41,098 nt of DNA from a virus: positions 1-41,098 of IMG/VR virus record IMGVR_UViG_3300042301_003737. One strand, 5' to 3'. Of this stretch, positions 1 through 41,098 are shown in pieces. Position 1 is the stretch's first letter, and every line of letters begins with the position of its first letter. The translations under genes were made by a program, and so were the position numbers. The notes beneath the pieces are model-generated. The model had not been told where the DNA came from. It saw only the letters and a program-made list of their open reading frames with translations, and did no database searches.

Positions 1-28
1 TGGGGTTTTCTTAATTATCTTCTTAATT

Positions 29-57
29 GTTATTGTTTTGTTATTTTTGGCCCGAGC
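29..57. repeat. Intergenic cassette 1: ATAAC pair plus GCCCGAGC box
   Basis: Two GTTAT sites (29-33 and 40-44, exactly 11 bp apart) are followed by GCCCGAGC at 50-57. The same two elements recur together in the other long spacers of the early block. Here the matching promoter would lie left of the window edge. The 11-bp phasing puts both ATAAC sites on one face of the helix, as for a protein-binding site; the binding protein is unknown. Confidence 0.6.
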
Positions 58-92
58 GTTTAAATGGCCAGTTTTACGTCGTGGCCAGGACG

Positions 93-130
93 GTAGTACA
101 TTCCAGAAAGGAATTAAGGGAATGCACTAC
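93..130 (-). terminator. Hairpin after the last leftward gene
   Basis: Arms 93-104 and 119-130 pair over 12 positions with one mismatch (GTAGTnCATTCC), with a 14-nt loop. The stop codon of the 127-321 gene lies in one arm. A second small stem with two TGGCCA arms (65-70, 82-87) follows in the direction of transcription. There is no clear U-run, so termination is inferred from position. Confidence 0.4.
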
Positions 131-321
131 ACGTCTTCGTCCTCATCCTCGTCTTCATCTTCAATCTCTTCGACGTCTATGCTGTAGACACCGTCATATG
201 ATATGTCATCAGTCACACTGTCTCCCCAAGAGGTGTAAGCTAGCTGTTCTGCTTCATGCATTGACTCTGCTTCAATCTCACCGTCAAAGTCAATTCTCAT
301 CTTTACGTAGTATCTAGGCAT
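127..321 (-). CDS. Small acidic early protein (64 aa)
   Basis: The start at 321 gives MPRYYVKMRIDFDGEIEAES; the GGGAGGG ribosome site sits 4 nt upstream. An in-frame ATG at 333 would lie inside the previous gene and lacks that spacing. Stop and start overlap as TAATG with the 321-521 gene, so translation is probably coupled. The N-terminal half resembles the beta-strand-plus-helix 'YxVxxxxxxxGxxEAxSxxEAxxLA' pattern of small phage proteins. The last 14 residues are almost only Asp/Glu. Such an acidic tail suggests DNA mimicry or binding to a basic partner, but no function can be assigned. Confidence 0.8.
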   Translation of the reverse strand: MPRYYVKMRIDFDGEIEAESMHEAEQLAYTSWGDSVTDDISYDGVYSIDVEEIEDEDEDEDEDV

Positions 322-521
322 TAGCCCTCCCATTCAGTTAGGTCTTTGTTGTTGAAGATAGCTTCAACATACTCAAACCTGGAGTTGTCATCTAGCTCAC
401 CTAGGGTTTCCCACTGTTGCAAGGTGAGTGCATTGCTATCAAACATAAGCAAGTCCGCTTCCGCTCCATAGTTTCCGTCATAGGACACGTATCCTACGTT
501 CTTGATTTCATCATACGCCAT
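321..521 (-). CDS. Hypothetical early protein (66 aa)
   Basis: Starts MAYDEIKNVGYVSYDGNYGA. The upstream in-frame ATGs at 557 and 536 are rejected: the first lies upstream of the -10 hexamer (548-553) and would be untranscribed from that promoter, while AAAGGAACGCAA directly precedes the ATG at 521. The protein is acidic with no Cys and no membrane segment. It is first in a two-gene unit with the 127-321 gene. Not recognised; there are Trp-rich patches (LQQWETLGELDD and TEWEG). Confidence 0.8.
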   Translation of the reverse strand: MAYDEIKNVGYVSYDGNYGAEADLLMFDSNALTLQQWETLGELDDNSRFEYVEAIFNNKDLTEWEG

Positions 522-547
522 TTGCGTTCCTTTCATTTGTTTTTTGA

Positions 548-569
548 ATTCTACCACGAACCACCGACA
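548..569 (-). promoter_or_regulatory. Early promoter copy 1 (TGTCGG / TAGAAT)
   Basis: On the minus strand TGTCGG (569-564), 10 nt ending in TGG, then TAGAAT (553-548). It drives the 321-521 and 127-321 genes. The TGG directly before the hexamer makes an extended -10. One of 14 copies with identical geometry. Confidence 0.7.
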
Positions 570-692
570 TTATATAAACTCAAAGGGGTCACGGTCCTGG
601 AAAATTTCTTCTATGTCTGCCAAGGTGTAGTCTTCTGGGTTTTCTAAGTATTCTGCCCAAGCTTCTCTAATCTCTATTGCTTGCTCGTCCAT
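570..692 (-). CDS. Hypothetical 40-aa acidic early protein
   Basis: Reads MDEQAIEIREAWAEYLENPE and ends DRDPFEFI. The start at 692 is preceded by AAAGGAACCCAA, the same arrangement as the neighbour at 521. An in-frame ATG at 710 lies exactly 6 nt after the -10 hexamer and could start a leaderless form with six extra residues (MKKGTQ); both may be used. Mostly predicted helix, strongly acidic, no Cys. The stop codon directly abuts early promoter copy 1. Function unknown. Confidence 0.7.
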   Translation of the reverse strand: MDEQAIEIREAWAEYLENPEDYTLADIEEIFQDRDPFEFI

Positions 693-716
693 TTGGGTTC
701 CTTTCTTCATACCTAT

Positions 717-738
717 ATTTTACCAAGACCCTACGACA
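717..738 (-). promoter_or_regulatory. Early promoter copy 2 (TGTCGT / TAAAAT)
   Basis: Minus strand TGTCGT (738-733), 10 nt ending TGG, TAAAAT (722-717), upstream of the 570-692 gene. It is preceded by a CCCCCAGAA run also seen before copies at 2639 and 3754. Confidence 0.75.
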
Positions 739-771
739 TTTCTGGGGGTTCTTAAGGACATTCTTAAACTT

Positions 772-799
772 GTTATAAATATGTTATTTTTGCTCGGGC
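772..799. repeat. Intergenic cassette 2: ATAAC pair plus GCTCGGGC box
   Basis: GTTAT at 772-776 and 783-787 (11 bp apart), then GCTCGGGC at 792-799, which is 54 bp upstream of the TGTC box of promoter copy 2. The GC box differs from a perfect palindrome at one position, so it can appear in either orientation. Confidence 0.65.
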
Positions 800-824
800 C
801 ACTTTTTCCCCTCACAGTATTTGT

Positions 825-1053
825 GGATACAAGATCCTTCAGCTTTTGGAGGGGGCCCTTGCGAGATGCTTCGTTATAACTGGGCATCTTTCAATTTGAA
901 CGCAACAAGGAGTGGAAACAGTTTTACAACTTGTTCAGGTTGCTTCGGGCGTTGAACCTGCTAAGCAGGGGTATTTCCCTAAGTTTATGAGCAGTTTAGC
1001 CACTTGCTTAGGTGGTTGAGATTACTTGCCTATAACTTCGCAAGAACTCTCAA
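825..1053. ncRNA. Gene-free, hairpin-rich segment; candidate structured RNA
   Basis: About 250 nt with no credible gene, just downstream of the 1055-1501 stop. Stems seen: GGAT 825-828/ATCC 834-837; AGATGC 864-869/GCATCT 884-889 with palindromic GTTATAAC in its loop; CAGGTT 936-941/AACCTG 955-960; CCTGC 957-961/GCAGG 965-969; AGGG 967-970/CCCT 977-980; CCAC 1000-1003/GTGG 1012-1015; and a nested stem TTGAG 1016-1020/CTCAA 1049-1053 around CTTGC 1025-1029/GCAAG 1040-1044 with symmetric 4-nt internal loops. The strand is unclear; leftward read-through from 1055 would transcribe it. It matches no RNA family I can name and is not a tRNA or tmRNA. Confidence 0.35.
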
Positions 1054-1054
1054 A

Positions 1055-1501
1055 TTAGATAAGGTCAATAACAGCAGAGTAAGAACTTGCTGATACTTCC
1101 TCTTGGGTTGTCATCTTCAGGATACGAAGATTACGCTCTAACAATTCCTTACGAGTGATGTATTCACGACCAAAGTAAGTTTTGTCGTTTGGCTTGATTG
1201 GCTCTGTTGGCTTCTCTGGGAAACCTAGTGCTTCAGGGTCAAACTCAACAGACACATCATTACGATACGAGTTTCTCTGAATACGAATTGGAGAGTTGTG
1301 GTCTGTTCCAATGTTATCAGGGTTGCCTAATACCTCAATTGCTTTTGCGATAAGAGCCTTCTCATACGCAACCATTTCATCTCTATACGCTTTTACTTCT
1401 TCTGCGTAGTTAGCAACAGCAACATCTATCTTAGCAATAGACGCTTCTACATCTTTGATTAGGGTTGCGGTTGGGATTTTTACTGACATTGTTCTTGCCA
1501 T
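1055..1501 (-). CDS. Hypothetical phage protein with helical N-terminus (148 aa)
   Basis: Begins MARTMSVKIPTATLIKDVEA; AAAAGGAAACC lies upstream of 1501. Residues 10-60 form a long predicted helix or coiled coil (IKDVEASIAKIDVAVANYAE and on). A central Pro-rich part (EKPTEPIKPNDKTYFG) follows, then a second helix. No catalytic motif is recognised. It is the largest soluble protein of its unit and has its own early promoter (1546-1567) and a leader of about 40 nt. Proteins of this style are common hypothetical genes in actinophage early regions; function unknown. Confidence 0.85.
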   Translation of the reverse strand: MARTMSVKIPTATLIKDVEASIAKIDVAVANYAEEVKAYRDEMVAYEKALIAKAIEVLGNPDNIGTDHNSPIRIQRNSYRNDVSVEFDPEALGFPEKPTEPIKPNDKTYFGREYITRKELLERNLRILKMTTQEEVSASSYSAVIDLI

Positions 1502-1545
1502 AGTGCTTGGTTTCCTTTTCTGTTTGGGGTTTTGTTTACTTTCTT

Positions 1546-1567
1546 ATTTTACCATTAGGGTCTGACA
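1546..1567 (-). promoter_or_regulatory. Early promoter copy 3 (TGTCAG / TAAAAT)
   Basis: Minus strand TGTCAG (1567-1562), 10 nt ending TGG, TAAAAT (1551-1546). It serves the 1055-1501 gene. Confidence 0.7.
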
Positions 1568-1648
1568 TTTGTGAAAGTGGTAGGTAATTCCTGTAAGAAC
1601 TCTGGCTTATACCTTTTATGTAGTCCGACACCACTTACACTAACTAAA

Positions 1649-1795
1649 CTACTTTACAGTAGTCCAGCGAGTCTGTCCATTTACATTGAGCTTGACACGA
1701 GCAGAGCCACTAGGGTTCTTTACGATTTCCTCAATTACGCCAGATACCTTTGACTTGGCGGTGGTGAACTGTGAGCCAACAGTTAGAGTGGTCAT
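1649..1795 (-). CDS. Small basic beta-rich protein (48 aa)
   Basis: Reads MTTLTVGSQFTTAKSKVSGV and ends NVNGQTRWTTVK. AGAAAGAAG lies 8 nt upstream of the start. The alternating hydrophobic pattern, a Gly-containing turn (VKNPSGSARVKLNVNG) and terminal RWTT suggest a small beta-barrel (SH3/KOW-like), which is inference. It has its own promoter (1845-1866), the only early copy with a perfect TATAAT. It may bind nucleic acid, but no family is confidently recognised. Confidence 0.75.
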   Translation of the reverse strand: MTTLTVGSQFTTAKSKVSGVIEEIVKNPSGSARVKLNVNGQTRWTTVK

Positions 1796-1844
1796 TTATT
1801 GCTTCTTTCTACTTGATTTATTACCAACTTTTGTTGATACCACC

Positions 1845-1866
1845 ATTATAGCGTTTACCACCGACA
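1845..1866 (-). promoter_or_regulatory. Early promoter copy 4 (TGTCGG / TATAAT)
   Basis: Minus strand TGTCGG (1866-1861), 10 nt, TATAAT (1850-1845). A TTGATA occupies the -35 position 17 nt from the hexamer. This is the one copy lacking the TGN of the extended -10, consistent with compensation by better -35 and -10 hexamers. Confidence 0.75.
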
Positions 1867-1894
1867 TTATCAACCCTTTTAGGGCATTTTCTTT

Positions 1895-1921
1895 ATAACG
1901 ATTTCGGGGGGAAATTGTTAT
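1895..1921. repeat. Inverted ATAAC repeat with G5 loop
   Basis: ATAACnATTTC (1895-1905) and GAAATnGTTAT (1911-1921) are inverted arms with one central mismatch, separated by GGGGG. It contains the ATAAC core of the other spacers, but inverted rather than direct. It lies between promoter copy 4 and the GC box at 1952. Confidence 0.55.
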
Positions 1922-1951
1922 ACTTCTTAATTGACATTGGCATAAAAATCT

Positions 1952-1959
1952 GCTCGGGC
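1952..1959. repeat. GCTCGGGC box 3
   Basis: GCTCGGGC followed by CAC, in the same orientation as the box at 792 and 86 bp upstream of promoter copy 4. The flanking 1960-1991 stretch holds no gene. Confidence 0.5.
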
Positions 1960-1991
1960 CACTGATCCGCATTCGCATGCGGCCAGGGTGT

Positions 1992-2057
1992 TTAGTTAGT
2001 TCCAGCTATCCATAGAACAAATAAAACAATAGTTAGTGTTATCAAGAATAATTCCAT
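1992..2057 (-). CDS. Possible 21-aa single-TM peptide
   Basis: Reads MELFLITLTIVLFVLWIAGT plus N: one hydrophobic helix with almost no soluble part. It starts 38 nt after the stop of the 2095-2613 gene. The ribosome site is weak (GGGATA), so expression is uncertain. It is kept because four other short one-helix ORFs occur in the same block. Confidence 0.35.
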   Translation of the reverse strand: MELFLITLTIVLFVLWIAGTN

Positions 2058-2094
2058 TACTTATCATTATCCCACACTCTCTCTATTTTGTCAA

Positions 2095-2613
2095 TCACGC
2101 TGCACTTCCTCTAACTACAATCCAGATTAGGGCTTGCATTGCTCTTGGTGTCATACCATTATCAACTGCAACTTTTTTCACAGCGTCTGCCAATTCCCAG
2201 TATAAAGTTTGGTTAGGAGACTTTTTCTCAATTCCAACAGCTCGCAACATCCAGACGTCAATAACGACAGCGTCTTCATCACCTGCAATAGCTTTTGCGA
2301 ATGAATTAGTTTTGAGACCCTTCAACGCTTGGTATCCAAGTAGTAAAGAATTGTTAGCCATTTTTAGGTTGTTACTAAGTCCAACAACATCCTGACCAAG
2401 TGAGAATGCAATAGCCTTAGCAACGTTAGTAGTCCAACGCTCTCTAGGTGAGAATGCAGAGATTACGCTTGCACCTTTTTCTAAAGATACATCTAAATTA
2501 CGTGCAACTTCGTGTGCAACTTTTTCAGCGTCAACATACCACTTACTTGCTTGCTCTACTTGTCCAAAGGTTGCGTTTTTGATTATTCCTGTGTATACTG
2601 CATAGTAGTCCAT
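2095..2613 (-). CDS. HhH-GPD-like (DUF7178-type) phage protein (172 aa)
   Basis: Starts MDYYAVYTGIIKNATFGQVE at 2613, preceded by GAAAGGACCCCAA. An in-frame ATG at 2661 lies upstream of the -10 of promoter 2639-2660 and is rejected. The protein is helical. ISAFSPRERWTTNVAKA (about 47-63) and AVVIDVWMLRAVG (about 116-128) match a widespread phage family that I recall as DUF7178. The VIDVWMLR block resembles the VDTHVxR segment carrying the catalytic Asp of HhH-GPD DNA glycosylases, and KTNSFAKAIAGD before it sits where their hairpin lies. A base-excision or DNA-binding role is inference. Confidence 0.8.
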   Translation of the reverse strand: MDYYAVYTGIIKNATFGQVEQASKWYVDAEKVAHEVARNLDVSLEKGASVISAFSPRERWTTNVAKAIAFSLGQDVVGLSNNLKMANNSLLLGYQALKGLKTNSFAKAIAGDEDAVVIDVWMLRAVGIEKKSPNQTLYWELADAVKKVAVDNGMTPRAMQALIWIVVRGSAA

Positions 2614-2638
2614 TTGGGGTCCTTTCGTTGATAAGATT

Positions 2639-2660
2639 ATTTTATCAGTAACCACCGACA
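2639..2660 (-). promoter_or_regulatory. Early promoter copy 5 (TGTCGG / TAAAAT)
   Basis: Minus strand TGTCGG (2660-2655), 10 nt ending TGA, TAAAAT (2644-2639), upstream of the 2095-2613 gene. It is preceded by CCCCCAAGAA. Confidence 0.75.
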
Positions 2661-2710
2661 TTCTTGGGGGATCTTAAGGTGTTTCTTAAAAACTTTTATA
2701 CCCTAGATTT

Positions 2711-2718
2711 GCCCGAGC
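2711..2718. repeat. GCCCGAGC box 4
   Basis: GCCCGAGC 51 bp upstream of promoter copy 5. On the minus strand a TTGACA lies 15 nt before it, a spacing repeated at 3836 and 4752. Confidence 0.55.
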
Positions 2719-2741
2719 CCTTTTCAGGGGACTTGTCAAGT

Positions 2742-2882
2742 CTATTTTTGTAAGCTTCTCTTAGCGTTCATTCTTGTTAGTAGTCTACCACTACCAACTA
2801 CTATCCAAAACGGAATAGCTAGAGCAACGCTAGTTAGGGCTAGCATTACGGATACAGTTAGAATTGTTGTCATTGCTTCCAT
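2742..2882 (-). CDS. Small single-TM protein (46 aa)
   Basis: Reads MEAMTTILTVSVMLALTSVA, continues through a hydrophobic helix to about residue 30 and ends RLLTRMNAKRSLQK. The basic C-terminus predicts an N-out/C-in membrane protein. GGAGAA lies upstream, and the start overlaps the previous stop as TAATG. It could be a host-envelope modifier or accessory lysis peptide; nothing in the sequence decides. Confidence 0.75.
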   Translation of the reverse strand: MEAMTTILTVSVMLALTSVALAIPFWIVVGSGRLLTRMNAKRSLQK

Positions 2883-3043
2883 TAGTTTTCTTCTCCGTCT
2901 TTCAACAGTTCACGATTAGTGTTTACAATTCTAGCAGCAACCTCTGACATTACTAAATACCTGGCGGTAGCTAGATTAGCAACAGGCTCAATTGAGCCAT
3001 CTTTATTCTCAACATACCAAGTGTCTACGAGATAAGTAGTCAT
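2882..3043 (-). CDS. Hypothetical early protein (53 aa)
   Basis: Reads MTTYLVDTWYVENKDGSIEP and ends RELLKDGEEN. GAGGAAG precedes the start; TAATG overlaps occur at both ends, so it is the middle of a coupled three-gene run (3043-3342, this gene, 2742-2882). A beta-hairpin N-terminus and helical C-terminus are predicted. An early-type promoter (2928-2949) lies inside its coding sequence. Function unknown. Confidence 0.75.
   Translation of the reverse strand: MTTYLVDTWYVENKDGSIEPVANLATARYLVMSEVAARIVNTNRELLKDGEEN
2928..2949 (-). promoter_or_regulatory. Early promoter copy 6, inside a gene (TGTCAG / TAGAAT)
   Basis: Minus strand TGTCAG (2949-2944), 10 nt ending TGC, TAGAAT (2933-2928), within the 2882-3043 gene and upstream of the TM gene at 2742-2882. 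Being inside a gene it could be chance, but spacing and all key bases fit. Confidence 0.5.
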
Positions 3044-3342
3044 TAGTCTTCCTCTTCCTCTTCATCTGTCCAATAGATTTCACTAAGCCAAGCGTCAAGT
3101 CTAAGTGACTCAATAGCTTGTGAGGCGAATACCCAATTCTCACCATTTCTAAACTCTACGCCTTCAGGCAACTGAATTACCTTAGCGTATTCTTCATCCC
3201 AATAAGCGTTGATAGCTTCAACGGCAACTGGTATCATTATGCTAGGAATTGGTGGATAACAATTTGAGCTAAAGTGAATTGCTAACTGTTGCTCAAGTGG
3301 AACATCCATTTCTGTCAAGCTCATTGCTGTCATTCTTCCCAT
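3043..3342 (-). CDS. Hypothetical early protein (99 aa)
   Basis: Starts MGRMTAMSLTEMDVPLEQQL with AAGGAG 8 nt upstream. It continues with hydrophobic and Pro-rich blocks (SSNCYPPIPSIMIPVAVEAI) and ends in an acidic tail (WTDEEEEED), like the 127-321 product. One Cys, no TM helix. It is transcribed from copy 7 (3394-3415) or from upstream promoters. Not recognised. Confidence 0.8.
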   Translation of the reverse strand: MGRMTAMSLTEMDVPLEQQLAIHFSSNCYPPIPSIMIPVAVEAINAYWDEEYAKVIQLPEGVEFRNGENWVFASQAIESLRLDAWLSEIYWTDEEEEED

Positions 3343-3344
3343 TG

Positions 3345-3470
3345 CTATTCTCCTTCTACGGTTTCTGTTTCACAATCACAATACTGAATCATTAGTTTAC
3401 CATTGACTACCGACACCATACCAAACTCACAACACACTTCACAAAAGTGAACGCTTAGTTGTCCTAGCAT
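3345..3470 (-). CDS. Cys-rich mini-protein (41 aa)
   Basis: Reads MLGQLSVHFCEVCCEFGMVS and ends CDCETETVEGE. Cys at 10, 13, 14, 31 and 33 make a CxxC/CxC metal-binding pattern. The start overlaps the previous stop as TAATG, which compensates for a weak ribosome site and supports this start. Probably a zinc-binding adaptor-sized protein; partner unknown. Confidence 0.7.
   Translation of the reverse strand: MLGQLSVHFCEVCCEFGMVSVVNGKLMIQYCDCETETVEGE
3394..3415 (-). promoter_or_regulatory. Early promoter copy 7, inside a gene (TGTCGG / TAAACT)
   Basis: Minus strand TGTCGG (3415-3410), 10 nt ending TGG, TAAACT (3399-3394), within the 3345-3470 gene. It would drive 3043-3342. Confidence 0.5.
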
Positions 3471-3616
3471 TACTTTACCAACTTTCTTGCTGAGGGATGA
3501 TTACTTCTAATAGCATAACATCTACCACAGACATTTATGAGATACCAACCATACAGATTTTCAGGTCTAAGTAGTCTATTACAGTCTGAACAGTTATAGA
3601 CTTTCTTTGATAGCAT
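3470..3616 (-). CDS. Zinc-ribbon mini-protein (48 aa)
   Basis: Reads MLSKKVYNCSDCNRLLRPEN, with Cys9/Cys12 and Cys30/Cys33 (CSDC and CGRC) about 17 residues apart: a classic four-Cys zinc ribbon. Basic C-terminus (PSARKLVK). It overlaps the preceding gene by 23 nt and the next by TAATG. A nucleic-acid or protein-binding role is inferred from the fold only. Confidence 0.75.
   Translation of the reverse strand: MLSKKVYNCSDCNRLLRPENLYGWYLINVCGRCYAIRSNHPSARKLVK
3512..3533 (-). promoter_or_regulatory. Early promoter copy 8, inside a gene (TGTCTG / TATGCT)
   Basis: Minus strand TGTCTG (3533-3528), 10 nt ending TGT, TATGCT (3517-3512), within the 3470-3616 gene. This is the weakest match, with a T in the box and a poor hexamer. 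Confidence 0.4.
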
Positions 3617-3746
3617 TTCGCTTATGTTCACTTCTTGTGCCTTTCTTTGGGGCAGGGGTGATTACCTTATGCTTAGTCTTTAGCATAGTGTGGAATAACG
3701 CTTGGCTTTCTGCCTTGCGTCTGGCTTCGTTTCTTTTTCCTAACAT
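3594..3746 (-). CDS. Basic 50-aa protein, probably leaderless
   Basis: Starts MLGKRNEARRKAESQALFHT and ends EHKRNAIKESL. Very Lys/Arg-rich and helical, so nucleic-acid binding is plausible. The frame is open to 3815, but that stretch runs through the promoter. The ATG at 3746 is 7 nt from the end of the -10 (3759-3754), so the mRNA would begin at or next to the start codon. GGGGAG abuts the ATG too closely to serve as a normal ribosome site. Confidence 0.65.
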   Translation of the reverse strand: MLGKRNEARRKAESQALFHTMLKTKHKVITPAPKKGTRSEHKRNAIKESL

Positions 3747-3753
3747 ACTCCCC

Positions 3754-3775
3754 ATTTTACCACTACCCTCCGACA
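3754..3775 (-). promoter_or_regulatory. Early promoter copy 9 (TGTCGG / TAAAAT)
   Basis: Minus strand TGTCGG (3775-3770), 10 nt ending TGG, TAAAAT (3759-3754). It is preceded by CCCCAGAA and points into the 3746 gene. Confidence 0.75.
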
Positions 3776-3813
3776 TTTCTGGGGTATTTTCAGGGGAGAT
3801 TATAATAAACATC

Positions 3814-3843
3814 ATAACAACTTTATAACAGTTTCGCCCGAGC
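3814..3843. repeat. Intergenic cassette 5: ATAAC pair plus GCCCGAGC box
   Basis: ATAAC at 3814-3818 and 3825-3829 (11 bp apart), then GCCCGAGC at 3836-3843, 61 bp upstream of promoter copy 9. Confidence 0.65.
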
Positions 3844-3865
3844 CCATTTCTGGGGATCTGTCAAA

Positions 3866-4006
3866 TCAAAAAGGCGGTGAGTTCTTTTCTAACTCTTCGT
3901 GTATTCTTTTATTTTCATCTAGCAAAAACAAAACAGCTACTAACTGAAGGAATACAAAAACAATTACCAAAACAACTACTACTAAAAAAAAGATAATCCA
4001 TTCCAT
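3866..4006 (-). CDS. Small single-TM protein (46 aa)
   Basis: Reads MEWIIFFLVVVVLVIVFVFL, then LLDENKRIHEELEKNSPPF. One long hydrophobic helix (3-29) and a short charged amphipathic tail, i.e. N-terminally anchored with a cytoplasmic tail. GAGGAG lies upstream of the start. It resembles phage spanin- or holin-accessory-sized proteins, but function is unassigned. Confidence 0.8.
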   Translation of the reverse strand: MEWIIFFLVVVVLVIVFVFLQLVAVLFLLDENKRIHEELEKNSPPF

Positions 4007-4008
4007 TT

Positions 4009-4104
4009 TTATTTCTCCTCTGGTGTTGTAAATAATTCGCCAACATCTTCTGTTAGCATTAGGTCAATTTGATAAATCAACATTTCTAATTCTTCGCTAC
4101 TCAT
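4009..4104 (-). CDS. Acidic 31-aa protein
   Basis: Reads MSSEELEMLIYQIDLMLTED and ends FTTPEEK. GGAG lies 6-8 nt before the ATG at 4104; another in-frame ATG at 4110 is too close to that site. A predicted amphipathic helix. It overlaps the upstream gene by 8 nt and ends 3 nt before the next start. Confidence 0.6.
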   Translation of the reverse strand: MSSEELEMLIYQIDLMLTEDVGELFTTPEEK

Positions 4105-4267
4105 CTTCATCTCCAAAAAATTCAGCAAACTCTGACAAGCCAATTCTGTATGCGATAGGGTCGCACTCTTTTAGAATTTGTGAAGGTCTAAACGAAACAT
4201 CACCCATTATGTAAACAGGGTAAACTTCATCTAGCGTGTCATCAAAACGCTCTTGTAAACTTTCCAT
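4097..4267 (-). CDS. Hypothetical phage protein (56 aa)
   Basis: Reads MESLQERFDDTLDEVYPVYI and includes FRPSQILKECDPIAYRIGLS, a conserved-looking block seen in small hypothetical phage proteins. Acidic C-terminus (FFGDEDE). The start overlaps the stop of the 4267-4458 gene as TAATG. No enzymatic motif. Confidence 0.75.
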   Translation of the reverse strand: MESLQERFDDTLDEVYPVYIMGDVSFRPSQILKECDPIAYRIGLSEFAEFFGDEDE

Positions 4268-4458
4268 TACCACTCCTTCGCAACTTCTAAGACCTTCTTG
4301 GCGTAAGCCTTGCTAGTCTTGTGTCCAAGCATACCAAACATTCCCGCATAAGCGTTTCGCTTAGCGTCTGTCCAATTCATTCCTTTAGCTTCATTCTTTT
4401 TGGTCAAGACCTCTAGGGCTTCTTCCAAAATTGCTTCTGCTTCTGTTAGTTTTCTCAT
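4267..4458 (-). CDS. Helical early protein (63 aa)
   Basis: Starts MRKLTEAEAILEEALEVLTK with GAAAGGAAATAA upstream. Helical throughout, with a Gly/Met/Ala core (AYAGMFGMLGHKTSKAYAKK) that looks like two packed helices. First gene of a four-gene coupled unit (4267-4458, 4097-4267, 4009-4104, 3866-4006) transcribed from 4480-4501. Function unknown. Confidence 0.8.
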   Translation of the reverse strand: MRKLTEAEAILEEALEVLTKKNEAKGMNWTDAKRNAYAGMFGMLGHKTSKAYAKKVLEVAKEW

Positions 4459-4479
4459 TTATTTCCTTTCGTTAGTTTT

Positions 4480-4501
4480 ACTCTAGCATAACCCTCTGAC
4501 A
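4480..4501 (-). promoter_or_regulatory. Early promoter copy 10 (TGTCAG / TAGAGT)
   Basis: Minus strand TGTCAG (4501-4496), 10 nt ending TGC, TAGAGT (4485-4480). It lies between the zinc-ribbon gene 4502-4642 and the four-gene unit. Confidence 0.65.
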
Positions 4502-4642
4502 TTAGTAAAAGTCATTAGGGTCAAGATTTAGATAAACAATAGCCTTATCTAAGTCCATCATTCCATCATACTCTTTACACCAATTACAAACAATAGTGTC
4601 TGGTGAATAGACGCTCTCGCAGTAAACACACATCTTGTCCAT
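4502..4642 (-). CDS. Zinc-ribbon mini-protein (46 aa)
   Basis: Reads MDKMCVYCESVYSPDTIVCN and continues WCKEYDGMMDLDKAIVYLNL. Cys5/Cys8 and Cys19/Cys22 form a compact CxxC-x10-CxxC zinc site. AAAGGAG precedes the start. Acidic C-terminal helix. Its stop abuts promoter copy 10. Confidence 0.8.
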   Translation of the reverse strand: MDKMCVYCESVYSPDTIVCNWCKEYDGMMDLDKAIVYLNLDPNDFY

Positions 4643-4671
4643 TTATTTCTCCTTTATTTCTGATTACTTTT

Positions 4672-4693
4672 ACCCTATCACACACCACCGACA
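4672..4693 (-). promoter_or_regulatory. Early promoter copy 11 (TGTCGG / TAGGGT)
   Basis: Minus strand TGTCGG (4693-4688), 10 nt ending TGA, TAGGGT (4677-4672). It drives the 4502-4642 zinc-ribbon gene. Confidence 0.7.
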
Positions 4694-4719
4694 TTTCTGG
4701 CACTTTTCTGGCACTTTTC

Positions 4720-4759
4720 ATAACAGTATCATAACAAAGTTATCCACAGCCGCCCGTGC
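4720..4759. repeat. Intergenic cassette 6: ATAAC pair, DnaA box, GCCCGTGC box
   Basis: ATAAC at 4720-4724 and 4731-4735 (11 bp), a perfect DnaA box TTATCCACA at 4740-4748, and a one-base variant GC box GCCCGTGC at 4752-4759, 59 bp upstream of promoter copy 11. Confidence 0.55.
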
Positions 4760-4774
4760 AGGTTTCCCTGGATC

Positions 4775-4793
4775 TGTCAAATCAACACGCCGT
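4775..4793. repeat. 19-bp repeat copy A (TGTCAA ... ACACGCCGT)
   Basis: TGTCAA, 2 nt, then CAACACGCCGT. Two closer copies (CGACACGCCGT) lie at 5335 and 5423. This copy overlaps the stop of the 4793-4912 gene by one base. Its role is unknown. Confidence 0.5.
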
Positions 4794-4912
4794 TAGAACG
4801 GAGGCTTATTCCTCCAAAGACCTTTACGGTATCCAACACCGTGAGCCCATAGATAAACAAAGCCAGCAATAGCCAAATCAACTACTAAATTGAATCCGTT
4901 ATAAAAAATCAT
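4793..4912 (-). CDS. Small membrane protein (39 aa)
   Basis: Reads MIFYNGFNLVVDLAIAGFVY, then LWAHGVGYRKGLWRNKPPF. One TM helix (about 3-24) and a basic, aromatic tail. GGAAGG precedes the start, which overlaps the upstream stop as TAATG. It ends in PPF like the 3866-4006 TM protein, perhaps a shared C-terminal signal or chance. Confidence 0.7.
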   Translation of the reverse strand: MIFYNGFNLVVDLAIAGFVYLWAHGVGYRKGLWRNKPPF

Positions 4913-5040
4913 TAGTTGCCTTCCTTTTTATTATCAAAGTGAATCCCTACAGCCAAAACACCAAGGAATACAATAGCCCAAAAATACACGACTACAAGGG
5001 CAGGAATCTCTACGCCTAGAATCTCTACTACTATGTTCAT
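4912..5040 (-). CDS. Small membrane protein (42 aa)
   Basis: Reads MNIVVEILGVEIPALVVVYF, then WAIVFLGVLAVGIHFDNKKE. One TM helix (about 11-33) with a short charged tail. AAAGGATAAG lies upstream. Co-transcribed with the TM gene 4793-4912 from promoter 5069-5090. The adjacent pair of one-helix proteins may act together. Confidence 0.75.
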   Translation of the reverse strand: MNIVVEILGVEIPALVVVYFWAIVFLGVLAVGIHFDNKKEGN

Positions 5041-5068
5041 TTACTTATCCTTTTCTTTAGTTAGTTAT

Positions 5069-5090
5069 ACTGTATCACATACCACTGACA
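5069..5090 (-). promoter_or_regulatory. Early promoter copy 12 (TGTCAG / TACAGT)
   Basis: Minus strand TGTCAG (5090-5085), 10 nt ending TGA, TACAGT (5074-5069). Confidence 0.7.
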
Positions 5091-5097
5091 TTTATGA

Positions 5098-5283
5098 CTA
5101 GGCTGATTGCCTATCAAGGTATCTAAGGTCATACTCATTGGCTATCCAGGAGTAAGGCTTGATACTATCGCCATAAGCGTTAGCACAGGCTAGCGTGTTA
5201 TCGCAGTAGCCAAAGCTTGGGGTAGAGTAGTAAGTGTCCTCACACACATCACACTTGAAACCTTCAATTATTACTTCGTTCAT
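5098..5283 (-). CDS. Cys-rich early protein (61 aa)
   Basis: Starts MNEVIIEGFKCDVCEDTYYS with AGAAAGGATAT upstream. Cys11/Cys14 (CDVC) followed by YCDN and ACAN about 13-20 residues later make a likely zinc site resembling a treble-clef or ribbon. The C-terminus is aromatic and acidic. It is the first leftward gene after the divergent control region, so probably among the earliest transcripts. Confidence 0.8.
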   Translation of the reverse strand: MNEVIIEGFKCDVCEDTYYSTPSFGYCDNTLACANAYGDSIKPYSWIANEYDLRYLDRQSA

Positions 5284-5311
5284 TTTTATATCCTTTCTTT
5301 GAACTACTATT

Positions 5312-5340
5312 ACACTATCATAGACCTACGACATTGTCAA
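5312..5340 (-). promoter_or_regulatory. Early promoter copy 13 with full -35 (TTGACA-17-TAGTGT)
   Basis: Minus strand TTGACA (5340-5335), 17-nt spacer, TAGTGT (5317-5312). The TGTCGT box (5333-5328) lies inside the spacer, one base after the -35. This copy fixes where the box lies relative to RNA polymerase: between -35 and the extended -10 (TGA). The predicted leader to the ATG at 5283 is about 22 nt. Confidence 0.8.
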
Positions 5341-5441
5341 AACGACACGCCGTATTTTCAGGGGTTTTTTATAACATTCTTATAACATCACAAAAGACCC
5401 GCCCGAGCGATTTTTTTATGTATGTCAAGCCGACACGCCGT
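5335..5441. repeat. 19-bp direct repeats B and C in the divergent control region
   Basis: TGTCAA-NN-CGACACGCCGT at 5335-5353 and 5423-5441, 88 bp apart in the same orientation; copy A is at 4775-4793. In copy B the TGTCAA is the complement of the -35 of promoter copy 13. The 5345-5540 stretch has no convincing gene. Confidence 0.55.
5371..5408. repeat. Intergenic cassette 7: ATAAC pair plus GCCCGAGC box
   Basis: ATAAC at 5371-5375 and 5382-5386 (11 bp), then GCCCGAGC at 5401-5408, 68 bp upstream of promoter copy 13. Confidence 0.65.
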
Positions 5442-5448
5442 AGCAATT

Positions 5449-5464
5449 ATAACAATTTGATAAC
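5449..5464. repeat. ATAAC pair facing the rightward promoter
   Basis: ATAAC at 5449-5453 and 5460-5464 (11 bp), between the GC box at 5401 and the rightward promoter at 5543. It may be the rightward counterpart of cassette 7. Confidence 0.6.
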
Positions 5465-5542
5465 ACTAGGAATAAATTGTAGATACCCTACAAAAAAGAG
5501 GCTAAAAGTTTGTATCAAAAAGGTCTAAATAAGCCTAATAAT

Positions 5543-5564
5543 TGTCGGTAGGTCGTGATAAGCT
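5543..5564 (+). promoter_or_regulatory. Early promoter copy 14, rightward (TGTCGG / TAAGCT)
   Basis: TGTCGG (5543-5548), 10 nt ending TGA (5549-5558), TAAGCT (5559-5564). The only plus-strand copy; it precedes the rightward small-gene operon that begins at 5682, leaving a leader of about 110 nt. Confidence 0.7.
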
Positions 5565-5603
5565 AAAAGCATAAGATAAGTAAATAAGAAAAAAAGAGCT
5601 TTT

Positions 5604-5648
5604 TGAGCCTAGCAAATAAGACCTAAAAGGTATGAGCCTAGCGAATAA
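5604..5648 (+). repeat. 16-nt direct repeat in the leader of the rightward operon
   Basis: TGAGCCTAGCRAATAA occurs at 5604-5619 and 5633-5648, 29 nt apart, just after a palindromic AAAAAG/CTTTTT stem. It would be transcribed from 5543, so it could be an RNA-level control element or a DNA operator. No start codon or ribosome site is linked to it. Confidence 0.5.
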
Positions 5649-5681
5649 AAAAAGCCAAGTATTTTAGAAAGGATACAAATT

Positions 5682-5882
5682 ATGACACAAGTCAAAACAA
5701 TACTAAAGCCAGAAGGCTTTTACTACTCACTTAGCGGTGATGACCTATTCCGCTGTTGCGAAGAATACCAAGATAGACTTTATTGTGTTTCACACGATAA
5801 GTTTCAGGGTTGTTCTTTTTGTTCAGGTTTCGCCTATTGGGAAAATTGCGAGAATAGCCTAGAGTGTGGAGATGGTGAATAG
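5682..5882 (+). CDS. Cys-rich early protein (66 aa)
   Basis: Starts MTQVKTILKPEGFYYSLSGD with GAAAGGATAC upstream. Eight Cys: RCCEEY, LYCVSH, GCSFCSG, ENCENS and ECGDGE. The density implies metal or disulfide stabilisation. Acidic, no TM. First gene of the rightward operon. Family not recognised. Confidence 0.8.
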   Translation: MTQVKTILKPEGFYYSLSGDDLFRCCEEYQDRLYCVSHDKFQGCSFCSGFAYWENCENSLECGDGE

Positions 5883-5883
5883 T

Positions 5884-6054
5884 ATGGAAAAAATCTTCAC
5901 CGCTTGGCTATGGGAGTCAAGATACGATTATCTAAAAGTAAACGCTACTACTCAAGATGAGGCAGATACTATTGCTAACGCTTGGATAGAGGCAGGGTAT
6001 CCAAAAGGCGATACACTAAAACAAATGTTTCCCCAAATAGTAGAATGGAAATAA
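5884..6054 (+). CDS. Hypothetical early protein (56 aa)
   Basis: Start chosen at 5884 (MEKIFTAWLWESRYDYLKVN), right after the previous stop; the in-frame ATG at 5866 lies inside that gene. The layout (beta-strand, ATTQDEADTIANAWIEAGYP helix, short strand) resembles the small 'strand plus EA-rich helix' phage proteins such as the 127-321 product. Function unknown. Confidence 0.75.
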   Translation: MEKIFTAWLWESRYDYLKVNATTQDEADTIANAWIEAGYPKGDTLKQMFPQIVEWK

Positions 6055-6058
6055 ATAA

Positions 6059-6160
6059 ATGATAACACTAACCTTTGACACTTGGGAAGAGTTTGATAAC
6101 GCTATCTCTTCTATCACTACACTAACAATAAATCTAAATGATAAGGAAATAAATAAATGA
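6059..6160 (+). CDS. 33-aa early peptide
   Basis: Reads MITLTFDTWEEFDNAISSIT and ends NLNDKEINK. It starts 4 nt after the previous stop and overlaps the next start by ATGA, so its position in the operon supports it. No SD is obvious; translation is probably coupled. Confidence 0.55.
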   Translation: MITLTFDTWEEFDNAISSITTLTINLNDKEINK

Positions 6161-6369
6161 GAAAATCAACTGTTATGCCAAGAAAAATGGAATGTAAAGT
6201 TTGCGGGTATACCCAAGAAGACTATACAAGCTACTACAAGCATAGTAAGACTTGGGCTAAAAATCACGATGTAGATAAGTGTTGGGAGATTAGGCGTTCA
6301 CAAAAAGCGTTTGACGAAATGTTTAGTGATAGCCTCACCTCATTATCTAACCTAAGTATTACTAAGTAG
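6157..6369 (+). CDS. Zinc-finger-like early protein (70 aa)
   Basis: Reads MRKSTVMPRKMECKVCGYTQ. A CxxC knuckle (ECKVCGY, about 12-18) is followed by His at about 29 and 37 and Cys at 42, which could complete a CCHH- or CCHC-type zinc finger. Basic N-terminus and acidic/Ser C-terminus. Overlaps the upstream ORF by 4 nt. Possible nucleic-acid binding; family unknown. Confidence 0.7.
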   Translation: MRKSTVMPRKMECKVCGYTQEDYTSYYKHSKTWAKNHDVDKCWEIRRSQKAFDEMFSDSLTSLSNLSITK

Positions 6370-6382
6370 AAAGAAAATAAAA

Positions 6383-6538
6383 ATGAATAAAGAAATAAAA
6401 AACAAATGTGATTATAAAGATTGCGATAGCGATGCTACTAAATCAATTAGGATAACAATAAATCTAAAAGATGTAGATGAAAATTATTGTGTTGGTCACT
6501 ATTGGGAAGTGGCAACCAATCACTATGGTAGCGAGTAG
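6383..6538 (+). CDS. Small Cys/His protein (51 aa)
   Basis: Reads MNKEIKNKCDYKDCDSDATK and ends VATNHYGSE. Cys9, Cys14, Cys36 and His39 fit a CX4C...CX2H zinc site, as in short 'CDYxxCxxxAxxxI' phage proteins. It starts 14 nt after the previous stop with a purine-rich leader. Last gene of the rightward early operon. Confidence 0.65.
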   Translation: MNKEIKNKCDYKDCDSDATKSIRITINLKDVDENYCVGHYWEVATNHYGSE

Positions 6539-6544
6539 GTGTTA

Positions 6545-6557
6545 GGGGGGTCCCCCC
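6545..6557 (+). terminator. G6-T-C6 palindrome ending the rightward operon
   Basis: A perfect 13-bp palindrome starting 7 nt after the stop at 6538, followed by GTGTGCACAC (6570-6579) and a T-rich run (6580-6600). It is striking in such AT-rich DNA. It could act as a terminator, though the U-run is about 25 nt away. Confidence 0.4.
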
Positions 6558-6694
6558 ACCCATCATAAGGTGTGCACACTATTTATTTATTTATTTTTTT
6601 CTAAAATCGTGTATCATACATCTCAATAAAATATTCAGATTTTGGTAGATCTGGTTTTAAAATTTTTTTCAGATTTCCAGGGTATCAAAAGGTG

Positions 6695-6700
6695 TATAAT
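6695..6700 (+). promoter_or_regulatory. TATAAT 5 nt before a start codon
   Basis: TATAAT followed by 5 nt and the ATG at 6706, so the transcript should begin at about the start codon. No clear -35. The preceding 6601-6690 is AT-rich with no gene. Confidence 0.6.
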
Positions 6701-6705
6701 TAATC

Positions 6706-6795
6706 ATGGCACTAATAGAAGGAACCATAATTGCTTCAATGATAATAGCTATTGCCATGTTGATCAAATACAGAGATAGGGACGACTATGAATGA
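6706..6795 (+). CDS. 29-aa single-TM peptide, leaderless
   Basis: Reads MALIEGTIIASMIIAIAMLI and ends KYRDRDDYE. One hydrophobic helix (about 3-20) and a charged tail, expected to be membrane-inserted with the tail in the cytoplasm. No ribosome site; TATAAT is 5 nt upstream. It overlaps the Cys micro-ORF at 6788 by 8 nt. Confidence 0.55.
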   Translation: MALIEGTIIASMIIAIAMLIKYRDRDDYE

Positions 6796-6835
6796 TTGCA
6801 AGTGCGATACATGCAAATGTGGCAAAAAGATCTAA
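6788..6835 (+). CDS. 15-aa Cys-rich micro-ORF (metallothionein-like motif)
   Basis: Reads MNDCKCDTCKCGKKI. The CxCxxCxC core matches the metal-binding motif of bacterial SmtA-type metallothioneins (CACEPCLC in the cyanobacterial protein). It begins inside the preceding TM peptide (8-nt overlap), so it would be coupled to it. At 15 aa it may be chance; only its composition and position argue for it. Confidence 0.35.
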   Translation: MNDCKCDTCKCGKKI

Positions 6836-6873
6836 TATAACGGTTTTATAACAATAGTGGTTTTTCGGGGTAT

Positions 6874-6939
6874 TTATCTAGTGAAATAAATCAACCAACA
6901 GACCAAACCTACAAGTATAAAAAATAATGACCAATCCAT
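6874..6939 (-). CDS. 21-aa single-TM peptide, leaderless
   Basis: Reads MDWSLFFILVGLVCWLIYFT plus R: entirely one TM helix. The start lies 6 nt from the -10 of a near-consensus promoter (TTGACA-17-TATTAT, 6974-6946), so translation would be leaderless. It shares the design of the other 21-46 aa one-helix ORFs here. Confidence 0.5.
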   Translation of the reverse strand: MDWSLFFILVGLVCWLIYFTR

Positions 6940-6945
6940 ATATAT

Positions 6946-6974
6946 ATAATAACAGCCAATTGGTGGTTTGTCAA
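6946..6974 (-). promoter_or_regulatory. Strong minus-strand promoter TTGACA-17-TATTAT
   Basis: TTGACA (6974-6969), 17-nt spacer, TATTAT (6951-6946). The best -35/-10 pair in the 6.6-7.4 kb region; it lacks the TGTCNG box. It points into the 21-aa ORF. Confidence 0.6.
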
Positions 6975-7054
6975 GAAATAGTGGTTTTGCACTAGCTAGC
7001 ATATATTTCGGGGTACATAGACAATCTCTGATTGCGTAGCTAAAAAACCCCTAA

Positions 7055-7297
7055 TTACCATTTATGTATAGGACAATGAGCCCTATCTATCTTAGTCTTA
7101 AGCTTCATAAAACATCCACACTTGGCACATTGTTTTGCTGGTTTCTTCAAGAACTCGCAAGTATCGCATATAGCCATTCTACGATCAAACTCTTCTTGAT
7201 CTACTTTCTTTTCTGTAGCCAAATGCCAAGGACGTGCTTCTATTACGTCTTCTCTTATTACGGGGATAAATACTTCTTCATCAGGGGAATTGGTCAT
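7055..7297 (-). CDS. DUF6171-like zinc-ribbon protein (80 aa)
   Basis: The C-terminal half carries RMAICDTCEFLKKPAKQCAK, then CGCFMKLKTKIDRAHCPIHK and W. This matches the DUF6171 pattern: CxxC, CxxCGC with FM-K-K, then a terminal CPxxKW. The Cys residues should bind zinc. The N-terminus (residues 1-33) is acidic and Pro-rich. DUF6171-type genes are common in phages near structural or packaging genes; function unknown. TATAAT lies 5 nt before the start at 7297 (leaderless). Confidence 0.85.
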   Translation of the reverse strand: MTNSPDEEVFIPVIREDVIEARPWHLATEKKVDQEEFDRRMAICDTCEFLKKPAKQCAKCGCFMKLKTKIDRAHCPIHKW

Positions 7298-7302
7298 AGT
7301 CT

Positions 7303-7308
7303 ATTATA
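7303..7308 (-). promoter_or_regulatory. Leaderless promoter of the DUF6171-like gene
   Basis: TATAAT on the minus strand, 5 nt from the ATG at 7297. It is divergent from the rightward promoter at 7441. The 7309-7440 spacer has repeats of GGTTTGT but no gene. Confidence 0.6.
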
Positions 7309-7440
7309 GCGTATACCCTGGAAAAATAACCCAAAAGTTGACATAGGTGGTTTGTTAAAACCATGGTTTGTCAATATGGGGGTTTGGTATCTCTTATATC
7401 ACGCCGAGCTTAATCCGCCGTGCTTTATTTGTAAAAACTT

Positions 7441-7449
7441 TGATATAAT
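7441..7449 (+). promoter_or_regulatory. Extended -10 promoter (TGATATAAT), leaderless
   Basis: TGATATAAT, then exactly 6 nt to the ATG at 7456. No -35 hexamer; the TGN extension probably compensates. Confidence 0.65.
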
Positions 7450-7455
7450 AATAAG

Positions 7456-7743
7456 ATGATATTGGGCATTGAAACCATGGTAATTGAAACTACTGGAACC
7501 GTCGTCGGACTTATAATTGGTTTCTCTACAATCATCACAATTACAGCTGCGGGTGTACGCTGGCTAACAAAACATTATTTCGACGAAATCAAAGCAGAGT
7601 TTAAGCCAAATGGCGGATCTAGTTTAAAAGATCAAGTTAATAGACTCGAAGCTCAACACGGCGAACTTAAATCTAAAGTAGATAAAATTTATGATGTTAT
7701 TGTGGAAAATGGATTAAAGCCTAATTCTAAAAAAACCAAGTAG
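7456..7743 (+). CDS. Holin-like / DUF2746-type membrane protein (95 aa)
   Basis: An N-terminal TM helix (about 12-34, TVVGLIIGFSTIITITAAGV) is followed by FKPNGGSSLKDQVNRLEAQH and a coiled-coil tail ending in Lys-rich NSKKTK. The TM + PNGGSSLKDQV + coiled-coil layout matches small actinophage membrane proteins annotated as holin-like or DUF2746. No lysin is adjacent, so holin function is uncertain; it might instead be a membrane-anchored virion accessory. The start has TATAAT 6 nt upstream and no ribosome site. Confidence 0.7.
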   Translation: MILGIETMVIETTGTVVGLIIGFSTIITITAAGVRWLTKHYFDEIKAEFKPNGGSSLKDQVNRLEAQHGELKSKVDKIYDVIVENGLKPNSKKTK

Positions 7744-7745
7744 TC

Positions 7746-7949
7746 TATATATAATATATATTTAATAAAGTATATTTTGGTATCTAACTAGCTATATATA
7801 TAATATATATTATTATACACATAATTTTTCAAATTTCAACTTTTATACCCTGATTTTTTATAACTCTTTTATAACAATGTTATTCACACTTTATCCACAA
7901 GCCCTACTTCCCTTTTGTTTATTGATTTGTTATTAAAATGTTATGTTAT
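7746..7949. other. Candidate replication origin (AT-rich DUE, DnaA boxes, ATAAC pairs)
   Basis: About 300 nt without a gene. It holds two copies of a 16-nt TA tract (7746-7761, 7795-7810), further AT-rich DNA to 7870, an ATAAC pair at 7860-7864/7871-7875, two perfect DnaA boxes TTATTCACA (7880-7888) and TTATCCACA (7891-7899), and an opposed GTTAT pair at 7929-7933/7940-7944 with a third site at 7945. An easily melted tract beside DnaA boxes and phased repeats is the usual design of a theta origin. Origin function is inference. Confidence 0.45.
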
Positions 7950-7952
7950 AAT
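7944..7952 (+). promoter_or_regulatory. Extended -10 promoter (TGTTATAAT) before a hairpin
   Basis: TGTTATAAT with the hexamer at 7947-7952. The expected start, about 7959, coincides with the first bases of the hairpin at 7958. A TTGATT at 7922 is 19 nt upstream. Confidence 0.55.
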
Positions 7953-7957
7953 TGTTT

Positions 7958-8016
7958 AGGCTAGTGTCTAGGTACCATCTACCCACCCCTCTGCAACCTA
8001 GGCACTAGTCTTTTAT
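7958..8016 (+). ncRNA. Candidate small hairpin RNA (or terminator)
   Basis: Arms 7961-7972 (CTAGTGTCTAGG) and 7997-8008 (CCTAGGCACTAG) pair over 12 positions with one G-U, and 3 more outer pairs (7958-7960 with 8009-8011) extend the stem. A 24-nt loop contains CCCACCCCTCT, which could pair with Shine-Dalgarno-like sequence. TTTTATTG follows. An extended -10 places the transcription start at the stem base, so the unit could encode a transcript of about 55-60 nt. Alternatives: terminator of the 7456-7743 gene, or primer RNA of the adjacent origin. Confidence 0.5.
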
Positions 8017-8027
8017 TGTATTTATTA

Positions 8028-8036
8028 TGATATAAT
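8028..8036 (+). promoter_or_regulatory. Extended -10 promoter (TGATATAAT), leaderless
   Basis: TGATATAAT with the hexamer at 8031-8036, exactly 6 nt from the ATG at 8043. First promoter of the fibre region. TTATGATATAATT recurs at 30103. Confidence 0.65.
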
Positions 8037-8042
8037 TACAGT

Positions 8043-8444
8043 ATGTCTTGTATTGATTGCCCCCCAGAAATGCAAACCCTTGGCTCAAATCCAGCTATGA
8101 TTAATTGGAGAGTTGTTAGAGGGGATACTGCCAAGCTTAGAGTTTCGTTCTTAGAGAAAAATGAAGTAGATCAATATAATACAACTGGTTGGCAATATAG
8201 CTCAACAGCTTATGACCCTAAAAATGACATATCCTATGAGTTAACAGTAGTACAGGTAGATGAATTTGTTGACATCATAGCTCCTGCGGAACTTACTGAA
8301 ACATGGGGTGCTAATCAAAATACAGCAATTGTGGCTGAACTGTCATTTGATCTGCAAGTAAACTTTTCAGTAGAAGATGAAATCTGGACTCCAATTATTG
8401 GAAATATAACTGTTATCGGAGATGTTACTGGGGGTAGCATTTAA
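8043..8444 (+). CDS. Virion protein of the RGDT beta-sandwich type (133 aa)
   Basis: After MSCIDCPPEMQTLGSN comes INWRVVRGDTAKLRVSF, a hallmark seen again in the 27314-27691 product (YYRGDTFEFII). The rest is beta-rich (ELTVVQVDEFVDIIAPAELT) with a terminal Gly-rich strand. Proteins of this kind precede fibre genes in many phages and are thought to form a baseplate or collar beta-sandwich; that role is inference. It overlaps the next gene as TAATG. Confidence 0.65.
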   Translation: MSCIDCPPEMQTLGSNPAMINWRVVRGDTAKLRVSFLEKNEVDQYNTTGWQYSSTAYDPKNDISYELTVVQVDEFVDIIAPAELTETWGANQNTAIVAELSFDLQVNFSVEDEIWTPIIGNITVIGDVTGGSI

Positions 8445-8878
8445 TGGAAGCAAAAGTTGTTGTTACAGAACCAAATAAAGCTTTAGTGAACATTGTTCCA
8501 GCACCTGGAAAAACTGGTGCACCTGGCATTGGAGCTGAAACACTTGGTGCAGCTGGAAACAATGAACTAGAAATATTCGGAATTGAAAACAGTACCGTTA
8601 TTGATAGTGTAAATATAAATGAGTGGAGATGGCTAAAATATATGATCTCCCTTTCAAAAGTTTCTGGAGGCATAAATAAATTTTATGCCACAGAGTTAAC
8701 GATTCTAATAGACAAAGATAATATCAATGTTTCAGAGTCTGGGGTGATAGACAACGATGGGGATATGGGAACCATTAGTGTCTCTAGGAATGGAAGCAAT
8801 GTGCAAATCACAGTTGTTCCACTTCCAAACATTAGACCAATAACAGTGCGATATGCACGTATGGGTCTCAAACTATAA
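8444..8878 (+). CDS. Short fibre protein (144 aa)
   Basis: A short Gly-Ala-Pro stretch (APGKTGAPGIGAE, about 20-32) may be a tiny collagen-like stalk. The C-terminal ~85 residues are a beta domain (LTILIDKDNINVSESGVIDN) that recurs at the end of the 8889-11018 fibre (VLLSLDSSDNIAITEYAIIG), so the two share a C-terminal tip or trimerisation module. Likely a small tail fibre or fibre adaptor. Confidence 0.65.
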   Translation: MEAKVVVTEPNKALVNIVPAPGKTGAPGIGAETLGAAGNNELEIFGIENSTVIDSVNINEWRWLKYMISLSKVSGGINKFYATELTILIDKDNINVSESGVIDNDGDMGTISVSRNGSNVQITVVPLPNIRPITVRYARMGLKL

Positions 8879-8888
8879 GGAGATAATA

Positions 8889-11018
8889 ATGGCAACAGTA
8901 AACAAAGACTTTAAAGTCAAACATGGGTTAATTGTTGAAGGTGCAAATGCTACCGTTGACGGCTCAGATATTATTACAGAGGATGCCCTAACTGGCGGTA
9001 CTCAGACAAACATTTCAGTAACATACGATCCAGAAACAAAACTCGTAAGCTTTACAGCTGAAAGTGGTCTTGCTGATGGAGATACAGATGATCTAGCAGA
9101 AGGAACTACAAACCTTTACTACACAGATGTTCGTTCTCGTGCAGCAGTTTCTTCTGGTCCTGGCCTAGATTACAACTCTGATACTGGTGTTTTCTCTGCC
9201 GATCTTGCTAGCGGACTTCAGATTGATGGTCAAGGTAGCGTTGAGATTGATCGCACTACCGTTGATGGTTGGTACGATCCAGCAGGTGCAGCAGGAGATG
9301 TTCAGGATAACCTAGACACTCATACTGAGGCATCTTCAGGAGTTCACGGGGTAACTGGAAGTGTTGTAGGAACTACTGACACCCAGGATCTATCAAACAA
9401 GAGAGTTATTGACACACTATACTTTACAGATGGTGTAACAGTTTCAAACGAAGCTGAGGTTGCAGTTAAACCAACTACACACGAGTTTGAAGTTAAGGCT
9501 AATCTTGGAAATCTTGATCTTAAGACAGTAGCAACAGGTGCTGATGTTAATGTTACATCGCAATCTGGAGATATCATTCTTGATGCAAATGGTAGTTCAT
9601 ACTTAATATCAGCAACTGCTGGTAATGAAATTGCTACCGTTGGAAATATTGAAGATCATTCAGACCTTACCACTGGAGTTCACGGGGTATCTGGAGATGT
9701 AGTAGGAACTTCTGATGCTCAGACTCTTACAAACAAGACAATGGGCGATGACCTACTTATGGATGGTTTTCAAATCTCTGGTCTTGGAAGTCCAGATCAA
9801 GCAGACCACGCTGCTACAAAGGCATATGTAGATGCTGTTGTTGAAGGACTACATGTCCACGAATCAGTAAGGGTTGCAGTAAATGGAAACATTGCAATTG
9901 CTACCGCACTTGAAAATGGAGACAGTGCTGGTGGAGTAACTCTTGCTACTGGAAACCGTGTTCTTCTAAAAGATCAGACAGTTACTTCAGAAAACGGTAT
10001 TTATGTAGTTCAGGCATCTGGTCAAGCACTACGTGCAGCAGACTTTGACACTGCAATGGAAGTAGATAGCGGAGACTTTGTTTTCGTAAGTGAAGGTACC
10101 TATGCAAACACAGGATGGGTGCAAACTCTTAAGCCTGCGACCATTGGAACAGACCCAATTAACTTTACACAGTTCTCTGGTGCTGGAACATACCTTGCTG
10201 GAAATGGTTTAATTCTTGACGGTAATACCTTTGAGATTGATGACACTATTACTGCTACAAAGACTTACGTTGACACTAACTTTGTAAATGTTGCAGATCT
10301 TCCTGGAGAGTTAGATGACTATGTTCTTCTAACACAGAAGGCAGCAGCAGATGGAGTAGCTACTCTAGATGAAACAGCACAAGTACCATTAACTCAGCTA
10401 GAGAATGTAACAGACATTATTGATGCATTAACTACCGCTGATATTGCTGAAGATTCTTCAAATCAGTACTACACTACTGCAAGAGCTAAGACTGATGCTG
10501 CAACACTTCTAACTGGTGCAACCAAGACCAACATCACTATTACAGGAGATGGAGATGGTCTGACCATTACAGCCGAGAACGGCGTTGGTGATTCAGACAC
10601 TGACGATCTAGTAGAAGGTACTACAAACCTATACTTCACAGACACTCGTGCAGTAGATGCTCTAGAAGCAGTAGTTCCTAACTTTACAGCAGTAGAGGTT
10701 AACTCTCTTGCAAAACAGGTTGCAGCTACTAGCTCATCATTGGGCAGCGTTCCAGTACCAGCCTATTCTTTCAATAAGTCAGAATATAGGACAGCAAAGT
10801 TTATCGTTAAGATTGACAATGGAACTCACAACGAAGTAACAGAGGTACTACTAAGTCTAGACTCATCAGACAACATTGCAATTACTGAATATGCAATTAT
10901 TGGAACAAACGGATCTAGAGGAACAATTACAGCAGATATTTCTGGTACAGACGTAAGACTAATAGTTGATCCAGTTAATGACTCAACCATTAATGTTGTA
11001 GGCACACTGTTAGCTTAA
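8889..11018 (+). CDS. Tail fibre protein (709 aa)
   Basis: Start at 8889 after AAGGAGATAATA; the frame is open to 8853, but those codons lie inside the previous gene. The N-terminal anchor MATVNKDFKVKHGLIVEGAN is shared with the 11124 fibre. The body has fibre repeats: DDLAEGTTNLYYTDVRSRAA near residue 70 and DDLVEGTTNLYFTDTRAVDA near 570; GVHGVTGSVVGTTDTQDLSN and GVHGVSGDVVGTSDAQTLTN, a QTLTNKT-type fibre motif. The C-terminal ~80 residues match the 8444-8878 tip. Likely a trimeric host-binding fibre; no enzymatic motif seen. Confidence 0.85.
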   Translation: MATVNKDFKVKHGLIVEGANATVDGSDIITEDALTGGTQTNISVTYDPETKLVSFTAESGLADGDTDDLAEGTTNLYYTDVRSRAAVSSGPGLDYNSDTGVFSADLASGLQIDGQGSVEIDRTTVDGWYDPAGAAGDVQDNLDTHTEASSGVHGVTGSVVGTTDTQDLSNKRVIDTLYFTDGVTVSNEAEVAVKPTTHEFEVKANLGNLDLKTVATGADVNVTSQSGDIILDANGSSYLISATAGNEIATVGNIEDHSDLTTGVHGVSGDVVGTSDAQTLTNKTMGDDLLMDGFQISGLGSPDQADHAATKAYVDAVVEGLHVHESVRVAVNGNIAIATALENGDSAGGVTLATGNRVLLKDQTVTSENGIYVVQASGQALRAADFDTAMEVDSGDFVFVSEGTYANTGWVQTLKPATIGTDPINFTQFSGAGTYLAGNGLILDGNTFEIDDTITATKTYVDTNFVNVADLPGELDDYVLLTQKAAADGVATLDETAQVPLTQLENVTDIIDALTTADIAEDSSNQYYTTARAKTDAATLLTGATKTNITITGDGDGLTITAENGVGDSDTDDLVEGTTNLYFTDTRAVDALEAVVPNFTAVEVNSLAKQVAATSSSLGSVPVPAYSFNKSEYRTAKFIVKIDNGTHNEVTEVLLSLDSSDNIAITEYAIIGTNGSRGTITADISGTDVRLIVDPVNDSTINVVGTLLA

Positions 11019-11033
11019 GCTATCAAAGGTTAG

Positions 11034-11054
11034 GGGGATCCTTTCAAAATCCCC
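11034..11054 (+). terminator. Hairpin after the first fibre gene
   Basis: GGGGAT (11034-11039) and ATCCCC (11049-11054) pair around a 9-nt loop. A second weak stem (ACTAA/TTAGT) and T-rich sequence follow before the next promoter at 11098. Confidence 0.5.
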
Positions 11055-11097
11055 ACCAAAAATCACTAACTTAATTAGTCAGTTTTGTTTTATTATC

Positions 11098-11106
11098 TGG
11101 TATAAT
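11098..11106 (+). promoter_or_regulatory. Extended -10 promoter (TGGTATAAT)
   Basis: TGGTATAAT with the hexamer at 11101-11106, upstream of a GAGGTG ribosome site and the TTG start at 11124. Confidence 0.65.
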
Positions 11107-11123
11107 TAAGCGAGGTGAATATT

Positions 11124-12341
11124 TTGGCAACTTCCAATAAAGATTTTAAGATTAAAAATGGTCTTATTGTTGAAGGCGATTCTGCTACCGTAAATGGTTA
11201 TGATGTCTTAACTGTTGCGTCTGACGTGCTAACCTCTGCATCTGTTCTAGATGATTTAGCCAATGTTTACGTTCCAGCTCCTGATGATGGCGACACCCTT
11301 ATTTATGATTTAGAAGCAGAAATTTGGACTACTGCTCCAATTGGTGTAGGACCTACAGGACCAACTGGAGAAACAGGACCTACAGGAGCAACTGGACCCA
11401 CTGGTGCTGGATTTGGAGTTGTCTATCTAGGAAACTATGTTTCAACAAATGGATACCTAACAGATGTAGCAGTAGTTAGAGGCTCAGACGGGCAACTTTA
11501 TCTTGCTAAAGCAAGCGGTGAATTGGGTGACCCAATCAACTATGCAAGTAACGGGCAATGGGAAATCTGGATTCCTAAAGGTGCAGATGGAGCAACAGGC
11601 CCAACTGGAGCTACTGGAGCTTCAGGACCCCAAGGTGAAATTGGTCCTACAGGAGCAACAGGAGCCGATGGATACATAGGTGCTGATGGTGCAACAGGTC
11701 CAACAGGTGCAACTGGAGCTACGGGCCCAACTGGGGAAACTGGACCAACAGGTGCTGATTCTACTGTTCCTGGTCCAACAGGACCAATAGGTGCGACTGG
11801 TCCACAAGGAGATTTAGGGCCCACTGGTCCACAAGGAGATTTAGGACCCACTGGTCCACAAGGAGATTTAGGACCCACTGGTCCACAGGGTGAGACTGGT
11901 CCAACAGGATCAACAGGACCAGATGGAAAATATCTAGAATCTGCTACTGCACCCTCTACACCAGAACTAGGAGATATTTGGTTTAACACTACCACTGGTA
12001 GCACATATATCTATTACGACTCTTACTGGGTTGGTGTTGGAGGCGGAACTGCCTATGGAAACTGGCAAGTAATTAATTCAAACACTACAGCAACTGCCAA
12101 TACTGGATACATTGCAAATACCTCAGCAGGTAGCTTTACACTTATTATGCCAGAAAGTCCAGCAGTTGGAGAAAGTGTTGCTATAATTGATGGAGCTGAA
12201 TCTTTTAAAAGAAATGGTTTGACTATTTCTGGCGGTATAGAGTTAATAGAAGGAAGATCTGATAATCTAATACTAAATGTAGATAGAGCATCAGTTTTAT
12301 TTAGATTCATAGGTTCTACCTATGGTTGGAAGGTTGTATAA
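11124..12341 (+). CDS. Collagen-like tail fibre (405 aa)
   Basis: The TTG at 11124 is chosen because GAGGTG lies at normal spacing and the resulting N-terminus (M/L)[18 protein letters not shown] aligns with the 8889 fibre; a GTG at 11115 overlaps the ribosome site. Two collagen-like tracts (about 78-98 and 155-270) are rich in GPT, GAT, GET and GPQ triplets, with Thr in the third position. Between and after them lie small beta domains; [20 protein letters not shown] recurs in the 15338 fibre. The C-terminus ([15 protein letters not shown]) is a fibre tip. Thr-rich collagen triplets are potential O-glycosylation sites. Confidence 0.85.
11799..11879 (+). repeat. 27-nt tandem repeat in the collagen tract (3 copies)
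   Basis: Three head-to-tail 27-nt units (11799-11825, 11826-11852, 11853-11879) differ by one base; each codes [10 protein letters not shown] partial fourth follows. Near-identity at DNA level shows recent expansion and allows length change by slippage or recombination. Confidence 0.85.
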
Positions 12342-15334
12342 TGACACAGTTTTTGTCAAATTTTGATCAGGCGTTTGCTCCGAAAGAAGAGTTCACTGAT
12401 CCAGTAGGTAAGTTTAGAGTATCTCAGCCACAGGCACTTATTGATACCGACTTCGAGTTGGGTCCACAGCTGACCAAGTGGGAAAACTTGGCAATGACTA
12501 ATAACCGTCCCTTTGCTTTTAACTCAGCTATTCCTATTAAAAACTTTAACACTGTAACTATGCCAGTTGACTCTAGAATTGTAACCGTAACACTAAATAC
12601 TACTACAAGAACTATTTCAGCAGTTACCCCATCAAATCCATCAGTCGGATATGTAAACTATACAACTACAGCAGAACATGGTTTTACTATTGGAGAATAT
12701 GTAGATATTACTGGCCTTGGACCATCAGGATATAATGGTCTTTTTCAAATTAGAGAAGTTGCATCTGGAACAACCTTTGCGGTTCAGAATGCAACTACTA
12801 CTACAGTTACAGACGCTTCTGGAACTGCAGTTTCAAACTACGCCCCACCAAACGGTACTGTAATTACCATAACAGACACTCTTCTAAAGAATGCAGATGG
12901 AACATACCTAATTGAAACTGGTGGAGGAACAAACCAGTTTACATACTACGCCAAGTCAGCAAATAAAACTGGCATTACAGCAATTTATGACTTTAACAAG
13001 ACAAGCATATTTGTTGCAACTCCATACACCAGTTCTCAAATTGGTGGAGCACCAACAATGTCATATTCTGGTAAGCTAGTTACAGTTACCACAACAGTTC
13101 CTCATGGCCTAGCTTTGGGTAATGAAGTAGCTATCTCAGGAACCACAGCAAGCACACACGCACCAAATGGTGCTTGGGTTGTATCTACAGTTGTTAGTCC
13201 AACATCCTTTAAGGTATATGTTGATGACGCTCCAACTGGAACTTTAGTAGCAACATCTGCTAAAGTTTATGTAAGACCACAAGCTACGTTTGGACACAGA
13301 CCTCACGACGGTGGTGTGATCTTCTCAGCAAATGGAAATTCAAACAATCAGCAGGCAGTTCGTCAGACTCGTCGTTACTTCCGCTACCAGTCTGGAAAGG
13401 GTATCCAGTATAGCTCTGGAAGCTTGTTAAAGCCATCTTATCAACTAGATGAGTTATCATGTAATGATGACGTAATTACAATTCAGACTAAAGAGTCTCA
13501 CAACCTGCTACCTGGTGCAGAGATTAATATTATTAATGCTGAGCCAGCAGCTTACAATGGAACATATACTGTTGATACGGTTTTATCTCACAATAAATTT
13601 CAAGTAACTACTACAGAGCCACTTCCAGATAGGGCATCTGGAAGATACTATATTACTGTAAGTGAATGGACTGGTGCAGTAAACCGCATTGGACTATTTG
13701 ACGAGCAAAATGGTATTTTCTTTGAATATGATGGCACTGAGCTTTATGCAGTTCAAAGATCATCAACCTATCAGCTTTCTGGAAGAGTTTCAGTAACTAA
13801 TGGTTCTAATACAATCAGCCAGACATCCTCTGACTTTCCTACCAACTTCTCAAGACAGATTGATCCAGGAAACTATATTGTTCTTCGTGGTCAGTCATAC
13901 AAGGTTCTAAGTATTGAGAGCGACACAAGTTTAACTATTTCTCCATCGTACCGTGGAATATCTTCTGCTAGCGTTATTATCTCTAAGACTTTTGACAAGA
14001 AATATCCTCAGTCAGAATGGAATATAGACAAGATGGATGGCACTGGTTACTCTGGTTATAACATAGATCTTAACCGTATGCAAATGTTCTACATCGATTA
14101 CTCATGGTACGGTGCTGGAGCTATTCGTTGGGGATTGCGTGGAACTAATGGAGACATCACTTATGTCCACAAGCTTGAAAACAACAACCTAAATTTAGAA
14201 TCCTACATGCGTTCTGGTAACTTGCCAGGTAGATATGAAACAAACACTGTTCCAATCTATACAAAGATTACTCAAACATTTGACAATGATGATACTACGC
14301 TGAATGTTAGCTCTACTGCTGGGTTCCCTAATAGTGGAACTATTACTATTAGAAACGGTTCAGCAGTAGAGACTGTAAACTATTCAAGCAAAACTTCAAC
14401 CACCTTTGCTGGTATTACACGTGCTAAATCTGGAAATGCTTCCGTAAATCTAACGATTGCATCTGGATCTAATCTAGGAACTGTGGCTAACATTGGAGAT
14501 TTGACAAATGTTCAGATTGGTCAAAGAGTTATTTCTCCTGCCTTTGCAGATGGAACATATGTTGTAAATATTTCTGGAAGCCAAATAACCTTTAGTAGGG
14601 CTGCAACAGCTACAAACCCAACAGGGGTTACGTTTGCTCCAATGAGCTCTACTGGGCAATCATTCTCATACTCAGTTACTGCCCCAGTAATTGTAGAAAA
14701 TGCATATCCAGATTTCTCCCCTACAGTATCTCACTGGGGAACATCAGTAATTATGGACGGTAGATACGATGACGATAAGTCTCTTGTTTTTACCTATGGA
14801 CAAAAGCTACCGATTAACTGTGCGGCTGGAGATACTAGAGCCCTATTTGCAATTCGTGTTGGACCATCCGTAGACAATGGTATTGTGACAGAGTTTGGAG
14901 GTAGAGAGCTTGTAAACAGAATGCAGCTGATTCTACGAAGCCTTGGAGTTACAAGTAAAACAACTGGTGCAAGATTCTTGGTTAGAGCAATTCTAAATGG
15001 AACTCCAACAACAAATAGAACTTGGACAGATGCTATTGGTAACGTTGGTGGACAGGCAAACTCTTCGCTTGCTCAAATTTCTGACTTCTCATCCCTAGAC
15101 ATTCCAATCTTTGGTGGTGAGGTTGTTGCTGGTTACTTTATTGATGGCACAGGATCACTTGATCTTGGACTTGTTCGTGACCTTGGAAACTCTATATTGG
15201 GCGGTGGTTCAGCAAATGTTTCAGCAGAAATTTATCCAGACGGACCAGACGTTCTTACAATTATTGCTACAAATCTTGGTTCTTCAACTGCTGAGATTCA
15301 GGGTAGAATTTCATGGACAGAGGCTCAGGCTTAA
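12341..15334 (+). CDS. Large tail/baseplate-type structural protein (997 aa)
   Basis: Starts [20 protein letters not shown] at 12341 as a TAATG overlap with the collagen fibre; the earlier in-frame ATG is inside that gene. Three similar domains carry 'H-G-L-x-x-G-x-x-V-x-I ... NG-x-Y/F-x-V ... T-x-F-x-V' near residues 105-150, 243-297 and 372-425. A different repeat (LNVSSTAGFPNSGTITIRNG) lies near 650. The C-terminal third is unique, with WYGAGAIRWGLRG and Gly-rich strands. Likely a baseplate or tail-tip protein to which the fibres attach; no enzymatic signature. Confidence 0.75.
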   Translation: MTQFLSNFDQAFAPKEEFTDPVGKFRVSQPQALIDTDFELGPQLTKWENLAMTNNRPFAFNSAIPIKNFNTVTMPVDSRIVTVTLNTTTRTISAVTPSNPSVGYVNYTTTAEHGFTIGEYVDITGLGPSGYNGLFQIREVASGTTFAVQNATTTTVTDASGTAVSNYAPPNGTVITITDTLLKNADGTYLIETGGGTNQFTYYAKSANKTGITAIYDFNKTSIFVATPYTSSQIGGAPTMSYSGKLVTVTTTVPHGLALGNEVAISGTTASTHAPNGAWVVSTVVSPTSFKVYVDDAPTGTLVATSAKVYVRPQATFGHRPHDGGVIFSANGNSNNQQAVRQTRRYFRYQSGKGIQYSSGSLLKPSYQLDELSCNDDVITIQTKESHNLLPGAEINIINAEPAAYNGTYTVDTVLSHNKFQVTTTEPLPDRASGRYYITVSEWTGAVNRIGLFDEQNGIFFEYDGTELYAVQRSSTYQLSGRVSVTNGSNTISQTSSDFPTNFSRQIDPGNYIVLRGQSYKVLSIESDTSLTISPSYRGISSASVIISKTFDKKYPQSEWNIDKMDGTGYSGYNIDLNRMQMFYIDYSWYGAGAIRWGLRGTNGDITYVHKLENNNLNLESYMRSGNLPGRYETNTVPIYTKITQTFDNDDTTLNVSSTAGFPNSGTITIRNGSAVETVNYSSKTSTTFAGITRAKSGNASVNLTIASGSNLGTVANIGDLTNVQIGQRVISPAFADGTYVVNISGSQITFSRAATATNPTGVTFAPMSSTGQSFSYSVTAPVIVENAYPDFSPTVSHWGTSVIMDGRYDDDKSLVFTYGQKLPINCAAGDTRALFAIRVGPSVDNGIVTEFGGRELVNRMQLILRSLGVTSKTTGARFLVRAILNGTPTTNRTWTDAIGNVGGQANSSLAQISDFSSLDIPIFGGEVVAGYFIDGTGSLDLGLVRDLGNSILGGGSANVSAEIYPDGPDVLTIIATNLGSSTAEIQGRISWTEAQA

Positions 15335-15337
15335 ACT

Positions 15338-16963
15338 ATGACAGTGCTAGATTTTCCAGATTCCCCAGATATTGGCGACAAGTTTATAATCTCAGGCAAA
15401 GCCTGGATTTGGACTGGAACCGTTTGGGAAATTTTCGGATCTGTTTCTAGTGGTCCTCAAGGACCCACGGGAGCAGTGTCAACAGTTCCAGGACCCACAG
15501 GACCAACAGGTTCAGTTGGATTTACTGGACCGACAGGTCCCACTGGCCCCCCTGGTGTAGATGGATCTGGTATCTCTATTCTTGGAACTTTAGCAAACTC
15601 TAGTTTGTTGCCAGATCCAGGGGTAAACATTAACGATGCTTACCTGATTGGTGGAGACTTATATATTTGGGATGGAACTGACTGGAACAACGTTGGACAA
15701 ATTCAAGGACCGACAGGACCCACTGGTCCCACAGGAGTAAGAGGTGACGATTCTACTGTTCCTGGTCCCACAGGTCCCACTGGACCCACAGGAGCCACGG
15801 GAGGAGCTGGACTAGGATATGCTGGTATAACCTTTACTCTTTCTTCGTATTCGTCTTCTACGGCTTCTGGAACGGTAAACAAAGTTGATGCACTAGTCGT
15901 TGGATCACCAGTAAGAATCGTTTCACCATCAAACCCATTAATCTTTGCAGACGGACTAGTATTTTCTATCACTGGAACAATCGTAGATATAACTGTTTTA
16001 GTTGACAATACTGGTGGAACTCTAGCAAGTATTACATCTCCAATGCCGCTTAGCATTGCTGGTGTTCGTGGAGCTACTGGACCTACAGGAAATACTGGAG
16101 CTACAGGACCAACCCGCTCTACTGATATTTCTACCACACCACCAAGCTCACCAGCACTAGGAGACCTTTGGTATAACTCAGAAACAGGACAGACTTTTGT
16201 TTACTATGATTCTTATTGGGTTGAGAATGTTTCAGGTATTGCAGGACCAACAGGTGCTACGGGTGCAGGAGTTCCAACTGGAGGAGCTTCGGGCCAAGTT
16301 TTAGCTAAGTCTAGCTCTACAAACTATGATGCTGGGTGGATAGACATTTACACTCCAGCACAAACAGACACTGCTATTTCTACAGCTGTTTCAAATCTTG
16401 TAGATTCTGCCCCAACCCTTTTGAATACTTTAAACGAGCTTTCTGCAGCCTTAAACGATGACCCTAATTTTTCTACTACGGTAGCAACTGCTCTAGCAGC
16501 ACTGGTTCCAGCAGGAACAATTAGTCAAACGGCTAGAGCAACAGCACCAACTGGTTATTTAATTTGCGACGGTACTGCAATATCAAGAACAACATATTCT
16601 ACACTGTTTGATGCAATTGGAACAGCCTATGGAGTTGGAGATAATTCCACTACCTTTAATATTCCAAACCTTAAGGGTAGAGTTCCTGTAGGTAGAGATA
16701 GTGCTCAAACTGAATTTGATACTCTTGGAGAAGTGGGTGGAGCAAAGACGCACACCCTAACTACTGCTGAAATGCCTAGTCACACCCACGATACAAAACC
16801 ATATAACACAGCAGGATCTGCCGCATACGCAGCTAGCAACCTGTTTATTTCTAACGGAGACAACGTAGTCGGTAATGGTGGTGCTACTACTGCTACTGGT
16901 GGCGGTGGAGCACACAATAACTTACAGCCATATGTAGTGCTTAACTATATGATTAAGGTATAA
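15338..16963 (+). CDS. Collagen-like fibre with tail-collar domain (541 aa)
   Basis: The N-terminal anchor FPDSPDIGDKFIISGKAWIW (5-24) is shared with the 16971 gene. Collagen tracts of GPTGPTG type lie at about 40-75 and 125-155. DLWYNSETGQTFVYYDSYWV matches the 11124 fibre. The C-terminal ~150 residues form a phage tail-collar domain: PTGYLICDGTAISRTTYSTL, NIPNLKGRVPVG, AEMPSHTHDT, ending LQPYVVLNYMIKV. Such domains cap T4 gp12-like and other short fibres. Likely an adhesion fibre. Confidence 0.9.
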   Translation: MTVLDFPDSPDIGDKFIISGKAWIWTGTVWEIFGSVSSGPQGPTGAVSTVPGPTGPTGSVGFTGPTGPTGPPGVDGSGISILGTLANSSLLPDPGVNINDAYLIGGDLYIWDGTDWNNVGQIQGPTGPTGPTGVRGDDSTVPGPTGPTGPTGATGGAGLGYAGITFTLSSYSSSTASGTVNKVDALVVGSPVRIVSPSNPLIFADGLVFSITGTIVDITVLVDNTGGTLASITSPMPLSIAGVRGATGPTGNTGATGPTRSTDISTTPPSSPALGDLWYNSETGQTFVYYDSYWVENVSGIAGPTGATGAGVPTGGASGQVLAKSSSTNYDAGWIDIYTPAQTDTAISTAVSNLVDSAPTLLNTLNELSAALNDDPNFSTTVATALAALVPAGTISQTARATAPTGYLICDGTAISRTTYSTLFDAIGTAYGVGDNSTTFNIPNLKGRVPVGRDSAQTEFDTLGEVGGAKTHTLTTAEMPSHTHDTKPYNTAGSAAYAASNLFISNGDNVVGNGGATTATGGGGAHNNLQPYVVLNYMIKV

Positions 16964-16964
16964 T
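16959..16964 (+). promoter_or_regulatory. TATAAT overlapping a stop codon, leaderless
   Basis: TATAAT contains the TAA stop of the previous fibre and is exactly 6 nt from the ATG at 16971. There is no TGN extension. Confidence 0.55.
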
Positions 16965-16970
16965 AGAATA

Positions 16971-17390
16971 ATGTCAGCAATCAATTTTCCAGACTCCCCC
17001 ACCTTAAACGATGAGTTTTCTGTTGGTGGAAGAACTTGGAAGTGGACAGGAGTCTTTTGGGAGTTTGTTGGTATTGGGTCAACATTAGTAATAGTTGAAA
17101 AAACTGCTTCTTATTCTTTAGTCCTATCAGATAAAGACAAACTAGTTGAGATGAATTCTTCAGGTGCAAACAATCTTACAGTACCTCTCAATTCTTCACA
17201 AGCATTTCCAATAGGAAGCCAAATTAACATTTTACAGACTGGAACTGGGCAGACAACAATAGTTCCAGTAAGTGGCGGGGTAACCATAAATGCAACACCA
17301 GGACTTAAACTAAGAGCACAATGGTCTTCTGCTACCCTGATTAAAAGAGCTGAAAATGTTTGGGTGCTAGCAGGAGATCTAGTACTATGA
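16971..17390 (+). CDS. Short fibre protein (139 aa)
   Basis: The anchor FPDSPTLNDEFSVGGRTWKW matches the start of the 15338 fibre. The C-terminal ~95 residues (TASYSLVLSDKDKLVEMNSS to TPGLKLRAQWSSATLIKRAE) match the C-terminus of the 30123-31415 fibre. It is thus anchor plus tip without a collagen stalk, i.e. a minimal fibre. It overlaps the next gene as ATGA. Confidence 0.75.
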   Translation: MSAINFPDSPTLNDEFSVGGRTWKWTGVFWEFVGIGSTLVIVEKTASYSLVLSDKDKLVEMNSSGANNLTVPLNSSQAFPIGSQINILQTGTGQTTIVPVSGGVTINATPGLKLRAQWSSATLIKRAENVWVLAGDLVL

Positions 17391-19048
17391 GAAAAGCATT
17401 TGTAGGTAGATTTTCGGCAGCTGTAAGAAAAATATTTAAAGACATTTTTTCTTCCAGAGCCAACACCACGGGATCTTTAGGCACAGCTAGTGACGGCAGT
17501 CAGTGGGAAGCCGTATCAAAAGTAATTGAAGTTCAAGATGGTAAAGCTGTAGCAAACTACGTACCCCAGCCATCTGATGACGGTAGCGAATATCCAATTG
17601 CAGTTATAAATCTTCCTACACAAAATAACATTATTACTCTAGAAGATACAGACGTAGGTTCTGGAGTAGCTTTGTGGGTGCAAACAAGTGCTGACTGGTG
17701 GATGGTATCCATTGATTCAGCATACAACACAATTCCAGCAGGTACAAACTATACCTCTGCCCCAGCAACCTTTAGTGGTCAAGCAAACTATTCTGTAGAA
17801 ACAACTTACACTTCTTTAGCGGGATCATTTACTGCTGGTCAAGAATATACGTCTACGCCAAGCTATTCAATCCTAACCGCAGAGTATTCTTCTGGAGTAA
17901 CTAGCTACTTTGCTGGAGATACAAACTATACATCTTCTATGGATAACTTTTCATCCACACCAAACTTTACCTCTAGCACTCCTTTCACTAGTCTCCAACC
18001 ATTTAGCTCTGCCCAGGTTTTTTCTAGAGCTACAGCGTATACAACTGCACCTGTTTGGTTTAGTAATATTGATGCCTATTCTACTGCTACATCATGGACC
18101 CTATCAGAAACTTGGAACAGGTGGTCTCCATATACAAGAAATATATCCTACTATGGAGTATCTAATTTTTATCGATCTAGAAACTGGACTCAATCATCAA
18201 ACTTTTGGAGAGCCTATACAAGAAGAAACATTGCTCCTATAGCATACACTGGATCTGCCTGGTTTCGTGCATATCAAAATGTTTGGACCTCAACCTTATC
18301 CAACTTCTGGACTGCAGCTAGTACCTGGTTTTCAACACCTGGAAGCGTTTGGTCCAGACAAGACTTTTGGAATTTAGCTCAAAACTGGTGGAGTAATCTT
18401 GACGGCACTTATGCAGCCATATCCTACACACCAGGCACAGTTTGGTCACAGGGACCAACAACATATACACCATCACCACAAACCTATACTTCAGGAACAA
18501 CGGCGTACACTGTTGGAGCAGAAACCTACACATCTCAATTATTTTATACTAGTCAGGGAGGAACATTCTCTTCAGCACTTGCTTTTACTTCTGTGACCCC
18601 ATTTAGCTCGGCCACTCCATATTCAAGTGCCACAGTCTTTTCTTCTTCTACAAATTATTTTGCAAGTCTTGTTTTTTCTTCTCTAACAACATATACAGAA
18701 GGATCTAGCTATACATCTGCAATTTCCTATACATCAGCTGCTTTCCCAGAAAGCTTTTCTTATGTAGCCATGCTAAAGATTTCTCAATCAATTAGTGATA
18801 CTGTGTCAGAAATTTCTTCGTTGGTAGTATCTACTGCACAAACAATTAAATCTATTATTGTTCAAACCTCTGGAAATGAGATTACAGCTAAAGCCTTTTC
18901 GGAAGTGACCCCCATAACTCAGCTAGGAGAAGACTTGATTTATAATGCCACTGGTGCTATAATAAATACAAGATATGGGATATCAATATCAAAAGCAGAA
19001 TACAGTAACAATGAAATTGGAAGCTCAGTAACAATAGAAAGATCATAG
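17387..19048 (+). CDS. Aromatic/Ser-Thr hexapeptide-repeat virion protein (553 aa)
   Basis: The start at 17387 has AGGAG upstream and overlaps the previous stop. Residues 1-20 are basic. Residues 25-115 form a beta domain (GSLGTASDGSQWEAVSKVIE, ALWVQTSADWWMVS) typical of phage tail proteins. From about 120 to 450 the chain is built of 6-7-residue units starting with an aromatic plus Ser/Thr (NYTSAP, TFSGQA, FTSSTP, FSSAQV, YTTAPV), with a Trp/Arg-rich middle (TWNRWSPYTRNI, NFWRAYTRRN). The C-terminal ~95 residues are again a normal tail domain. No Cys. Probably an extended beta-solenoid or glycosylated adhesive segment; fold unknown. Confidence 0.8.
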   Translation: MRKAFVGRFSAAVRKIFKDIFSSRANTTGSLGTASDGSQWEAVSKVIEVQDGKAVANYVPQPSDDGSEYPIAVINLPTQNNIITLEDTDVGSGVALWVQTSADWWMVSIDSAYNTIPAGTNYTSAPATFSGQANYSVETTYTSLAGSFTAGQEYTSTPSYSILTAEYSSGVTSYFAGDTNYTSSMDNFSSTPNFTSSTPFTSLQPFSSAQVFSRATAYTTAPVWFSNIDAYSTATSWTLSETWNRWSPYTRNISYYGVSNFYRSRNWTQSSNFWRAYTRRNIAPIAYTGSAWFRAYQNVWTSTLSNFWTAASTWFSTPGSVWSRQDFWNLAQNWWSNLDGTYAAISYTPGTVWSQGPTTYTPSPQTYTSGTTAYTVGAETYTSQLFYTSQGGTFSSALAFTSVTPFSSATPYSSATVFSSSTNYFASLVFSSLTTYTEGSSYTSAISYTSAAFPESFSYVAMLKISQSISDTVSEISSLVVSTAQTIKSIIVQTSGNEITAKAFSEVTPITQLGEDLIYNATGAIINTRYGISISKAEYSNNEIGSSVTIERS

Positions 19049-19049
19049 A

Positions 19050-19739
19050 GTGAATATAATAAGATTTTTTTCACAGAAACAATATATGGGTTTGGGCCAA
19101 CCTCAACCAGCAAAAAAGTTTTTGCCAAAGTGGTATAAAGACTCTGAAACGGTAACCATCGACGAGCAGGGTAACGAGCATTCTGGTTTAAAAAGATGCA
19201 TACCATTTTTAGACTCAATGATTAGTGGATACATGCTAGTCACACCAGTAGACATTTTTATTTCAAAAAATGAAGACGGATCTTTAAATATTAGGTGGAA
19301 TTCTATAGAAGATTTACAGGATTTTATAGCCGAAAGAGGAAAAGATCTTGGGGAAAAGATTCCAAGACCAGCTGGTCACTACCCGAACCACTTAGCATTT
19401 AGAGGTTTTTGGGGTATGAAAACTCCAAGGGGCTGGAGTATGCTTGTGGTTCAGCCACTGAATAGGTTCGATCTTCCATGGACTATTACCTCTGGTATAA
19501 TGGATACAGACAAATATTCAACTAGCGGAAACGTTCCATTTTTTGTTAGAGAAGATTTTGAGGGGATGGTTCCAGCAGGCACACCGTTTGCACAACTATT
19601 ACCAATAAAAAGAAAATCTTGGAAATCTATTCATAATGACCAGGGTATTGTTTATTTAGACACACTACAAGGTAATACTGTAAGAAGTCCAGGAAAAAGT
19701 TATAAGAAGTTGTTTTGGATAAGAAAAGACTATAGCTAA
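19050..19739 (+). CDS. DUF6065-like protein, copy 1 (229 aa)
   Basis: GTG start one nt after the previous stop. Key blocks: LPKWYKDSE near 25, LKRCIPFLDSMISGYMLVTP near 47-66, GWSMLVVQPLNRFDLPWT near 130, GIMDTDKYS, FFVREDFEGMVPAGTPFAQL near 170. These match the 'CPPFxDxMxxGY ... PPGYSxLxxxPxNR ... DTDxY ... GxxPxGTPxAQxxP' pattern I associate with DUF6065. Function is unknown; the family often occurs in phages and beside sugar or capsule genes. First of two paralogues in the carbohydrate cassette. Confidence 0.75.
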   Translation: MNIIRFFSQKQYMGLGQPQPAKKFLPKWYKDSETVTIDEQGNEHSGLKRCIPFLDSMISGYMLVTPVDIFISKNEDGSLNIRWNSIEDLQDFIAERGKDLGEKIPRPAGHYPNHLAFRGFWGMKTPRGWSMLVVQPLNRFDLPWTITSGIMDTDKYSTSGNVPFFVREDFEGMVPAGTPFAQLLPIKRKSWKSIHNDQGIVYLDTLQGNTVRSPGKSYKKLFWIRKDYS

Positions 19740-19740
19740 T

Positions 19741-20121
19741 ATGAGAAAAAAAACAAAAAAAGAAATTTATGAAGGATTATTAAGCGAACACAGACCAACA
19801 ATCAGAAGTTTTTTGCTAGAAATTTTAATGATAAAACTTTTTAACCTACAAAAAGGAAAACAACCAGTAATTCCAGAGGGTGCAAAATGGTCTCCAGAAG
19901 AAGATAGATTAAAAGATCTCCCTTTGCAGTATATAGCACTAATAAATAAAGAAAATATTGTCGTTGAGCTAATAAGAATAAACGAAGAAACAGCGGCACA
20001 AATTCTAAGCAAAGACGTAAAAATGGTTTCTTTTAATCCTAAAACTCAAATTGTAAAAAAGGGAATGTGGTACAATAAAAGAAAGTTTTACTCAGAGGTG
20101 CAAAATGAAAAAGAAGATTAA
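19741..20121 (+). CDS. Hypothetical protein between the DUF6065-like genes (126 aa)
   Basis: Very Lys-rich N-terminus (MRKKTKKEIYEGLLSEHRPT), an amphipathic helix, then a small beta region (QYIALINKENIVVELIRINE) and KGMWYNKRKFYSEV. The 'ALINxxNIVVELIRINEE' segment resembles the short N-terminal beta domain of many phage virion-associated proteins. Overlaps the next gene by 17 nt. No function assigned. Confidence 0.7.
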   Translation: MRKKTKKEIYEGLLSEHRPTIRSFLLEILMIKLFNLQKGKQPVIPEGAKWSPEEDRLKDLPLQYIALINKENIVVELIRINEETAAQILSKDVKMVSFNPKTQIVKKGMWYNKRKFYSEVQNEKED

Positions 20122-20758
20122 TTTTAGATCAATTCATCCAGACCTAGATATTCCACATCCAGTTCCAGCATACAAGGCTATTCCAGAGTGGTATAGAACA
20201 ACCAAGCCAATTGTAAATGGTGGAGAAACCTTAAAAAAGTGTGTTCCAATTCTAGACTCTATGACCGCAGGATACTCCTTAACGCTTTCAGCAGATGTAT
20301 TTTTTAACAAAGGAATTGTTCAAGATATATCTGTTAACAAGGTAGTTCAGTCTCATGTGGATGGCCAAATGGGAGACTTGAAAATTCCAACAGAATATTA
20401 CAAGACCGTTTATAAGTGGATAAATTCCTTTACATTAAAAACTCCAAAAGGATACAGCACATTATTTGTTCATCCAGTTAATAGGGTTGATTTGCCATTC
20501 TATAGCTTTACTGGTCTAGTAGATACAGACAAGTTTCCTCTAGAAGTAAACTTTCCATTTTTGATTAAAAAAGACTTTGTAGGCATTATTCCAGCAGGAA
20601 CCCCAATTGCTCAAGCAATACCATTTAAAAGAGAAGACTGGTCCTCAAGTGTTGAAGACTCTTTAAGTTATCAGCGTCCAGCCTTTACAGCTACCATGCA
20701 TAATCCCCCATTCAATTATTACAAGAGACATTTTTGGACAAGAAAGAAGTATTCTTAA
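20105..20758 (+). CDS. DUF6065-like protein, copy 2 (217 aa)
   Basis: GAGGTG precedes the ATG. It repeats the blocks of copy 1 in order: IPEWYRTTK, LKKCVPILDSMTAGYSLTLS, GYSTLFVHPVNRVDLPFYSF, VDTDKFP, FLIKKDFVGIIPAGTPIAQA, then a C-terminal KRHFWTRKKYS like the KKLFWIRKDYS of copy 1. Clear paralogue, diverged at DNA level. Conserved Cys, Asp and Asn-Arg positions suggest a shared active or binding site. Confidence 0.75.
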   Translation: MKKKINFRSIHPDLDIPHPVPAYKAIPEWYRTTKPIVNGGETLKKCVPILDSMTAGYSLTLSADVFFNKGIVQDISVNKVVQSHVDGQMGDLKIPTEYYKTVYKWINSFTLKTPKGYSTLFVHPVNRVDLPFYSFTGLVDTDKFPLEVNFPFLIKKDFVGIIPAGTPIAQAIPFKREDWSSSVEDSLSYQRPAFTATMHNPPFNYYKRHFWTRKKYS

Positions 20759-21096
20759 TGGCAAAAAATAAAAAAAGAGTTTGTGGAGAGTGTCCAGAGT
20801 GTAACCTAGGACCAAAAACTTTTTGCTTTTGGCAAATGGAAAAAGCTGTCCCAGAACACTTCAAGCCGTCCTTAATAGGAGCTTACATCTCTATAGAAGA
20901 TGTAAATGGTTTAGGATATCTTCAAGCCTTCGAGATTGAAAAACCTTTTGATCCAGAGTTTTTGTCGTGGTTCTTATCTTTTTGTGTTGGTAATAGGATT
21001 AATGTTTTTTGGAAAACAAAAAATATTCCGTTTTGCTTAGGGAGTCCAGAGTTTATCGAAACTATGACTAGATTCATACAAGAAGATGGCTCATGA
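20758..21096 (+). CDS. Cys-containing hypothetical protein (112 aa)
   Basis: Start at 20758 as a TAATG overlap with the previous stop; an earlier in-frame ATG lies inside the upstream gene. Begins MAKNKKRVCGECPECNLGPK, with CxxCxxC and a later Cys (KTFCFW) that could bind metal. The rest is alpha/beta with aromatic patches (FDPEFLSWFLSFCVGNRINV). Overlaps the GT61 gene start by 4 nt. Position suggests a role with DUF6065 or the glycosyltransferases; family unknown. Confidence 0.7.
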   Translation: MAKNKKRVCGECPECNLGPKTFCFWQMEKAVPEHFKPSLIGAYISIEDVNGLGYLQAFEIEKPFDPEFLSWFLSFCVGNRINVFWKTKNIPFCLGSPEFIETMTRFIQEDGS

Positions 21097-22187
21097 AAAT
21101 AAAAAATCCACTAAGCTTTTTCTTAAGACAAAGAAAAAATATTGTAAAAACAATAGAAATGTCCGACATAGAACAGTACGACAGACTAGAATATTATGAG
21201 GGTGTATACACAGTAAGAAATATTGTTGCCGAAACAAGTGACGATTTGTTTTATTTTTTTCCAGGCGAAAACATGATTTCTGGATATATAGACTCAAATT
21301 CAACAAACACTTTAAATGTTTTGGGTAACAGTAAAAAGCTAGTAGTATCTATGGTTAATAGCTTTTACCATTCATTGCTAGACAATATATCAGAAATAAT
21401 CTATGCAATAGAGTCATATCCAAAGCACGAACTAATTCTTGATATTAGTGAAATGAAAGACGCTCTAACAGTAGAGACTCCTCAAGGTTTTATGTATCAT
21501 AATGTATTTTTATATTTTTTAGAAAGTTTAAAAATGAAAAAAATAAAATACAGAATAGTTAATTTAAAAAAACACGACATTATCTATATAAATAATTTTA
21601 GAATAATTCATTACGACTTGGAGTCAATCAGAAAAGCAAGCTTAGTTTATGAATTTTTCAAGGAAAGAGTTTCTAATCCAAAAGCTAAACCAACCAGAAA
21701 AGTGTTTATTAGTAGAGCATTAACATCTGGAAGGGAATACGATGCTCCAACATTGTCATGTTCTAATGACAATAGAATTGACGATCATAAAAAACTAGAT
21801 GATTTTTTTTCGTCAATGGGATATGAAATTATAACTACCGAACATCTTAGCTCGTTTCAAGAACAGCTGGATCTTTTTTATGAAACAAAAGTTGTAGCAT
21901 CAATAACTGGATCAGGTTTAGCTAATGCTGCGTTTATGCAACCCAACCAAACACTTATTGAGATCATAACTCCGCTAGTGGTTCCAGTGGGTGTTCCTGG
22001 ACGTGCAAAAGATATAACAGATCCATATTATACTCAAGAACTTCATAACTTTTATAAAAACTTGGCATTCTACAAGGACCACACATATTTTGGAATTCAC
22101 AATAATGAAAGAAGCTTTGAAGCCTTAAAAGAAACAATTCAAAACGATCCCAAGATTAAAAACTTTTTGGATAGGTCAGATGAATAA
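21093..22187 (+). CDS. GT61-family glycosyltransferase, copy 1 (364 aa)
   Basis: Diagnostic DUF563/GT61 blocks: NSFYHSLLDNISEI (89-102), RKVFISR (202-208), GYEIITTEHLSSFQEQLDLF (about 243-262) and ITGSGLANAAFMQPNQTLIE (271-290). GT61 enzymes (plant beta-1,2-XylT, animal EOGT) transfer a sugar from a nucleotide donor to protein-linked glycans or Ser/Thr. Length is normal. No TM or signal, so cytoplasmic, acting during phage assembly. Donor and acceptor cannot be read from sequence; the neighbouring fibres are the likely acceptors. Overlaps the next gene by 8 nt. Confidence 0.88.
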   Translation: MKIKNPLSFFLRQRKNIVKTIEMSDIEQYDRLEYYEGVYTVRNIVAETSDDLFYFFPGENMISGYIDSNSTNTLNVLGNSKKLVVSMVNSFYHSLLDNISEIIYAIESYPKHELILDISEMKDALTVETPQGFMYHNVFLYFLESLKMKKIKYRIVNLKKHDIIYINNFRIIHYDLESIRKASLVYEFFKERVSNPKAKPTRKVFISRALTSGREYDAPTLSCSNDNRIDDHKKLDDFFSSMGYEIITTEHLSSFQEQLDLFYETKVVASITGSGLANAAFMQPNQTLIEIITPLVVPVGVPGRAKDITDPYYTQELHNFYKNLAFYKDHTYFGIHNNERSFEALKETIQNDPKIKNFLDRSDE

Positions 22188-23532
22188 TGCATTTATTTTT
22201 GATCTAGACGGGGTATTAATAGATAGCAAAGAGATTCACTTTAACTCTCTAAACCTTGCACTGTCAGAGATAGATGAAAGATATGTAATTTCTAAAGAGG
22301 AGCAGGCCAATACATTTGAAGGGCTTAGTACAAAAGCAAAGCTAGATATTATTTCATACTCCAAAGGATTGCCTAAAGAGCTTCATAATGTTATCTGGGA
22401 AAAGAAACAGATTTATTCATCAGAAATGTTTCAGGTGTTTGATAAAGACCAAGAGTTAGTAGACTTATTTAAACTTATAAAATCATTCAATATTAAAATT
22501 GGTGTTGCTAGTAATGCCATAAGGGAAACCGTTGTTGGATCCTTAAAGAGTCTAGGAGTTTATGGACTTATAGATTATGCTCTTAGTAATGAAGATGTTT
22601 CTAACCCAAAACCAAATCCAGAAATTTATAAAACAATGATGTCATTGCTGGGATCTTCTTCAGAAACAACAATAATTTTTGAAGACAGCGAAATAGGCCA
22701 AGCAGCAGCAAAGGCATCCTTGGCAAAGCTGTTTCCAGTAACAGAAAGAAAAGATATCAACCTTTCTTATATCTCTAAGGCCATAGAAGCTTTGACACCC
22801 AATAGTTTTCCAAACATACTCATACCAATGGCTGGAAACGGTTCTAGATTTTTTAATGCTGGATATAAAGATCCAAAGCCACTAATTGATGTTGACGGAA
22901 AGCCTATGATTCAGAGGGTAATTGAAAACATTGCAATTCCTGGAAACTATATTTTTATTGTTCAGGCTGAGCATTATAAAAAGTATAGTCTTGAAATTGC
23001 ACTTACAAAACTTATCCCAGGATGTAAAATTATACAGGTAGATGGAGTAACTGACGGTGCAGCAAGAACAGCATTGCTAGCAAAACAGTATATAGATAAC
23101 CAAAGACCACTAATAATTGCAAACTCTGATCAACTCTTAGACTGGGATAGTTCAGAGTTTATTTCTCAATTACTTGAGATTGGAGCTGATGGAAATATGG
23201 CCCTATTCCTAGCTAATGAAGATAAATGGTCTTATGCAAAAATTAAAAATAATAGGATTATAGAGGTAGCTGAAAAAGTAGTAATTAGTAATAATGCCAG
23301 CACTGGGGTCTACGGATGGTCTAAAGGCTCTGACTACGTAAGATACGCAGAACAGATGATTGAAAAAAATATCAGGGTAAATAATGAATTCTATATATGC
23401 CCAGTATATAATGAAGCAATTCAAGATAACAAAAGAATTTTGCCAATGTTTGTAGAAACTATGTATGGCCTAGGAACTCCAGAAGACCTAGAAAAGTTTT
23501 TGTCGCAAAAACATAGTGATATAATTAAATAG
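22180..23532 (+). CDS. HAD phosphatase fused to sugar nucleotidyltransferase (450 aa)
   Basis: Residues 1-195 are a HAD-IA (beta-phosphoglucomutase-like) domain: nucleophile motif FDLDGVLIDS (Asp8/Asp10), IGVASNAIR (motif II), NPKPNPEIY (Lys), IIFEDSEIG (motif IV). Residues 205-450 are a nucleotidyltransferase: NILIPMAGNGSRFFNAGYKD with G-x-G-S-R, then PKPLIDVDGKPMI and a metal-site block ANSDQLLDWD. The fusion could remove or move a phosphate on a sugar and then activate a sugar-phosphate to an NDP-sugar, supplying the adjacent glycosyltransferases. Exact sugar unknown. Confidence 0.88.
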   Translation: MNNAFIFDLDGVLIDSKEIHFNSLNLALSEIDERYVISKEEQANTFEGLSTKAKLDIISYSKGLPKELHNVIWEKKQIYSSEMFQVFDKDQELVDLFKLIKSFNIKIGVASNAIRETVVGSLKSLGVYGLIDYALSNEDVSNPKPNPEIYKTMMSLLGSSSETTIIFEDSEIGQAAAKASLAKLFPVTERKDINLSYISKAIEALTPNSFPNILIPMAGNGSRFFNAGYKDPKPLIDVDGKPMIQRVIENIAIPGNYIFIVQAEHYKKYSLEIALTKLIPGCKIIQVDGVTDGAARTALLAKQYIDNQRPLIIANSDQLLDWDSSEFISQLLEIGADGNMALFLANEDKWSYAKIKNNRIIEVAEKVVISNNASTGVYGWSKGSDYVRYAEQMIEKNIRVNNEFYICPVYNEAIQDNKRILPMFVETMYGLGTPEDLEKFLSQKHSDIIK

Positions 23533-23585
23533 TATGGGAAAACACAACCCCCTAAAACCCTAAAAGAAAGGCTATTAGAAAAATA

Positions 23586-24530
23586 ATGTTATGTAATAGA
23601 CTAGAAAAGACTGGTGAAATTCACCATATAGAGTTTAACACGATGGGTTCTTTTTGCGATTTTCAGCCTGGAAGGTCTCCAGAAGGATCCAACTCTATAG
23701 ATTTTTTAGAAGATGGTAAGACCTATGTAATCATGGAAGATAGATCAAACTATCATCACTTTCTTATAAACCTGATGATGCCAGCACTAACAGCAATAGA
23801 CGAGCTTAATAATGAAGATCTACACTTTGTTTTATTTGACCTTGGTGTTGGTGCATTGCCCGTTGATGCATTGCCCGAAGGTGTATTGCCCACTGAAGAA
23901 CAAAACTTTGATAAACTGCTTGTAGAGCTTTTGCAAGAAAAAGGAATGAACTACTCAGAGGTAAAAAGCTCTGATTTTGACTATATAAATGCAAAAAACT
24001 TTATTCCAATAAATGGGGCAGATGTTGAAGCTGGAATTCCACTTTTGTACAACTATTTATTAGATAAGTATAATTTAGTTGAAGAAACACCAAGCAGAAA
24101 AATATACATTAGCAGAAAGAATTTTGTAAGTAGAGATGTTAGGATCGATAACGAAGAAGCTATAGAAAATTATTTTATAGAAAAAGGATTTGAAATAGTT
24201 TATCCAGAAAACATAGCTAGCTTTAAAGAACAGTTTGAACTTCTTAACTCGTGCTCTACCCTTGCAGCACTATCTGGCTCTGGACTAACAGGTTTACTAT
24301 TTATGCAAGAAAACCAAGAAGTTATTGAAATAGTTTCAGAACTAATGGTTGGATCTACAACCGAAGATGATGGAACCACAACCTTTAATTATGGCATTCA
24401 CGATCACTATAAAGAGTTTTCTTCTTTTAAAAAACACAAATATCTCAGTGTTTTAAATATGGAAAAACAAGCAGAACTAGTTAAAGCTAGGCTTGATGAG
24501 TTTGTTTTTTCTTCAGAGCAAAACTCTTAG
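23586..24530 (+). CDS. GT61-family glycosyltransferase, copy 2 (314 aa)
   Basis: Blocks in GT61 order: DRSNYHHFLINLMMPAL (about 53-69), SRKIYISRK (about 170-178), GFEIVYPENIASFKEQFELL (about 200-219), ALSGSGLTGLLFMQENQEVI (about 227-246). Slightly short, with a reduced N-terminus. A three-unit pentapeptide repeat (GALPV, DALPE, GVLPT) is inserted near residue 89. It follows a 53-nt gap with no promoter seen. Likely a second transferase of the same glycan pathway. Confidence 0.85.
   Translation: MLCNRLEKTGEIHHIEFNTMGSFCDFQPGRSPEGSNSIDFLEDGKTYVIMEDRSNYHHFLINLMMPALTAIDELNNEDLHFVLFDLGVGALPVDALPEGVLPTEEQNFDKLLVELLQEKGMNYSEVKSSDFDYINAKNFIPINGADVEAGIPLLYNYLLDKYNLVEETPSRKIYISRKNFVSRDVRIDNEEAIENYFIEKGFEIVYPENIASFKEQFELLNSCSTLAALSGSGLTGLLFMQENQEVIEIVSELMVGSTTEDDGTTTFNYGIHDHYKEFSSFKKHKYLSVLNMEKQAELVKARLDEFVFSSEQNS
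23850..23891 (+). repeat. 15-nt tandem repeat inside GT61 copy 2
   Basis: Units at 23850-23864, 23865-23879 and a partial 23880-23891 share RNTGYATTGCCC and stay in frame. It encodes an Ala/Val-Leu-Pro pentapeptide loop absent from the other two GT61 copies. Confidence 0.7.
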
Positions 24531-24539
24531 TGCTATAAT
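24531..24539 (+). promoter_or_regulatory. Extended -10 promoter (TGCTATAAT), leaderless
   Basis: TGCTATAAT with the hexamer at 24534-24539, exactly 6 nt from the ATG at 24546. It abuts the stop of GT61 copy 2. Confidence 0.65.
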
Positions 24540-24545
24540 TAACAG

Positions 24546-24983
24546 ATGTTAAAAATATCTCATAGAGGAAACCTTAAAGGACCATCTTCAAGAGAAAATC
24601 ACCCAACATATATAGAAGAAGCAATTTATGCTGGTTTTGAAGTAGAGGTTGATATTCGATTGATAGATAATCAACTTTGGCTGGGACACGACGAAGCTCA
24701 ATACCTAACGTCTAAGACCTTTCTTGATAGATATAAAAACAGTCTATGGGTTCATTGCAAAAACTTAGAAGCATTAGAATACTTTGTTGGTTTAAAGCAA
24801 GACTACAAGTATTTCTGGCATGAAGAAGATAGTTATACCCTAACAAGCAATGGATTAATCTGGACTTATCCAGGAAAACCAATTACGAATAAGTCTATAC
24901 TTGTTATTAATGGTCAAGAGCCATTGCCAGACCCTACTAAGGTATTTGGGATCTGCAGCGATTACGTAAAAATATTAAAATAG
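24546..24983 (+). CDS. GDPD-like protein, short form (145 aa)
   Basis: Reads MLKISHRGNLKGPSSRENHP, then GFEVEVDIRLIDNQLWLGHD. The HRG, ExD and GHD motifs match the catalytic N-terminal half of glycerophosphodiester phosphodiesterases (TIM barrel, metal-dependent). Usual GDPD length is about 230-300 aa; here the second half is much shortened. It may be a minimal phage variant that cleaves a phosphodiester (lipid or teichoic-acid-like), or may have lost activity. Small proteins of this type occur beside glycan genes in phages and capsule loci. Confidence 0.7.
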   Translation: MLKISHRGNLKGPSSRENHPTYIEEAIYAGFEVEVDIRLIDNQLWLGHDEAQYLTSKTFLDRYKNSLWVHCKNLEALEYFVGLKQDYKYFWHEEDSYTLTSNGLIWTYPGKPITNKSILVINGQEPLPDPTKVFGICSDYVKILK

Positions 24984-25010
24984 GCTGTAGACATAGTGAC
25001 CTTTTTAAGG

Positions 25011-25016
25011 TATAAT
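25011..25016 (+). promoter_or_regulatory. TATAAT 6 nt before the ATG at 25023
   Basis: AAGGTATAAT then 6 nt to ATG, the same AAGGTATAAT context as at 16955-16964. No TGN extension and no -35. Confidence 0.6.
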
Positions 25017-25022
25017 GTGTTT

Positions 25023-25178
25023 ATGAGAATCATCAAAATGATAAAGTCTGCAATATGTCAGCTAAAAGGCCATGAGCTCACAGTAGCTCAATGCCCAGTA
25101 ACAAGGTTTAAATCTAAAACTTGTAACGTATGTCAAATAAAATTTGGTCCAGAGCATAAGGGAGCCAGCTTTTCGTAA
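25023..25178 (+). CDS. DUF1660-like small zinc protein (51 aa)
   Basis: Start at 25023 (MRIIKMIKSAICQLKGHELT) rather than the upstream in-frame codons, because TATAAT is 6 nt before it. ICQLKGHE...CPVTR...CNVCQIKFG gives Cys/His (GH) and CxxC ligands similar to prophage DUF1660 proteins. A short stem (AGCTTTT 25167-25173/AAAAGCT 25184-25190) overlaps the stop. Basic; function unknown. Confidence 0.65.
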   Translation: MRIIKMIKSAICQLKGHELTVAQCPVTRFKSKTCNVCQIKFGPEHKGASFS

Positions 25179-25202
25179 AACATAAAAGCTGTTTGATTAA
25201 AT

Positions 25203-26198
25203 ATGACAAGTAATAAATACGACTTTTATCATATTCATGATAAAAAAGATTTTGCCGTTCACATAAATGAAAAGGTTTTGTTTTCAAAAGATAATTTTTC
25301 TAAAGAGGTAAGAGTTGTAGACTCTTACTTAGATCCATTTAAAGGAGATAGTTTAAAAGACACAGATCCAGTTAAAGAAATAATAAATGAAAACTTTAAA
25401 GGTTTGGTGCAAATCCCCAACAGCTATTTTCACTATTTCTCAGACTTCATTGGGATAGTTTTTGTATTTTTAGAAAACTGTATAAAATCTAATATTAAAA
25501 AAGTAGAGCTTGTATTGGTTGAGTTACAAAAAAATCAAGAAACTGTAAAAGAGTTTCAGGCATTTTTTGAGCACTGCATGAAACAGTTTGAGGACAGAAT
25601 TGAGATTTCTTGGACAACCATAAACGAGGCTAACACTGGGGCGTCCTTGCTTGAAAGCTACATTCGAGTCAATAACTCTACAGTAATTGAACAACAAAAC
25701 ATAGGAATTTCTCTAGACTTTATTTATGATAGTGCAAAAAGCTTTGCAGGCTTATCAGAAGATTCTATACCAAATAAAAAAGTTTTTTTATCTAGGGAAA
25801 AAGACATAAACAAAGATAGGGCAGAAAATAGACATATCTACGAAAAAGATGCAGAAGATCTTTTTAGGTCACTAGGATTTGAGGTTGTCAATGGCGAGTC
25901 TTTTAAAAGCCTTAAAGAGCAGATAAAGTTTTTTGATCAGGTTAGCGTTTTTGCAGGATATACTGGATCAGGACTAACAAGTTCAATGTTTATGAAACCA
26001 GGACAAACCATAATAGAAATCGTTTGTCCAATAAAATTTGGAACGTGTGCAAATGATAACGGAGATGAGTGGGAAATTCATAATTTTTATAAAACATATT
26101 CAATACTAAAAAACCACACATACGTAGCTATTCCAAACATTGATAGAAGCAAGGAAAGCTTTTTACAAGAGCTTGAAAAAGTATCAAGGATGATTTAG
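25203..26198 (+). CDS. GT61-family glycosyltransferase, copy 3 (331 aa)
   Basis: Blocks in GT61 order: NSYFHYFSDFIGIVFVFLEN (about 74-93), NKKVFLSREKD (about 193-203), GFEVVNGESFKSLKEQIKFF (about 224-243), AGYTGSGLTSSMFMKPGQTI (about 250-269). Copies 2 and 3 share a C-terminal HxxYKxxSxxKxHxY-type segment near the end, also in copy 1 (HNFYKNLAFYKDHTYF). Likely adds a further sugar. It ends directly against the GT2 gene. Confidence 0.87.
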   Translation: MTSNKYDFYHIHDKKDFAVHINEKVLFSKDNFSKEVRVVDSYLDPFKGDSLKDTDPVKEIINENFKGLVQIPNSYFHYFSDFIGIVFVFLENCIKSNIKKVELVLVELQKNQETVKEFQAFFEHCMKQFEDRIEISWTTINEANTGASLLESYIRVNNSTVIEQQNIGISLDFIYDSAKSFAGLSEDSIPNKKVFLSREKDINKDRAENRHIYEKDAEDLFRSLGFEVVNGESFKSLKEQIKFFDQVSVFAGYTGSGLTSSMFMKPGQTIIEIVCPIKFGTCANDNGDEWEIHNFYKTYSILKNHTYVAIPNIDRSKESFLQELEKVSRMI

Positions 26199-27281
26199 TT
26201 GCCAAATAAAGATAAAGTAAAAGTTGCAATATATACTATTGCCCTAAACGAAGAGCAGTTTGTAGAAAGATGGTATGAGTCAGCTAAAGATGCTGACTAC
26301 CTATTGATTGCAGACACAGGCTCTACAGATTCTACGGTAGCCAAAGCAGAAGCACTTGGTATTAACGTTATAAAAATATCAATTAATCCATGGAGATTTG
26401 ATGATGCTCGTAATGCATCTCTTTCAGTTATTCCCTCAGATATTGACTATTGTATTGCTCTTGATATGGACGAGGTTATTATTCCTGGCTGGCGTAAAGA
26501 ATTAGAAAAGGCTTTAACAGATGAAGTAACTCGTCCTAGATATAAATACACTTGGTCGTGGAATTCTGACGGTACACCAGGATTACAATATGGTGCAGAC
26601 AAAATACATGCTCGTAAAGGATATCGCTGGAAGCATCCAGTTCATGAAGTAATAGCTTCAGATAGACTGCAAGAAAAGCAGGGGTGGTATGACATAGAAA
26701 TTCATCACTATCCAGACTCTACTAAATCACGTGGACAATACCTTCCACTACTAAAACTATCTACAATAGAAGATCCAAACGATGATAGGAACGCATATTA
26801 CTATGCACGTGAGCTGTATTTTAATAAAAAGTTTGAAGAGGCTGCCAAAGAGTTTTTACGTCATTTGTCATTGCCAACGGCTACATGGTCTGCTGAGAGA
26901 GCAGCTTCTTATAGGTATCTAGCTAAGTGTAATCCACAAAAAGCCAAGGAATATCTCTTAAAGGCTATAGAAGAAGATCCAAATAGGAGAGAGCCAAAAG
27001 TAGAGCTTGCAAACCATGCTTATCTTAAAAAAGATTGGAACCTGTGTTATACTCAATCTTTAGAGGCTTTGGCAATAAAAGAAAAACCACTAGATTATCT
27101 TTGCGAAGACTTTGCTTGGAAAGACCTGCCTCATGACCTAGCTTCTATATCTGCCTGGAATCTTGAGAAAAAGCAAGAAGCAATTGATCAGGTTATTCTA
27201 GCAATTAGCCACAATCCCAATAGCGATAGGCTAAATAAAAATTTAGAATTTTATAACAAACAGACTGATTTGTATAATTAA
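26199..27281 (+). CDS. GT2 glycosyltransferase with C-terminal TPR (360 aa)
   Basis: TTG start right after the previous stop. GT2 (GT-A) features: IYTIALNEEQFVERW (11-25), ADTGSTDST (38-46), FDDARNASL (67-75), metal-binding DMD (89-91) in ALDMDEVI, and GYRWKHPVHEVI (about 141-152). From about 190 on, the helical repeats YYYARELYFNKKFEEAAKEF and LLKAIEEDPNRREPKVELAN are TPR-like. This WaaE/KdtX-like layout with TPR is typical of phage and capsule transferases; the TPR may hold the protein acceptor. Probably the initiating or branching enzyme of the cassette. Confidence 0.9.
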   Translation: MPNKDKVKVAIYTIALNEEQFVERWYESAKDADYLLIADTGSTDSTVAKAEALGINVIKISINPWRFDDARNASLSVIPSDIDYCIALDMDEVIIPGWRKELEKALTDEVTRPRYKYTWSWNSDGTPGLQYGADKIHARKGYRWKHPVHEVIASDRLQEKQGWYDIEIHHYPDSTKSRGQYLPLLKLSTIEDPNDDRNAYYYARELYFNKKFEEAAKEFLRHLSLPTATWSAERAASYRYLAKCNPQKAKEYLLKAIEEDPNRREPKVELANHAYLKKDWNLCYTQSLEALAIKEKPLDYLCEDFAWKDLPHDLASISAWNLEKKQEAIDQVILAISHNPNSDRLNKNLEFYNKQTDLYN

Positions 27282-27287
27282 TTCTTA

Positions 27288-27296
27288 TGGTATAAT
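27288..27296 (+). promoter_or_regulatory. Extended -10 promoter (TGGTATAAT)
   Basis: TGGTATAAT with the hexamer at 27291-27296. Unlike most, it leaves room for a leader with AAGGAG before the ATG at 27314. Confidence 0.65.
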
Positions 27297-27313
27297 CTTA
27301 ATAAGGAGTAATC

Positions 27314-27691
27314 ATGGCATTTCCAGGAACTTATAATTTTAACTATTACCGTGGAGACACGTTTGAATTTATTATCCGCCCAAAAGACGGTAGTGGAAAC
27401 GCCTTTCCATTAACGACATATCTAAACGGAGCAACCTTTACAATATCTAGTGTTCGTGGGTCTGGTGGGACACGAAGTACTGGCCTGGCTGTAGTTGATG
27501 CAGTAAACAATACAGTTACCTGCACCATCACTCCAACAGTTGGTCAGTCTTTAGATCCATCTATAACCTGGTACTATGATGTTGAAATTAGAGATAGCTT
27601 TACAGTGTTTACACTACTATCTGGAACCATATCTATAACTCCAGATATCACACAAGCTCCAACAGCAACACCAGACCCAGAAGAGTCATAA
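27314..27691 (+). CDS. Virion protein of the RGDT beta-sandwich type (125 aa)
   Basis: MAFPGTYNFNYYRGDTFEFI resembles the 8043 product around RGDT; an Ig-like beta fold is likely (VSFTVFTLLSGTISITPDI-like strands). AAGGAG precedes the start. It opens the second fibre cluster just as the 8043 gene opens the first, suggesting equivalent adaptor positions. Overlaps the next gene as TAATG. Confidence 0.65.
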   Translation: MAFPGTYNFNYYRGDTFEFIIRPKDGSGNAFPLTTYLNGATFTISSVRGSGGTRSTGLAVVDAVNNTVTCTITPTVGQSLDPSITWYYDVEIRDSFTVFTLLSGTISITPDITQAPTATPDPEES

Positions 27692-28254
27692 TGGTAGACT
27701 ATATCCTTGAAAATGAAGACTTAGATGTTTTTGGTGGCCCATCAACAATTGATCTGTCTTTAGATTTTGGTAGAACTGGTGAAAGAGGAAGCAGGACATG
27801 GGTAGGAAACGGAAACCCAACAACAGTTTTAGCTTCTCAAGATGTTAAGCTTTATGATCTTTATGTTAACACAAGTCAGTCAGACTATGGATGGACATAT
27901 CAATACATACCAGATGTTGGAACTCCACAATGGGTAAAAGTATTAAGACCAAATCCAGCTTCAAGAATTAGCAGTGTAGTGTTTACAAGTGGGGAAGGAA
28001 CTTTGCAAATTCCAGTATCAACAATAACCTCAGACACAACCTTGGCTACAAATCAGTTTACAATTAGATACAACATAGAAGATGCTTCTGGAAACCCAAT
28101 TGCATCCTCTTTTACCTACAGTCTTCCAACAATCCTTGGTGTAAGATATATTGAGATTGTTATTAATGGTGCTGAGTGGAACGGTACTAGTTGGAGTAGT
28201 TTAAATAGCATTACTCCTTACAAGGTTCATACCTCTATATCGTATTTAGGTTAG
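27691..28254 (+). CDS. Fibre-associated beta protein (187 aa)
   Basis: Begins MVDYILENEDLDVFGGPSTI, then SLDFGRTGERGSRTWVGNGN, a short Gly-containing collagen-like linker seen in fibre adaptor proteins. Then come GWTYQYIPDVGTPQWVKVLR and a beta-rich C-terminal domain (VRYIEIVINGAEWNGTSWSS). Likely a short fibre or spacer between baseplate and fibre; no enzymatic motif. Confidence 0.65.
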   Translation: MVDYILENEDLDVFGGPSTIDLSLDFGRTGERGSRTWVGNGNPTTVLASQDVKLYDLYVNTSQSDYGWTYQYIPDVGTPQWVKVLRPNPASRISSVVFTSGEGTLQIPVSTITSDTTLATNQFTIRYNIEDASGNPIASSFTYSLPTILGVRYIEIVINGAEWNGTSWSSLNSITPYKVHTSISYLG

Positions 28255-28263
28255 GAAAAATAA

Positions 28264-29040
28264 ATGCCACAAGATATTGCTACTGGTACAACAACCTCAT
28301 ATAATACAAGAATTCCTTCTGCTTCAGATACCGCAGATATTGTAGCCGCTTTTAGACTATACCACTATGGTGAGCCTGGAGATTCAGAAAAGTCTCTTGT
28401 ACATCACTTAAGCAGTCTTGAAAATCAAATTAACAACTTTCCAAACCCAGTCCCACTTAGTCTTTGGTCAGCAAGGGGAGCTCTTGTTTCGTCCACTGCT
28501 GGAGCTACAAGCTCATCAGATTTAGCAACAATACCACTGGGAACTCCTGGCCAAGTTTTGACAGTACTGTCTGGAACAAGTGGTACTGGTATTGCTTGGC
28601 AAGCCCCAGAAGTTACACTAATTAACTCAGTAATTATGACAAACAAGACTTTGGTTGATGCACTAGTTACTATACGACCAGATGGTGGCGTTACCTTTAG
28701 AGGCCCAGCTGGTAATGCTTTTGCAACAGTACTGGGGGTAGGAAACATAACTCAGAATAGGACTATAACGCTCCCAGACGCCTCTACAGAGCTTGTTGGA
28801 ACAAATAGCACACAAACACTTACAAACAAGTCTATAGACGCTGGTCAGCTTACTGCGACCGCTTCAACCTCTTCTGCTGCAAGATCCACACTTCAAATTT
28901 TTAATGCTCAAACCGTTGCTGACGGCAATGACAACAGAACTCCATACTCAGGTAAGATATATGTTGCTAACCCATCAGTTGTTGGAGCAACAGGTGCAAA
29001 CATTGATGGGGCTGCCGCAGGCGATCTTTGGTTTTGGTAG
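28264..29040 (+). CDS. Tail fibre protein (258 aa)
   Basis: AGGAAAAATAA precedes the start. N-terminal FRLYHYGEPGDSEKSLVHHL (helical connector), then fibre elements GTPGQVLTVLSGTSGTGIAW, NGTSNTITLPDAST-like strands and TNSTQTLTNKSIDAG, the QTLTNK motif of the 8889 fibre. The C-terminus GATGANIDGAAAGDLWFW is aromatic. Probably a short fibre. Confidence 0.75.
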   Translation: MPQDIATGTTTSYNTRIPSASDTADIVAAFRLYHYGEPGDSEKSLVHHLSSLENQINNFPNPVPLSLWSARGALVSSTAGATSSSDLATIPLGTPGQVLTVLSGTSGTGIAWQAPEVTLINSVIMTNKTLVDALVTIRPDGGVTFRGPAGNAFATVLGVGNITQNRTITLPDASTELVGTNSTQTLTNKSIDAGQLTATASTSSAARSTLQIFNAQTVADGNDNRTPYSGKIYVANPSVVGATGANIDGAAAGDLWFW

Positions 29041-29051
29041 GGGTGATATAA

Positions 29052-30086
29052 ATGCCAGAAGCACTCACTAATGATACTCGAAATCGTGCAAAATTAATTA
29101 TAAATGCTAGTGGAAGACAGGGTGCAATAGACTGGAATGCCACTGTTACAGACGGAAACGCTAGCTTTGGTGGTTATGGCTACGGAGGTGTATCACAGGG
29201 TGCGTCTTGGTCAGTTTACGTTGCAGGAAACCTTGTAGCAGGAGCTAATTTTCAAAGTTATGATTTTGGTGGTGACACTGGTAGCAATACGATTATTCCT
29301 AACGCATATTTTCCAAGAACTGGTCGTACAGAGTCAGGAGCAATAGGACTCCCTCCTGGAGATCACCTTGTCACAGGAACATTCACCACCACTGGTACTG
29401 TCGGCACGGCAACCGTTTCATTTTATGTTAACGTTCCACCATACCCAACGCCTAGTTGGTCAACTGGAACAACATTGCCAACTGCTACACGTGGGTCTTC
29501 ATATTCAGCTACCGTAAACGCAAGTCCCGTCACTAGCTACAGCGTAGTAGGCTCAAGTGGTCAGACTGGCGGACTTTCTGCTTCTGGAAACACCATATCA
29601 GGAACACCCAACACCGTGGGTACAGCAAGCTTTACTATTCGAGCCAACAACAGTGGCTCTATATCTGATAGAACCTTCAACATACCAATCAATCCAGCAC
29701 TGCCAGTATTTTCTGATGCTACAGTAGTCAATGCAAGAGTTGGAAGCTCTTATTCAGACGGAGTATCTGCAAGCGAAGCGGCAAGCTATTCTTTATTTTC
29801 TGGTACACTTCCAACTGGACTAAGTTTGAATACTTCTAGTGGTGCAATTACAGGAACGCCAATAGCTACAGGAACGTTTACTTTTGTAATTAGGGCTACA
29901 AATGTAACAGGCAACACAAACACATCTACCCTGTCAATTCTTGTAAGCCCTCCAGGAAATAGACACAATGGAACAAATATGGCTACTGACCTAACAACAG
30001 CAAGAAGGTTTAGCGGAACTGACTGGGTAAACATAACAACCTTTAAACGTTTTAACGGAACTGACTGGGTAGACATAGTAAATTAA
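29052..30086 (+). CDS. Tail protein with He_PIG Ig-like domains (344 aa)
   Basis: GGGTGAT precedes the start. Residues 1-130 form a beta domain (GGYGYGGVSQGASWSVYVAG). Two putative-Ig (He_PIG) repeats follow, about 145-215 and 218-300: RGSSYSATVNASPVTSYSVV and VGSSYSDGVSASEAASYSLF, each closing with ...ISGTP/ITGTP...TFTIRAxN. The C-terminus repeats RFSGTDWVNITTFKRFNGTD, a short tandem often ending phage tail proteins. Ig-like domains usually mediate weak carbohydrate contacts. Confidence 0.85.
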   Translation: MPEALTNDTRNRAKLIINASGRQGAIDWNATVTDGNASFGGYGYGGVSQGASWSVYVAGNLVAGANFQSYDFGGDTGSNTIIPNAYFPRTGRTESGAIGLPPGDHLVTGTFTTTGTVGTATVSFYVNVPPYPTPSWSTGTTLPTATRGSSYSATVNASPVTSYSVVGSSGQTGGLSASGNTISGTPNTVGTASFTIRANNSGSISDRTFNIPINPALPVFSDATVVNARVGSSYSDGVSASEAASYSLFSGTLPTGLSLNTSSGAITGTPIATGTFTFVIRATNVTGNTNTSTLSILVSPPGNRHNGTNMATDLTTARRFSGTDWVNITTFKRFNGTDWVDIVN

Positions 30087-30104
30087 CAACCAAACCATCT
30101 ATTA

Positions 30105-30113
30105 TGATATAAT
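30105..30113 (+). promoter_or_regulatory. Extended -10 promoter (TGATATAAT)
   Basis: TGATATAAT with the hexamer at 30108-30113, 9 nt from the ATG at 30123, so at most a 3-nt leader. Same TTATGATATAATT core as at 8026-8037. Confidence 0.6.
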
Positions 30114-30122
30114 TGAAACACT

Positions 30123-31415
30123 ATGGCAACCACTTCAAATTATCAACTACCCTTTCCAGAACCATCTGACCCAGTAAATGTTGCTGAAGACATTGAGCTA
30201 TTAGCTAAAAAAATAGATAGCTCTCTTGGAGAAATTGTTCAAGATACCGTTGGAGGAATGGTTAGCTCAAATACAGAAAACGGAATTTCTGTAACCTACA
30301 ATGATGATCTTGGAAAACTAAACTTTAACGTTACTGTAATTCCTGCTCAAACTGAAAATGAAGGAAAGTACTTAAGTACTAATGGCACTAGTGTGAGCTG
30401 GGAAGAGGTAGATGCCCTTCCTGATCAAACAGGCAACACTGGAAAGTTTCTAACTACTGATGGTGTAGACGCAACTTGGGAAACAGTAGATGCTTTACCA
30501 GATCAAACTGATAATGAAGGAAAGTTTTTAACTACTGATGGAACAGATGCAAGCTGGATAACAGGACCACTAGGACCTACAGGTCCAGCAGGTTTAGGTA
30601 TAACTTGGCGAGGAAACTGGGTTACAGGACCAGGAGATCCAGCATCAATTACTTACGCAATTAATGATGCGGTAAGCTGGAACAACAAGTCTTGGATTGC
30701 AATTGCTCCAAGTAATGGATTCGATACTCCACCAGACAGTAATTACTCAGACTGGAATCTTCTTGCAGATAGTGGAAATCAAGGACCAACTGGACCTGCT
30801 GGAGATACAGGACCCACAGGCCCAGCAGGTGCAGATTCAACCGTTCCTGGACCAACAGGCCCAACAGGGCCAGGATTTACCTTTAGGGGAAATTTTTCAG
30901 AGGGAGTAACATATTACAAAGGTGACGTAGTAAACGGACCAGTCGACAACAACTTATATGTTTTTTATTGGGGAACTACTACTACAACTTTTGGTAGCGA
31001 ATGGATGCTTTTTCTTTCAGAAGGCCCAACAGGACCATCAGGTGGACCAACTGGTCCACAGGGACCTACTGGACCTACAGGTGCAACAGGACCACAAGGT
31101 GATCCTACACTTATAGTTCAAACCGCAAAAACTGGAGCATATACATTAGCGTCTGGCGATCAGGGTGCGTTAATACAACTTAATGGTACATTTACTGTTA
31201 GTGTGCCAACTGATGCAACATTTAACTTTGCAATTGGTACACAGATTAACTTGTTGAATATTGCATCTGGAGTTATTACCGTTGCACCAGCTACTCCAGG
31301 AACAACAGTCCTTAATGGAACACCTGGACTAAAGCTTCGTGCTCAGTGGTCATCAGCAACACTAATTAAGCTTGCATCAAACACTTGGGTTATTGTGGGT
31401 GACCTTACACCGTGA
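30123..31415 (+). CDS. Collagen-like tail fibre (430 aa)
   Basis: The N-terminal anchor YQLPFPEPSDPVNVAEDIEL is a third anchor type. Three copies of a short repeat (NEGKYLSTNGTSVSW, NTGKFLTTDGVDATW, NEGKFLTTDGTDASW, residues about 80-147) precede collagen tracts GPTGPAG near 150, 220-245 and 300-330. The C-terminal ~95 residues (TPGLKLRAQWSSATLIKLAS) match the 16971 protein. Thr-rich collagen triplets again. Likely a trimeric fibre. Confidence 0.85.
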   Translation: MATTSNYQLPFPEPSDPVNVAEDIELLAKKIDSSLGEIVQDTVGGMVSSNTENGISVTYNDDLGKLNFNVTVIPAQTENEGKYLSTNGTSVSWEEVDALPDQTGNTGKFLTTDGVDATWETVDALPDQTDNEGKFLTTDGTDASWITGPLGPTGPAGLGITWRGNWVTGPGDPASITYAINDAVSWNNKSWIAIAPSNGFDTPPDSNYSDWNLLADSGNQGPTGPAGDTGPTGPAGADSTVPGPTGPTGPGFTFRGNFSEGVTYYKGDVVNGPVDNNLYVFYWGTTTTTFGSEWMLFLSEGPTGPSGGPTGPQGPTGPTGATGPQGDPTLIVQTAKTGAYTLASGDQGALIQLNGTFTVSVPTDATFNFAIGTQINLLNIASGVITVAPATPGTTVLNGTPGLKLRAQWSSATLIKLASNTWVIVGDLTP

Positions 31416-32311
31416 TGGGTGCTTTTTCTTCTCAGTGCCAAGCTCCACAAACCACTGGTGGTCAAACAACCGTCTCTGGAATTTATAAGATACACACCTT
31501 TACCTCTAGCTCTTCTTTAACTCACTTTAAGGGCGTTGGTGCTAACGCACAATACTTGACTTTTGAATATTTAGTGGTAGCAGCAGGTGGCGGAGGGGGA
31601 GCACCAAATGATAGAACGGGAGGTGGAGGAGGTGCTGGAGGTATGCTAACTGGAACTATTGCAAAAACTGCAACACCAGGAACCGCCGCCCACTTTATGT
31701 CTATTGGTACTGGTGGTCGTGGAACAGCATGGCCTTCTACTGCAGGGACTGGATCTAGCATTACAAGTCTTTTTGATGGCGTTGGGGTTAGCACAACAGG
31801 TGGTGGTGCAGGTGGTCAATTCTCAGGGTTAGCAACCTCTGGTGGTTCTGGTGGTGGAGCCTATCACAATCCATCCGATACTGGTAAGTCTGGTGTTTCT
31901 GGTCAGGGTAACTCTGGCGGAAATGGGTATGACAGTGCAAACGTATCTATTGGATTTAGAGGTGGAGGAGGCGGAGGCAAAGGGTCTTCTGGAGTAACAG
32001 CTACTTCAACAGTTACAGGAGATGGTGGTAGTGGTCTTGCATCTAGCATTTCTGGAACTTCAACAATTTATGCAGCAGGCGGAGGCGGGGGAAGCCAGAT
32101 TTATACAACACAATCTAATGGTGGTTCTTCAAATGTGGGTGGTCGTGGTGGTGTTTGTTCTGCAGGTGCAGTTTTAGCAACTTCTACAGCACCAGCTGTA
32201 AATACTGGATCTGGTGGTGGTGGAGGTGCCGTTGCAATAAGCGATATTTATATTAATACACAAGGAACCAATGGTGCTAATGGAATAATTATTTTAAGGT
32301 ATGTAATGTGA
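31415..32311 (+). CDS. Glycine-rich adhesin-like tip protein (298 aa)
   Basis: ATG at 31415 (TGATG overlap with the previous stop); a GTG at 31412 is an alternative. After a beta N-terminus (GIYKIHTFTSSSSLTHFKGV) come long Gly blocks: YLVVAAGGGGGAP, TGGGGGAGGML, GGGAGGQFSG, FRGGGGGGKGSS, AAGGGGGSQ, SGGGGGAVA, ending NGANGIIILRYVM. This is the Gly-rich polyglycine-type tip domain found on phage fibres (compare T-even gp38-like adhesins). Probably the receptor-contact tip of the adjacent fibre. Confidence 0.8.
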   Translation: MGAFSSQCQAPQTTGGQTTVSGIYKIHTFTSSSSLTHFKGVGANAQYLTFEYLVVAAGGGGGAPNDRTGGGGGAGGMLTGTIAKTATPGTAAHFMSIGTGGRGTAWPSTAGTGSSITSLFDGVGVSTTGGGAGGQFSGLATSGGSGGGAYHNPSDTGKSGVSGQGNSGGNGYDSANVSIGFRGGGGGGKGSSGVTATSTVTGDGGSGLASSISGTSTIYAAGGGGGSQIYTTQSNGGSSNVGGRGGVCSAGAVLATSTAPAVNTGSGGGGGAVAISDIYINTQGTNGANGIIILRYVM

Positions 32312-32658
32312 GCAACTGGGCTGAAATAGATGAAAACAACATTGTTGTTCGAGTTCTTGCAGGAGACGACACAAATGGAGAAGAAGCTGCAGGACAAACT
32401 CTTAAAGAAAATCTTGGTGGAGAATGGATTCAAACATCATACACTGGAAGAATTCGTGGAATATTTGCAGGAATTGGCGATACCTATGACCCAGAGCTTG
32501 ACGCTTTTATACCGCCAAAACCATTTGACTCTTGGATACTAAATCAAGAAACATTTATTTGGGAAGCTCCAGTAGCTTATCCTAACGATGGTTTGCAATA
32601 TCTCTGGGATGAAAGTTCCACGGTATGGGTAGAAGTTGCAAATACTACTGAATCCTGA
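32308..32658 (+). CDS. Tail-fibre-associated protein (116 aa)
   Basis: GTG start overlapping the previous stop by 4 nt. MSNWAEIDENNIVVRVLAGD, LGGEWIQTSYTGRIRGIFAG, GDTYDPELDAFIPPKPFDSW and YPNDGLQYLWDESSTVWVEV match a family widespread in cyanophages and other myoviruses next to fibre genes. It may be a fibre tip, cap or assembly chaperone; role not settled. Trp- and Asp-rich. Confidence 0.75.
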   Translation: MSNWAEIDENNIVVRVLAGDDTNGEEAAGQTLKENLGGEWIQTSYTGRIRGIFAGIGDTYDPELDAFIPPKPFDSWILNQETFIWEAPVAYPNDGLQYLWDESSTVWVEVANTTES

Positions 32659-32664
32659 TATAAT
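32656..32664 (+). promoter_or_regulatory. Extended -10 promoter overlapping a stop codon
   Basis: TGATATAAT: its first three bases are the stop of the 32308 gene. It is followed by a leader with GAGGG before the ATG at 32685. Confidence 0.6.
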
Positions 32665-32684
32665 AATTTAAGAAAAGAGGGATA

Positions 32685-32909
32685 ATGGATTACTCATCAT
32701 TACTAACAACAGAACAAAAAAGAGAGCTACTACAGAATCGTATTCAACAATTTGCTTCAGAAGCGTATCAATATACTCTTAATCTAAAGACCGCAGAAAC
32801 TATTGGTACGGAAGATCAGATAGAAGGAATCAAAAAATCAATCGTAATTCTTGACTCAGCAATTAGGGTTCATCAAGAAGAGCTAGCCTCTTTACCAACA
32901 TCTGAATAA
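32685..32909 (+). CDS. Small coiled-coil protein (74 aa)
   Basis: Reads MDYSSLLTTEQKRELLQNRI, two long helices (4-38 and 45-70) with a short turn; charged, no Cys. Small helical-hairpin proteins of the form 'LTxEQKxxxLxxRIxQxxxExYxxxLN' are common beside fibre or head genes in freshwater and marine phages. Possibly an assembly chaperone; inference. Confidence 0.75.
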   Translation: MDYSSLLTTEQKRELLQNRIQQFASEAYQYTLNLKTAETIGTEDQIEGIKKSIVILDSAIRVHQEELASLPTSE

Positions 32910-32924
32910 TAATTATTAAAGACT

Positions 32925-32951
32925 TACCCTGCTATTATTTTAGCGGGGGTA
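32925..32951 (+). terminator. Hairpin between fibre and LamG-like genes
   Basis: TACCCTGCTA (32925-32934) pairs with TAGCGGGGGTA (32941-32951) with one G-U and one bulged G, around a 6-nt loop; then ATTTCTATT. A likely rho-independent terminator, with a new promoter 13 nt further on. Confidence 0.55.
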
Positions 32952-32963
32952 TTTCTATTAGTA

Positions 32964-32972
32964 TGATAAAAT
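32964..32972 (+). promoter_or_regulatory. Extended -10 promoter (TGATAAAAT)
   Basis: TGATAAAAT with the hexamer at 32967-32972, followed by TAGGAGAATA and the ATG at 32988. Confidence 0.6.
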
Positions 32973-32987
32973 AGGGGTAGGAGAATA

Positions 32988-35900
32988 ATGGCCAATAACA
33001 CTACCCTTTCCAATCTATATGTTGAAAGAGCTAGCTCTGAACACCCTTTAGCACTATGGATGCTTAATGAAGAAATTGACTACATTACTCAAATTACTAA
33101 TAGTCAAAGAGACTTCTGGAATTCAAACAATTGGGATATCACAAACGGAACCGTTGCTGACGCTTCTAACATTGCTGGATCACCAAGAACACCAATACTA
33201 GATTCGTCAATTTCTAAAGTTGTTGGCAGTGTTCCAGCAACACCAACACAAGATGTTGTTCTTATAAGTGAGTTTGATATAGCACAAAATAGTTTAGACC
33301 AGGATTTGTCAAATATTGCTCTTGGTTTTTATGTTTATTTTGACACCCCCCTAGCAAACCACGTATCTTTTGGGCTTAGCTATGTAGATAGCCTTTCAAA
33401 TGAGCAAGAAAACCTTTATACAACACTAGTTAAAAATACAGACAGACTTACTTGGAAATTCTTTTCCCACACCTTTGACCTTCCACCAACAACTGCAACA
33501 GACATAAAACTTGTTATTAAAGTTAATGTCAATACTGGTGGAACATCGTCAGAGTACAACCTTTTCCTTAGTGGACTATCTCTGGGTCAATGGTCAGAGG
33601 ATTTTAATAAGTACTCATATGGAATAACCCCAGAAAACATTCCATCAAATATAAATCTGCCAGCAGAGGCAGAACTAAAAGCATTACCAGCATTTTCCTA
33701 TGGGACTTCTGGAAACCAAGCATACTATCTTTCTAGAGAAAGCAAGCTATCTTGCAAAAATTTTGGAGTTCCTTTAGTTTATGGATCTTATAATGTTACA
33801 AAAATATCGCCAAACGTGTATAACAACATTAACTACCCATCTTTAATTTTTCCAGGGTATGGATTTTTAAATGAGCGTGGAAGGTATAACGACTACACCG
33901 TTGAGATGTGGATAAAAGCAAATGTTTCATCTACAACGCCACGAAAAATATTTGGTCCAATTTCTGGTACTGACGGGTTGTATGTAGATCACGCACACCT
34001 AAGTTTTAAAATTAATGATCAAATTAGCTCTCACTTTATTGGCGAATGGTTTAGACCAATGATGATCCATATTAGGGTGCTAACAAACTTTTTAATGATT
34101 CTTGTTAATGGTGAAGAAGTAATGAGTTTAGAGTTTGATCAAGACGCTATTACACTTCCAGAAGAAATTGTTAATGGAAAAAATCAAGACTGGCTGGGAT
34201 TCTATGCTTACAACGACGTTGATCCATTAGACATTGACACCTTTTCTATTTACTCATACGGAATGCCAACTGAAGTTGCAAAACGCCATTGGGTTTGGGG
34301 TCAAGCAGTAGTAGCTCCAGAACAAACAAACTCATCTATTAATGCTATTACTGCATTTAATGACTATGCCTTTGCTAATTACTCAGTCAACTATAACTAC
34401 CCTGATTTTGCAAACTGGAGGCAAGCATTTTTTAGCAACGTTGAGGCTGGATCAAAGATTCTTAGCCTACCAGAATACCAGTTACCACAATTTTCAATAG
34501 GTCAGAATACCATAAAGGATTTATATAGTGATATTCAGGCTATGAGTTTAGACGAAGAGGATACTGACGACGTTGCAGGAATAAAGTATCTAACCTTAAA
34601 ACCAAACGAAGACTGGGACTCAAACTCAGATTTTATTTATTTTGACAATTTTGCTATTTTGAATGACCCAGTTGAAACAATTTATGGTATTTTTAAAACT
34701 GACGGTACAGAAACAAATGCCCCACTATTTAAAATTACCAACAAGTTTAATAATGACTATCTAATAATATCTATAACTGGAACTACTGTTACCTATAAAA
34801 TTGTTTTATCTGAAATAAGCACAACCCTAGCAACAAAAACAATAGAGGTTAACAAAAAATTTGCAGCAGGAATAAACATTGAAAAGCTTTCTTCTAGTCA
34901 AGATATAGATATCTCTAGATTCTTTTCAAACGTTTCAGGCCTAGATGTGTTTTTGGCTGGAGATGGTTCAAAGAAGTTTTCTGGAAAAATTTATAGATTT
35001 GGTTTTGACGGACCATACAATACCAGAAAAATATTTTCTTTGTCTGACGAAAACGGTATTTTAATTTCTTCTACTACACAGTCTAATCAGTTGTTTTTGC
35101 ATACTGCAAACTACACCTTAACAACAATTAATGAATATGGCTTACTTTTTCCAGACATTGCCGTATCTGGATATTGGGAAGACTATATGCCACTCTCATA
35201 TTTTAGTAAAGCTATTGCAGACTACGATGGTACTGAAAAATATGAAATAGACTCTATCCAGTTTAACCTAGACTTTCCAGAACCACCAACATCTCAAACA
35301 GTTAAGGTCGAAGCAGCTTGGACATATGCAGATATGAAACAACAATATTCACAACCAGAGCTTATACCTTATGGAACACTTGATAGTGAATATTATAGCG
35401 GTTGGGAAAATTATGAAGATATGTCTGAAAATACAACTAGTACAGAATTTTACAATACAAGCGAGAGCATTGTCAGAAGCTATATATCATTCCAAAAAAT
35501 TTCCGACGGAGCAAATAAAAATCTTATAGAGCTCAACACCCCATATAATGCATTGTCTTCAGGAGTACTTGACCCAGAAAACATTAATGCAGTAAACTGG
35601 AAAAATACACCATACGAAGTTACAACTGGAACAGTTATATATCCTCCAAAACGCACATATGCTGGTTCAGGAATAAACTTTAATGATTATGCAATAGTCT
35701 ATCATTTAGATTTTTTATCAAATGGAATTTTGCATCACCCAGTTAAGCTTAGAGAATTGCAGCTAGCATCTAAAGTTCTTGAAAGAACAGACTTTACTCC
35801 AGTAGGTTCTAAGTTTGGTATTCCAGCATATTACTATTCAAGATCAGGGCTGTATTTTGATCTAAAAGGTAAAAACCCAATAGCAACTTATAAAAAAAGC

Positions 35901-36677
35901 ACACCACACCTTTACCTTAATAGGCAAAGTGGATGGAACATTAAGGGAAGCTTTAATCCAACAACTGATCGTGGATTATCTATTTTAGTTAATCAGCCTA
36001 AAGCTGAAGACACACTAATTGGATCTGTTCAAATGTGGGTTAGGTTTTATGAAAAAACCTTTCCAAGTGGACCAATTATGATATTCTCTATTGCTCATAA
36101 AAATGGAATATACGACTTTTTCTTAGAGTCTGACTCTAGTCAACAAAGAGGTTTTGTTTTTGGGGTAGACAGAGAGTCATCAGAAATACTTGAAGGATTA
36201 AACTACTACGTTAATGGAAAAGAGGTAAATACTCCAACATTAATGAATGAAGAGTGGACCGTGCTAAGTGTTGAGTTCCCAAGTTTGCTTGACTTTAGCG
36301 AAGTTTCTGGAAAGATTGATATCAATGGTCCACTAATATATAACAATATTTCTTATACTCTAGCTACAAATATTGAAAAATCAGAGTCTTTGGAAACAAG
36401 ACCATGGGATGCAATAGAAAATCTGGATTCATCAACAGCAACCTGGAGCTATGTTCTTAATACCTGGAAGCTTCCAGCCACGACTACTTGGCAAGATGTA
36501 AAGATTATTAATCAAAGTCAGGTATATAACATTAACTCACAGGCTACATATGAGAGATATACTGGTTCAAATAGGATAGTTATTGATGACGAATCTGCTG
36601 GATTATTGATTAGCCCAGAAAAATTTGTAGCATATAGGGAAATTTCTTGGGTCAATAATGTAAAAATACCAGCCTAA
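32988..36677 (+). CDS. Giant LamG-like tail protein (1229 aa)
   Basis: Largest gene of the window. Starts MANNTTLSNLYVERASSEHP with LALWMLNEEIDYI, a tail-protein N-terminus. Residues about 285-430 are concanavalin/LamG-like (DYTVEMWIKANVSSTTPRKI, LYVDHAHLSFKI, WLGFYAYNDVDPLDIDTFSI). A second similar region lies at about 1000-1110 (GSVQMWVRFYEKTFPSGPIM). Long beta-rich segments with many Asn/Tyr/Ser. LamG folds usually bind glycans. It sits between the fibres and the portal, so it may be a long adhesive tail or head protein. No protease or lysin motif. Confidence 0.8.
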   Translation: MANNTTLSNLYVERASSEHPLALWMLNEEIDYITQITNSQRDFWNSNNWDITNGTVADASNIAGSPRTPILDSSISKVVGSVPATPTQDVVLISEFDIAQNSLDQDLSNIALGFYVYFDTPLANHVSFGLSYVDSLSNEQENLYTTLVKNTDRLTWKFFSHTFDLPPTTATDIKLVIKVNVNTGGTSSEYNLFLSGLSLGQWSEDFNKYSYGITPENIPSNINLPAEAELKALPAFSYGTSGNQAYYLSRESKLSCKNFGVPLVYGSYNVTKISPNVYNNINYPSLIFPGYGFLNERGRYNDYTVEMWIKANVSSTTPRKIFGPISGTDGLYVDHAHLSFKINDQISSHFIGEWFRPMMIHIRVLTNFLMILVNGEEVMSLEFDQDAITLPEEIVNGKNQDWLGFYAYNDVDPLDIDTFSIYSYGMPTEVAKRHWVWGQAVVAPEQTNSSINAITAFNDYAFANYSVNYNYPDFANWRQAFFSNVEAGSKILSLPEYQLPQFSIGQNTIKDLYSDIQAMSLDEEDTDDVAGIKYLTLKPNEDWDSNSDFIYFDNFAILNDPVETIYGIFKTDGTETNAPLFKITNKFNNDYLIISITGTTVTYKIVLSEISTTLATKTIEVNKKFAAGINIEKLSSSQDIDISRFFSNVSGLDVFLAGDGSKKFSGKIYRFGFDGPYNTRKIFSLSDENGILISSTTQSNQLFLHTANYTLTTINEYGLLFPDIAVSGYWEDYMPLSYFSKAIADYDGTEKYEIDSIQFNLDFPEPPTSQTVKVEAAWTYADMKQQYSQPELIPYGTLDSEYYSGWENYEDMSENTTSTEFYNTSESIVRSYISFQKISDGANKNLIELNTPYNALSSGVLDPENINAVNWKNTPYEVTTGTVIYPPKRTYAGSGINFNDYAIVYHLDFLSNGILHHPVKLRELQLASKVLERTDFTPVGSKFGIPAYYYSRSGLYFDLKGKNPIATYKKSTPHLYLNRQSGWNIKGSFNPTTDRGLSILVNQPKAEDTLIGSVQMWVRFYEKTFPSGPIMIFSIAHKNGIYDFFLESDSSQQRGFVFGVDRESSEILEGLNYYVNGKEVNTPTLMNEEWTVLSVEFPSLLDFSEVSGKIDINGPLIYNNISYTLATNIEKSESLETRPWDAIENLDSSTATWSYVLNTWKLPATTTWQDVKIINQSQVYNINSQATYERYTGSNRIVIDDESAGLLISPEKFVAYREISWVNNVKIPA

Positions 36678-36679
36678 TG

Positions 36680-36688
36680 TGGTATACT
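36680..36688 (+). promoter_or_regulatory. Extended -10 promoter (TGGTATACT), leaderless
   Basis: TGGTATACT with the hexamer at 36683-36688, 7 nt from the ATG at 36696. It begins the head-gene unit. Confidence 0.6.
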
Positions 36689-36695
36689 GTTGGTT

Positions 36696-37079
36696 ATGGA
36701 AAACGATATTTTATCAAAAGTTAGTAACGTTCGTAGAAAAGTTATAGAAACAGATGTCGAATGGGGCCTATATGTTTATAAAAAGGCAAATGGTAAGTAC
36801 TTTACAGATGGTGAAGGAAATGTTCTAAACATCCCATCCATGAAGGGTGATCTTTCTAAGATGGCAGAGCTGTTTAGTGCAGCCAAGTATCACGGAGATT
36901 CTGGTGATGGCGAGGCAAAGTTTGTTCCTGGATTGACGAGGGTATCTGACGAGACACATTCAGAACAAGTAGACCGTATGAAGCAGGGATACATTCCATC
37001 TATGACAGACTATGGAGCCTGGGAAGATGCCCAGAAGACTCTTGACACATATGGACAAGAAGCATTGGAAGCAGACTAA
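36696..37079 (+). CDS. Conserved-type protein upstream of the portal (127 aa)
   Basis: ATG at 36696 chosen over a TTG at 36690, because the promoter places the transcript start at about 36695-36696. MENDILSKVSNVRRKVIETD, VEWGLYVYKKANGKYFTDGE, SMKGDLSKMAELFSAAKYHG, SMTDYGAWEDAQKTLDTYGQ. Similar-looking small proteins precede the portal in several marine and freshwater phages. Probably structural or packaging-associated. TAATG overlap with the portal. Confidence 0.75.
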   Translation: MENDILSKVSNVRRKVIETDVEWGLYVYKKANGKYFTDGEGNVLNIPSMKGDLSKMAELFSAAKYHGDSGDGEAKFVPGLTRVSDETHSEQVDRMKQGYIPSMTDYGAWEDAQKTLDTYGQEALEAD

Positions 37080-38704
37080 TGGAAGACAACCTATATATTG
37101 GTGCATCTCTAAACACTCAAGAAGAAGAGATAAACAAGTTTAAGGATTCTGACCCATTCAATAAAAGCTGGGATGATCTTAAAAACTACGATGGCTTAGA
37201 GAAAAACTTTAAGCGTAGAACAGACCGCATCGTAAAAGCACAGTATGACTATGCAACACCAAACAACGCAAATCTAGCTTCTGAGCAATACTTGACATCA
37301 GCTTCAGCAAGAAGTATGGGTATAGACAACACTGGAAGCAAGCAGATTAACCCTGGCTCAGTTTACCGAAATGGCTATGGACTATTTGATGTAATCACTC
37401 CACCATATAATCTTTATGAGCTGGCAAACTACTACGATGCTTCTTTTGCAAATCATGCAGCAATTGATGCAAAGGTTGCCAACATTGTTGGACTAGGATA
37501 TTCTTTTCACGTCACAGATCGCACAACACTAAATCTTGAAGCAAGAGAAGACAGCAGTGCAGTTGACAAAGCTCGTAAAAGAATTGAAAGAATGAAAATT
37601 GAGCTAGCTGACTGGCTAGAGTCTATGAATGACGACGACTCGTTTACTACTACAATGAAAAAAGTTTTGATTGACTATGAGTCAACTGGAAATGGTTACC
37701 TTGAAATTGGAAGAACTGCACTAGGACAGATTGGATATGTTGGTCACGTTCCAGCAACAACAATTCGTGTTCGTAGACTTCGTGATGGATACCTTCAGAT
37801 TATTGGAAACAAGGTTGTATACTTTAGAAATTTTGGAGCAAAGAATCCAAACCCAGTTACTGGCGATCCAAGACCAAACGAGATCATTCATTACAAGTCC
37901 TACTCGCCACTAAACACTTTCTATGGAATTCCAGATATTCTTTCTGCCGTAAGCTCTCTAGTTGGTGACTCTCTGGCTGCACAGTACAATATTGATTACT
38001 TCCAAAATAAGGCTGTGCCAAGATACATAATTACTCTTAAGGGTGCAAAGCTTTCTGGAGATGCTGAAGATAAGATGTTCCGTTTCTTGCAAACTGGATT
38101 AAAATCTCAGTCACACAGGACTTTGTACATCCCACTCCCAGGAGACTCAGATAACAACAAGGTTGAGTTTAAGATGGAACCAATTGAAAACGGTATTCAG
38201 GATGGATCCTTTAAAGAGTATCGTAAACAAAACAGGGACGACATCTTGATTGCTCACCAAGTACCAATCTCAAAGCTTGGTGGAACTGATTCAGGAATTG
38301 CAGCAGCCTTGTCTCAAGATCGCACATTTAAAGAACAGGTTGCAAGGCCAGCACAAGAACATCTTGAAAAAATGGTAAACAAAATCATTAAAGAAAAAAC
38401 AGATATTATTGAGCTTAGGTTTAACGAGCTAACTCTAACTGACGAAATTGCTCAATCTCAAATTCTAGAACGCTATGTTCGTAACAAGATTATGGTTCCT
38501 AACGAAGCTCGTGAACTACTGGATTTGCCTCAAAGAAAAGACGGTGATAAGCCAATGGAAATGAACTCACGCCAAGCGGCAGACGCCTCAGCAAATACCA
38601 GACAAAACAGAGAGAGGGACGCAGAAAGAACAAACAACGCTTCTGACAGCCCAGCAACACTTTCTGGAAGAAATGCTCAAGGTGAGGGTAGAGCAAGTCA
38701 ATAG
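37079..38704 (+). CDS. Portal protein (541 aa)
   Basis: Dodecameric portal at the capsid vertex. Recognised by GNGYLEIGRTALGQIGYVGH, PATTIRVRRLRDGYLQIIGN, PNEIIHYKSYSPLNTFYGIP, DILSAVSSLVGDSLAAQYNI (clip/stem helix), and LIAHQVPISKLGGTDSGIAA with LSQDRTFKEQVARPAQEHLE, the PBSX/HK97 portal pattern. Length is in the usual range. The C-terminal 60 residues are Gln/Asn/Arg-rich and disordered. It is followed by protease/scaffold and capsid, the usual head order; the terminase is not in the window. Confidence 0.93.
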   Translation: MEDNLYIGASLNTQEEEINKFKDSDPFNKSWDDLKNYDGLEKNFKRRTDRIVKAQYDYATPNNANLASEQYLTSASARSMGIDNTGSKQINPGSVYRNGYGLFDVITPPYNLYELANYYDASFANHAAIDAKVANIVGLGYSFHVTDRTTLNLEAREDSSAVDKARKRIERMKIELADWLESMNDDDSFTTTMKKVLIDYESTGNGYLEIGRTALGQIGYVGHVPATTIRVRRLRDGYLQIIGNKVVYFRNFGAKNPNPVTGDPRPNEIIHYKSYSPLNTFYGIPDILSAVSSLVGDSLAAQYNIDYFQNKAVPRYIITLKGAKLSGDAEDKMFRFLQTGLKSQSHRTLYIPLPGDSDNNKVEFKMEPIENGIQDGSFKEYRKQNRDDILIAHQVPISKLGGTDSGIAAALSQDRTFKEQVARPAQEHLEKMVNKIIKEKTDIIELRFNELTLTDEIAQSQILERYVRNKIMVPNEARELLDLPQRKDGDKPMEMNSRQAADASANTRQNRERDAERTNNASDSPATLSGRNAQGEGRASQ

Positions 38705-38706
38705 TT

Positions 38707-38753
38707 TGATATACTGTAAAAAGTGATCAAAATGATAAAATGTTTGCTATAAT
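38707..38753 (+). promoter_or_regulatory. Three stacked extended -10 promoters before the protease/capsid genes
   Basis: TGATATACT (38707-38715), TGATAAAAT (38733-38741) and TGCTATAAT (38745-38753) lie in 47 nt. The last is 9 nt from the ATG at 38763, with GAGGG between. Tandem starts would suit highly expressed scaffold and capsid genes. Confidence 0.55.
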
Positions 38754-38762
38754 TAGAGGGAT

Positions 38763-40124
38763 ATGAATATTAATAAAGCACAATGGGTGACTGACGGCGA
38801 CAATGTTCGTCTGTCAATGCCTATTGGCAAAGTAGACAAGGAACGTCGTATTGTTTCTGGATTTGCTACCCTTGACAACGTAGACAAGCAGGGTGATGTA
38901 GTTGACACATCCGCTAGCCTAAGTGCTTTCAAGAACTTCCGTGGAAATCTTCGTGAAATGCACCAGCCATCTGCTGTTGGAAAAATCGTTTCTTTCAAGG
39001 AAGACAAGTATTTTGATCCAAACAGCAAAAAGTTTTATTCTGGTGTTTACGTCTCTGCTTATGTATCTAAGGGTGCACAAGACGCTTGGGAAAAAGTTTT
39101 AGACGGAACATATTCTGGATTTTCTATTGGTGGTAACATCAAGAGGTTTGATGACGAGTATAACGAGGGTACCGACAAAGCTGTCCGTATCATTAAAGAA
39201 TACGAACTACATGAGTTGTCACTAGTAGATAATCCTGCAAACCAGTTTGCAAACATATTCTCTATTGAAAAAGTAAATGGAGAAACAACTGTTGACGGAT
39301 ATCTTTCTAAGACAGAAATTGAAAATGTTTTTTGGGATTCAGAAAACGACATGGTTTTGCTATCAGATTCAGACTCAGCTACGAGTCCAACATCTGGTAA
39401 GCCAATGCAGAATATTGGATTTGTTGAAAAAACAGATTCAGACAATTCTGACGTAATAAAGTTCTTGGTTGATAGTGCTAAAGGCATTAATACAATTAAG
39501 ATAACGAAGGAGGTAAGTCCTATGACTGACACAACAAATGAAGCAGTAGAGGTTGCAGTTGAAGAGACTGTAGTCGAAGAGACTGCTGTTGAAGAATCAC
39601 AGGTCGCTCCAGAGGCTGACACCACAGTAGAAGCAACAGAGGCATCCGTAGAGAAGGCAGCAAAGTCTGACGACATGGATGAGGATGACGAGGAAGACGA
39701 AGACGAGATGAACAAGTCTAAGTCTGACAAGTCATACGGTAAGGATGAGGAAGAGGACGAAATGTCTAAGGCCAAGTCTCCAGAAGATGAAAAAACTGAG
39801 GTAGCTAAGTCTGACGATGCTCTTGAGACTGCAATTGCAGATGTCAAGGACACCGTTTCAAAAGCCTTTAGCGATCTAACTGAAACTGTAAAGTCTCTTT
39901 ATGAGCACGTTTCAGAACTAAGCAAGTCCCTAGATGCAGTTAAGAACGACGTAACTGCAAGCAAGACTGTATTTGATGAATTTGGAAAGAGAGTAGACGC
40001 TGTAGTAGCTGACACTGCTTTCCGCAAGTCTGGCGATGTCGGCGACATCGTACAGGAGCCTGAAGTTAAGGTTCAAAAATCCCTATGGGGAGGTCGTTTC
40101 CTCACTAATAACGACTTATTTTAA
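38763..40124 (+). CDS. Prohead protease-scaffold fusion (453 aa)
   Basis: Residues 1-170 form an HK97/U35-type prohead protease: SGFATLDNVDKQGDVVDT, catalytic-type His67 in REMHQPSAVGK, nucleophile Ser121 in GTYSGFSIGGNIKRF, and YELHELSLVDNPANQF. Residues 254-453 are a highly charged scaffold: Glu/Val repeats, an Asp/Glu/Lys-rich low-complexity block (about 300-350), a coiled coil (about 355-420) and a conserved-looking end GGRFLTNNDLF. The protease matures the capsid and destroys the scaffold. An internal strong ribosome site starts the scaffold alone. Confidence 0.9.
   Translation: MNINKAQWVTDGDNVRLSMPIGKVDKERRIVSGFATLDNVDKQGDVVDTSASLSAFKNFRGNLREMHQPSAVGKIVSFKEDKYFDPNSKKFYSGVYVSAYVSKGAQDAWEKVLDGTYSGFSIGGNIKRFDDEYNEGTDKAVRIIKEYELHELSLVDNPANQFANIFSIEKVNGETTVDGYLSKTEIENVFWDSENDMVLLSDSDSATSPTSGKPMQNIGFVEKTDSDNSDVIKFLVDSAKGINTIKITKEVSPMTDTTNEAVEVAVEETVVEETAVEESQVAPEADTTVEATEASVEKAAKSDDMDEDDEEDEDEMNKSKSDKSYGKDEEEDEMSKAKSPEDEKTEVAKSDDALETAIADVKDTVSKAFSDLTETVKSLYEHVSELSKSLDAVKNDVTASKTVFDEFGKRVDAVVADTAFRKSGDVGDIVQEPEVKVQKSLWGGRFLTNNDLF
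39522..40124 (+). CDS. Nested scaffold protein from an internal start (200 aa)
   Basis: Inside the protease gene and in its frame, AAGGAGGT (39507-39514) stands 7 nt before ATG 39522 (MTDTTNEAVEVAVEETVVEE). This ribosome site is as good as that of the capsid gene and is not explained by the coding need for KITKEVSP. The product is the scaffold half alone, as with lambda C/Nu3. Expected to be made in excess over the protease fusion and to line the procapsid interior. Confidence 0.75.
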   Translation: MTDTTNEAVEVAVEETVVEETAVEESQVAPEADTTVEATEASVEKAAKSDDMDEDDEEDEDEMNKSKSDKSYGKDEEEDEMSKAKSPEDEKTEVAKSDDALETAIADVKDTVSKAFSDLTETVKSLYEHVSELSKSLDAVKNDVTASKTVFDEFGKRVDAVVADTAFRKSGDVGDIVQEPEVKVQKSLWGGRFLTNNDLF

Positions 40125-40147
40125 AATATCACTAGGAGGTGAAATAT

Positions 40148-41098
40148 ATGTCGGAACAAGAACTAATTAAGAACTACCCTGGTTCAGAGTCAAACACTAC
40201 CGCTGAAATTAACGGTGATGGTGCATTTGCATCTGGTGCTGTGGGTGGTGCAACAACTACTAACTCATCTGGTAATCTTTCTCCAGCAGCTAGCCTTGGA
40301 AACATCGCTACACCTGTTTGGGGTTCAACAGCAGGACCGAATGCAGTTAATCCAACAGGTACTCCTGGTGGTATTCTAGCTCCAGAGCAAGCGAAACGCT
40401 TCATTGACTATGTTTGGGACGGTACAGTCCTTGCAAAGGATGGACGTCGAGTAACTATGAGAGCTAACACCATTGAGCTTGAAAAAGTAAACGTTGGAGA
40501 GCGTGTTATCCGTGCAGCAGCACAGGCTGACCCAGCTTTTACAAACGCAGGTGCTACCTTTACCAAGGTTGAACTAACTACCAAGAAGATTCGTCTAGAC
40601 TGGGAAGTATCAACTGAGGCACTAGAAGACAATATTGAAGGTGGTGCTCTTGAGGATCACCTAGTTCGTCTAATGACATCTGCTTTTGCAAATGACATTG
40701 AGGATCTAGCAATCAACGGTACTGGAACAGGCAACAACGCATTCCTTAACATTATGGAGGGCTTTGTTAACAAGGTAACCACAGATGGAGATGCACACGA
40801 GGCACTAGTAACTGTCGCAGACAACGCATGGACTACAGACGTAATGCAGAATATTATTCTTGCAATGCCACGTAAGTATCGTGCACTTAAGAACAACCTT
40901 AAGTTCTACGCTGGTACAGACGCATTCCAGGGCATCGTAAAGAACAATGGTACTCTTGCAGACGCAATTGCTGAGGCATTTGTTAACAAGGGTCCAGGGA
41001 CTGAAGCTAACCGTCAGGCATACCTTGACGGAGGGGCACAGACCTTTGGAGGAGCACGTACAACTCGTGTTCTAGGTATCGAAGTTCAGGAAGTTCCT
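40148..41098 (+). CDS. Major capsid protein, HK97 fold (partial, 317 aa seen)
   Basis: Start at 40148 with AGGAGGT (40134-40140) 7 nt upstream; the frame runs open to the window end. The N-terminus (about 1-75) is Gly/Ala/Thr-rich. Then GGILAPEQAKRFIDYVWDGT, WEVSTEALEDNIEGGALEDH (the P-domain-type segment), LMTSAFANDIEDLAINGTGT, MPRKYRALKNNLKFYAGTDA and GGARTTRVLGIEVQEVP match HK97-fold capsid proteins of actinophage type. Position after protease/scaffold confirms it. Missing only the C-terminal end. Confidence 0.92.
   Translation, partial: MSEQELIKNYPGSESNTTAEINGDGAFASGAVGGATTTNSSGNLSPAASLGNIATPVWGSTAGPNAVNPTGTPGGILAPEQAKRFIDYVWDGTVLAKDGRRVTMRANTIELEKVNVGERVIRAAAQADPAFTNAGATFTKVELTTKKIRLDWEVSTEALEDNIEGGALEDHLVRLMTSAFANDIEDLAINGTGTGNNAFLNIMEGFVNKVTTDGDAHEALVTVADNAWTTDVMQNIILAMPRKYRALKNNLKFYAGTDAFQGIVKNNGTLADAIAEAFVNKGPGTEANRQAYLDGGAQTFGGARTTRVLGIEVQEVP

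Follow-up and report, generated by a model that had tools for sequence, protein, structure and literature searches.

In C. difficile, SgtA, a 358-aa protein that combines a GT-A domain with TPR, is encoded next to bclA3 and, in vitro, modifies the Thr residues of GPT peptides with beta-O-GlcNAc (PMC7157674). Viral collagen-like proteins are glycosylated by a virus-encoded enzyme in Mimivirus, where L230 is a lysyl hydroxylase and glucosyltransferase that acts on hydroxylysine (PMC9614988). According to passages in PMC11256854 and PMC12619734 that cite Freeman et al. 2023, mycobacteriophages, which encode glycosyltransferases, carry virion glycans on capsid and tail-tube subunits. Virion glycosylation and collagen glycosylation are therefore already known, and the phage case described here is a variant of these. 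It would share with the mycobacteriophages, as those passages present them, phage-encoded glycosyltransferases and glycosylation of virion proteins, but its proposed acceptors are collagen-like fibres and its enzyme is of the SgtA kind; unlike L230, the phage cassette has no hydroxylase domain, and its proposed acceptor is Thr. We found no description of phage collagen glycosylation in the open-access full-text literature searched.

The window, that is, the whole stretch analyzed, comprises 41,098 nucleotides of a freshwater phage (IMG/VR record IMGVR_UViG_3300042301_003737) in which the gene for a sugar-attaching enzyme sits among collagen-like tail-fibre genes (Table 1). The region from 19050 to 27281 is flanked on both sides by tail or fibre genes, as the first-pass annotation had placed it, and its genes all lie on the same strand within a run of tail genes; two small genes (19741-20121 and 20734-21096) were missing from the earlier list. 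Since the gene order recurs in at least six other contigs, an assembly artefact can be excluded for it, and dN/dS values, mostly 0.05 to 0.27, show that purifying selection acts on the region's genes. Megablast of the sequence against named phages gave no match, an Rfam search gave none, and a tRNA search found none. The domain identities, the conserved order and the association of the GT2-TPR gene with (Thr-rich) collagen were established directly.

Table 1. Features of the window discussed in the text
Feature	Position	Strand	Evidence
Collagen-like tail fibre; 45 G-X-Y triplets, Thr third in 26; proposed acceptor	11115..12341	+	
Collagen-like tail fibre; 26 triplets, Thr third in 17; proposed acceptor	15338..16963	+	
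Ser/Thr-rich structural protein; ATG start possible at 17387	17360..19048	+	Composition; comparison with relatives
DUF6065-like protein a	19050..19739	+	phrog_7084 E 1e-38; 38% identical to protein b
Small protein accompanying the DUF6065-like pair	19741..20121	+	79-80% identity in close relatives, 33-52% in several distant ones
DUF6065-like protein b	20105..20758	+	phrog_7084 E 4e-41; dUTPase-like fold (model)
Small phrog_9155-like protein between DUF6065-like b and GT61_1	20734..21096	+	phrog_9155
GT61 glycosyltransferase 1 (GT61_1)	21093..22187	+	PF04577 E 2.6e-16; 78-83% identity in close relatives
HAD phosphatase + sugar nucleotidyltransferase fusion (HAD-NTP); proposed maker of NDP-activated sugar or polyol	22180..23532	+	HAD_2, phrog_3980, PDB 4evw
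GT61 glycosyltransferase 2 (GT61_2)	23586..24530	+	PF04577 E 1.4e-18
Short GDPD-like protein	24546..24983	+	phrog_34507 E 2e-29
Promoter-like site TAGACA-17-TATAAT	24988..25016	+	11/12 consensus matches; such matches no commoner than in shuffles
51-codon ORF, ATG to stop, Cys-x-x-Cys; ATG position approximate to a few bases	25026..25178	+	Conserved in 5 contigs
GT61 glycosyltransferase 3 (GT61_3)	25203..26198	+	PF04577 E 7e-15
GT2-TPR protein, 360 aa; proposed SgtA-type Thr O-glycosyltransferase for collagen-like fibres	26199..27281	+	PF00535, phrog_13126
Collagen-like tail fibre, fifth gene downstream of GT2-TPR; 14 triplets, Thr third in 7; proposed acceptor	30123..31415	+	

The first-pass annotation had read the region as one carbohydrate cassette that might glycosylate the phage's own fibres, an interpretation that was supported for one gene, that of the GT2-TPR protein, is at most plausible for the middle, and was wrong for the left end, which encodes the DUF6065-like pair beside the Ser/Thr-rich protein. 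Given that its component modules occur separately in other loci, we rejected a single indivisible cassette; the region probably consists of three modules, each with a proposed role, namely, GT2-TPR; the HAD-NTP, GDPD-like and GT61 genes; and the Ser/Thr-rich protein with the DUF6065-like pair.

The GT2-TPR protein matched PF00535 above cut-off (E 2e-8) and phrog_13126 (E 8e-113), which bears out the transferase named earlier; single TPR matches in Pfam were weak, and the TPR in the C-terminal part was clear with a family profile. Against the PDB, the GT part of this profile matched GmaR (E 5e-12) and SunS (E 2e-10). In a set of 59 relatives, at least 95% keep the acidic donor motif D89/D91/E92, and further catalytic-type residues are likewise conserved. 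The protein resembles SgtA in having a GT-A domain with an acidic donor motif, a C-terminal TPR, a length of about 360 aa, relatives that adjoin GPT-rich collagen genes and a proposed Thr acceptor, a likeness of architecture and gene context rather than of alignment. The two systems differ in that SgtA belongs to the spore coat and the phage enzyme to a tail fibre, in that the phage has an extra GT61/HAD-NTP/GDPD module, and in that activity and donor are predicted for the phage enzyme. GmaR, the Listeria flagellin GlcNAc transferase, likewise has a GT2-type domain, TPR and a protein target, and SunS, a prophage glycosyltransferase with a GT2-type domain, modifies a peptide; both show significant profile similarity but use other acceptors, and GmaR has an extra antirepressor part. 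That these nearest solved relatives of the GT domain act on proteins or peptides makes it very improbable, as far as these 41 kb show, that the transferases modify phage DNA, which is one role suggested for glycosyltransferases of cultured Nanopelagicales phages (PMC10202952) and which would not predict the adjacency to collagen described below.

Of 29 distinct viral loci with a GT2-TPR relative, 25 had a collagen ORF in the same stretch, and in 18 the two genes were direct neighbours, relative to 4.8 expected from other genes in the same stretches. When the viral proteins were clustered at 60%, collagen lay within 5 kb in 9/11 clusters. Among 392 Bacillota genomes searched, 15 had a homologue, which adjoined or lay near collagen in 9; a Peribacillus plasmid encodes a homologue, a collagen and also exosporium protein C. 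The Actinomycetia phage DSL-LC01 has a homologue of 58% identity and several collagen fibres. In the window, GT2-TPR adjoins no collagen gene, with GT61_3 upstream and the nearest collagen fibre encoded by the fifth gene downstream. One 23-kb fragment without a collagen match has GT2-TPR about 9 kb from a GT61 module.

These neighbourhoods also bear on whether GT2-TPR acts on another virion protein, such as the Ser/Thr-rich protein at 17360, an Ig-like protein or other fibres, with collagen a mere late-region neighbour. In the window and two related loci (L158 and L183), GT2-TPR lies near a Ser/Thr-rich protein and a DUF6065-like pair, and jumbo-phage homologues (27-33% identity) lie near tail, Ig-like and DNA ligase genes without collagen. 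Against this, collagen directly adjoins GT2-TPR in many contexts that have no Ser/Thr-rich protein, does so in Bacillota outside phages as well, and GT2-TPR correlates with Thr in position Y; we therefore regard another virion target as improbable.

Many phages have collagen-like fibres, which, to our knowledge, are regarded as bare protein. The abundance of Thr in the third triplet position noted in the first-pass annotation was evident in the window, where it occupies 50 of the 85 triplets of the three fibres. In a sample drawn by collagen first, GT2-TPR lay beside 9/32 Thr-rich phage collagens (Thr in half or more of the Y positions) versus 2/73 Thr-poor ones (below half; P = 0.0003); in low-GC contigs alone, with few cases, the association was not significant (P = 0.2). 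Thr-rich collagens without GT2-TPR within reach were common (23/32). The median fraction of Thr in position Y was 0.62 in GT2-TPR loci versus 0.19 in collagens without the enzyme, and in a sister phage that has collagen but lacks the enzyme, Gln dominates these positions. The co-occurrence of GT2-TPR with Thr-rich collagens, seen in many phages and in some bacteria, points to a glycoprotein nature of phage fibres. Together with the SgtA-like architecture, this tracking supports the earlier proposal of a phage enzyme for Thr O-glycosylation of collagen-like fibres.

This support did not extend to the GT61 module. All three GT61 paralogues listed earlier are present, each well above cut-off in Pfam (56-68 bits versus 27), with GT61_2 and GT61_3 27-29% identical to GT61_1; GT61_2 is among the module's fastest-changing genes (62-66% identity in close relatives; dN/dS of about 0.2). 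None matched a PDB sequence. An analogy that had been drawn with EOGT proved weak. In EOGT and POMGNT2, an N-R-R triad for UDP consists of two Arg and an Asn that precedes the catalytic-site His by three residues; in place of this Asn, judged by motif position rather than superposition, all three phage proteins have Ser, with His and both Arg present, which weakens an EOGT-like reading. The HAD-nucleotidyltransferase fusion was confirmed (HAD_2, E 2e-25; phrog_3980, E 2e-67; PDB 4evw, E 2e-20), with a weak NTP_transf_3 match below cut-off (22.4 bits). For the GDPD-like protein, the phrog_34507 match holds, but this family has no assigned function, Pfam and the PDB gave no match, and the GDPD reading was made by eye from an HRG..E..E-x-D..HD pattern. 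Rhamnose and anthrose genes of the BclA-type Bacillus exosporium glycan operon were absent from the Pfam and NCBIfam matches of the cassette, except for a below-cut-off RmlA match in the nucleotidyltransferase half of HAD-NTP.

The GDPD-like gene is the constant partner of HAD-NTP, lying at most four genes away in 51 of 59 distinct loci. In contrast to GT2-TPR, which directly adjoined collagen in 18/29 loci, HAD-NTP had collagen in the same stretch in 5/61 loci and directly adjacent in 0/61. The GT61, HAD-NTP and GDPD-like genes also occur together in unrelated phages without a collagen match in the records examined (L147 to L152), which, by the counter-test set out in the first-pass annotation, speaks against assigning the whole 8 kb to collagen. 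These genes form a separate mobile module. Synechococcus phage clusters (e.g., S-CAM9) contain an HAD-NTP fusion about 50% identical to ours with a GDPD-like gene close by, but with other transferases and nucleotide-sugar genes and without adjacent collagen.

This distribution, with varying transferases in the glycan clusters of cyanophage-like viruses, would also be expected if the module modified host surface glycans, for superinfection exclusion or receptor change, with only GT2-TPR acting on fibres; the module's place among fibre genes would then simply reflect a tendency of host-recognition regions to gather such genes. Pelagiphage genes of this kind have been interpreted as modifying the O-chain (PMC7029224). 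We nevertheless consider a host-surface role rather unlikely: tail genes surround the module, start and stop codons overlap, a Pfam search of the cassette genes yielded neither a polyprenyl-phosphate transferase nor a flippase or polymerase, and at a related site (L092 and L093) a PF11397-type GlcNAc transferase replaces the GT61 module.

At the left end, the Ser/Thr richness of the 17360 protein was as reported earlier (31% Ser+Thr overall, 36% in the repeat insert). Its ends are conserved, its insert is variable, with aromatic residues recurring at intervals of 6-7 residues, and its structure model was too poor for use (mean pLDDT of 38). Since the Ser/Thr fraction is equally high in relatives with (0.36-0.38) and without (0.38-0.40; L158 to L160) the GT61 module, the composition does not point to GT61 substrates, as had been supposed. 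The DUF6065-like pair was borne out by phrog_7084, but both members scored below the 26.6-bit cut-off of Pfam DUF6065 (PF19541; 14.7 bits for a and 14.2 for b). The AlphaFold2 model of protein b (pLDDT of 91) had dUTPases as top PDB matches (best E 2e-4); given this predicted dUTPase-like fold, we did not count the pair as sugar genes. The pair and the Ser/Thr-rich protein also occur without the GT61 module.

In the gap between the GDPD-like gene and GT61_3, the promoter-like site can be aligned across five contigs, with a -10 of TATAAT in four and TACAAT in one, and, if active, would promote transcription of GT61_3 and GT2-TPR, and perhaps also of fibre genes further downstream. The 51-codon ORF is also listed from an upstream GTG (24996-25178). 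Neither feature had been noted in the first-pass annotation.

From these data, we infer with moderate confidence the enzymatic activity, donor and acceptor, and the role of the HAD-NTP/GDPD/GT61 module, as follows. GT2-TPR would be an SgtA-type protein O-glycosyltransferase whose TPR part holds the acceptor and whose GT-A domain moves a sugar, most likely GlcNAc drawn from the host UDP-GlcNAc pool, onto Thr in G-P-T or G-A-T triplets of the phage's collagen-like fibres. HAD-NTP, the GDPD-like protein and the three GT61s would together be an exchangeable glycan module; they would supply an activated sugar or polyol and, as their most plausible role here, lengthen or cap the fibre glycan. As suggested earlier, three transferases might give an oligosaccharide, and the sugars might alter receptor specificity or shield virions. 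The Ser/Thr-rich protein and DUF6065-like pair would be a neighbouring structural module. More broadly, and only tentatively, the collagen-like fibres of many phages could be O-glycoproteins in which a widespread SgtA-type enzyme attaches the first sugar to position-Y Thr, and exchangeable modules add variable outer sugars; such modules may be GT61, HAD-NTP and GDPD here and the PF11397 GlcNAc transferase in relatives, so that fibre glycans would be varied by module swapping. If true, phage-made glycans would take part in adsorption, fibre stability and the recognition of phages, the abundance of Thr at position Y in many phage collagens would be explained, the GT2-TPR gene would serve as a sequence marker for glycosylated fibres, and one enzyme family would connect phage fibres with spore-surface collagens.

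The first-pass annotation read the 8-kb cassette in the window as a possible self-glycosylation system for the phage's collagen fibers, and an ORF listing with domain and family matches confirmed the genes it had named. The window is a 41-kb virus record, itself a fragment, with a GC content of 38.8%; nearly all listed ORFs from 8043 to 40124 are on the plus strand, the majority of them structural. Across the first 8 kb, ORFs of >80 codons are scarce on both strands and small ORFs are dense. Given that the portal shares 47% identity with those of Streptomyces phages and that the best named-phage match of the TPR-bearing GT2 transferase (GT2-TPR) is Actinomycetia phage DSL-LC01 (58%), the host is likely actinobacterial. 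The block from the Ser/Thr-rich protein gene to GT61_3 is kept, up to each contig's end, in at least six other contigs from close relatives, among which the fiber genes on either side vary; dN/dS within the block is mostly 0.05 to 0.27. A conserved promoter-like site precedes GT61_3, its -10 element ending a few nucleotides before a conserved 51-codon ORF that carries Cys-x-x-Cys. This arrangement would fit a leaderless transcript that begins upstream of GT61_3 and GT2-TPR.

Features of the window and of other viral loci
Locus	Feature	Position	Strand	Length
Window	Region with few long ORFs	1-8000
Window	Mainly structural ORFs	8043-40124	mostly +
Window	Collagen-like fibers	11115, 15338, 30123
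Window	Ser/Thr-rich protein	17360-19048
Window	DUF6065-like pair	19050-19739, 20105-20758
Window	GT61_1, _2, _3	21093-22187, 23586-24530, 25203-26198
Window	HAD-nucleotidyltransferase fusion (HAD-NTP)	22180-23532
Window	GDPD-like	24546-24983
Window	Promoter-like site, 51-codon ORF	24984-25202
Window	GT2-TPR	26199-27281	+	360 aa
L092	PF11397 gene	1726-2685
L093	PF11397 gene	8776-9765
L129 (DSL-LC01)	Halogenase and GT2-TPR genes	26149-28793
L149	RuBisCO-like protein	12573-13811

In its GT domain, a profile built from 46 GT2-TPR relatives matches GmaR, a flagellin GlcNAc transferase, and SunS, a peptide transferase; C-terminal of that domain it matches TPR proteins. C. difficile SgtA (358 aa) has the same GT-A and TPR build, as compared by architecture and gene context; its gene lies directly upstream of bclA3, and in vitro it attaches beta-O-GlcNAc to Thr residues in GPT collagen peptides (PMC7157674). 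By analogy, we infer that GT2-TPR would catalyze this same reaction on Thr of collagen triplets.

When relatives of each main gene were collected and their flanking genes inspected, a collagen ORF was found within the stretch at 25 of 29 distinct viral GT2-TPR loci, and the two were direct neighbors at 18 of the 29 (4.8 expected). Collagen calling gave 13 calls in residue shuffles versus 125 real ones (2755 ORFs). In contrast, HAD-NTP had collagen at 5/61 loci and adjacent at 0/61. After clustering at 60%, collagen lay within 5 kb in 9 of 11 viral GT2-TPR clusters, the other two being a 5-kb fragment and a jumbo phage. Among 392 Bacillota genomes, 15 carried a homologue, with collagen beside or near it in 9; a Peribacillus plasmid has the order exosporium protein C, collagen-like gene, GT2-TPR homologue (45%). 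In DSL-LC01, a tryptophan halogenase gene adjoins the GT2-TPR gene near a collagen fiber cluster.

When collagens were sought first, the association was with Thr-rich ones. An independent scan of viral contigs for G-P-x repeats, with the third residue (position Y) free, yielded 105 collagen loci. GT2-TPR was in reach of 9/32 collagens with Thr in at least half of Y positions versus 2/73 below half (P = 0.0003), rates that are low because flanks are short; in low-GC contigs alone, cases were too few to decide (P = 0.2). Median Thr at Y was 0.62 at GT2-TPR loci versus 0.19 for collagens without GT2-TPR, and the window's collagens have Thr at Y in 50/85 triplets. Among phages that have the Ser/Thr-rich/DUF6065-like module, either whole or as the DUF6065-like genes alone, five (L084, L158, L183, L092, and L093) have both GT2-TPR and collagen, three (L159, L160, and L161) have neither within their records, and L162 has collagen without GT2-TPR, with mostly Gln at Y. 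Separately, at the collagen-first loci (L232 to L351), 2OG-Fe(II) oxygenases of the prolyl-hydroxylase superfamily made up 7/27 neighbors of Thr-rich phage collagens without GT2-TPR versus 2/26 neighbors of Thr-poor ones.

Cyanophage proteins are ~50% identical to HAD-NTP. Of 59 distinct loci, relatives of the window included, 51 have a GDPD-like gene no more than four genes away from HAD-NTP. With the short GDPD-like protein it forms a tight pair in aquatic phages (L004 to L083 and relatives). GT61 genes accompany this pair in unrelated phages (L147 to L152), in whose records no collagen match was found, and in L092 and L093 a PF11397 GlcNAc transferase gene, between the DUF6065-like pair and GT2-TPR, replaces the GT61 module; the HAD-NTP/GDPD/GT61 module is therefore exchangeable. 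We favor the reading that it extends the fiber glycan, the main rival being that it modifies the host surface instead. In L149, a RuBisCO-like protein (PF00016, E = 6e-42) lies inside a GT61-GT61-nucleotidyltransferase-GDPD cluster, close to genes for a tryptophan halogenase and a carbamoyltransferase.

Both DUF6065-like proteins match phrog_7084, relatives of which occur near tail genes in haloarchaeal HF1/HF2-type viruses; the modeled member of the pair has a predicted dUTPase-like fold (pLDDT 91). In the Ser/Thr-rich protein, conserved ends flank a variable insert, which has an aromatic residue every 6 to 7 residues over ~350 residues (z = 7.8 at lag 6) and differs widely in length among relatives (120 to 346 residues). 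The protein's Ser/Thr content is equal with and without the GT61 module.

The proposed likeness of the GT61s to EOGT fails at one point: judged by place in the motif, each of the three has Ser where the N-R-R triad has its Asn. The original interpretation is partly supported. Its strongest part is the link between Thr-rich phage collagens and a putative SgtA-like enzyme with predicted activity, donor, and acceptor. This link extends beyond the window.
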